A stretch of DNA of 35,867 nt, taken from the IMG/VR virus record IMGVR_UViG_3300044951_001004, positions 1 through 35,867 of that record; one strand, 5' to 3'. Positions 1 to 35,867 of this stretch are shown in pieces. Source of the DNA: a virus. Below the pieces are notes generated by a model. That model had not been told where the DNA came from, searched no databases, and worked only from the letters and a program-made list of their open reading frames with translations. The position numbers and the translations under genes were made by a program. Position 1 is the first letter of the stretch, and each line of letters begins with the position of its first letter.

Positions 1-1
1 A

Positions 2-376
2 ACGTCGGGTACAAATGGAACGAGCGGAACGAATGGTTCGAGTGGAACGAGTGGCACGAACGGAACGTCGGGTACAAATGGAACGAGCGGAACGAATGGT
101 TCGAGTGGAACGAGTGGCACGAACGGAACGTCGGGTACAAATGGAACGAGTGGAACGAATGGTTCGAGTGGAACGTCCGGTACCAACGGGTCGAGTGGAA
201 CGTCCGGAACTCGCGGAACATCTGGCACCAACGGTTCAAGCGGAACGAGTGGCACGAACGGTTCAAGTGGAACCTCTGGCACTAACGGGTCGAGTGGAAC
301 TTCGGGTACCAACGGAACGTCGGGTACAAATGGAACGAGCGGAACGAATGGTTCGAGTGGAACGTCCGGTACATCA
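2..376 (+). repeat. Collagen-like Gly-X-Y coding repeat with a 63-bp period
   Basis: The coding sequence repeats in 9-nt steps (one Gly-X-Y triplet). The first copies are near-identical 63-bp units (21 residues, 7 triplets) starting at about 1, 64 and 127, after which the order of triplets becomes irregular. X is almost always Thr or Ser, Y is Ser, Asn or Thr, and there is no proline. Such an array can expand or contract in multiples of 9 bp without breaking the frame. Confidence 0.9.
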
Positions 377-607
377 TTATCCATCTCCGGAACAAATCGA
401 CTGGTAAAAATCTCTGGCACAAACACTATATCATCAAGCAATTTCTTGTATGATGACGGCACTAACCTTGGTATTGGTACAATTACACCGAATGCAAAAT
501 TGGATGTAAATGGAAATACAATCATAACAGGATCATTGACTGTTACAGGCACAATAGCTGCGGCTACGCCAGATTTCTCTCCAATATTTATGATGATGGG
601 GGCATAA
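2..607 (+). CDS. Collagen-like phage fibre/adhesin, C-terminal part (5' end outside window)
   Basis: The reading frame is open from the first complete codon at base 2 to a TAA at 605-607, so only about the last 201 residues are present. The first ~125 residues are an uninterrupted Gly-X-Y array built from GTS, GTN and GSS triplets. A short linker follows, then the motif NLGIGTITPNAKLDVNG and a tail ending in MMMGA. The NxGIGTxxPxAxLDVxG motif is common near the ends of phage tail fibres, often before an S74 chaperone, but no chaperone domain follows here. The same motif and repeats occur in the giant fibre at 27573. The protein is probably a trimeric virion fibre; its N-terminus and attachment point are not visible. 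It lies 53 bp upstream of a glycosyltransferase operon, which makes it a candidate glycosylation substrate (inference). Confidence 0.85.
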   Translation, partial: TSGTNGTSGTNGSSGTSGTNGTSGTNGTSGTNGSSGTSGTNGTSGTNGTSGTNGSSGTSGTNGSSGTSGTRGTSGTNGSSGTSGTNGSSGTSGTNGSSGTSGTNGTSGTNGTSGTNGSSGTSGTSLSISGTNRLVKISGTNTISSSNFLYDDGTNLGIGTITPNAKLDVNGNTIITGSLTVTGTIAAATPDFSPIFMMMGA

Positions 608-624
608 TTATAGTAAATTATTGC

Positions 625-652
625 TTGACAATCTATGTTATAGTTATATAAT
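625..652 (+). promoter_or_regulatory. Sigma70-like promoter in front of the glycosylation cassette
   Basis: TTGACA at 625-630 and TATAAT at 647-652 both match the bacterial sigma70 consensus exactly, separated by 16 bp. Transcription would begin near 659, only about two bases before the ATG at 661, so the message would be almost leaderless. The overlapping string TATAGTTATA (639-648) is also one base away from the TATATTTATA element found before other genes here, so it could instead belong to that class. Confidence 0.55.
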
Positions 653-660
653 GGCGGAGA

Positions 661-2781
661 ATGAGTAATTTAAATGTTTGCGCACACACTTCCTATATAG
701 GAGTAACGGGTCTAAATAATCATTTTAGACATTTTTTAAGAGAATTATCTAAGCATTGCAACCTAAAAGCGCGCAATTTCACCGTAGGTGAGACGTGGGG
801 AGGAAATAATACTCCACACGACAAGGAGCCATATCTAACAGAAACAGATAAGAAAATTCTATACAAACAAACTTTGTGGGATAATGGTGTACGTAAGGAT
901 TATTCAATATATGAACAACCTACGGAACCATTCGATGTAAATTTGGTAATAGAAATTGTAGACGGGTTCTACTTCTACGATAGCTATAAAGGACCAAAGA
1001 TTGCATATATGGTATGGGAATCTACCAGACTTCCACAGCACTTCTTTGACCGTATCGTAGGATATGATGAGATTTGGGTAGCCAGCAATTGGCAAAAAGA
1101 ATGTATGGTAAAACAAGGAATGTCGGAAGCAAAACTACAGGTTGTTCCGGCGGGTGTTGAATCCGAAGTATTTTTTCCGGAGAATATAGAGTTTGATGAA
1201 TATTATAAAGATGGACGATTTAAATTTGTAGTTTTTGGTCGCTGGGAGTATAGAAAATCCACAACTGAAATAATTCGGACATTTCTCGCAACGTTTGGCC
1301 GAGATGAGCCAGTAGACTTAATTATATCAGTAGACAATAGGTTCTCCCAAGATGAATTTAAAACTACCGAAGAAAGGCTTGCACATTTCGGGATTGAAGA
1401 CTCGCGTATAAAAATATTACATTTTACATCCCGCGAAGACTATATAAAATTCATAAAAAAGGGGCACGTTTTTCTTTCTTGTGCTCGCGGAGAAGGTTGG
1501 AATTTGCCATTGATAGAGGCGATGGCATGTGGAACTCCTGTGATATATTCTAATTGCAGTGGCCAGCTGGAATTTACAAAAAATCGAGGATTGCCAGTAA
1601 GAATTATGGGAGAGAAGATTTCTCCGGTGTGTTCCGGGGATTTTTATGAGCCGGATTTTTCACATCTGGGTGAAGTGATGCGCGATGCATATAAAAATTA
1701 CGATTCGCATAAAACTCGGGCCATGTTATATTCTCCCGATATTCGGCGAGAATATAGCTGGGAAGCAGTGGGGGAAATTGGAGCCACCAAACTTAAAAAT
1801 TTCAATTCCAGCAGAAAAATAAATGCGGCCAAGAAAAAACTAAAGATTTTATATATAGCCCAACATTTATCTACGGGCGGGGCTCCACAGTACTTGCTCA
1901 AAAAAATACAATTACTTAACGACGAATTTGAGGTGTACTGTGTCGAATATAACTTCATTGCGTCGGAGTATGTAGTACAGCGCGATGCAATCATAGGTCT
2001 TTTGGGTGACAGGTTTACTAGTATTGGGGATAGACCCAAAGAGGATTTGCTGGAAATAATAAAAAATATTTCTCCGGACGTGATTCATTTAGAAGAATTC
2101 CCGGAATCCTTCGTTCGTTCGGACATAGCAAAGACTATTTATAGAAAGGATAGAAATTATCTATTATTTGAGAGCTATCACGGGATTTATTTTAAACCCG
2201 AAGAAAAGGTATTTTTCCCAGATAAGTTTTTGTTTGTGTCTGAATATCAGGCCGATATTTATAAGCAATTCGGAGTGCCGTACAGTATCGTAGAATATCC
2301 TATAGATATATCTGAGCCAGACAAGGTAAATTCAAAGAAATCTCTAGGACTTGACCCGGAATATAAACATATCATACAAGTAGGTCTGTTTGCTCCATGG
2401 AAAAATCAAGCTGAGACAATAGAACTTGCTCGGGCTCTGACTGGTAAGAAGGTCAAATTCCACTTTATAGGAAATCAAGCGTCAAATTTCGAGCAGTATT
2501 GGAAACCTATTATGGAAGCCCTTCCTAATAATTGTGTTATTTGGGGAGAAAGAAAAGACGTGGATACGTTTTGCCAAGCGGCAGATTTAATGATATTTCC
2601 ATCTAAAATGGAGACCTCCCCTCTAGTTATACGCGAAGCAATTTCGTGGAAATTGCCTTGTCTTATACACAATTTACCAGCATATAAAAACATGTATGCG
2701 AAATATAGTAATGTAAAGTACTTGACACCGGGAGATTTTACAACTAATATCAATCTAATTAAAAGTGAATTATATCTATGA
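661..2781 (+). CDS. Double-domain glycosyltransferase (two GT4/GT-B modules)
   Basis: This 706-residue protein appears to contain two GT-B glycosyltransferase modules. The first (about 1-385) carries a GT4-type nucleotide-sugar signature near residues 275-295, with GEGWNLPLIEAMACGTPVI including the E-x7-E motif. The second starts near residue 393 (KILYIAQHLSTGGAPQYL, an acceptor-side glycine loop) and has its own E-x7-E-like stretch, ETSPLVIREAISWKLPC, near residue 650. No signal peptide or membrane segment is visible, so it should act in the cytoplasm. A usable Shine-Dalgarno is not clear: GGAG sits only a base or two from the ATG. The stop overlaps the next start (ATGA, 2778-2781), so the two are translationally coupled. 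The donor and acceptor sugars cannot be read from sequence. The fusion of two GT4 units suggests sequential addition of two sugars to one glycan (inference). Confidence 0.88.
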   Translation: MSNLNVCAHTSYIGVTGLNNHFRHFLRELSKHCNLKARNFTVGETWGGNNTPHDKEPYLTETDKKILYKQTLWDNGVRKDYSIYEQPTEPFDVNLVIEIVDGFYFYDSYKGPKIAYMVWESTRLPQHFFDRIVGYDEIWVASNWQKECMVKQGMSEAKLQVVPAGVESEVFFPENIEFDEYYKDGRFKFVVFGRWEYRKSTTEIIRTFLATFGRDEPVDLIISVDNRFSQDEFKTTEERLAHFGIEDSRIKILHFTSREDYIKFIKKGHVFLSCARGEGWNLPLIEAMACGTPVIYSNCSGQLEFTKNRGLPVRIMGEKISPVCSGDFYEPDFSHLGEVMRDAYKNYDSHKTRAMLYSPDIRREYSWEAVGEIGATKLKNFNSSRKINAAKKKLKILYIAQHLSTGGAPQYLLKKIQLLNDEFEVYCVEYNFIASEYVVQRDAIIGLLGDRFTSIGDRPKEDLLEIIKNISPDVIHLEEFPESFVRSDIAKTIYRKDRNYLLFESYHGIYFKPEEKVFFPDKFLFVSEYQADIYKQFGVPYSIVEYPIDISEPDKVNSKKSLGLDPEYKHIIQVGLFAPWKNQAETIELARALTGKKVKFHFIGNQASNFEQYWKPIMEALPNNCVIWGERKDVDTFCQAADLMIFPSKMETSPLVIREAISWKLPCLIHNLPAYKNMYAKYSNVKYLTPGDFTTNINLIKSELYL

Positions 2782-5525
2782 AGTACGAGCTAATTGACAG
2801 TTATAAAAATGCAATGCTTAGTCCTACAGACGTGGGAGACATACACAATAATATACGAATCAGCTTCGTAGATGGCCCAAAAGTCAATATAACCGGGGAT
2901 ATTCCGGAAGAATATACAGTCGATTTTATAGACTTGGATAAGAACTCTATCACCTATTCTACCACTATAAAAAATAATATGTGGTGTGCAGATAACACGA
3001 AATATTTTGTAAATTGGAAAGTTGTCGTGAAACTCGGTTCTACGGTGGTAAAAGAAGAAAAATTAACATTAGAAAATAAACCGGTAAAAGTAGTGTTAGA
3101 TACACAATCAATTGGGGATTTGATTGCTTATATTGGAGCAGTAAACGAATTCCAATTTAAACATAAATGTCAATTACATTGCGTCGTTTTTAGCGAAGTG
3201 ATGCGTAACATATTTATAGAAAATTATAAAAATATATCTTTTTCCGGTGTAAATGAGCGGGATGAAGACTATTATGCGGCATACAAGATAGGTTGGTTTT
3301 CGAATTGGCAAGGTCGTGCAAGACGTAACCCTCAACATATGTGTTTGGCAAATATTGCAAGCGATATACTAGGATTTGGAATGGTAGATTTCAAACCGAC
3401 GTTTGCATTTGATAGGTCAAAGAAGCATGGCGATAAAAAATATGTATGTATTGGAATGCAATCTACCGCGCAATTCAAGTACTGGAACAATAAGACGGGG
3501 TGGGACGAAGTTGTTAGATACTTAAAACAACTTGGATATGAGGTGTGGTGCATAGATAGACACAGTTCGTATGGAAGTAAAGAGTCTATGAACTATATGC
3601 CGAGAGGAGCGGTCGATAAGACGGGGGATTTCCCACTCGAAGTTCGCATGGAACAACTGAGTGGGGCTGACTTTTTCATCGGGCTAAGTTCTGGTCTATC
3701 ATGGATTGCATGGACAGTTGGAATTCCGGTAATATTGATTAGTGGAGTGGGTGACAGATTTACAGAGTTTTTCACGCCACACAGAGTTATAAATAAAAGC
3801 GTGTGTCACGGATGCACAAACGATGACACTACCAAATTCGATAAAGGAAATTGGATGTATTGTCCCCGAAAGAAAAATTTCGAGTGCACCACACAAATCA
3901 GCTCTGAAATGGTCATTAAAGAAATTGACAAATTGCAAACTCCATTCTACAGAAACACAATACACAAATTCCAGTGGGGAAGCCGGGTGACAACTGGCCA
4001 AAAGGAATTGTTATATAGAGAAATATTCTTGGACAATGTATATGAATCTATGTTTGAAGTTCAAGACGGAGATATTGTTATGGACATTGGCGCACACGTT
4101 GGCGCATTTTCATGTGGCGCATTTAGAAAGAAGCCAAAGCTTGTCGTGGCAGTCGAACCAAGTGCAATTAGGTCCGAAGTATTAAAGAAAAATCTAGAAG
4201 GATTGCCGGTCATCGTAGTAAACAAAGGCGTATCAAAAGAGCCTCAATTTATAAAAGATGGATTGGTGTATGACTGTGTGGTTGAGGATTTCACGACGGC
4301 TCCATTATTAGACATAATGGCGGAGGCTAAGATTGACAAAATAGATTTCATGAAGATTGACTGTGAGGGTGGGGAATATGATATATTCACGGTTGAAAAC
4401 AGAGATTGGATTATGAAAAATGTCAAGAAAGTTGCTGGTGAGTGGCATCTAGAAGATGAACCCAGAACCGAGGCATTCCGTAAATTTAGAGATACTTATC
4501 TAGTTACCATTAATAACTACGAAGTTCGTAGTGTAGATGGCGTAGATATAAAATGGGATTTATTCAATGAACATTTCCTAGAATATTACGAAGAAATTCT
4601 AATTTATATGGATAATCGGCCATCTGATGAAATTGCTGCCGAGAAACAAAAGAAAGTAAGTTTGGTAGTAAATACGCCTCCGCCAAAAATTGATAATTCG
4701 CCAGAAGCAAGACAGTCTACAAAATTAATAACCGACCCATCTTTTTATAATAATCTGTTTAATTTGAAAGGTAAAACCGCAGTCGTCACTGGGGCGGGTG
4801 GGCATTTGGGCGCATCTATTTGCATGGGACTGGTGGCACAAGGTGCAAAAGTGTATGCTATTGGTAGAGATGTATCAAAAATAAAAGATAAGTTATTAAC
4901 AGCGGAAAATTTTCTAAAAGATAATATTATACCAACCGTATGCGACGTGACAGACAGGAGTCAGTTCCAATCGGTCATAGACAATATAGGCGACGTAGAT
5001 ATTTTAGTAAATAATGCGTTCAACGAAAAAAGAAAACCGTTCGAACAATTGACAGATGCAGACTGGTCTACTGGCATGGATAACATTCTCACTCAGCAAT
5101 TCATGTGCTGTCAGGTAGTTTTACCAAAAATGACCAAGAAAAATTATGGCAATATAATTAATATTGCGTCCATATATGGAATGATTGGAATAGACCAACG
5201 TGCATATCAAGTTGTACCAAGTTCGACCGCGTTTTATTGTGCAGCAAAAGCGGCATCTATTCAACTGACCAAAGAACTTGCAGTTCAATATGCCGATAAA
5301 GGTATAAGAGTAAATTGTATAAGTCCGGGCCACTTTCCTAAACCCCCAGCAGACGCGGCGAATGCAAATCCACAGTATGTACGTGGGCTATCCGACATGG
5401 TACCAATGAAACGTGTTGGCTGCGCCGACGAAATTGCTGGTGGGGCAGTATTCTTGGCATCCGACGCCTCGTCATATGTAACAGGACACAATCTTATAAT
5501 TGATGGTGGAAGAACTATTTGGTAA
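2778..5525 (+). CDS. Tri-modular fusion: autotransporter-type O-heptosyltransferase (GT9-like) + FkbM methyltransferase + short-chain dehydrogenase
   Basis: Three modules can be seen in 915 residues. (1) About 100-390 resembles the autotransporter strand-loop-strand O-heptosyltransferase family (TibC/BAHT type). It has DTQSIGDLIAYIGAV near 108 and SGADFFIGLSSGLSW near 295-309. A four-cysteine group follows (C343, C346, C362, C370), with the context CHGC, FDKGNWMYCP and FECT, matching the iron-binding finger of that family. (2) About 400-610 is an FkbM-family SAM methyltransferase: DIGAHVG (436-442), VEPS (459-462) and MKIDCEGGEYDI (525-536). (3) About 655-915 is a classical SDR: TGAGGHLG (671-678), NNA (745-747), S798 and Y820-x3-K824, so the catalytic set is intact. 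The known family transfers heptose from ADP-heptose to Ser in adhesin repeats. The target here is unknown, but Ser/Thr-rich fibres are encoded nearby. I know of no standard protein with this three-way arrangement. Confidence 0.85.
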   Translation: MKYELIDSYKNAMLSPTDVGDIHNNIRISFVDGPKVNITGDIPEEYTVDFIDLDKNSITYSTTIKNNMWCADNTKYFVNWKVVVKLGSTVVKEEKLTLENKPVKVVLDTQSIGDLIAYIGAVNEFQFKHKCQLHCVVFSEVMRNIFIENYKNISFSGVNERDEDYYAAYKIGWFSNWQGRARRNPQHMCLANIASDILGFGMVDFKPTFAFDRSKKHGDKKYVCIGMQSTAQFKYWNNKTGWDEVVRYLKQLGYEVWCIDRHSSYGSKESMNYMPRGAVDKTGDFPLEVRMEQLSGADFFIGLSSGLSWIAWTVGIPVILISGVGDRFTEFFTPHRVINKSVCHGCTNDDTTKFDKGNWMYCPRKKNFECTTQISSEMVIKEIDKLQTPFYRNTIHKFQWGSRVTTGQKELLYREIFLDNVYESMFEVQDGDIVMDIGAHVGAFSCGAFRKKPKLVVAVEPSAIRSEVLKKNLEGLPVIVVNKGVSKEPQFIKDGLVYDCVVEDFTTAPLLDIMAEAKIDKIDFMKIDCEGGEYDIFTVENRDWIMKNVKKVAGEWHLEDEPRTEAFRKFRDTYLVTINNYEVRSVDGVDIKWDLFNEHFLEYYEEILIYMDNRPSDEIAAEKQKKVSLVVNTPPPKIDNSPEARQSTKLITDPSFYNNLFNLKGKTAVVTGAGGHLGASICMGLVAQGAKVYAIGRDVSKIKDKLLTAENFLKDNIIPTVCDVTDRSQFQSVIDNIGDVDILVNNAFNEKRKPFEQLTDADWSTGMDNILTQQFMCCQVVLPKMTKKNYGNIINIASIYGMIGIDQRAYQVVPSSTAFYCAAKAASIQLTKELAVQYADKGIRVNCISPGHFPKPPADAANANPQYVRGLSDMVPMKRVGCADEIAGGAVFLASDASSYVTGHNLIIDGGRTIW

Positions 5526-5531
5526 TTTTTC

Positions 5532-5568
5532 TTGACATATAGATTTAAAAGTTTACTATATTTCTATA
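5532..5568 (+). promoter_or_regulatory. Possible promoter before the zinc-type dehydrogenase
   Basis: The 44-bp gap holds TTGACA at 5532-5537 and, 16 bp on, a weak TACTAT (5554-5559). Overlapping this is TATATTTCTATA (5557-5568), which resembles the recurring TATATTTATA element with two inserted bases. It ends directly before the ATG at 5570 and no Shine-Dalgarno is visible, so transcripts would have almost no leader. Confidence 0.35.
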
Positions 5569-5569
5569 C

Positions 5570-6580
5570 ATGAAAGCTGCCGTTTTATATAAAAAGAACG
5601 AACCGTTAGTTATAGAAGATGTCGAACTACCAAACACTCTAGACTACGGTCAAGTTATAGTAAAGGTGTTAGTTAGCGGTCTTTGTGGAGCACAACTCCA
5701 AGAGATAGCCGGACTAAAAGGAAATGAAAAATTCATGCCACATCTTATCGGTCACGAGGGATGTGGCATTGTTGAGGCAATAGGACCGGGAGTAACCAAA
5801 GTAAAATTTGGTGATAAGGTAGTTATGCATTGGAGAAAGGGGAGTGGAATAGAAGCCAAGTTTCCTGTTTATAGGTTGAATGGAAAGTCCATGTCTGGTG
5901 GGAAGATTACGACATTGTCGGAATATAGCGTGGTATCGGAAAATAGATTGACCAGAGTGGCGCTCGATACTCACAACGATTTTGTTGCTCTCTTGGGATG
6001 TGGTTTATCAACCGGATTTGCCGTCGTAAACAAAGATGCAAATATAAAATTTGGAGAGAGCGTATTGGTTTTGGGGTGTGGTGGAGTGGGATTAAATTGT
6101 ATTTATGCGGCAAGTTTATCTCAGGCATATCCAATATATGGAGTGGACATTGCACCAGAAAAAGAAGGTATAGTAACTAGAAACGGAGGCATCTTTTTTA
6201 ATGGAAATGAATATGCAGACCTTCCGGGTCCATTCGACTGCATCATAGACACCACCGGCAACATGGCTTTGGTTTCTCGATACTTGCCTCTGCTTTCCGA
6301 CCGGGGGCGTTGCATATTAGTGGCCCAACCGAAACCAGATTCACAACTCACGGTAATCAATCCGGGAAAACTATTCTCCACCGGAGGCCAATCCATTCGT
6401 ACTACTCAAGCTGGTGGATTTGACCCGGATTCCGATATTCCCAGATATTTAAATCTCTACAAGAACCAACTAATAAAGTTACAAAACTTAATCACAGATA
6501 GACACGGTCTGTTAAACATCAACTCCGCAGTTGACCAGCTCCGCTCGGGTAAAAGTGGAAGAATAATGATTGATATTTAA
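5570..6580 (+). CDS. Zinc-type medium-chain dehydrogenase/reductase (MDR, alcohol/polyol dehydrogenase-like)
   Basis: A 336-residue MDR protein. The N-terminal catalytic domain shows likely zinc ligands C39 (SGLCGAQ), H62-E63 (LIGHEGCG) and C144 (ALLGCGLSTG). The Rossmann domain begins at VLVLGCGGVG (about 165-174), with an acidic residue at VDI (193) that favours NAD(H). The four-cysteine structural-zinc lobe usually found around residues 90-110 in alcohol dehydrogenases is missing. It sits between the heptosyltransferase fusion and the transketolase pair on the same strand (3 bp to the next gene), so I infer an oxidation or reduction step on a sugar. The exact substrate is not recognisable. 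Confidence 0.85.
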   Translation: MKAAVLYKKNEPLVIEDVELPNTLDYGQVIVKVLVSGLCGAQLQEIAGLKGNEKFMPHLIGHEGCGIVEAIGPGVTKVKFGDKVVMHWRKGSGIEAKFPVYRLNGKSMSGGKITTLSEYSVVSENRLTRVALDTHNDFVALLGCGLSTGFAVVNKDANIKFGESVLVLGCGGVGLNCIYAASLSQAYPIYGVDIAPEKEGIVTRNGGIFFNGNEYADLPGPFDCIIDTTGNMALVSRYLPLLSDRGRCILVAQPKPDSQLTVINPGKLFSTGGQSIRTTQAGGFDPDSDIPRYLNLYKNQLIKLQNLITDRHGLLNINSAVDQLRSGKSGRIMIDI

Positions 6581-6583
6581 AAT

Positions 6584-7309
6584 ATGTTAAACGAACGCTC
6601 AAAACAGTTACGTAGAGACTTATATAAGCTCTCGAAAGCAAATGGTGGCTATCATTACGGTGGCACATTTTCAACAATTGAAATTTTGTCAAATTTATAT
6701 GACAGAGTCCTTGGTAAAGACGATAAGTTCATTTTGAGCAAAGGACACTCTTGCTGGGGGCTTTATGTAATTTTGCGAGAGAAGGGGTTGAATCCTACAC
6801 TGGAAGGACATCCACACTTGGATATACCAAATGGAATACATTGGACAACTGGTAGCGAGGGTCACGGATTTCCTGCCGGTATGGGAATGGCATTCGCAAA
6901 AAAGAAATTGAAAAAGAATGGGCGTGTGTTTGTATTAATGGGAGACGGAGAATGCCAAGAAGGAACTACTTGGGAAAGCTTGTTATTGGGAGGATTTCAC
7001 AAGTTGAACAACCTTACAATAATAGTCGATTTTAACAAAATTCAAGGCTCCGGTTATGTCAGCGATATCTTACCAGTAGATAATATCGCAGCAGTTGCGC
7101 AGTCTTGTGGGTGGGACGTTTCTATAATAGATGGACACGCCGAGTCCGAGATATTGGCGGCGCTGCTAGCCACCAGCGATAAGCCGCGTTTTGTTGTAGC
7201 AAATACAGTGAAAGGAAAAGGTGTGGATTTTATGGAGAACAAGCCCGAATGGCACTCCAAGTGGCCGAACGCAGCGGAAGAAGCTGAGATTCTTAAACAA
7301 TTATCCTAA
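6584..7309 (+). CDS. Transketolase, N-terminal (TPP pyrophosphate-binding) subunit
   Basis: This 241-residue protein matches the first domain of transketolase. FILSKGHSCWGLY lies near residues 46-58, GSEGHGFPAGMGMA near 90-103, and the thiamine-diphosphate/Mg motif is MGDGECQEG with a downstream N (FNKIQGSG). Transketolases move two-carbon ketol units between sugar phosphates and can produce sedoheptulose-7-phosphate, the entry point of bacterial ADP-heptose synthesis. The partner half follows 4 bp downstream, so the pair should form a heteromeric enzyme. Split transketolases occur in bacterial surface-sugar gene clusters (established). The exact product in this phage is inference. Confidence 0.9.
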   Translation: MLNERSKQLRRDLYKLSKANGGYHYGGTFSTIEILSNLYDRVLGKDDKFILSKGHSCWGLYVILREKGLNPTLEGHPHLDIPNGIHWTTGSEGHGFPAGMGMAFAKKKLKKNGRVFVLMGDGECQEGTTWESLLLGGFHKLNNLTIIVDFNKIQGSGYVSDILPVDNIAAVAQSCGWDVSIIDGHAESEILAALLATSDKPRFVVANTVKGKGVDFMENKPEWHSKWPNAAEEAEILKQLS

Positions 7310-7313
7310 ATAT

Positions 7314-7796
7314 ATGAGAAAAGCATTTGGTAAAACTATAGTAACTCTAGGAAAGAAAGACCCAAATCTATTCTTGCTTACCGGAGACGTGGTCCAAGAA
7401 ATGGACGAATTCAAGCAACAATTCCCGGACAGGTTTTATAACCTTGGACTGTGTGAGCAGAGTATGATTAGTATGGCAGCTGGGATGTGTTTAGAGGGCA
7501 TTCGCCCCGTGGTATACTCCATCACCCCATTTCTACTGGAACGCCCGTTTGAGCAGATTAAAATCGACATTGACGAGCAATGTTTGCCGGTGACATTAAT
7601 TGGATTCTCGGACTATCCTACACATGGCCCTACACACCGACCATTGAATGCGCCGGGATTATGTGCACTATTCAAGAATATTGTCAGCTTTTTCCCGAGA
7701 AATTCGGAGGAAACCGAGAGAGCGATGATTGAGGCGCATCTATTGAAGAAACCGGCAATAATTTGTCTTAAAAAAGACGGCAAGCATCTAATATGA
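7314..7796 (+). CDS. Transketolase, pyrimidine-binding subunit (minimal, no C-terminal domain)
   Basis: I chose the ATG at 7314 because the protein homology starts there (MRKAFGKTIVTLGKKDPN); the frame is open further upstream but only as a shadow of the preceding gene. The 160 residues cover the Pyr domain. The conserved Glu that activates thiamine is in LGLCEQSM (about 45-52), and THGPTHRPLNAPG (about 104-116) corresponds to the substrate-side GPTHQ loop. Usual split C-subunits run to about 300 residues because they carry an extra C-terminal transketolase domain, which is absent here. The two genes together total only about 400 residues. The stop overlaps the start of the kinase gene (ATGA). 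Confidence 0.88.
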   Translation: MRKAFGKTIVTLGKKDPNLFLLTGDVVQEMDEFKQQFPDRFYNLGLCEQSMISMAAGMCLEGIRPVVYSITPFLLERPFEQIKIDIDEQCLPVTLIGFSDYPTHGPTHRPLNAPGLCALFKNIVSFFPRNSEETERAMIEAHLLKKPAIICLKKDGKHLI

Positions 7797-8524
7797 GTAA
7801 ACGAATTTTAGTGATAGGTGACAGTTGTCGAGACGTGCATGTTTATTGCTCATCAACTCGTATGTGTCCAGACAAGCCAGTACCAATCCTACAGATTGTT
7901 GACCAGAACGACAATCCCGGCATGGCAAAGAATGTGCATCGAAATATCAAAACGACCATAGATGATTGTGACATTGTGACCAATTCTAATTGGTATAATA
8001 TCACAAAAACACGATATGTCCACAGTTCCACTAATCATATGTTTTTTAGATTAGATTCGGCGGAAGAAATGCAACGTATTAACTTGGGCGATATTAATTA
8101 TTTATACGATTATATTGTAATATCCGATTACGATAAGGGATTTTTGACCGAGTCGGACATTGAGGATATTTCTAAAAATCATACCAACGTGTTTTTAGAC
8201 ACCAAAAAAGTATTGGGGGCTTGGACTAAGTATGTTAAATTTATTAAAATAAATGACCACGAATTTGCTAGGTCTAAGAGTGTTATAACCTCCGAGATGG
8301 CCGGTAAAATAATTCAAACATCCGGGGCAGACGGATGTTATTATCTCGGGGAGAATTTCCCAGTCGAGCGAGGAGACGTTATTGACGTATCCGGGGCCGG
8401 GGATTCTTTCTTGGCCGGGTTGGTGATAGAATATAGCAAAAATGAAGATATCCGGGCGGCAATCAAATTCGCGAACAAGTGTGCAAGTAAAGTGGTGAAG
8501 CATCGCGGTGTATCTGTCATATGA
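7793..8524 (+). CDS. PfkB/ribokinase-family sugar kinase, HldE kinase-domain-like
   Basis: A 243-residue kinase. It opens with RILVIGDSCRDVHVY, has the substrate-side region PVPILQIVDQNDNPGMAKNV, a YIVISDYDKGFL stretch, and the PfkB signature DVSGAGDSFLAG with the catalytic Asp near residue 203. This order (GD...PVP...PGxAxNV...SDYxKG...GAGD) is that of the kinase half of HldE (D-glycero-beta-D-manno-heptose-7-phosphate kinase). The nucleotidyltransferase half of HldE is absent, and the protein is shorter than the usual ~310-residue kinase domain. It overlaps both neighbours by 4 nt (ATGA). I infer that it phosphorylates a heptose or similar sugar phosphate for the glycosylation cassette; another hexose or heptose substrate cannot be excluded. 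Confidence 0.82.
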   Translation: MSKRILVIGDSCRDVHVYCSSTRMCPDKPVPILQIVDQNDNPGMAKNVHRNIKTTIDDCDIVTNSNWYNITKTRYVHSSTNHMFFRLDSAEEMQRINLGDINYLYDYIVISDYDKGFLTESDIEDISKNHTNVFLDTKKVLGAWTKYVKFIKINDHEFARSKSVITSEMAGKIIQTSGADGCYYLGENFPVERGDVIDVSGAGDSFLAGLVIEYSKNEDIRAAIKFANKCASKVVKHRGVSVI

Positions 8525-8655
8525 ACTTGTACGTAACCCACAGCGATGAGAATTACGTATCAGTCGCCGAGAAGTTGTTCGATAGTCTTAAATTAACTTC
8601 TACCAACAATATAATTTATTACACGGGTGTGAGTGGTTGGGGCCGTGGGCAATAA
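8521..8655 (+). CDS. 44-residue ORF at the end of the sugar cassette, possibly a truncated gene
   Basis: It starts with an ATGA overlap with the kinase gene, which is how other genes in this operon begin, and ends at TAA 8653-8655. It starts MNLYVTHSDENYVSVAEKLF and continues to YYTGVSGWGRGQ. The beginning looks like the first beta-alpha-beta of a larger enzyme that then stops abruptly, so it may be the residue of a deleted sugar-processing or glycosyltransferase gene. I do not recognise a full family, and it could be untranslated. Confidence 0.45.
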   Translation: MNLYVTHSDENYVSVAEKLFDSLKLTSTNNIIYYTGVSGWGRGQ

Positions 8656-8696
8656 AGAAAATATAGCCATAATTTGGAGAAAAATTTAAAACTTCG

Positions 8697-8710
8697 TATA
8701 TATATATAAG
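8697..8710 (+). promoter_or_regulatory. AT-alternating promoter-like element before the zinc-finger gene
   Basis: The 69-bp gap after the sugar cassette contains TATATATATATAAG ending 14 bp before the ATG at 8725. It is similar to, but not the same as, the TATATTTATA element. It is a plausible start point for the structural operon. Confidence 0.3.
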
Positions 8711-8724
8711 AAAGTTACAACACT

Positions 8725-9357
8725 ATGAAAAAAGCCAGCGGTAAAAAAAATATTGATATAGTACAAGATTATTTAAACGGAGAACGCCCATTTGTCCAAG
8801 TCGGATATGCGGGAGAAAAAGACAAATACATCATTCGAAAATTGGGAGAAACGTGGACGGATTCGAGTGGAAAAGAATGGGTTGAGAAGGAAAGCGGCCC
8901 ACAGAGTACAACCCGAGTCATGGATATAGTTCGACTGGAAACTAACGACAAGTGTTCGGGGTGTAAGCGAGAACTTCGTTGGGGTAACAAACTGGACAGA
9001 AAGATGTTTTTCAAGACGCAGAAGTGCTTCGACTGCTTGGTCGAAGAAGAGACCCAACTAAAAATAAAAGGTAAATATAAATTGTACGAGACGCGCAAAC
9101 TTCTGGAAAACGAGATTTCATATTTGAACGATGTCAGACAAAAATTGAAGGATGGTAAGAAGTATTTGGAAGAGAATAAGATAATCACGTTCGTAAACTC
9201 CAACGGTCTCGTGGAAGAGTGGAAGAACGAAGCCCGCCTAGAACTTCTAGAAGGCATTGAAAAAGACTTTGTTACATGCTTAAAAAAACTTAAGTCTGCC
9301 CAAAAGGAGCTAACAAAGACCACCAATGCAATTAACGAAGTTCTTGCCACAAAGTGA
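8725..9357 (+). CDS. Unknown phage protein with four-cysteine zinc finger and coiled coil
   Basis: This 210-residue protein has a CxxC-20-CxxC arrangement (C77, C80, C101, C104; contexts KCSGCK and KCFDC) that should bind one zinc ion. From about residue 110 to the end it is highly charged and rich in Lys, Glu and Leu, consistent with a long helix or coiled coil. It ends inside the start of the next gene (32-nt overlap) and lies two genes before the large terminase. A zinc-finger plus coiled-coil protein here could be a packaging accessory or small-terminase analogue, but no gp16 family motif is visible. The function is unknown. Confidence 0.75.
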   Translation: MKKASGKKNIDIVQDYLNGERPFVQVGYAGEKDKYIIRKLGETWTDSSGKEWVEKESGPQSTTRVMDIVRLETNDKCSGCKRELRWGNKLDRKMFFKTQKCFDCLVEEETQLKIKGKYKLYETRKLLENEISYLNDVRQKLKDGKKYLEENKIITFVNSNGLVEEWKNEARLELLEGIEKDFVTCLKKLKSAQKELTKTTNAINEVLATK

Positions 9358-9709
9358 TCTCATCGACGGACTTGCTCTCCGCGTAAAAAGCAGATATCCG
9401 GAAAAGGGCGCGTGTGAATTCATAGCTAAGGAATTGGTTGCCGAACTATCGGCTAGGGGGATTATCGCTCACCACGTGGAGGGAAATTTCCATCTAGACG
9501 AACCCGCATCGTATCTGTTTATTAGTCCTCTTGATGAGGTCAATGACGAATATACAATAGATCATAATTGGGTAGAAGTCGAGGGAGTCGTGATAGATGC
9601 CGCCGCATCGCAGTTCAGAAAATACGTATACGAGGAAATTCCGGAAGTTGTTATGGCCAATCATACTCATCCGCTATATACAAAATACGAACCATTAAAC
9701 TATGTCTGA
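9326..9709 (+). CDS. Small Cys-His-Asp protein, possibly transglutaminase/cysteine-protease-like
   Basis: 127 residues. A candidate triad is visible: C30 in GACEFIAKELV at the start of a helix, H80 in DHNWVEVEG, and D91 in VVIDAAASQF. The order Cys-helix, His-strand, Asp-strand (HxWVEV...VIDxxxxQF) is that of transglutaminase-like and related papain-fold proteins. The gene overlaps the upstream gene by 32 nt and the terminase by 8 nt, so it is transcribed and probably translated with them. Its role next to terminase is unknown. The enzymatic assignment rests on motif spacing only. Confidence 0.65.
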   Translation: MQLTKFLPQSDLIDGLALRVKSRYPEKGACEFIAKELVAELSARGIIAHHVEGNFHLDEPASYLFISPLDEVNDEYTIDHNWVEVEGVVIDAAASQFRKYVYEEIPEVVMANHTHPLYTKYEPLNYV

Positions 9710-11354
9710 GCCTATCAAATCTAAAAATATCAAGGATGTCATTCGCGAAGAATACATAAAATGCGCGAAAGGCCCCATATATTTCATGAAGAAGTATGTG
9801 AAAATCCAGCATCCGACGAGGGGCACTTTGGCATTCTTAACATACCCATTCCAAGATTTGGCGTTGGAAGATTTCGTCAAACATAATCAAAATATAATTC
9901 TAAAATCCCGACAGATGGGAATTACTACTCTCGTATCCGGGTACGCTCTATGGTTGATGACATTTCATTCGGACAAGGAAATATTATGTCTCAGTATTAC
10001 ACAGGAGACTTCGAAAGCGATTGTTACCAAGGTTAGATTCGCGAATGATAATTTACCAAGTTGGCTAAAAATTCCCGCGACGGAAGATAACAGACTGTCT
10101 CTGAAATTAAAGAATGGGTCACAAATAAAAGCCGCATCGAGTGCCGGTACATCCGGTCGTTCGTCCGCGCTGTCTTTGTTAATCGTCGACGAAGCTGCAT
10201 TCATTGAAGGGATAGAAGAAATCTGGCTGTCCGCGCAGTACACCCTATCGACTGGTGGTAAGGCTATTATTCTATCTACTCCGAATGGCGTGGGAAATTT
10301 CTTTCATAAGTTATGGGTACAATCCGAGCAAGGTTTGAACGATATGAATCGTATAAGTTTGCCGTGGCACTTACACCCAGAAAGAGACCAAAAATGGCGA
10401 GATGAGCAAACTAAACTATCGGGAGAAAAAGGCGCTGCACAGGAATGTGATTGTGAATTTTCTACTTCGGGTAACACCGTGGTAGATATCCCAACATTAC
10501 AATGGTACGAAAAAACTCAATCGCGGGAGCCACACGAAAAGAGAATGTTTGATAAAGGATATTGGATATTTGAGTATCCCCAGCCCGGTAAAAGTTATAT
10601 GATATCTGCGGACGTTGCGCGAGGAGATGCTGCGGATTTCTCGGCATGTCAAGTACTTGACATAGAAACCATGGAACAAGTTGCAGAATATAAAGGAAAA
10701 CTTCCTACGAAGGAATATGCAAGATTGCTGATGACGATTGGTACCGAATATAACACAGCACTTGTTGTAGTAGAAAATGCCAATGTTGGTTGGGCGGTAA
10801 TTCAAGAGATTATAGATAATAATTATCCCAACTTATTTTATAGTTCAACAGATTTGCAATATGTTGACGTCGAGGCTCAAATGACAAACAAAATAAATTC
10901 CGAGGAAAGAAAGATGACTCCGGGATTTACCACGTCCAATAAGTCTAGACCATTATTAATATCAAAGCTTGAGAGCTATATAAGAAATAAAGAACCAATT
11001 CTACATAGCAAGCGGCTAATAGAGGAATTGAACGTATTTATATGGAAAGTCACGGGCTCATCTGCCAAGGCGGAGGCTATGACCGGATATAATGACGATT
11101 TAGTTATGTCGCTTGCAATTGGACTTTGGATAAGAGACGTTGCGCTGAGATTGCGCAAAGAAACCGACGCTGTTACTCGCGCTGTTATATCAAAGATAGG
11201 GTCAACGTCAAACGACCAAACAAAAAACTCAAGTGGGCCATTATTGAGGTCGGGTGGAACAAATCCATATGGAGTATATAATGACCCATGGCAAATGAAA
11301 ATTGGAGGACCGGGTGGCGGGCGGTCTCCAATAGATTTAAAATGGCTATTGTAA
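9702..11354 (+). CDS. 17: Terminase large subunit (T4 gp17-like DNA packaging motor)
   Basis: This 550-residue protein has both terminase activities. The ATPase part has Walker A-like SRQMGITT (69-76), Walker B LLIVDE with adjacent catalytic Glu (159-164) and the coupling motif LSTPNG (191-196). The nuclease part has an RNase H-like acidic set: D304 in SADVARGD, E358 in VVVENANVG, and the DD pair 465-466 in TGYNDDLVMSLAIG. It docks on the portal vertex, pumps DNA into the prohead and cuts the concatemer. Length is a little under T4 gp17 (610 residues). In T4, gp16, gp18 and gp19 are near gp17; here none is seen and the portal gene follows directly after 90 bp. Confidence 0.96.
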   Translation: MSEPIKSKNIKDVIREEYIKCAKGPIYFMKKYVKIQHPTRGTLAFLTYPFQDLALEDFVKHNQNIILKSRQMGITTLVSGYALWLMTFHSDKEILCLSITQETSKAIVTKVRFANDNLPSWLKIPATEDNRLSLKLKNGSQIKAASSAGTSGRSSALSLLIVDEAAFIEGIEEIWLSAQYTLSTGGKAIILSTPNGVGNFFHKLWVQSEQGLNDMNRISLPWHLHPERDQKWRDEQTKLSGEKGAAQECDCEFSTSGNTVVDIPTLQWYEKTQSREPHEKRMFDKGYWIFEYPQPGKSYMISADVARGDAADFSACQVLDIETMEQVAEYKGKLPTKEYARLLMTIGTEYNTALVVVENANVGWAVIQEIIDNNYPNLFYSSTDLQYVDVEAQMTNKINSEERKMTPGFTTSNKSRPLLISKLESYIRNKEPILHSKRLIEELNVFIWKVTGSSAKAEAMTGYNDDLVMSLAIGLWIRDVALRLRKETDAVTRAVISKIGSTSNDQTKNSSGPLLRSGGTNPYGVYNDPWQMKIGGPGGGRSPIDLKWLL

Positions 11355-11356
11355 CA

Positions 11357-11377
11357 ATAATGCCCCACTGGCATTAT
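11357..11377 (+). other. RNA hairpin between terminase and portal genes
   Basis: ATAATGCC (11357-11364) and GGCATTAT (11370-11377) are perfect inverted repeats around the 5-nt loop CCACT. No T-run follows, so it is not a standard terminator. It may be an attenuator, a processing site or an mRNA stability element at the operon junction. Confidence 0.4.
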
Positions 11378-11392
11378 AAAAACCCAAAATTT

Positions 11393-11402
11393 GATATTTA
11401 TG
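11393..11402 (+). promoter_or_regulatory. Degenerate late-promoter-like element before the portal gene
   Basis: GATATTTATG (11393-11402) resembles the TATATTTATA element, and TATATATACA (11416-11425) lies 19 bp before the portal ATG. Either could start a portal transcript. The match is weaker than at other sites. Confidence 0.3.
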
Positions 11403-11444
11403 AGATAGAGACTCATATATATACAAATACAATCGGTAAAATTT

Positions 11445-13391
11445 ATGGCTGAACAAAAAGACTTATTCACGAGATTAAAGAAGATGTTTTCGACGAACGT
11501 TATTGCCCGTCATAAGGGCGGCAAAACGTTGAAGATTATAGACACGGATAACGTTCAGTACGCGACGGATAGAAACAGTCTGCGAGACAGATTTAATAGA
11601 CTGAGAAGTTCTACTTATAATTTACACAATAGAGACATGTCCATGGCATATCAATCGTCTCGATTGGAGTTGTTCAGAGACTACGACGTGATGGATATGG
11701 ACCCAATCATCGCCTCAGCATTGGATATTTACTCAGATGAATGTCTGGTGCCAAGTGAATTTGGGCAAGTGTTAACCATTCGCTCAAAAAACGAAAATAT
11801 AAAAAAAATACTAGAAAACTTGTTTTATGATATTCTCAACATCGAATTTAATATGTGGAGTTGGACTCGTAACATGTGTAAGTATGGAGATTTTTTCCTA
11901 CGGTTGGAAATATCTCCAGAGTATGGTGTGCACGGGGTACATCCTATTAGCCCGTATGAACTTACACGCGTCGAAGGTTCCGACCCCAAAAACCTAAGCT
12001 ACGTAAAATATCAACACGACGGATTGGGCGGAGGAATGGAATACGAAAATTTCGAAATCGCGCACTTCCGGCTGATTTCGGATAGTAACTTTTTGCCGTA
12101 TGGTAAAAGCATGATTGAGCCCGCCCGTCGCGTTTGGAAGCAATTAAGTCTGGCGGAAGACGCCATGTTAATTCACCGCATAATACGCGCACCGGAGAAG
12201 AGAATTTTCAAGATTGACGTCGGCAACATTCCCCCGGCGGAGATTGATTCGGCGATGCAAAAAATTATAGGACAAGTCAAAAAAGTCCCATATATTGATG
12301 AGAAGACCGGAGATTATAATTTGCGGTTTAATCTAAATAACATGATGGAGGATTTCTATCTACCAGTTCGCGGGGGAGATAGCGGAACTACAATTGATAC
12401 TTTGCCCGGAATGGAATTTACGGGTATTGATGATTTGGAATATATTCGTAACAAGATGATGTCCGCATTAAAGATTCCAAAGGCATTTCTTGGATATGAA
12501 GAAGGAATTTCTGGAAAAGCTACGTTGGCCGCAGAAGACGTTCGATTTGCCAGAACCATAGGTAGAATTCAACGCATCATTGTCTCAGAATTGACCAAGA
12601 TTGCAATTGTTCACTTGTATGTTCAGGGCTATCAAGACGCATCTCTCGTAGATTTCGAATTGGAACTAAGCAATCCATCCACGATATTTGAACAAGAGAA
12701 AATCGAAATCTGGCAAAGTAAAGTCAACGTCTCCAAAGACATGATGGAATCGAATCTATTCAGCAAGCGTTGGATTTATTCGAAAGTATTTAAGATGTCC
12801 GACGAAGATATTGAAGAATTGCAGACCGATGTTATAAAGGATAAGAAAGGTGAGTGGAGAATGGCACAAATTACTGAAGAAGGCAATGACCCAGCAACAA
12901 GTGGTCAAAAAATGTCAGACGGTGCGCCGGGAGATGTGGGTGGAGGCGGAGGGCCAGATATGGGAAATGAACCGTTAGATATGGGGGCCGACAATACCGA
13001 ATTACCAAGTCCGGGAGAAGGCGAACCAAAAGGAGGAGATTTGCCGCCGTTGGAAGAAGTTGAGGAAGTGGACGGAGAAGAACTTGACGAAGAAACCCGC
13101 AAAGAACGCGAACGTGGAATTAGACCAAGCCAAGAAGGAAAAAAACAATTATATAGCGACACATTTACAAAAACTCGTGGAGAAGATATCCTCGGAAACA
13201 AGGGAAATGTTGAACATTCCAAGAGTGATAGACGAACCCGACATATATATAGAGGAGCATCTTTGGACGAAGAATTAAAGAATATAAAGAGGTCTCTTAA
13301 GGATAGGTACGAGAAGAAGACCAGATTAATCTCAGAGAATCTCTCCATATTAGACGAGTCTAATATACAAGATGAAGATAAACCGATCTAA
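11445..13391 (+). CDS. 20: Portal vertex protein (T4 gp20-like)
   Basis: This 648-residue protein aligns by eye with gp20-type portals. It has YDVMDMDPIIASALDIYSDE (about 85-104), ISPYELTRVEG (about 168-178), the clip/stem region with IHRIIRAPEKRIFKIDVGN (about 244-262), and GISGKATLAAEDVRFARTI with the following helix (about 354-385). The portal forms the dodecameric DNA channel that nucleates head assembly and docks terminase. T4 gp20 is 524 residues. The extra length is mostly a C-terminal low-complexity region rich in Gly, Pro, Asp and Glu (about 490-560), followed by a basic tail that may reach into the head or core. The gene stands between terminase and the small head-protein cluster, as expected for this module. 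Confidence 0.93.
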   Translation: MAEQKDLFTRLKKMFSTNVIARHKGGKTLKIIDTDNVQYATDRNSLRDRFNRLRSSTYNLHNRDMSMAYQSSRLELFRDYDVMDMDPIIASALDIYSDECLVPSEFGQVLTIRSKNENIKKILENLFYDILNIEFNMWSWTRNMCKYGDFFLRLEISPEYGVHGVHPISPYELTRVEGSDPKNLSYVKYQHDGLGGGMEYENFEIAHFRLISDSNFLPYGKSMIEPARRVWKQLSLAEDAMLIHRIIRAPEKRIFKIDVGNIPPAEIDSAMQKIIGQVKKVPYIDEKTGDYNLRFNLNNMMEDFYLPVRGGDSGTTIDTLPGMEFTGIDDLEYIRNKMMSALKIPKAFLGYEEGISGKATLAAEDVRFARTIGRIQRIIVSELTKIAIVHLYVQGYQDASLVDFELELSNPSTIFEQEKIEIWQSKVNVSKDMMESNLFSKRWIYSKVFKMSDEDIEELQTDVIKDKKGEWRMAQITEEGNDPATSGQKMSDGAPGDVGGGGGPDMGNEPLDMGADNTELPSPGEGEPKGGDLPPLEEVEEVDGEELDEETRKERERGIRPSQEGKKQLYSDTFTKTRGEDILGNKGNVEHSKSDRRTRHIYRGASLDEELKNIKRSLKDRYEKKTRLISENLSILDESNIQDEDKPI

Positions 13392-13416
13392 ATATTGAGT
13401 TTTTATCATATAGACA

Positions 13417-13426
13417 CATATTTATA
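13417..13426 (+). promoter_or_regulatory. Late-promoter-like element CATATTTATA
   Basis: Nine of ten bases match the TATATTTATA element. It ends 12 bp before the ATG at 13439, in the 47-bp gap after the portal gene. Confidence 0.45.
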
Positions 13427-13438
13427 ATTAACAAAAGT

Positions 13439-14314
13439 ATGAAGAAGCTGAAACACTCTAAGTATAAAAATGCCGGTATTTTATTTGAGCTACTTGTCCG
13501 TCAAGTGACCGCAGACATTCTCAACGGCAACGAAGACTCCAAAGCAAATAATATATTGCGAAAATATTTTTCGGAATCGACTGAGCTGGGGAAGGAAAAT
13601 AGATTGTACCGGATTATTTTAGAAGAAAAAACCAAGGACCAGACTTCGGCTGACAGACTTTTAGAAACAATCATCAGAACCCGCACTAAACTGGATGAGA
13701 AATCATTAAATCTACAAAAGTACAATCTGATAAAGGAAATCGGCGCAAATTATCCGTTAGAGGATTTTTTGGTAGGTAGCATCACGAATTATAAATTATT
13801 AGCATCCATATATAAAGTATTCGAGGAATCTGTTAATTCTGTGCAATGCGACCCTCGGGATATATTTAAAGCCAGAAATTGTATAGTGGAAAGTATTGCC
13901 GCGCCAAAGACTCCAACTCGCGCAATAAACGAAGACGAGAAAAAGGATTTGATGCAGGTATATCAAAGACAGAACGAGGAAGTAAGATTGTTGGCGTATA
14001 AACTATTGATTGATTCGTTTAATGTGAAATACAAGGGACTTGACGATAAGCAGAAAATTCTTATCCGGGAATACATCAATAATATAAGTAATACAAACTC
14101 TCTGCGTCAGTATATCAATCAAGAAATCCCAGTAGTTCGAACAGAAATAAATGAACTTAAGGCCCGAGTTGGAAACGAAATTGTGCGAATAAAGCTCGAC
14201 GAGACGTTAAATCAGTTGGATAAAATCTCCAAAGGTACGCTGGTTAAGGAGAGTCAAATCACCGCACTGATGTTGAGTTACGAGCTTATCAAAGAGTTAA
14301 AGAATTTAAAATAA
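13439..14314 (+). CDS. Unknown helical protein in the portal-protease interval
   Basis: This 291-residue, predominantly helical, charged protein starts MKKLKHSKYKNAGILFELLV. It shows no signal peptide, membrane helix or catalytic motif I recognise. In T4 this interval encodes the small core proteins gp67 and gp68, but this gene is much larger and no similarity is evident. Its position between portal and protease, and the 4-bp spacing to the next gene, suggest a role in prohead core assembly or inside the head (inference). Confidence 0.75.
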   Translation: MKKLKHSKYKNAGILFELLVRQVTADILNGNEDSKANNILRKYFSESTELGKENRLYRIILEEKTKDQTSADRLLETIIRTRTKLDEKSLNLQKYNLIKEIGANYPLEDFLVGSITNYKLLASIYKVFEESVNSVQCDPRDIFKARNCIVESIAAPKTPTRAINEDEKKDLMQVYQRQNEEVRLLAYKLLIDSFNVKYKGLDDKQKILIREYINNISNTNSLRQYINQEIPVVRTEINELKARVGNEIVRIKLDETLNQLDKISKGTLVKESQITALMLSYELIKELKNLK

Positions 14315-14318
14315 TCAT

Positions 14319-14846
14319 ATGACAAAGTCACAATTAAAACAACTTATTAGCGAAGTAATTCAAGAGTATAAAAGCACCGACGCCGAGTTTCAAAGCAAAG
14401 CTGCTGGTATTGCGGCAAGTAGAGGTAAACCGGCCCAAGCTAGTAGATTTGCGGACAGAGCCGATACCGCAAATTTAAAAAACGCAGTCGGAGATAATAA
14501 AAAATTATTCAATATTCGTATAAACGACGTGTGGCCATTTTCTTGGCTGCGCGGAGGTAAGATTTTGTTAATTGCCGGTACAAAAAAGTCCGGCGATAGC
14601 ACTTTACTAAAATTTGCTTATTCCAGAGATGGTAGCGATGACATACTACAATTTAGAACACGTGAGCCAAGTCAAAGCACAAAACACGGGTTTATCAGAA
14701 TTTTTCATGATAAAAATCAATTTGATGCTGTCGCTACAATAGACGGAAAAGAAGCAAGGAATATACAATTTGACAGACAGGGAGTGATAACCATTCATAA
14801 AATAACAGGCATTCCTACCAATATAATTCCAAGGATAGAAAAATAA
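14319..14846 (+). CDS. Candidate internal head protein with capsid-targeting-like N-terminus (175 aa)
   Basis: The protein begins MTKSQLKQLISEVIQEY, an amphipathic helix ending in I-Q-E16, which fits the (L/I)-x-E cleavage rule of the T4 prohead protease gp21. The next gene starts with nearly the same 14 residues although the remaining sequences are unrelated. The rest is a basic, mixed alpha/beta protein with no recognised domain (KILLIAGTKKSGDSTLLKFA resembles a P-loop only superficially). T4 internal proteins such as IPI-III and Alt enter the prohead through a short N-terminal signal of this kind. I infer that this protein is packaged with the DNA. Confidence 0.72.
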   Translation: MTKSQLKQLISEVIQEYKSTDAEFQSKAAGIAASRGKPAQASRFADRADTANLKNAVGDNKKLFNIRINDVWPFSWLRGGKILLIAGTKKSGDSTLLKFAYSRDGSDDILQFRTREPSQSTKHGFIRIFHDKNQFDAVATIDGKEARNIQFDRQGVITIHKITGIPTNIIPRIEK

Positions 14847-14858
14847 AGAAACTAAAAC

Positions 14859-15215
14859 ATGAAAAAATCACAACTAAAACAACTAATCAGAGAAGTGATC
14901 AACGAAATCCATGGACTTCCCGAGAGTGAAATTCTTAAAAATTGGGCAAAAAAGAACAATCCCGATATAGATGTAGTAGATTTTACCCAATGGGCAATGA
15001 AGAAATATAATTTTAAAACCGCCGAAGAACTTGATAAAAAAATAGAAATAAGCTACGAGGACATACCGGACTATGTCGACGGTGATCGTAATAGGCCCAA
15101 TGTTCACGGTAATTATGAAAGAGAGTCAGATCATTTTAAATTTCTTTCTCGTATTTATTCAGGATATGAAAAAGATGTGAAGAATAAAACTTGGATTCCA
15201 AGAGCACAAAGATAA
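14859..15215 (+). CDS. Candidate internal head protein with capsid-targeting-like N-terminus (118 aa)
   Basis: It begins MKKSQLKQLIREVINEI, shared with the preceding gene at protein level and largely at DNA level, and has a candidate cleavage after I-N-E16. The body (NWAKKNNPDIDVVDFTQWAM and after) is charged and has no family I can name. The gap to the preceding gene is 12 bp. The signal-like start is the main functional clue. Confidence 0.68.
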   Translation: MKKSQLKQLIREVINEIHGLPESEILKNWAKKNNPDIDVVDFTQWAMKKYNFKTAEELDKKIEISYEDIPDYVDGDRNRPNVHGNYERESDHFKFLSRIYSGYEKDVKNKTWIPRAQR

Positions 15216-15216
15216 A

Positions 15217-15714
15217 ATGTCAAACGACGTCAAAAAAATCATTCGCGAACTTGTTGAAGAAGTCATCGAAGAAATGACAGGTACTAGTGCCGTTGCTGGC
15301 GTCAACACTCCAAATTGGGGCCGAAAAAAAACTAAAGGTTCTGAGGCTACCGTTGGATTGGATGGATATACCTTGGTAGGCAAGGAAGAAAAGTCTACCG
15401 TGGAGGAAAAAGAATCTGGTGACAGTCTTCCAATGTTGCGCAGAGAGTTGACAATAGTTGAAGAAGGTAAAAGCAAATATAAAAATTTCAAGGACAGCGA
15501 CTTGATGAAAAATCACCGAAAAGTATCATTGGGAATAAAAGAAGCAAAGAAAATGTTGGGCGAGGTTGAATATTTACTCGGCATTTGCGAACGCCTAAAA
15601 AATGAATGTGATATTCCGATGGAAAATTTATGGAAAAGTACGGCACCGGATATGAAAGAAATGCACACCCGAATGAAAAATATAGCCAAACGTATACACA
15701 AAATTGGAAAATAA
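15217..15714 (+). CDS. Candidate internal head protein (165 aa), capsid-targeting-like N-terminus
   Basis: It begins MSNDVKKIIRELVEEVIEEM, again an amphipathic helix with possible protease sites (LVE14, IEE19). After a linker rich in Gly, Thr and Lys comes a helical second half (about 95-165) with basic surface residues (HRKVSLGIKEAKKMLGEVEY...KNIAKRIHKIGK). The start is 1 bp after the previous stop. No enzymatic motif is visible. Function unknown; a role in the prohead core is likely from position. Confidence 0.68.
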   Translation: MSNDVKKIIRELVEEVIEEMTGTSAVAGVNTPNWGRKKTKGSEATVGLDGYTLVGKEEKSTVEEKESGDSLPMLRRELTIVEEGKSKYKNFKDSDLMKNHRKVSLGIKEAKKMLGEVEYLLGICERLKNECDIPMENLWKSTAPDMKEMHTRMKNIAKRIHKIGK

Positions 15715-15715
15715 T

Positions 15716-16291
15716 ATGAATATCAATCTCGCTGAACTAGCAAAGAAAATTTTAAACGAAAACACATGGGGTGATGGCCCATCCGCCGGTGCACCTACGG
15801 CACCGGGACGCTCTCCTACGGCAGTCACTCCGCCACCAAGTCCAAACAATAAGGCAGTGGATATCTTGTCCGATTTTAATAATTTTAAAGCCAAAGTTCA
15901 AACGGAGGAAGATAAAGTAAAGAAACAGTTCGTAGATTCTCTATCCAAAACATTTCTGAACAAAAATGTGATGGCGAAAGCTTCCAGAGGTTCTATGGAC
16001 CAATATATTGTGAAAGATTATACGTTCACAGTGACTGCAATTGACGTTCGATATGTTCACAGCAAAGATAAATACTATGTCGTATTCTCAGGTACGGATG
16101 ATAAAGGTCAATCGGAATATTACATAGAAGATTCTAAAATACAGGTAGATTTGACCCCGGCGAACGCCGGAACCGGTGCAGATTTGCCTCCACAAGCTCC
16201 AATACAAGAAAGCGGATTAAGAAGTTTGGGCGGACTTGTGTACCCACAAGCATTTAATCTTGTGTCAAAAAACAATTTAAAAGGAAAGTAA
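15716..16291 (+). CDS. Candidate prohead core/internal protein (191 aa)
   Basis: I chose ATG 15716 (MNINLAELAKKILNEN) over a TTG at 15704, because GGAA lies upstream of it and the N-terminal signal then begins properly. Candidate cleavage is after L-N-E15. A Pro/Gly/Ala linker (about 20-45) leads to a folded region of about 140 residues with beta-rich character (YTFTVTAIDVRYVHSKDKYY). It lies directly upstream of the prohead protease gene. Function unknown. Confidence 0.7.
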   Translation: MNINLAELAKKILNENTWGDGPSAGAPTAPGRSPTAVTPPPSPNNKAVDILSDFNNFKAKVQTEEDKVKKQFVDSLSKTFLNKNVMAKASRGSMDQYIVKDYTFTVTAIDVRYVHSKDKYYVVFSGTDDKGQSEYYIEDSKIQVDLTPANAGTGADLPPQAPIQESGLRSLGGLVYPQAFNLVSKNNLKGK

Positions 16292-16292
16292 T

Positions 16293-16913
16293 ATGAGTAA
16301 ACAACTTCTAGTAGATTTCATGCCTTTCGACATTACACCAGAAGTGTTGAACGAAGCCAAAAACCACACCTCCGGACCATTCACCTTGAAAGGTCCATTG
16401 CAAAAAGCGGGAGAAAAGAACCACAACGGTCGTATATATCCACGCCCAGTTTTGGAGCGCGAGGTTGAAAAATACCAACAGATTATTAAAGAACGCAGAG
16501 CATTGGGCGAGCTGGACCACCCAGAATCCTCTGTCATCAATTTGAAAAATGTCTCTCACAACGTGGTGGATTGTCATTGGCAAGGTGACACTGTCATGGG
16601 GACTATAGAGATTCTTACAACTCCCAGTGGAAATATTGCCAGAGATTTAATTCGCAACAATATTCGCATTGGCATTTCTAGTCGTGGGCTCGGTTCTACT
16701 CGTCAAATCTCGGAAAATACTGTTGAAGTTCAAGAGGACTTTGAGTTGCTGTGCTTTGACCTTGTATCTTCTCCGTCCACACGCGGAGCATATATGAATT
16801 TAAATGAAGGTAGATTGCGTGAGAACAAAAACTTTTTGATAGACCGCACCGAAATCGACAAGTATATGAAAATTGAAGGATTGGTAAGAGATATTTTATC
16901 CGAGATTCGTTAA
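16293..16913 (+). CDS. 21: Prohead core protease (T4 gp21-like)
   Basis: This 206-residue protein is close to T4 gp21 in length (212). It has the family blocks GELDHPES with the probable catalytic His76, GTIEILTTPSGNIARDLI, and IGISSRGLGS with the probable catalytic Ser129 or Ser130. The enzyme sits in the scaffolding core, matures itself, then cuts head proteins after (L/I)-x-E and digests the scaffold before DNA packaging (established for T4). A self-cleavage candidate is V-L-N-E21|A. Many neighbouring proteins carry such sites. A good Shine-Dalgarno (AAAGGAAAG) precedes the ATG. Confidence 0.93.
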   Translation: MSKQLLVDFMPFDITPEVLNEAKNHTSGPFTLKGPLQKAGEKNHNGRIYPRPVLEREVEKYQQIIKERRALGELDHPESSVINLKNVSHNVVDCHWQGDTVMGTIEILTTPSGNIARDLIRNNIRIGISSRGLGSTRQISENTVEVQEDFELLCFDLVSSPSTRGAYMNLNEGRLRENKNFLIDRTEIDKYMKIEGLVRDILSEIR

Positions 16914-16950
16914 TATATGCTAGGCACCGCGAAGGTTTATCAAATTAATA

Positions 16951-16960
16951 TATATTTATA
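16951..16960 (+). promoter_or_regulatory. Candidate late promoter TATATTTATA
   Basis: An exact copy of the recurring element, ending 4 bp before the ATG at 16965, with no Shine-Dalgarno between. If it acts as a -10 box, the transcript would be leaderless or nearly so. Confidence 0.55.
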
Positions 16961-16964
16961 ACAT

Positions 16965-17702
16965 ATGAGCAACAAAATTACTAACCCATTCCTTAAGCAA
17001 TTGATATCTGGCATTGCCAGCAATGCAAATTCTGGAAGAATAACTGACATTAGCTGGGGAGCTTTGGCCGAGGCAAAAAAGAACAAGAAATCTAAAGTAT
17101 TGAAGCGCGAGGCCGTCGAAAAAAAGCCCGGTGAAGAGGATGTAGATGCACAACCAAAAGACCAAGGAGCACCAGATGCACAACCAGCCGAACAACCACA
17201 AGAATCTCCCCCCGGCGCGATGGGGAGCGAAGCGCCGCAGCAACCGGACACAGGTGGCGGTAACCAAGATACGCCTACTGACGCCCCTGCGGGAGATGCA
17301 CCAGCCGGTGCAGATTCGGCACCAGAAGAATCCCCCGAAGAAGCAGAGGCTGATGCTACTAAGGCAAAGGCCGAACTAGAAAAAGCCAAAGCCGAGAAGG
17401 ACCAAGCCGAACAAGAAATTGAAAACCAATCATATGTTAAATTAGATTCAGGTCCGGGCACCCAGTATTTATTGGGCAAGATTTTGAATCACGCCTTCAA
17501 GACCAATACAATCGACGCGTTGGCGGGAGAAATGTCTCAGAAGTTAAAAATCCAGACCCCGGAAGATATGGCATTGTTTTCAAACGATGTGGCCCCATAT
17601 AGAGTTTTGCCCGGTATGGGAGAGTTGCTAACCTCCATGAACACAATGGTAACTAAAAGCGACAAAAATCCAGAAGCAGACCAAGAAACACCAGCGGAAT
17701 AA
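16965..17702 (+). CDS. Probable prohead core/structural protein with acidic Pro/Ala-rich linker
   Basis: 245 residues. The N-terminus MSNKITNPFLKQLISGI repeats the FLKQLIS-type helix, and ALAEA at 33-37 is a good gp21-type site (cut after E36). Residues about 60-125 are low-complexity (Pro, Gln, Ala, Glu, Asp), followed by a charged Ala/Lys/Glu helix (about 125-150) and a folded C-terminal part. The composition resembles T4 prohead core proteins (gp22, gp67), and the gene lies between protease and scaffold. No specific family is recognised. Confidence 0.7.
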   Translation: MSNKITNPFLKQLISGIASNANSGRITDISWGALAEAKKNKKSKVLKREAVEKKPGEEDVDAQPKDQGAPDAQPAEQPQESPPGAMGSEAPQQPDTGGGNQDTPTDAPAGDAPAGADSAPEESPEEAEADATKAKAELEKAKAEKDQAEQEIENQSYVKLDSGPGTQYLLGKILNHAFKTNTIDALAGEMSQKLKIQTPEDMALFSNDVAPYRVLPGMGELLTSMNTMVTKSDKNPEADQETPAE

Positions 17703-17707
17703 ATTAT

Positions 17708-18178
17708 ATGAATATATTAAAAATGAGACCGTTGATTGAGGGTATGGGAACTTTAAATCCAAACCCACAACTCACTCCTACCAACGAAAAACAATGGACC
17801 CGAGAAGAGAAATCTACCGCATTGGAAGCCATCGGTGGATACAACCAACTCGGAGCACAATTGCGCCGCGAGCATAGTTTGATGGAACTTGCTTACAATT
17901 TAAAAGAAATTACCAAGCACGCTCACGGACTGGCTATGCACGAAACCGAAAAAGGTGGAGATGACAGTTGGTTTGATAAGAACGTCGTCACCAAAAACAT
18001 GCAAAATTTGGAAAAATATGCAGATGAACTGACGAAGTTTGCTAAAGAGGCAAATGCACTACAACAGCGCATGGAAGCCGCGTACGAAGACATCGGGCAT
18101 ATATTATCTCGTTATTTTGAAATCAAGAGTTTAGATGAAGGTACGCCGATAGCAGTTTCAAAGATTGGAAGAAAATAA
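17708..18178 (+). CDS. Unknown head-module protein (156 aa)
   Basis: A mostly helical protein starting MNILKMRPLIEGMGTLNP, with a possible protease site after L-I-E11. The centre has long helices (EHSLMELAYNLKEITKHAHG; NLEKYADELTKFAKEANALQ). It is 5 bp downstream of the previous gene and followed by a 145-bp leader region before the scaffold gene. Function unknown; co-expression with the core genes is evident from position. Confidence 0.68.
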   Translation: MNILKMRPLIEGMGTLNPNPQLTPTNEKQWTREEKSTALEAIGGYNQLGAQLRREHSLMELAYNLKEITKHAHGLAMHETEKGGDDSWFDKNVVTKNMQNLEKYADELTKFAKEANALQQRMEAAYEDIGHILSRYFEIKSLDEGTPIAVSKIGRK

Positions 18179-18220
18179 ATAAAAAAATTCAAGTATTTTA
18201 TATTTTTTCATATATTGGTA

Positions 18221-18230
18221 TATATTTATT
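18221..18230 (+). promoter_or_regulatory. Late-promoter-like element TATATTTATT before scaffold/capsid genes
   Basis: Nine of ten bases match TATATTTATA. Unlike the other copies it lies about 94 bp before the start codon (18324), leaving a real 5' leader for the scaffold-capsid message. Confidence 0.42.
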
Positions 18231-18252
18231 TATTATAAAATGCACTAACTCT

Positions 18253-18303
18253 TTGGTGCGAGGCAGATAAAAACTTTTTTGAAACTCTTAATAGTTTCAC
18301 CAA
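18253..18303 (+). other. Structured 5' leader of the scaffold-capsid mRNA
   Basis: An inner hairpin, TGAAACT (18280-18286), 6-nt loop, AGTTTCA (18293-18299), lies inside an outer pairing of TTGGTG (18253-18258) with CACCAA (18298-18303). The two share bases 18298-18299 and so could be alternative folds. The ribosome-binding AAGGA (18308-18312) follows directly. This could tune translation of the scaffold, but it is seen by eye only. Confidence 0.35.
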
Positions 18304-18323
18304 CAACAAGGATAAAAACTATT

Positions 18324-19808
18324 ATGTCAGATTTACTCAAACAAGCAATAGCAGACGCAAAAGCAGTCCGCGCCACTGCACTATCTAACGCAAAATTTGC
18401 GCTCGAAGAACAATTCGCCCCAATGCTACAGAGCATGTTATCGGAAAAACTCCGCAATGAATTGAATGCCGCCGACGGCGCACAAGATAATACTGACGGC
18501 AACACCGGCGAAGAAGTCGGACAAGCTCCGGCACAACAGGTTCCCGGTGAACCAGATGGAGATGAAGCCGGACAATTGGGCGGACCTCTCGACCAACCGG
18601 GCGCAATGGGACAAGTACCAGAACCCGTCGATGGAGCCCCATTCGGCGGTGATGCCCCAGTCGGACCAGACGCAGATGCCGAGCACCCGATTGCGCCAAT
18701 TGGTGCAGCAGGACAGCCAGCAACACGCGCACCAAGCGCACCAGCACTCGATCCGACACCAATGTCGGGACAAGAAGACGAAAGAATGGAAGAAATTTTC
18801 GGAGAAGACCCACAACAATCAGACCTAAACCATATGAACGAAAGTGACGCAGATTATAAGAAAACAACCGCCGGACACAAAACAGCAGACCCCGGCAAGA
18901 AGATGGTTGTAAAAGCAACATCTATGTCCACAAAGGGCTCACTCCCGCCCGGAAAGAAAGAAAATACAGCGTCTACTGACTATAAGAAGACCGCGACAGG
19001 AAATCAAATCAAGAACATCAAAGCTTCCGGCACAGAAGACCCACAGGGCGCTTCCAACGAAGTTTCCGATGGTCTTAAGAAAACCGATTCAGGTACGTCC
19101 GCTCTCAAGGAGAATGACGTAGTCGATGAAGCTTCACTGGATGAAATTCTCAAGGAATTGGAAGATTCCACAAATGAAGTCAATTGCGCCGACCCAGTCA
19201 ATGAACTCGATGAAGAAATCTCGTTGGAAGAGATTCTTGCGTGTGACGACGAAGCCGAACAAGTCACCGAAGGAGAAGGAGAAGTCCCACCACAATTCTT
19301 GAAGAATATCAAGAAACCGGAGGGCGACGAGGGCGACGAGGACGACGAGGACGACAAGGACGACAAGGACGACAAAAAAACCGTCAAAGAAAACATTTCG
19401 TTGAAAAAGGAACTAGCAGAATACCGTAGCGCAGTTGTTTATCTACGGGACCGTATCAATGAAGTTACACTGCTCAATGCCAAGCTGCTCTACACGAACA
19501 AATTGTTCAAGCAACACAGCCTAAACAATGAGCAAAAACTAAGAGTAATAGAGTCATTTGACCTCACGAAGTCGGTTCGTGAAGCCAAGCTCGTATACGC
19601 TACGTTAGCCGAATCATCTAATTTCGGTGGAAAAAAGACAGTTGTGGCACCAGCCCCTAAGAAGGTCATGTCACAAACCGTCAAAACCATCACCGAAGGA
19701 CTCGCTAGCAAGCCAGTTGCATCAACCAAACCGACAAACCCAGCAGTTTTGACAGAAGGAGCCATTATGGCAAACCGCTTCCAAAAGCTAGCCGGTATTC
19801 GTAAGTAA
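18324..19808 (+). CDS. 22: Prohead core scaffold protein (T4 gp22-like)
   Basis: I chose ATG 18324 (MSDLLKQAIADAKAV), which has AAGGA 11 bp upstream; the frame also contains an ATG 15 codons earlier without a good site. The 494-residue protein has an N-terminal helix, a long disordered middle rich in Ala, Gly, Pro, Gln and Asp, and an extreme acidic tract near 345-365 (runs of Asp/Glu then Asp/Lys). It ends in a coiled-coil C-terminal part with KELAEYRSAVVYLRDRINEV and LLNAKLLYTNKLFK-type blocks typical of T4-like scaffolds. T4 gp22 is 269 residues, so this one is unusually long. A protease site VLTE|G lies near the C-terminus before NRFQKLAGIRK. It forms the inner core and is degraded by the gp21-like protease. 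Confidence 0.85.
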   Translation: MSDLLKQAIADAKAVRATALSNAKFALEEQFAPMLQSMLSEKLRNELNAADGAQDNTDGNTGEEVGQAPAQQVPGEPDGDEAGQLGGPLDQPGAMGQVPEPVDGAPFGGDAPVGPDADAEHPIAPIGAAGQPATRAPSAPALDPTPMSGQEDERMEEIFGEDPQQSDLNHMNESDADYKKTTAGHKTADPGKKMVVKATSMSTKGSLPPGKKENTASTDYKKTATGNQIKNIKASGTEDPQGASNEVSDGLKKTDSGTSALKENDVVDEASLDEILKELEDSTNEVNCADPVNELDEEISLEEILACDDEAEQVTEGEGEVPPQFLKNIKKPEGDEGDEDDEDDKDDKDDKKTVKENISLKKELAEYRSAVVYLRDRINEVTLLNAKLLYTNKLFKQHSLNNEQKLRVIESFDLTKSVREAKLVYATLAESSNFGGKKTVVAPAPKKVMSQTVKTITEGLASKPVASTKPTNPAVLTEGAIMANRFQKLAGIRK

Positions 19809-19844
19809 ACCAAAAATCAACACCTAATTATAGGAACAAACATT

Positions 19845-21449
19845 ATGTCAGACATCAAATCACTACTCAGCGAGACATCGAACCCAATGGTTCAACTCAT
19901 GTCCCAAACCCGTGGCCTAGTCGCCAAATGGGAAAAAACTGGTCTTCTAGAAGGCGTCAAGAACGATATGGAAAAATCCCATATGTCTATCCTTTTGGAG
20001 AACCAAGCAAAACAACTAATTGATGAAGCTACCCGCACAGGTACCTCCACCAATTCCGAACAATGGGCGGGCGTTGCTCTTCCACTAGTTCGTCGTGTGT
20101 TCGCCGAAATCGCGGCCAAGGAATTCGTCTCGGTTCAACCGATGAATCTTCCTTCCGGTCTAGTATTCTATCTGGACTTCAAATATGGTTCCAACCAAGC
20201 CGGTAAGCCAGCCTTTAGCGGACAGTCGCTATTCGGTGGCACAGGCACAAAGTTGGGCAGCACCGACAGCGCAACCAACGGTCTATACGGCCAAGGTCGC
20301 TTTGGTTATACCATCAATGACCAGACCACAACCGTCACTGGCACAGCCAGCACCGGTTCGTTCCTCGACGTAAAGTTCGTCCCAGAACTTTCTTCGTCCG
20401 TTTCCGACAAGGAAATCTTCCGCGTTACCGCCAACTTGAACAGCACCGGTTTTGATGCTACTGGCATCCGTGCGTTCACAGTTTCCGGTTCCGGAATTGT
20501 TGATTTCTACCCAGCATTCACAACGGTCTCCGGCGACGTTGTAACGTTCGTTGTTTCCGGTTCTGCAATCGGAGCTACTCCTTCTATCCTAGTTGCTTAC
20601 CACAAGCAACCAGAGGCCACCTCCCGTGGCGACTTCGAAGACCAAGGTTCCGGATTGCCAAATGCAACCGGCATTGCTAACGACATTGGTATCCCAGAAG
20701 TTAACTTGGAGCTAAAGAGCGAAGCCATCGTGGCAAAGACACGTAAGTTGAAAGCCGTCTGGACACCAGAGTTGGCACAAGACTTGAACGCCTACCACTC
20801 CATTGACGCCGAAGCCGAGCTAACTGCTCTGTTGTCGGAGTACGTCTCGATGGAAATCGACCTCGAAATCCTCGACATGTTGGTAACTGCTGCCCCTGCC
20901 GCAACAACCGAATACTGGTCCGCCCGTATCGGAACTGAATACAACGCCAACTTGGGCGGATTCTATGACACTGCTGCAAATCGCACAGCTTATGTAAAGA
21001 GCACATGGTTCCAAACACTTGGAAACAAAATCCAAAAGGTATCTAACAAGATTCACCAATTGACATTGCGCGGTGGAGCTAACTTCCTAGTCTGTTCTCC
21101 GGACGTTGCTACCATCATCGAATCCATTCCGGGATTCAGCACCAACACGGACGGCGACCAAGCCAAGTTCGCGATGGGCGTTGCCAAAGTTGGCGCTCTA
21201 AACAACCGTTGGACCATCTACAAGAATCCATATATGACCGATAACGTCATGTTGGTAGGTTTCCGTGGAACAAACTTCCTAGAAACCGGCGCTGTATATG
21301 CTCCATACATCCCACTGATTCAAACACCGTTGGTGTATGACCCAGTGAACTTCACCCCACGTCGTGGCGTGATGACACGTTATGCCAAGAAGATCTTACG
21401 TCCTGAGTTCTACGGTAAGATTGTTATCGGCAACTTGAACGAAGTCTAA
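19845..21449 (+). CDS. 23: Major capsid protein (T4 gp23-like)
   Basis: This 534-residue protein (T4 gp23 is 521) has family blocks QWAGVALPLVRRVFAEIAAKEFVSVQPMN (given in parts: QWAGVALPLVRRVF; AAKEFVSVQPMN), KTRKLKAVWTPELAQDL, and a C-terminal APYIPL...VNFTPRRGVMTRYAKK. The prohead protease should remove the N-terminal delta-domain, most likely after L-I-D-E61, and L-L-S-E10 is a second possible site. AGGAA lies 11 bp before the ATG, one of the best ribosome sites in the window, and a strong terminator follows, both fitting very high expression. Codon use is visibly richer in C-ending codons (AAC, GGC, ACC) than in neighbours, as expected for an abundant protein. Confidence 0.95.
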   Translation: MSDIKSLLSETSNPMVQLMSQTRGLVAKWEKTGLLEGVKNDMEKSHMSILLENQAKQLIDEATRTGTSTNSEQWAGVALPLVRRVFAEIAAKEFVSVQPMNLPSGLVFYLDFKYGSNQAGKPAFSGQSLFGGTGTKLGSTDSATNGLYGQGRFGYTINDQTTTVTGTASTGSFLDVKFVPELSSSVSDKEIFRVTANLNSTGFDATGIRAFTVSGSGIVDFYPAFTTVSGDVVTFVVSGSAIGATPSILVAYHKQPEATSRGDFEDQGSGLPNATGIANDIGIPEVNLELKSEAIVAKTRKLKAVWTPELAQDLNAYHSIDAEAELTALLSEYVSMEIDLEILDMLVTAAPAATTEYWSARIGTEYNANLGGFYDTAANRTAYVKSTWFQTLGNKIQKVSNKIHQLTLRGGANFLVCSPDVATIIESIPGFSTNTDGDQAKFAMGVAKVGALNNRWTIYKNPYMTDNVMLVGFRGTNFLETGAVYAPYIPLIQTPLVYDPVNFTPRRGVMTRYAKKILRPEFYGKIVIGNLNEV

Positions 21450-21477
21450 TCAACTTTGTAAGGAATAACCCTCAATC

Positions 21478-21512
21478 AAAAGCCCCCTCGAAAGAGGGGG
21501 CTTTTTTATTTT
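21478..21512 (+). terminator. Strong intrinsic terminator, probably bidirectional
   Basis: AGCCCCCTC (21481-21489), loop GAAA, GAGGGGGCT (21494-21502), then TTTTTATTTT. Four A residues precede the stem, so the opposite strand also has a hairpin followed by T residues. It sits between the capsid gene and the convergent minus-strand block. Confidence 0.93.
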
Positions 21513-21534
21513 CTAAAATGTTATAAAAAATTGC

Positions 21535-22053
21535 TCAATTTGTTCGAGCTAACGTAATATGCGACTCACCGTGGAATTTTCTAACGTCTTCCAACTTAAA
21601 ATTTTCAATTAATGGAACGAATCTTTTAATGTAAAGGTTGGCGCGATTATCTTCCTTGGCAGTCATTGTCAATCGCAATATCTCGTGATTGTCATCGTCA
21701 AATTCAACAAAACTATTTGTTATGTCAATGATGGTGGCAAATATTCTAAGCGCATCTCCGGTTTTGGTCAGTCCGATATTTAATTTGTTTGTTCCGTCCG
21801 ATTCCACTCCTTCGTGGACTCCGAACGCTATTTCCCACGCAGTGTCATCGAATCTACTTTGCTTGGCATACCACATATAATCAACGCCATGGTCAGTTTT
21901 GAATCTTATTATTTGAACGGGACTTAATACATCTTTTTTATAAGTTTTCCCTGTTTCTTCGTCTTCGTAGTCAATTTCTTCGGTTGCAAATGAATGTTTG
22001 TATTTATAAGGCGAATCAAGAACTTCGTTGAGAAGATGTTTCAATAAAATCAT
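21535..22053 (-). CDS. Unknown phage protein with capsid-targeting-like N-terminus (172 aa)
   Basis: I chose the ATG at 22053 because a TATATTTATA element ends 3 bp upstream and the start MILLKHLLNEVLDSPYKY matches the leader-like helices of other small genes (candidate cut after L-N-E10). An ATG 7 codons earlier would place the promoter element inside the gene. The body is mixed alpha/beta with YMWYAKQSRFDDTAWEIAFG and TGDALRIFATIIDITNSFVE blocks. Proteins with this kind of 'GNA.RIFATV' core occur in other tailed phages as hypotheticals (from memory, not checked). Function unknown. Confidence 0.72.
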   Translation of the reverse strand: MILLKHLLNEVLDSPYKYKHSFATEEIDYEDEETGKTYKKDVLSPVQIIRFKTDHGVDYMWYAKQSRFDDTAWEIAFGVHEGVESDGTNKLNIGLTKTGDALRIFATIIDITNSFVEFDDDNHEILRLTMTAKEDNRANLYIKRFVPLIENFKLEDVRKFHGESHITLARTN

Positions 22054-22056
22054 ACT

Positions 22057-22066
22057 TATAAATATA
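22057..22066 (-). promoter_or_regulatory. Candidate late promoter TATATTTATA (minus strand)
   Basis: Exact copy of the element when read on the coding (minus) strand, ending 3 bp before the ATG at 22053. It shows that the element is oriented with the gene, not with the window. Confidence 0.55.
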
Positions 22067-22119
22067 AAGGCCATTTGAATATCAAACGGCCCGCGTACTA
22101 ACGCAAATTGTCTCGAATC

Positions 22120-22326
22120 TTATCGACGATGCAAGTGACGCATTCTAACTCCAATGTGCCATCCAATCGTCGGATAGCTATAATAATATATAGGATGGTC
22201 GTGAACCACAATCACTTGTGGGGGTGGGCATTGAACTATACGGTGGCGTGGTTCGGATGGTACAACCATGCAACCACCGAGAGTTAAAGAAAATAATGCA
22301 ATCGCCACAAATTTTAAATATTTCAT
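22120..22326 (-). CDS. Small lipoprotein (68 aa)
   Basis: MKYLKFVAIALFSLTLGGC is a typical lipoprotein signal peptide: Lys, hydrophobic core, then the lipobox LGGC with Cys19. The mature part of about 50 residues is rich in Pro, His and Tyr (PPPQVIVVHDHPIYYYSYP), with a basic tail ending in HLHRR. It lies in the same minus-strand block as the lysozyme. A proline-rich outer-membrane lipoprotein near a lysozyme recalls an Rz1-type o-spanin, but no i-spanin partner is visible. A superinfection-exclusion lipoprotein is an alternative. The lipoprotein class is clear; the role is inference. Confidence 0.72.
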   Translation of the reverse strand: MKYLKFVAIALFSLTLGGCMVVPSEPRHRIVQCPPPQVIVVHDHPIYYYSYPTIGWHIGVRMRHLHRR

Positions 22327-22377
22327 ATATTACGATTATGACTTTACTAAAAACTAGATGTTCCGTCAATACTATTT

Positions 22378-22761
22378 TTATGACGGATACGCGATAATCT
22401 CGATGTTCTTAGGCCCGAATTTGTCGGGATTCATATTTTCCCACGTAAAACTAATACGGCTATTTTGTATCTGTATCGGGTCTGTTTTTGGGTCAATTGA
22501 TTTTCTACTGTATGGAAGCAATCTCTGCCCCTTTTCTCCTAGTAATAAATCCCCAGTGACCATGTCTAATTGAAACCCGACCACATCCAACGCTTGCGTA
22601 ATTATAGTTAATACTTTTCCTAGACTATCTACTTTTTTTGTGCCGCCGAGTTCGGGATGCTTATGGAATTCATTGGATATTCTTTTGCGTTCTGGTTGAG
22701 TTATCTTTGATATATCACTGGCTTCTGTGACTATTTCGTTTAATATTTCAGTTAATTTCAT
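22378..22761 (-). CDS. Unknown phage protein with capsid-targeting-like N-terminus (127 aa)
   Basis: The gene begins MKLTEILNEIVTEASDI (candidate cuts after L-N-E9 or at V-T-E-A), 12 bp after the lysozyme stop. The C-terminal part has ALDVVGFQLDMVTGDLLLGEKGQRLLPYSRKS and NSRISFTWENM, which look like a compact beta-rich fold (the first stretch spans residues ~56-88). No enzyme motif is seen. It is probably expressed with the lysozyme and possibly packaged. Confidence 0.7.
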   Translation of the reverse strand: MKLTEILNEIVTEASDISKITQPERKRISNEFHKHPELGGTKKVDSLGKVLTIITQALDVVGFQLDMVTGDLLLGEKGQRLLPYSRKSIDPKTDPIQIQNSRISFTWENMNPDKFGPKNIEIIAYPS

Positions 22762-22773
22762 ATGTTTTGTAAA

Positions 22774-23511
22774 TTATCCCAATCCATTTTTCCACACATT
22801 TGGGTCTTTGAGATACGTGTTATAAAATTCAGCATTGCGCCCCAATTCTTTTTTTGTTCCGCCGAATGTACCAAATCTCTTATATTCCCGTTTAGCTTTC
22901 GACAAATCTTTGAATACTACGGCTTTTACCATTTCTGGAAATTTTCTAACAGTTCCTAAATTATATGAATAATCTATTAACATTTCCCATTGGTGTTGTG
23001 AAAGGTTGGTAGGCAGGCGATTATTTTTTAAATAATTCTCAACTTCCGTTTTTGCTTTTTCTATATCATTTTTCAATAACGCCATGACTTCCTGTTCAGT
23101 CAAACCATTTCTGAATTTAGCCATATCGTCTTTTGCGGTTATTTTGTGACCATATCCAATGTCCCAACTTTTTCCACCTTCGACCGCCGGGTGAGGGTAC
23201 CACTTTCCGTTTTTGAATCCCTTTTTTATATTGTTCTCTACCCGTTTCAAATATTTTATAAAATTCGCAGAGACTTCAAATTTTTTTGCCGTGCTCATTC
23301 CCGTGAAATCTGTGTTTTTTGGCACATATGGTTCCATACCTTTAACGTTCTTGTACCCAGCTGGGTCGGCATATGCCACATGTACTGGTGGCGTTAATTC
23401 GTGTGCACTGTATGGTGCTTTGTCTGCCGGTGGTTGGTAATCCTCTTGGACTTCGTCTTGGGCCATTTTTATTATATTACTCTCCCGGAGCAAATCTTTA
23501 AGTTTAATCAT
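22774..23511 (-). CDS. GH24-like phage lysozyme with a capsid-targeting-like N-terminus
   Basis: This 245-residue peptidoglycan hydrolase has a lysozyme part over about 85-245. RVENNIKKGF contains the probable catalytic Glu92, SWDIGYGHKIT (115-125) is the active-site beta-hairpin block of GH24 lysozymes, and LSQHQWEMLIDYSYNLG (about 170-186) matches the C-terminal FNxG region. T4 lysozyme is 164 residues; here about 80 additional residues precede the enzyme. The first are MIKLKDLLRESN, the same kind of helix with an (L)-x-E10 site seen on candidate head proteins, followed by a Pro-rich spacer. There is no signal peptide. It may be a cell-entry enzyme carried in the virion or a cytoplasmic endolysin awaiting a holin; none is seen here. 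Confidence 0.82.
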   Translation of the reverse strand: MIKLKDLLRESNIIKMAQDEVQEDYQPPADKAPYSAHELTPPVHVAYADPAGYKNVKGMEPYVPKNTDFTGMSTAKKFEVSANFIKYLKRVENNIKKGFKNGKWYPHPAVEGGKSWDIGYGHKITAKDDMAKFRNGLTEQEVMALLKNDIEKAKTEVENYLKNNRLPTNLSQHQWEMLIDYSYNLGTVRKFPEMVKAVVFKDLSKAKREYKRFGTFGGTKKELGRNAEFYNTYLKDPNVWKNGLG

Positions 23512-23518
23512 ACACTGA

Positions 23519-23528
23519 TATAAATATA
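23519..23528 (-). promoter_or_regulatory. Candidate late promoter TATATTTATA (minus strand)
   Basis: Exact copy on the coding strand, ending 7 bp before the lysozyme ATG (23511). It would drive the minus-strand block toward the bidirectional terminator. Confidence 0.55.
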
Positions 23529-23597
23529 ACAGAGACCAAGAAAGAGTATATACCCGGTCGTTTTATTTACAATAGCAGAGTAAATAGGCAACGATGA

Positions 23598-23607
23598 TAT
23601 ATTTATA
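23598..23607 (+). promoter_or_regulatory. Candidate late promoter TATATTTATA
   Basis: Exact copy ending 4 bp before the preferred ATG at 23612. It faces away from the minus-strand copy at 23519-23528, so this 100-bp gap is a divergent promoter region. Confidence 0.55.
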
Positions 23608-23611
23608 TAAT

Positions 23612-24829
23612 ATGCCAGACACATCCATAACTTACAACGTTGACCAAGACAGAGTTCGTTGGCCGGGGTCCGGTTCAGCAATCGTAACGGGAAGTACTCC
23701 ATTTGGATTTTTTGAACTCGACCCGGTGTTTAAAACAGACGCACCGGCAGCGGCCCGCTGGGCGGCTACCCGACTTGGGTACCCAATTACCGACATAGAA
23801 ATGATTGATTCCAATTTTTATGCATGCTTCGAAGAAGCAATATTCGAATATAGTGCACAGGTGAATCAGTTTAACATTCGAAATAATATTGGGGTTTTGC
23901 AAGGAACTTCTGTAAGCACAAACATCACACAGACTAATGTTGTTGGTAGCGGTCTTCCATATATAATAAAGCTTGCACAAGGATACGGCACGGAGTTTGG
24001 CGTTGGTGGAACTGTTGACTGGAAAAAAGGAAGCATAAATATATCAGCCGGAACCCAGTCCTACGATTTACAATCTTTGTGGGGAGATGTCAGCGAGAGT
24101 TACAACCGCATAGAAATTCGTAGAATATTTCATGATATGCCACCAGCAGCGGCACGCATATACGACCCATTCAGCATGACTGGTATGAGTTACAGCAATG
24201 TATTGAATGAAATGGGATTCGCGGGATATTCCCCAGCCACTCAATTTTTGATGACTCCAATATTCGAAGATTTGCTTCGTATGCAAGCTATCGAATTTAA
24301 TGACATGGTAAGAAAGTCGGGATACGGATTTGAGTTGGTCAACAACAAAATAAAAATTTTCCCAATCCCAACATATTCGATGAAACTATATTTCCAATAT
24401 TTGATTGGGGCCGAGAGAGATGCTCAAGGCATATCTCCGTCCGGTTCATATTACAATGCATCTGGATCGGCTGTGTCATCGACCGTGATTGGAGATTATA
24501 GTAATGTTCCGTACAATGTAATACCGTATGCAAGTATTAATTCCGTGGGTCGCCAATGGATTCGCAAATATTTTCTCGCTCTGTGTAAAGAAGTGTTGGG
24601 AAGTATCCGCCAGAAATATCAAACTATTCCAATTCCCGGCGCAGAAGTTACCTTGGACGGCGGAGAATTACGCCAAGAAGCGGCGGCAGAAAAAACCGAC
24701 TTGATGACACAATTGAGAGAAAATCTCGAAGCGACCAGTCGTAAGGCACAACTCGAAATTCGCGCCGCCGAGGCTCAACAATTGCAAGACACATTGCGCA
24801 TGGTCCCACTTGGAATTTATATAGGATGA
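23612..24829 (+). CDS. Neck/head-completion structural protein (gp13-like, tentative)
   Basis: I chose ATG 23612 (MPDTSITYNVDQDRV); an ATG at 23594 would overlap the promoter element. 405 residues. Blocks such as APAAARWAATRLGYPITDIEM, FYACFEEAIFEYSAQVNQFN and, near the C-terminus, LCKEVLGSIRQKYQTIPIPG followed by VTLDGGELRQEAAAEK look like head-to-tail connector proteins of marine T4-like phages. T4 gp13 is 309 residues. The downstream gp14-like and gp15-like genes support the neck assignment. The family match is from pattern memory, so gp13 is tentative. It overlaps the endonuclease gene by 4 nt. Confidence 0.65.
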   Translation: MPDTSITYNVDQDRVRWPGSGSAIVTGSTPFGFFELDPVFKTDAPAAARWAATRLGYPITDIEMIDSNFYACFEEAIFEYSAQVNQFNIRNNIGVLQGTSVSTNITQTNVVGSGLPYIIKLAQGYGTEFGVGGTVDWKKGSINISAGTQSYDLQSLWGDVSESYNRIEIRRIFHDMPPAAARIYDPFSMTGMSYSNVLNEMGFAGYSPATQFLMTPIFEDLLRMQAIEFNDMVRKSGYGFELVNNKIKIFPIPTYSMKLYFQYLIGAERDAQGISPSGSYYNASGSAVSSTVIGDYSNVPYNVIPYASINSVGRQWIRKYFLALCKEVLGSIRQKYQTIPIPGAEVTLDGGELRQEAAAEKTDLMTQLRENLEATSRKAQLEIRAAEAQQLQDTLRMVPLGIYIG

Positions 24830-25233
24830 GACCATTTTCATTATTAAACCAAGTGCTGACGAAGAACGAAATCAAGCTACTAGGATTCGTTGGCATAAAA
24901 AAGACTCTCAATCCGAGAGATAAATTTACTTCACTTGAACGTAAATATTACGACATGTTGAACGAATTGGGTGTATGTTTTATTACGCAATATCCAATGG
25001 GAGGAAGATATTATGACGCATTTCTTCCGGACCAAAATATTTTGTTTGAATTTGATGGAACATTTTGGCATCCGTTAAATGAGGAAGATTGTAAATATCC
25101 ATTCCAACGAGAAAGTATGAAAGTGGATAAATTGAAAACTAATATGGCCAAGCAGAGTGGCATAAAAATAATAAGAATTAGAGAAGAATCTCCAATAACA
25201 ACCGACCAAATGAGGAAACTAATATGGGATTAA
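24826..25233 (+). CDS. Vsr/PD-(D/E)XK-like endonuclease embedded in the neck operon
   Basis: 135 residues. E38 lies in a helix (SLERKYYDMLNELG), RYYDAFLPDQNILFEFDGTFWH (61-82) supplies D64, E75, D77 and H82, and KTNMAKQSGIKIIRIREE (about 104-121) forms the last strand. This layout (Glu helix, D-x-F strand, F-E-F-D-G strand, H) is that of very-short-patch-repair-like and DUF559-type nucleases, often found as free-standing phage endonucleases. It overlaps the upstream gene by 4 nt and the downstream gene by 10 nt, so it is well integrated, not a recent insertion into a gap. It could be a homing nuclease or a DNA-processing enzyme. Confidence 0.75.
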   Translation: MRPFSLLNQVLTKNEIKLLGFVGIKKTLNPRDKFTSLERKYYDMLNELGVCFITQYPMGGRYYDAFLPDQNILFEFDGTFWHPLNEEDCKYPFQRESMKVDKLKTNMAKQSGIKIIRIREESPITTDQMRKLIWD

Positions 25234-25697
25234 GAGGACGTTACTTTTCGCAACGAGATTTAAATTTGGTTGGGCAATTCAATGCCGAGCTAATGGGGGA
25301 TATTATCGAAAACTTGGTCCAGATATTTAAAATCTCCCCAAACGAGACTGCCACGAACATATATGGAGAAACTTCTCAGGCCACCGGCAAATGGTATATG
25401 CCGTCGGTTCAAGTTTCTTCATTGATAGAACGTGCAGACATGGAAGCCGAATATGACGATTTCGGACCAAGTCGTTCACAGAATCATATATTTAAATTGC
25501 GAGAGAAAATGCTCCGCCAATTGGAATTTTATCCGGAAATTGGAGATATGATATTCTGGAATGATAGATATTACGAAATAGATAATGTTGTACAAGAACA
25601 ACTTCTGGGTGGACAAGCTGATAAGAGTCACTCTATCGTGTGCAACACTCACTATACCAAGTATACCTCTCTAAACATAATTGAGAGGAACGACTAA
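25224..25697 (+). CDS. Neck protein (gp14-like, tentative)
   Basis: 157 residues, starting MGLRGRYFSQRDLNLVGQFN. ELMGDIIENLVQIFKISPNET and NIYGETS are followed by a beta-rich part with YPEIGDMIFWNDRYYEIDNV, a pattern typical of head-tail connector proteins that measure and seal the neck. T4 gp14 is longer (256 residues). Assignment rests on position between gp13-like and gp15-like genes and on partial resemblance. The start overlaps the nuclease gene by 10 nt. Confidence 0.6.
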   Translation: MGLRGRYFSQRDLNLVGQFNAELMGDIIENLVQIFKISPNETATNIYGETSQATGKWYMPSVQVSSLIERADMEAEYDDFGPSRSQNHIFKLREKMLRQLEFYPEIGDMIFWNDRYYEIDNVVQEQLLGGQADKSHSIVCNTHYTKYTSLNIIERND

Positions 25698-25700
25698 CTT

Positions 25701-26111
25701 ATGATAAAATTAAAATCCATCGTCGAGCAAATAAAAAATGAGAATATCGACGCATTTAATCAAGACCTTAAATCTCAGATGAAAGGTATGATTAATAAAA
25801 TTAAACATAGCGATTATGCGGCTGGCGATGAAATTTTTACTGTAACCGGTGCCCCCGTGACGTTTGTATCGGACAGTATACCGGATAGAAAAACCGGAGA
25901 ACAACGGGCAATAGTAAAAGACCGGGATGGCGCAACATATGGTATATATTTAAAAAGTCTTACACCAGAACAACCAAGTAAAGAAACAGCTCTCGGCTTT
26001 ATGGCGGGCAAATATAAAAAATATGAAGAGTTCGTAGATGCTGCTGCAAGGCGTGGATATGATGAAAGCGATGGACTGCAACAAATTTGGGATCAAATAA
26101 ACAACAAATAA
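25701..26111 (+). CDS. Unknown small protein with capsid-targeting-like N-terminus (136 aa)
   Basis: The start MIKLKSIVEQIKNENIDAFN is like that of the lysozyme (MIKLKDLLRES). The best protease-type site is I-V-E9. The body has a small beta-rich segment (GDEIFTVTGAPVTFVSD; RAIVKDRDGATYGIYLKSL), consistent with an SH3-like fold, and a helical end. It sits between neck and tail-completion genes with 3-bp spacing on either side. Function unknown. Confidence 0.66.
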   Translation: MIKLKSIVEQIKNENIDAFNQDLKSQMKGMINKIKHSDYAAGDEIFTVTGAPVTFVSDSIPDRKTGEQRAIVKDRDGATYGIYLKSLTPEQPSKETALGFMAGKYKKYEEFVDAAARRGYDESDGLQQIWDQINNK

Positions 26112-26114
26112 TTT

Positions 26115-27458
26115 ATGGCATGGCGTGGCCCAACAAATACTCCGGCTAACAACCCGGCACCAAACAACATAAATCATTCCACTGAAATGTCTGGGATGAA
26201 GGTGTCGGAGAATCGTGCGATGAATGTCCGGCGAGACAAAGACACGGAGAAAGATTTCTCGGTAAATTTAATAGATATTGACGGCGCAATATTTACTTAC
26301 CTAGATACAGTAATAAGTCCGACTATAATCGATTCCGGCAGACAGGTTAAGGTGCCAATAAGCTACGCATCGGAGGAACGTTGGAAATCAATAAGAAAAG
26401 ATGGTGTAATTAGAGATAAGAACGGAAAAATACAATGTCCGGCAATTGCATACAGGCGCACCACGATGCAAAGAAATGATGGATTGATTACATTCAATCG
26501 TTATTTACAATACCCAGTGGAGAAAAAGTTTTCGGAAAAAAATCAATATGATAAGTTTTCTGCTATGTCTGGGTTTTCTCCCGTGAAAGAGTTATATTCC
26601 GTTGCAATGCCAGACCATGTTATTATAAATTATGATTACATCGTGTGGACGGATTTGGTAGAACAAGGAAATGAAATAATTCAAGCTATTAATTTTTCAA
26701 CCGAAGACTATTGGGGAGACAAGAAGAGATTCAAGTTTAGAACTTCTATATCCGACTATAATTTTGAAACCTCGTTGGAAGCCGGACAGGACCGCGTAGT
26801 AAAAACGACATTTAGTATGATGGTATATGCATATCTATTGCCAAATAGATATGAAAATTATAAGTCCGTTGTTCAGAAGGCATTCACTCCTCGTAAAATC
26901 GTATTTGGAACAGAGGCATCTAACATATCCGCCGCCCCGGATAAAGCCGCGAAACCGGACTTATTCTCAGTCAGTACTATGGATATCCAATCTCCCAGAA
27001 ATGGTACCCCCATTGGGATATCTCCAAACTCAAACCACGCATTTGTGTCGGATTATTCAGCATATGCAAACTCCGCTGCAACGGCCAGTTATCTTAACGC
27101 GTCCGGTTCCGTTACATACGGGTCAATCAGTATTAGTAATGCGGGTGCTACGGGTTCATTCAATACAAACGTAGCGTTGAATGTATCTGCCTCTGGTTAT
27201 ATAGATAGCGTCCCTATTTCTTCTGGAAATGCCGGGAAGTGGCTTATCAGTATCAACGATGGTGGTGCGAATTTTAAAACGAGCGAAATGGTCGCAACTT
27301 GGAATAACACTTATATTAAATATTATAACACAGAAGTAAGCCAAATCGGCTCAGTTCCTGTATTTTTATCCGCAGACAACACTGGTGGTAATATTAATAT
27401 ACTAGCAAATCCGATAGCGGGCAATTGGACTATTAAACTTATAAGGATGATGGTTTAA
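26115..27458 (+). CDS. 15: Tail sheath stabiliser/completion protein (T4 gp15-like) with fibre-like C-terminal extension
   Basis: Residues about 45-270 resemble T4 gp15: GRQVKVPISYASEERW corresponds to its RVPITYASKEHF, and the block PVKELYSVAMPDHVIINYDY then IVWTDLVEQGNEIIQAI parallels its KMIYELSIFTRYEDDMFQIV region. gp15 caps the tail tube and sheath and joins tail to head. T4 gp15 has 272 residues; this protein has 447. The extra ~150 C-terminal residues (from about 300) are Ser/Ala/Gly-rich with strand-turn repeats (SAYANSAATASYLNASGSVT) like the fibre protein encoded next. No sheath (gp18) or tube (gp19) gene follows. Confidence 0.82.
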   Translation: MAWRGPTNTPANNPAPNNINHSTEMSGMKVSENRAMNVRRDKDTEKDFSVNLIDIDGAIFTYLDTVISPTIIDSGRQVKVPISYASEERWKSIRKDGVIRDKNGKIQCPAIAYRRTTMQRNDGLITFNRYLQYPVEKKFSEKNQYDKFSAMSGFSPVKELYSVAMPDHVIINYDYIVWTDLVEQGNEIIQAINFSTEDYWGDKKRFKFRTSISDYNFETSLEAGQDRVVKTTFSMMVYAYLLPNRYENYKSVVQKAFTPRKIVFGTEASNISAAPDKAAKPDLFSVSTMDIQSPRNGTPIGISPNSNHAFVSDYSAYANSAATASYLNASGSVTYGSISISNAGATGSFNTNVALNVSASGYIDSVPISSGNAGKWLISINDGGANFKTSEMVATWNNTYIKYYNTEVSQIGSVPVFLSADNTGGNINILANPIAGNWTIKLIRMMV

Positions 27459-27545
27459 TTTGACAACGCACGAATTTTGGCCAAAAACATATCAGACAAA
27501 AACGCTACGCTTTTTCGATATAAAAACAATTTTAGGATGGGGCGG

Positions 27546-27555
27546 TATATTTATA
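27546..27555 (+). promoter_or_regulatory. Candidate late promoter TATATTTATA before the giant fibre gene
   Basis: Exact copy of the element ending 17 bp before the ATG at 27573. The 114-bp gap also contains the 12-bp palindrome TTTTGGCCAAAA (27475-27486) and no clear terminator. Confidence 0.5.
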
Positions 27556-27572
27556 TAATATAATAAACATCC

Positions 27573-30500
27573 ATGAGTAACGAACTAATCGTCAGAAATG
27601 GCCTGATAGTAGAAGGCGACGGAAATATATCCGGAGATTTGAACGTGTCCGGTAATTTGGTTGTTATAGGAACCGCACAATTAACCGCGAGTTTTGCCAT
27701 ATCATCTTCATACGCAGAAACCGCGTCGTATGCTATTACATATTCCGGAACAAGTGGAACCTCCGGCACCAACGGCACGAGCGGAACGAATGGAACGTCC
27801 GGAACCAACGGTTCAAGTGGAACCTCGGGTACCGACGGAACGAGCGGAACAAGCGGAACCTCCGGCACGAATGGAACTTCTGGAACGAATGGCTCAAGTG
27901 GAACCTCGGGTACAAATGGAACGAGCGGAACCAATGGTTCGAGTGGAACGTCGGGGACGAACGGTTCGAGTGGAACCTCGGGTACAAATGGAACAAGCGG
28001 AACCAATGGTTCGAGTGGAACCTCGGGTACCGACGGAACGAGCGGAACAAGCGGAACCTCCGGCACGAATGGAACTTCTGGAACGAATGGCTCAAGTGGA
28101 ACCTCGGGTACGAATGGAACAAGCGGAACCAATGGTTCGAGTGGAACGTCGGGGACGAACGGTTCAAGCGGAACCTCGGGTACCGACGGAACAAGCGGAA
28201 CCTCCGGCACGAATGGAACTTCTGGAACGAATGGCTCAAGTGGAACCTCGGGTACAAATGGAACGAGCGGAACCAATGGTTCGAGTGGAACGTCGGGGAC
28301 GAACGGTTCAAGCGGAACTTCTGGTACAAATGGAACAAGCGGAACCAATGGTTCGAGTGGAACCTCGGGTACCGACGGAACGAGCGGAACAAGCGGAACC
28401 TCCGGCACGAATGGAACTTCTGGAACGAATGGCTCAAGTGGAACCTCGGGTACAAATGGAACGAGCGGAACCAATGGTTCGAGTGGAACGTCGGGGACGA
28501 ACGGTTCGAGCGGAACCTCGGGTACAAATGGAACAAGCGGAACCAATGGTTCGAGTGGAACGTCGGGGACGAACGGTTCAAGTGGAACCTCGGGTACCGA
28601 CGGAACAAGCGGCACAAGTGGAACCAACGGTTCAAGCGGAACCTCGGGAACTGACGGAACAAGTGGCACAAGCGGCACAAGTGGAACCAACGGTTCAAGC
28701 GGAACCTCGGGTACGAACGGTACGTCTGGCACGAATGGAACTTCTGGAACGAATGGCTCAAGTGGAACCTCGGGTACGAATGGAACTTCTGGAACCAGCG
28801 GAACCTCGGGTACGAGTGGCACAAGCGGAACCTCGGGTACGAACGGTACGTCTGGCACGAATGGAACTTCTGGCACGAATGGCTCAAGTGGAACCTCGGG
28901 TACGAATGGAACTTCCGGCACAAGCGGAGTGACCCCGGTAAATGTAGTTACCAGCAGCGCACAGTTGAGCAACGGGGGAGGACTCGCGTTTACGTCAATA
29001 AATAATGTAACATTCGGACAAGTTACCGCGTCGTCTATTACAGTCACAAATTTGAATGTCGTCACAGTCACGGCGTCGACAGTATATGCATCTGGGTCTA
29101 ACAAGTTTGGAAATAATATTTCAAATACACACCAATTTACAGGTAGTGTGGACATCACAGGGTCACTTGTTGTATTTGGTCCAATTTCCAGCAATCAAAC
29201 CGCGGAAATCACCGCAAGTTGGGCAAATAATTCAATATATTCCTTCGATGCTACATCCGCGTCTTATTCCGTATATGCCAATTCTACAAACTACGCTGTC
29301 ACGGCATCTTTCTTGGAGGGTCTGGATATTTCCGTCTTTGCCACCACTGCGTCCAATAATTTCATAGGAGATCAACATATAACAGGTTCATTTTCTGTGT
29401 CTGGTTCGACGATACAAGTGGGTAATAACACATTACTCGGAGATACAACATTGAGCGGAAGCTTAAATATTTCCGGTTCAACAATTCAGGTTGGTAATAA
29501 TACATTGTTTGGCAATACAGTATTAACTGGTAGTATATTAATATCCGGTTCTAATTCTCCATCAAATCCAACCATTAAAGCGTTTGGTGCATTTGATATT
29601 GATGGATATATAAAATTTAGTCCAGTCGATGCGGATGTAGATAATTCCGTTTCTGCTTCTTATATTTATGTGTCTGGGTCTACAAATGATTTGTATTTTA
29701 CTCAGAATGGTCAAGGATATGCAAACACTACTCGTCTTCGTTGGCTGGAAGGTAATCTTTACACAGGATTATTGAATGGCGGTTTGATTGTAACACAATC
29801 ATCAACTGTGTATCAAGTAACAAGCGGCAGCGGAATTATTGTTAGTCTAAATGCTTCGCTAACAGACAATCCATTTCCAATCATTCAATACTTGAATTGG
29901 CCAACTGTGAGTGCAAGTATTGCTCCATTAAGTGCATCGTACGATCAAAGTTTCATTGCAATTAATTCCAGCGGGCAAATTTTTGCACAAGGAACTCCAT
30001 TTTTTAACGGAGAATATAATACGCTGATACCAATCGGGATAGTAGTTCACCAAAATCGTACAAGTATAGGTGCCGTTCAAACATTTCCAAGTGTTGCTTA
30101 TGGATTTAAACAACGCAGCAATGATTTTATTAGAGCATTTGGTTCATTAAAATTGAGCGGCTTAAACACATATGTTAGCGGTTCAAGTACAGGAAGTTTG
30201 ATTATTGCAAGTGGAACTGCTTATGCAGATGGTAGAAATTATTCCGTCGATCCAAACAGTCCAAGTTACGTTGTTGATTCGGGTACCACAATATCAAAAA
30301 TTTATAGATATCGTCAAAGTGGATCGGCGTGGGCATATGATACAAATGCAGGACTTGGATATTTAACAATAGATCCTACACGTTACAGCAACAATGGAGT
30401 ATTGACTGCTGTACCGGGTACTGGTATAAATCGTCAATGGACAATTCAAAGAGTTTATTGGTTTCCCGGCGGAGCAACAAAAGGCATATATGTTTATTAT

Positions 30501-33500
30501 GGAAATACAACATATCCTACAAAATTGGACGCTATTGCAAACATTGCATTTGAATCTTTTATTGAAGCTCCAAACACAGCAGCAAGTGCAATACTTTCTT
30601 CGTATCTAATTCTTAGAAATGATGCAAATTTCACAAATGCCAACTCATACGCAATTCAACAGGGCGGATTGTTTAGAAACGTTGGTGGTGCTGGTGGCGG
30701 CGGCTCTTCTATCACCCAGACATTGAGCGGATTGAGTGATGTAAATATATCTGGTCCAACTGATGGACAAGTTTTGATGTATGATGGAGTTGCATTGCAT
30801 TGGCAAAATAGTTCTTATATCAGTGCCAGTATCAGCGGAAATGCAAGTACGGCCACAACCGCCTCATATTCTTCAACTTCTTCTTTTGCTACCATATCAA
30901 CATCAGCTTCTATTTCAAATACTTCATCATATGTTGATATTTCCAAATTGGGCGACGTTGTAATTTCAGGGTCATTTACGGTGTCTGGTAGCTCGACATT
31001 TCCTAGTCTGAACATAGACACCACAGCAAGCCAGAGCAATTCTATAGGAAAATTGGTATGGGATGATGAATATCAAACAATTTCTGTTGGTATGACCGGG
31101 TCTTCCGTTCTAAAGCTGGGTCAGACAAATTATATTTGGACGGAGAATGTCTCCGGTATAACTATACCAAACGGCGCAGTCGTAAAAATAAAAGGCGTGA
31201 GCAGTCATGGAAATCCATTAGGTGAATTGGCTATAGCATCGGCTCACATAGGAAATCGTGCGGATTATGATTCCGAAATTTATGGAATATCTATTCAAAA
31301 TATAGAAAATAATGAATTTGGATATGTCACTGCATTTGGTGTCGTCGAAAATTTAAATACTAATGGATATCCGGACGGGGCTATGGTTTATTTATCGAGT
31401 ACCACGCCCGGGGAGTACACAGACATAAGACCGACGGCTCCGTATGATATAGTTAGAATAGGAATGGTTTTGCGAAGTGACAGCGTGGCAGGAAAAATCC
31501 TCGTCAGCCCGGTTTCTCCTGTGCATCTTGATGATATATCGGGGTTTTATGATTCTGCGTCGCTTGTTCCCGGCCAAGTTTGGATGGTAAATTCAACCGC
31601 GACCGGATACGAGAGAAGCAATAGTTTCACTGGTAGCTTATTCGGCACGGCATCGTATGCATTAAGTTATTCCGGTACCAGTGGAACATCTGGTACGAAC
31701 GGCACTTCCGGTACGAATGGAACAAGCGGCACCAATGGTTCAAGCGGAACGTCGGGTACAAATGGAACGAGTGGTACAAGCGGAACCAACGGTTCGAGTG
31801 GAACTTCTGGGACAAATGGAACGAGTGGCACGAACGGGTCGTCCGGAACTTCCGGCACCAACGGAACAAGCGGCACCAATGGTTCAAGTGGAACGTCAGG
31901 TACGAACGGTTCGAGCGGAACCTCTGGCACCAATGGAACGAGCGGCACCAACGGTTCAAGTGGAACGTCGGGTACCAACGGAACAAGCGGCACGAACGGT
32001 TCGTCCGGTACATCCGGAACAAACGGGTCGTCCGGAACTTCCGGCACCAACGGAACAAGCGGCACCAATGGTTCAAGTGGAACGTCAGGTACGAACGGTT
32101 CGAGCGGAACCTCTGGCACTGATGGAACAAGTGGAACCAACGGTTCGAGTGGAACTTCTGGGACAAATGGAACGAGTGGCACCAATGGTTCAAGTGGAAC
32201 GTCGGGAACGAACGGTTCGTCCGGTACATCCGGAACAAACGGGTCGTCCGGAACTTCGGGCACCAACGGAACGTCGGGTACGAACGGTTCGAGCGGAACC
32301 TCTGGCACTGACGGAACAAGTGGTACAAGCGGAACCAACGGTTCGAGCGGAACTTCTGGCACCAATGGAACGAGCGGCACCAATGGTTCAAGTGGAACGT
32401 CAGGTACGAACGGAACAAGCGGCACGAACGGTTCGTCCGGTACATCCGGAACAAACGGTTCGAGCGGAACTTCTGGCACCAATGGAACGAGCGGCACCAA
32501 TGGTTCAAGTGGAACGTCAGGTACGAACGGAACAAGCGGCACGAACGGTTCGTCCGGTACATCCGGAACAAACGGGTCGTCCGGAACTTCGGGCACCAAC
32601 GGAACGAGCGGCACCAATGGTTCAAGTGGAACGTCGGGAACTGACGGAACAAGTGGTACAAGCGGAACCAACGGTTCGAGCGGAACTTCTGGCACCAATG
32701 GAACGAGCGGCACCAATGGTTCAAGTGGAACGTCAGGTACGAACGGAACAAGCGGCACGAACGGTTCGTCCGGTACATCTGGAACAAACGGGTCGTCCGG
32801 AACTTCGGGCACCAACGGAACGAGCGGCACCAATGGTTCAAGTGGAACGTCGGGAACGAGTGGCTCAAGCGGAACCTCTGGCACCGACGGAACAAGTGGT
32901 ACAAGCGGAACCAACGGTTCGAGTGGAACTTCGGGGACAAATGGAACAAGCGGCACGAACGGAACGAGTGGCACGAACGGTTCTTCCGGTACATCCGGAA
33001 CAAACGGGTCGTCCGGAACTTCTGGCACCGACGGAACAAGTGGTACCAATGGTTCAAGTGGAACGTCAGGTACGAACGGTTCAAGCGGAACGGCGGGATC
33101 AAGTGGCACAAGCGGTGCTGGCACAATATCCGGCGGCACTGCAAATTATGTAACAAAGTTTAGCGATGCAACAACGCTGACAACTGGTTCATTGTTTGAT
33201 AGTGGAAGTAATGTTGGTATTGGAACAAGTACTCCAAAAACTACTCTTGAAATATTCAAGAACACGGCATCTGGTAAAAATATACTGCACGTGTATAATA
33301 ACTCAGCGGGCGCGAACTCCACGGTTGGTATTGGATGGTCTGAAAATGATGCAACTAACGGAAATTACGTCAGTTATCTTTACACTGTTCGTACTCCTAC
33401 AAATGAAGTAAGACTTGATGCGGATACCAATAAGCGGTTTGTTATCAGAACTGGTACTGGCGGCGCGGCTCCAAGCGAAAGAATGACAGTATTGTCAACT

Positions 33501-35867
33501 GGTAATATTGGTATTGGAACAAGTACGCCAAATGCAGTATTGGATGTAAATGGAGGCGTGGCTGTTACTGGTAGTTTTCGATTGACGGGTTCATTTTATT
33601 ACAATAATCCCGCGTATAATACAGCAAGTAACGATGTTCTTGTAAGAAACAGCGCAACCGGTGAAGTTGAATATACATTACCATCATATCTAACCGCAGC
33701 AAAAAATGTTATTAGAGTTGGATTGCCGGGTAGCACTGGTGCAGATTTTACATCCATCAAGGCCGCGGTTGATAGTATATCAGACGCAACATCAACAAAT
33801 CCATACGTTGTTCAGGTTCGTGCTGGTCTATACAAAGAAGACCCAATAACAATGAAGTCATATGTTGTTGTGGTTGGTCTAAATTCAACAGCAACAATTA
33901 TTGAATCAACCAGCGCAAGTCTAACATTGATCAATGGTGCAGATCAATCAATGATTCAAGATTTGCAACTTCAAGGTTGCACAGGAAGTAATGCTGCCGC
34001 TGTTGAATATAAATCTGCAACAACTCCACAGACCAATGCAATCTTTTATGTTGAAAACGTAAGATTTGGTCCAAATTATACTCACGCAAGAACAGTTGGT
34101 ACGGGTGGAGGAAACTGTATCATGCAGTGTTCCAATGTAAAATATGGTGGATATAATTTTACAACCGGATTTCATGTAACAAATGATGGTAGTGGTATCG
34201 GCAGAATGCAGTTGCGCAATGTTACTTCTACCAACGGCGGTGTTGCAACAACAACCGATCTTGTGTTCGCTCTTGCTGACAAGCCCGGTTGTACATTCAT
34301 TGTCAATGGCTGTTTGCTTACCAAAGCAGTGGGTGCCGCCGCAGGAACAGGATTTCTTGCTTATGATGGAGCAAGTTTGCGTCTAACTGCTGTCAATTTC
34401 CAAAGATGGTCAAAGGCTATTTATATGCCACAGTCGGGTTCTGCACCAAGTATATTTGGTTCGGCACTAAACTTTGAAAATGACACATTGGACATTGTTG
34501 TTGAACATAGCGGATCTACAGGAAAGATTGACGGTTCTGATAATTTCCTAAAGACGCAAATCAACTTCAGTTCTTCATTGTATCTTGTAAACAAAGATGC
34601 AAGAACAATAACGGTTGCCAAGAAAGGTGGAGATTTCTCAAGTATCAAATCTGCCGTTGATTATATCACGGATTCAAATGAAAATAATCGTTATGTAGTC
34701 AGCATCGGACCGGGCAAATTTTATGAAAATGAAATCAGTCTTGTTGGCAAACCGTATGTAAGTATCGTTGGTAGCAACATCCAAACAACGGAAATTTATC
34801 CATCGGGTTCTAACCAAAATCTTGTCAATATTGGTATCAATAATGAAATATCATTCTTGAGCTTGGCGGAGTCTCCAGTTGGATATGCCGCTTTACTTGT
34901 GGATGACATAGGCGACTTTGCTCAATGTCATAAGATTTCTTTTTATAATTGCGATACTAACATAAAAGTTGTAGCAAGAACGCAAGATACACAATTTTTC
35001 GGTGAATATATTGATTTCAATGGAACATATTCATACGGCACAATTTCAAGCGGCTCCAATGGATTTTATGCGTTGACAAACCTTGAAAATTATTATCAAT
35101 ATCCAAGTGGGTCGGTAAATCTAATAGCCAACGACGTAATTGGTACAGCCGAATTAGACCTTCGGGCTTCCGTGTTACAAGGAGAAGATGACGCAAATTC
35201 AATTGCATTGAGATTGTCAGCCGGGGCAAATACAGAGGGCACTTCTCTTGATATTCAAAATTGGGGAACCGGAGTTCAAGTATTGAATTTTGGCAACTCT
35301 TCAAGTTTTGATATTGTGGGATCGATGATTCACGACTCCGTGAATTATGACTTCAATGTATTGCATCCTAATGCGTCGGGCAGATTCCAAGGAACTGCCG
35401 ATCACGCGATGATCAATAATGCAAGCAATGACTTCTTCTGGAATTTCTTGGATAAAACAGACGGTGAACTTGATATAACAAGAAAAGTCTCGGTAACATT
35501 CGATGACGGTACACACACAGATGCATCAACTCTAATCTTCAAGGGCAGTCCGATGGGTGTGATGCAAGGTGGCACAATTACAACATCTGGTAGTTTTACT
35601 ATCAATACAGAAGCGGGATTTGGATATCTACAAGATTCTGTAAATTCAAGTTCATATCACCGATATGATTGGATTGATAGTAGTCTTGTACTTCCATCAC
35701 ATTCCGAATGTTATATTCATATCGACGACACAGGCACGTTGGCATATTCACTGTCCGAAGTTAATTATATAACAAATATTGTTCTTGGAAGAGTAATCAC
35801 AAACGGTGCTGGTATAGAGATAATTGCACAATCTCGGTATGATGGCGAACATACTGCAAACAAGTTG
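27573..35867 (+). CDS. Giant collagen-like and beta-helix phage fibre/adhesin (3' end outside window)
   Basis: The frame is open from ATG 27573 to the last base, at least 2765 codons. Order: an N-terminal anchor-like part of short beta-repeats ([20 protein letters not shown]), collagen-like block 1 (residues 59-451), then a long Ser/Thr/Gly/Asn-rich region with TGSxxVSGS-type repeats. That region includes the fibre motif [21 protein letters not shown], and a globular stretch with [19 protein letters not shown] follows. Next come collagen-like block 2 (residues 1368-1847) and two NxGIGTSTP motifs. Two pectin-lyase-like beta-helix starts follow, [15 protein letters not shown] and [14 protein letters not shown], near residues 2050 and 2350. 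It is probably a trimeric host-binding fibre or adhesin of the tail. Conventional gene finders may miss it because other frames and the opposite strand are also open across the repeats. Confidence 0.9.
27747..28925 (+). repeat. Collagen-like block 1 (131 Gly-X-Y triplets)
   Basis: 1179 bp encode an unbroken series of Gly-Thr/Ser-Ser/Asn/Asp/Thr triplets without proline. Blocks such as the one containing ACCGACGG recur at about 27831, 28029, 28182 and 28371, always in multiples of 9 bp, showing duplication of multi-triplet cassettes. Confidence 0.93.
31674..33113 (+). repeat. Collagen-like block 2 (160 Gly-X-Y triplets)
   Basis: 1440 bp of the same type as block 1, beginning after ALSYSG and ending before [13 protein letters not shown]. 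Long cassettes recur nearly identically (for example around 31845 and 32035). The preceding [10 protein letters not shown] is like the [11 protein letters not shown] that precedes block 1, so the junction itself is duplicated. Confidence 0.93.

Follow-up and report, generated by a model that had tools for sequence, protein, structure and literature searches.

Does an aquatic phage that carries a block of sugar-related genes directly behind a collagen-like fibre gene use them on its own fibres? The window analysed here (35,867 nucleotides, positions 1 to 35,867 of the virus record IMGVR_UViG_3300044951_001004) opens with such an arrangement, all on the + strand. The fibre gene is represented by its 3′ end (2–607, truncated by the window edge), in which 41 Gly-X-Y triplets (17 GTS, 15 GTN, 8 GSS and 1 GTR) occupy positions 8–376; in a near-identical contig (L004) the same fibre extends to at least 1022 residues, with 315 triplets. 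It is followed by a 706-residue protein with two GT4 glycosyltransferase modules (661–2781; two PF00534 stretches, 103.8 bits) and by a 915-residue fusion ORF (2778–5525). The N-terminal part of the fusion is a TibC/Aah-type protein O-heptosyltransferase (BAHT) module (TIGR04414; 2778–3965, the end being approximate), which precedes an FkbM-type methyltransferase module (4083–4410, residues 436–544; PF05050, 31.9 versus a cut-off of 22.7 bits) and an SDR oxidoreductase module (4746–5525; PF13561, 155 bits with a cut-off of 27; PF00106, 134 bits).

Downstream of the fusion lie a zinc-type MDR dehydrogenase (5570–6580), which matches PF08240 above cut-off (54.9 bits), PF00107 marginally below it (31.6 versus 31.8 bits) and phrog_2640 (253 bits), and a transketolase-like TPP enzyme in two pieces. 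The TPP-binding half (6584–7309; PF00456, 81 versus 22 bits) is a gene of its own in three related contigs (L005, L006 and L007) too, and the pyrimidine-binding half (7314–7796; PF02779, 71 versus 27 bits) has its ATG 5 bases past the end of that gene. A PfkB-family sugar kinase (7793–8524; PF00294, 64 versus 25.8 bits; phrog_8133, 281 bits) completes the cassette, and T4-like head genes come after it. A second candidate substrate, a giant collagen-like fibre (27573–35867), runs past the window end and stands behind a gene (26115–27458) whose PF16724 match, at 17.7 bits, is under the cut-off of 25. Its Gly-X-Y triplets form two runs of 132 and 161 (27747–28934 and 31674–33122), and their X and Y positions are dominated by Ser (242 of 586), Thr (236) and Asn (93), with Pro nearly absent.

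Profile searches of the window ORFs recovered, on the + strand and within the expected range, every module named in a preliminary description of this DNA; the long second fibre was likewise recovered, with its triplet count corrected from 291 to 293. Chance or artefact as the source of the cassette can be ruled out, since the matches are long and, apart from those noted as under cut-off, above curated thresholds, and gene order is mostly conserved in the related contigs L003–L006 (L006 lacks the SDR module). These four and L007, which lacks the MDR and kinase genes, are five smaller contigs of the same kind as the window, and all contain BAHT. A megablast search of window positions 1–25000 against phage records returned no match.

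The BAHT module is a member of the TibC-type family by sequence, predicted fold and conserved catalytic residues. It scores 322.4 bits against TIGR04414 (cut-off 200; residues 23–385) and aligns over its full length with TibC in the PDB (4rap, E 1.9e-69). The predicted structure (pLDDT 75, pTM 0.74, with residues 342–369 at low confidence) retrieved TibC for all of its top 21 Foldseek chains (E 1e-28 to 8e-24), well ahead of the remaining GT9 and LPS heptosyltransferase structures (E 8e-9 to 3e-6); the model overlays TibC with a query TM-score of about 0.65 and an rmsd of about 7. The functional positions described for TibC, namely the catalytic D110, the sugar-binding T226, K230, R286 and W305, and the iron-finger cysteines C339, C342, C358 and C370 (eLife 03714), are all retained in the alignment to 4rap. 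Conservation was assessed in 55 phage representatives, obtained at 90% identity from 88 of 89 loci (one without a 300-bit domain): D110, K230 and W305 are each present in 55/55, T226 in 54/55 and each of the iron-finger cysteines in 54/55.

Other positions are less constant. R286 is retained in 36 of the 55 representatives and 37 have Gly at position 300, so that the sugar donor of phage BAHT enzymes may not be heptose everywhere; at the latter position, Pro-300, the window enzyme has Ser, as does Aah, which takes both ADP-heptoses. The thumb-tip residues F265/V266, described as required for the active TibC dodecamer (eLife 03714), are replaced by E/S in the window enzyme, which counts against fibre glycosylation; short strands are predicted for the β-hairpin thumb region at 264–266 and 271–273.

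The preliminary description had the phage making or enriching its own heptose-like donor in a self-contained system, and this part was not supported. None of the 30 window ORFs scanned matched the GmhA, GmhB or heptose nucleotidyltransferase families, the record being a fragment, and among 32 BAHT-positive records a GmhA match (PF13580) was found in one and a weak, sub-cut-off nucleotidyltransferase match (TIGR02199) in four; PF13580 may overlook divergent isomerases of small size, of the kind annotated in cyanophages. With the isomerase and nucleotidyltransferase nearly absent from these records, we reject a complete phage-encoded ADP-heptose pathway; the host is the most likely source of the donor. 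The kinase described as HldE-like is a PfkB-family enzyme that scores under the HldE cut-off (TIGR02198, 98 versus 345 bits), and the split transketolase is indeed in two pieces, but these supply N and pyrimidine domains with no C-terminal domain (best NCBIfam transketolase model 168 bits versus a cut-off of 488). In the two relatives inspected, S-SM2 and L090, the TPP enzyme is a single ORF (E1_dh plus Transket_pyr).

Nor do these accessory genes form the core of the system. In the fetched flanks of the 55 BAHT representatives MDR was found in five, the kinase in five and the TPP N-half in four. Among 19 TPP-selected records of at least 40 kb (19 of the 20 listed, several repeating one phage) none has BAHT above cut-off, two (G053 and G057) giving weak matches below it, and collagen, of a Ser-free, Pro-containing type, is present in one. 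A second set examined for BAHT and collagen comprised 17 further TPP-selected records, six from another listing, five named cyanophages and two retested records. The TPP, MDR and kinase genes are an optional add-on, carried as well by phages that lack both BAHT and Ser-rich collagen. The preliminary description had taken regular occurrence of the cassette without a Ser/Thr-rich fibre as evidence against fibre decoration; the sugar-making half does occur in this way, while the BAHT half is accompanied by collagen in 27 of 32 records.

The association of BAHT with Ser-rich collagen extends across viral records. At least 572 viral relatives were confirmed. Amongst 50 tested records, collagen is present in 27/32 with BAHT versus 1/18 without (Fisher p 4e-8), or 23/27 versus 1/18 when records of equal BAHT score are counted once; this p-value and those below overstate independence, since the records are related by descent and include several copies of one phage; such repeats were kept in the counts except where clustering is named. 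The 50 comprise 24 records from one listing (40 kb or longer), one other, 20 of 21 capsid-selected records of at least 40 kb, two marine TPP-selected records and three named phages; the 21st capsid-selected record (L175) is that of L100, already in the set. In the 21 capsid-selected records, collagen accompanies BAHT in 4/5 versus 1/16 without it (p 0.004), and the one BAHT-positive record of these lacking collagen (G003) has 98% of the 31-mers of its fetched stretch in common with the collagen-positive G004. Selection on collagen gives the same direction: BAHT is present in 11/39 GTS-type versus 1/34 GTQ-type records (p 0.004), and in 9/25 versus 1/28 after clustering (p 0.004). These sets take in every record of 30 kb or more from the 80 loci listed per pattern (at least 120 stretches each); the GTS-type set includes one Ser-poor record (L323) and five whose fetched stretch shows under 60 triplets.

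The two genes also tend to lie close together. At 14 distinct BAHT loci with collagen in the fetched flank, the collagen gene is directly adjacent in four (4–67 bp) and separated by one gene in seven, with a mean distance rank of 0.22 versus 0.5 expected, although at three (L073, L114 and L148) it is no closer than chance; in 41 of the 55 representatives no collagen lies within the fetched flank. In the isolated phage Mel-JY01, for which a literature search found no paper, a GT4–BAHT fusion lies one gene from a (GTS)n ORF. The collagens of BAHT-positive phages are Ser-rich in most cases, whereas those beside FkbM-only loci are Thr/Gln/Ala-type with 0–9% Ser, and all six such records tested are BAHT-negative. 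Ser-poor collagen lies near three BAHT loci (L114, its near twin L115, and L122, with Ser/Thr 0.01), and one BAHT-negative record (G068/L282) carries Ser-rich collagen.

In one pair of related genomes, a BAHT cassette and a collagen fibre differ together. G043, which has both BAHT and collagen, falls within a 100/100 clade of five whose remaining four records have neither. Compared with G040, it has a five-gene BAHT cassette between syntenic genes where G040 has none; more than 30 kb from this site, G043 has a 115-triplet collagen gene and G040 an unrelated 458-residue protein. In both G043 and G040 this place also holds a homologue of the window gene at 26115–27458 (204 and 235 bits, respectively), followed by collagen in the former and the unrelated protein in the latter, and the giant fibre of the window occupies the same site as the G043 collagen gene.

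Since BAHT accompanies serine-rich collagen-like fibre genes in related viruses, we consider it probable that the phage uses the cassette to O-glycosylate its own Ser/Thr-rich collagen-like fibres, in agreement with the fibre-decorating part of the preliminary description, if not with its donor-making part. Inside the infected cell, a heptose-type sugar, most likely from ADP-heptose made by the host, would be moved by the BAHT module to Ser, and perhaps Thr, in the Gly-Thr/Ser-Ser/Asn repeats. Further sugars would come from the GT4 modules, the FkbM module could methylate a sugar hydroxyl, and the SDR, MDR, TPP and kinase enzymes may produce or alter one of these sugars. We infer the acceptor, the donor, the order of steps and the benefit, be it fibre stiffness, host binding or shielding. 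More tentatively, and with slightly less than even confidence, we suggest that a widespread class of aquatic tailed phages, with records of up to 735 kb, may have a TibC-type enzyme dedicated to Ser-rich collagen fibres, yielding a densely O-glycosylated, near-Pro-free collagen that sugar on Ser would stabilise in place of proline; other enzymes would serve phages whose collagen is Thr/Gln-rich.

The exceptions to the association leave room for an unlikely alternative, that BAHT acts on another virion or host repeat protein and that shared hosts or habitats account for its company with collagen. Collagen was not detected in five of the 32 BAHT-positive records, including the 636-kb LR756504, and BAHT is missing from the sequence covered in 28 of the 39 GTS-type records, which counts against own-fibre glycosylation; amongst the latter, L330, L340, L343 and L363 carry long Ser-rich collagen, whilst six others (L298, L305, L310, L336, L344 and L345) cluster with BAHT-positive records and may be fragments. 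Within the 39, the difference in collagen length between records with and without BAHT is not significant (p 0.09), and Ser-rich collagen occurs at seven further capsid-selected loci outside the BAHT-tested records (L168, L174, L179, L181, L185, L191 and L207). TibC-family enzymes are described as acting on Ser/Thr-rich peptides with no known consensus (PMC3835316), which suits the collagen fibres as well as another acceptor. Against another acceptor stand the direct adjacency at four of 14 loci, the joint difference of cassette and collagen between G043 and G040, and the contrast between Ser-rich and Thr/Gln-rich collagens. Scans of the window ORFs matched no autotransporter domain, the neighbour of BAHT being a collagen-like fibre instead of an autotransporter adhesin. 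The three bacterial loci found by scanning genomes for close BAHT alignments (36–38%) have no collagen.

Slightly less likely again is that the cassette serves superinfection exclusion by modifying host LPS or another surface glycan while infection proceeds. Such a role has been proposed for glycosyltransferases beside tail fibres in the host-recognition cluster of pelagimyophages (PMC7029224), and GT4, MDR, kinase and epimerase genes look like genes for surface polysaccharides and occur in the sugar blocks of BAHT-less cyanophages. The key enzyme, however, belongs with the protein O-glycosyltransferase TibC and not with WaaC/WaaF, and it tracks Ser-rich collagen rather than tailed phages in general; a fibre gene that differs together with a cassette more than 30 kb away, as in G043/G040, also speaks for the fibre as substrate. 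Glycosylation of phage DNA against restriction by the GT4 modules and accessory enzymes, with BAHT incidental, is very improbable: DNA-modifying phage glycosyltransferases are known (cited in PMC12619734) and the GT4–GT4 protein matches PF20706 (GT4-conflict, 52 bits with a cut-off of 26), but window scans matched no nucleotide-modification enzyme family beside the cassette, and GT4 goes with BAHT, occurring in 11/11 BAHT-positive versus 4/28 BAHT-negative GTS-type records (three of the four above cut-off), though in many of them the two lie in the same ORF.

Phage fibres determine host range, and their biology is mostly inferred from protein sequence alone. If a large group of aquatic phages does heavily glycosylate its collagen-like fibres, sugars invisible to genome annotation may govern how fibres bind receptors, how stiff they are and whether defences or antibodies recognise them; phage sugar genes so far read as LPS-modifying auxiliary genes would gain a biochemical role, the TibC family would extend past bacterial autotransporters, and a directly testable enzyme–substrate pair would be available, one in an isolated phage (Mel-JY01).

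Compared with TibC and Aah, the window enzyme is alike in its full-length family match, catalytic Asp, sugar-site residues, iron-finger cysteines and predicted fold; it differs in being phage-encoded, in its fusion to FkbM and SDR modules (in relatives to GT4) and in its altered thumb tip. The T4-like cyanophages S-SM2, P-TIM68, P-SSM2 and S-CAM1 all have a related kinase, which adjoins genes annotated as belonging to the heptose pathway; S-SM2 and P-TIM68 share the MDR and TPP enzymes with the window, an annotated zinc-containing alcohol dehydrogenase gene preceding the TPP enzyme, and in P-SSM2 and S-CAM1 the sugar block sits between tail-fibre genes. Unlike the window, the cyanophage blocks contain annotated phosphoheptose isomerase, heptose nucleotidyltransferase and nucleotide-sugar epimerase genes; none of the four phages has BAHT, and P-SSM2 alone of them has collagen matches (PF01391). 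Virus-encoded glycosylation of collagen or virion proteins occurs in Mimivirus and the chloroviruses, which infect eukaryotes and use other enzyme families. EPclA of E. coli prophages is likewise a Gly-X-Y phage fibre, but E. coli prophage collagens are described as Pro- and charge-rich, and the recombinant protein as free of Thr glycosylation (PMC3368898), whereas X and Y in the window fibres are Ser, Thr and Asn with almost no Pro. Amongst the literature matches listed, neither a phage BAHT nor a pairing of BAHT with collagen was found. Mycobacteriophages are also reported to glycosylate their own virion proteins with phage glycosyltransferases (Freeman et al. 2023, via PMC12619734 and PMC11256854), as is predicted here for fibres; their targets are capsid and tail-tube subunits, the cited passages mentioning neither a BAHT enzyme nor a collagen fibre, and the collagen-fibre system would, amongst the literature matches listed, be the first glycosylation system described as serving phage fibres specifically.

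The window derives from a T4-like tailed phage (a 35.9-kb virus record) and contains genes for the large terminase (9702–11354), portal (11445–13391), prohead protease (16293–16913) and major capsid protein (19845–21449), the last sharing 57.7% identity with its counterpart in Microcystis phage Mel-JY01 and 56.8% with that of the immuto-group Flavobacterium phages. The gene set and fibres reported in the preliminary description are confirmed: the cassette occupies 661–8524 on one strand, upstream of the terminase and following the 3′ end of one collagen-like fibre gene (2–607); another such fibre, a giant one, begins at 27573 and continues past the window end. Minus-strand shadow ORFs of the collagen DNA lie at 27551–29194 and 31627–33156. 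Two small conserved ORFs with no assigned function (8725–9357 and 9326–9709) are found near the terminase in many relatives, and keep their place while the cassette appears, vanishes or switches side; in the viral locus L005, the homologue of 8725–9357 is upstream of the cassette.

The cassette opens with two GT4 modules (661–2781), in a protein which also matches PF20706 (GT4-conflict; 52 bits versus 26, best stretch residues 183–370). These are followed by a fusion (2778–5525) of a TibC/Aah-type protein O-heptosyltransferase module (BAHT; 322 bits for TIGR04414, whose cut-off is 200) with FkbM methyltransferase and SDR modules, then by an MDR dehydrogenase (5570–6580), a transketolase-like TPP enzyme in two halves (6584–7309 and 7314–7796) without the C-terminal domain, and a PfkB kinase (7793–8524) that is HldE-like only (98 bits versus 345). 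In Synechococcus phage S-SM2 (L083, 9978–11186) and locus L090 (14482–15675) one undivided ORF, in which E1_dh and Transket_pyr domains are joined, encodes the TPP enzyme, a small one with no assigned reaction; the MDR gene precedes and the kinase gene follows it, with one gene before the kinase in S-SM2.

A sequence search of solved structures with the window module gave two TibC sequences as its only matches. The cited passages on TibC (eLife 2014, PMC4358343) propose D110 as the catalytic base and assign sugar binding to T226, K230, R286 and W305 and the iron finger to C339, C342, C358 and C370; each of these residues is retained in the window module (alignment to TibC, read by eye). The thumb-tip residues F265 and V266, described there as required for the active TibC dodecamer (PMC4358343), are replaced by E and S, so the ring of the window module may differ from that of TibC. 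A structure search with the predicted model (pLDDT 75, pTM 0.74) gave 21 TibC chains as its best matches (E 1e-28 to 8e-24), with far weaker matches to other GT9 and LPS heptosyltransferase structures (E 8e-9 to 3e-6). Across the 55 distinct phage modules compared, conservation is complete for D110, K230 and W305 (55/55) and nearly so for T226 and each cysteine (54/55); R286 is kept in only 36/55 and position 300 is Gly in 37/55, and the donor sugar may therefore vary among phage BAHT modules.

Scanning of viral contigs with an eight-sequence BAHT alignment confirmed at least 572 viral relatives, of which the best 80, representing 79 distinct loci, were taken further. In the fetched flanks of 55 distinct BAHT loci, a relative of the window GT4 protein is present in 42 and one of the FkbM module in 20, with MDR and kinase in five each and the TPP N-half in four; the core of the system is thus BAHT with GT4, often with FkbM, and the sugar enzymes are optional extras. 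Nineteen records chosen for the TPP-enzyme gene, two of which belong to the 50-record comparison below, included none with BAHT over the cut-off and one with collagen, of a Ser-free type, so that this half of the cassette has other uses in them. Both halves occur in the loci of the window's own kind (L003–L007, all under 40 kb), L007 being without MDR and kinase.

The association of BAHT with collagen (Gly-X-Y triplet repeats) was examined in a sample of 50 records, chosen on size among those that the BAHT and capsid-protein searches gave and completed with three named phages and two marine records. BAHT is present in 32, and collagen (E 1e-3) in 27 of these 32 versus one of the 18 BAHT-negative records (G037, at 9.6e-4); the family cut-off is passed by 26 of the 50 in all, two falling below it. 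Some records repeat one phage; when those of equal BAHT score are counted once, the figures are 23/27 versus 1/18. For the 21 capsid-protein-selected records of at least 40 kb, collagen is found in 4/5 BAHT-positive versus 1/16 BAHT-negative records (p 0.004); the fifth BAHT-positive record, G003, is probably a fragment, since 98% of the 31-mers of its fetched stretch recur in G004, a record with 41 collagen matches.

A second sample was selected by collagen: records of 30 kb or more that contain a GTSx4 or GTQx4 stretch. BAHT is present in 11/39 GTS versus 1/34 GTQ records (p 0.004), in 9/17 versus 1/18 at 50 kb or more (p 0.003), and in 9/25 versus 1/28 after clustering of related records (p 0.004); the sole BAHT-positive GTQ record is the richest in Ser of its set (0.13). 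In the GTS set, BAHT-positive and BAHT-negative records show no significant difference in collagen length (p 0.09). GT4 accompanies all 11 BAHT-positive GTS records, often in the BAHT ORF itself, versus 4/28 BAHT-negative ones (three over the cut-off), and is found in 8/34 of the GTQ set (seven over the cut-off). Among 14 distinct loci with collagen in the flank, four have it adjoining the BAHT gene (gaps of 4–67 bp) and seven have it one gene away, the mean rank of the BAHT–collagen distance being 0.22 versus 0.5 expected; in L073, L114 and L148 collagen is no nearer than by chance.

The capsid-protein tree offers a closer comparison, limited to one pair of possibly incomplete records. G043, with BAHT and collagen, groups with four records (40–99 kb) that have neither, in a clade with full support; gain and loss are not separable here because the branching order within the clade is not resolved. 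G043 has a five-gene block that is absent from G040 (FkbM-like, GT, GT4–BAHT, carbamoyltransferase-like and a 175-aa gene), and the flanking genes, 70.6% and about 66.5% identical to their G040 counterparts, are 168 bp apart in G040. The fourth gene (L527 11120–12760, 546 aa, after the BAHT gene) we take to be carbamoyltransferase-like from its N-terminal sequence; the annotations of P-SSM2 and S-CAM1 include Nol-like carbamoyltransferases. More than 30 kb from the block, after a gene with 55% identity between the two records, the collagen gene of G043 encodes at least 762 aa, with 115 triplets, and the position is taken in G040 by an unrelated protein of 458 aa (Ser+Thr 18%). The gene before this site is homologous to window 26115–27458 in both G043 and G040 (204 and 235 bits), so the giant fibre of the window occupies the same site as the G043 collagen gene. 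Further cases in the tree are Mel-JY01 and the clade of the window, whose members L169, L171 and L177 all carry BAHT and collagen.

Most collagens of BAHT-positive phages have Ser, Thr and Asn at X/Y and almost no Pro, while those by FkbM-only loci are of Thr/Gln/Ala type with 0–9% Ser, and 6/6 such records tested are BAHT-negative. Exceptions are L114/L115 and L122, BAHT-positive with Ser-poor collagen, and G068, BAHT-negative with Ser-rich collagen. Several long Ser-rich collagens sit in records without BAHT, and so either BAHT is not required for such fibres or its absence comes from the fragmentary state of the record; another seven capsid-selected loci whose collagen is Ser-rich stand outside the BAHT comparison. 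In Mel-JY01 (L079, PP395634), 2–3052 is a 1016-aa open plus-strand frame with (GTS)n collagen repeats that lacks a matching annotation, the record giving minus-strand hypothetical proteins (1–651, 739–2298) and a plus-strand one only for the tail of the frame (2519–3052). In Synechococcus phage DSL-LC02 (L082, 7751–14195), a Thr/Gln-rich collagen-like gene adjoins an annotated beta-mannosyltransferase gene and a pair of FkbM genes; these may form another set for fibre modification, one directed at Thr.

With regard to the donor, related kinases in cyanophages adjoin genes annotated as phosphoheptose isomerase, heptose kinase/adenylyltransferase and nucleotide-sugar epimerase, which hints at a heptose-type sugar; in P-SSM2 (L085) and S-CAM1 (L086) this block sits between tail-fibre genes. 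As annotated there, it comprises kinase, nucleotidyltransferase, phosphoheptose isomerase, 'cysteine dioxygenase' and epimerase, and both cyanophages are without BAHT. The heptose-pathway partners have no match among the 30 window ORFs scanned, and among the 32 BAHT-positive records GmhA (PF13580, which may overlook small divergent isomerases) is matched in one and a nucleotidyltransferase, weakly, in four. The proposal that the phage supplies its own donor is thus not supported, and the donor is likely to be host ADP-heptose.

The explanation with the best support is that the BAHT module glycosylates the fibres, and on homology and association it is moderately probable; the earlier suggestion that the phage decorates its own fibres stands to that extent, without its self-contained donor supply. 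Among the matches listed in the open-licence literature, we found no TibC-type enzyme paired with a phage fibre. In the sections cited, pelagimyophage glycosyltransferases beside fibres are interpreted as modifiers of host LPS (PMC7029224), and the heptosyltransferase of a wastewater huge phage as LPS-related (PMC10747093). The collagen literature, as excerpted, names Thr glycosylation as one means of collagen stabilisation and reports that recombinant EPclA, a fibre from an E. coli prophage, did not show it (PMC3368898). In mycobacteriophages, capsid and tail-tube proteins are reported to be glycosylated (Freeman 2023, as cited in passages of PMC12619734 and PMC11256854), and TibC-family enzymes, according to the portions cited, transfer heptose onto Ser/Thr of autotransporter repeats with no known consensus site (PMC3835316, PMC4358343).
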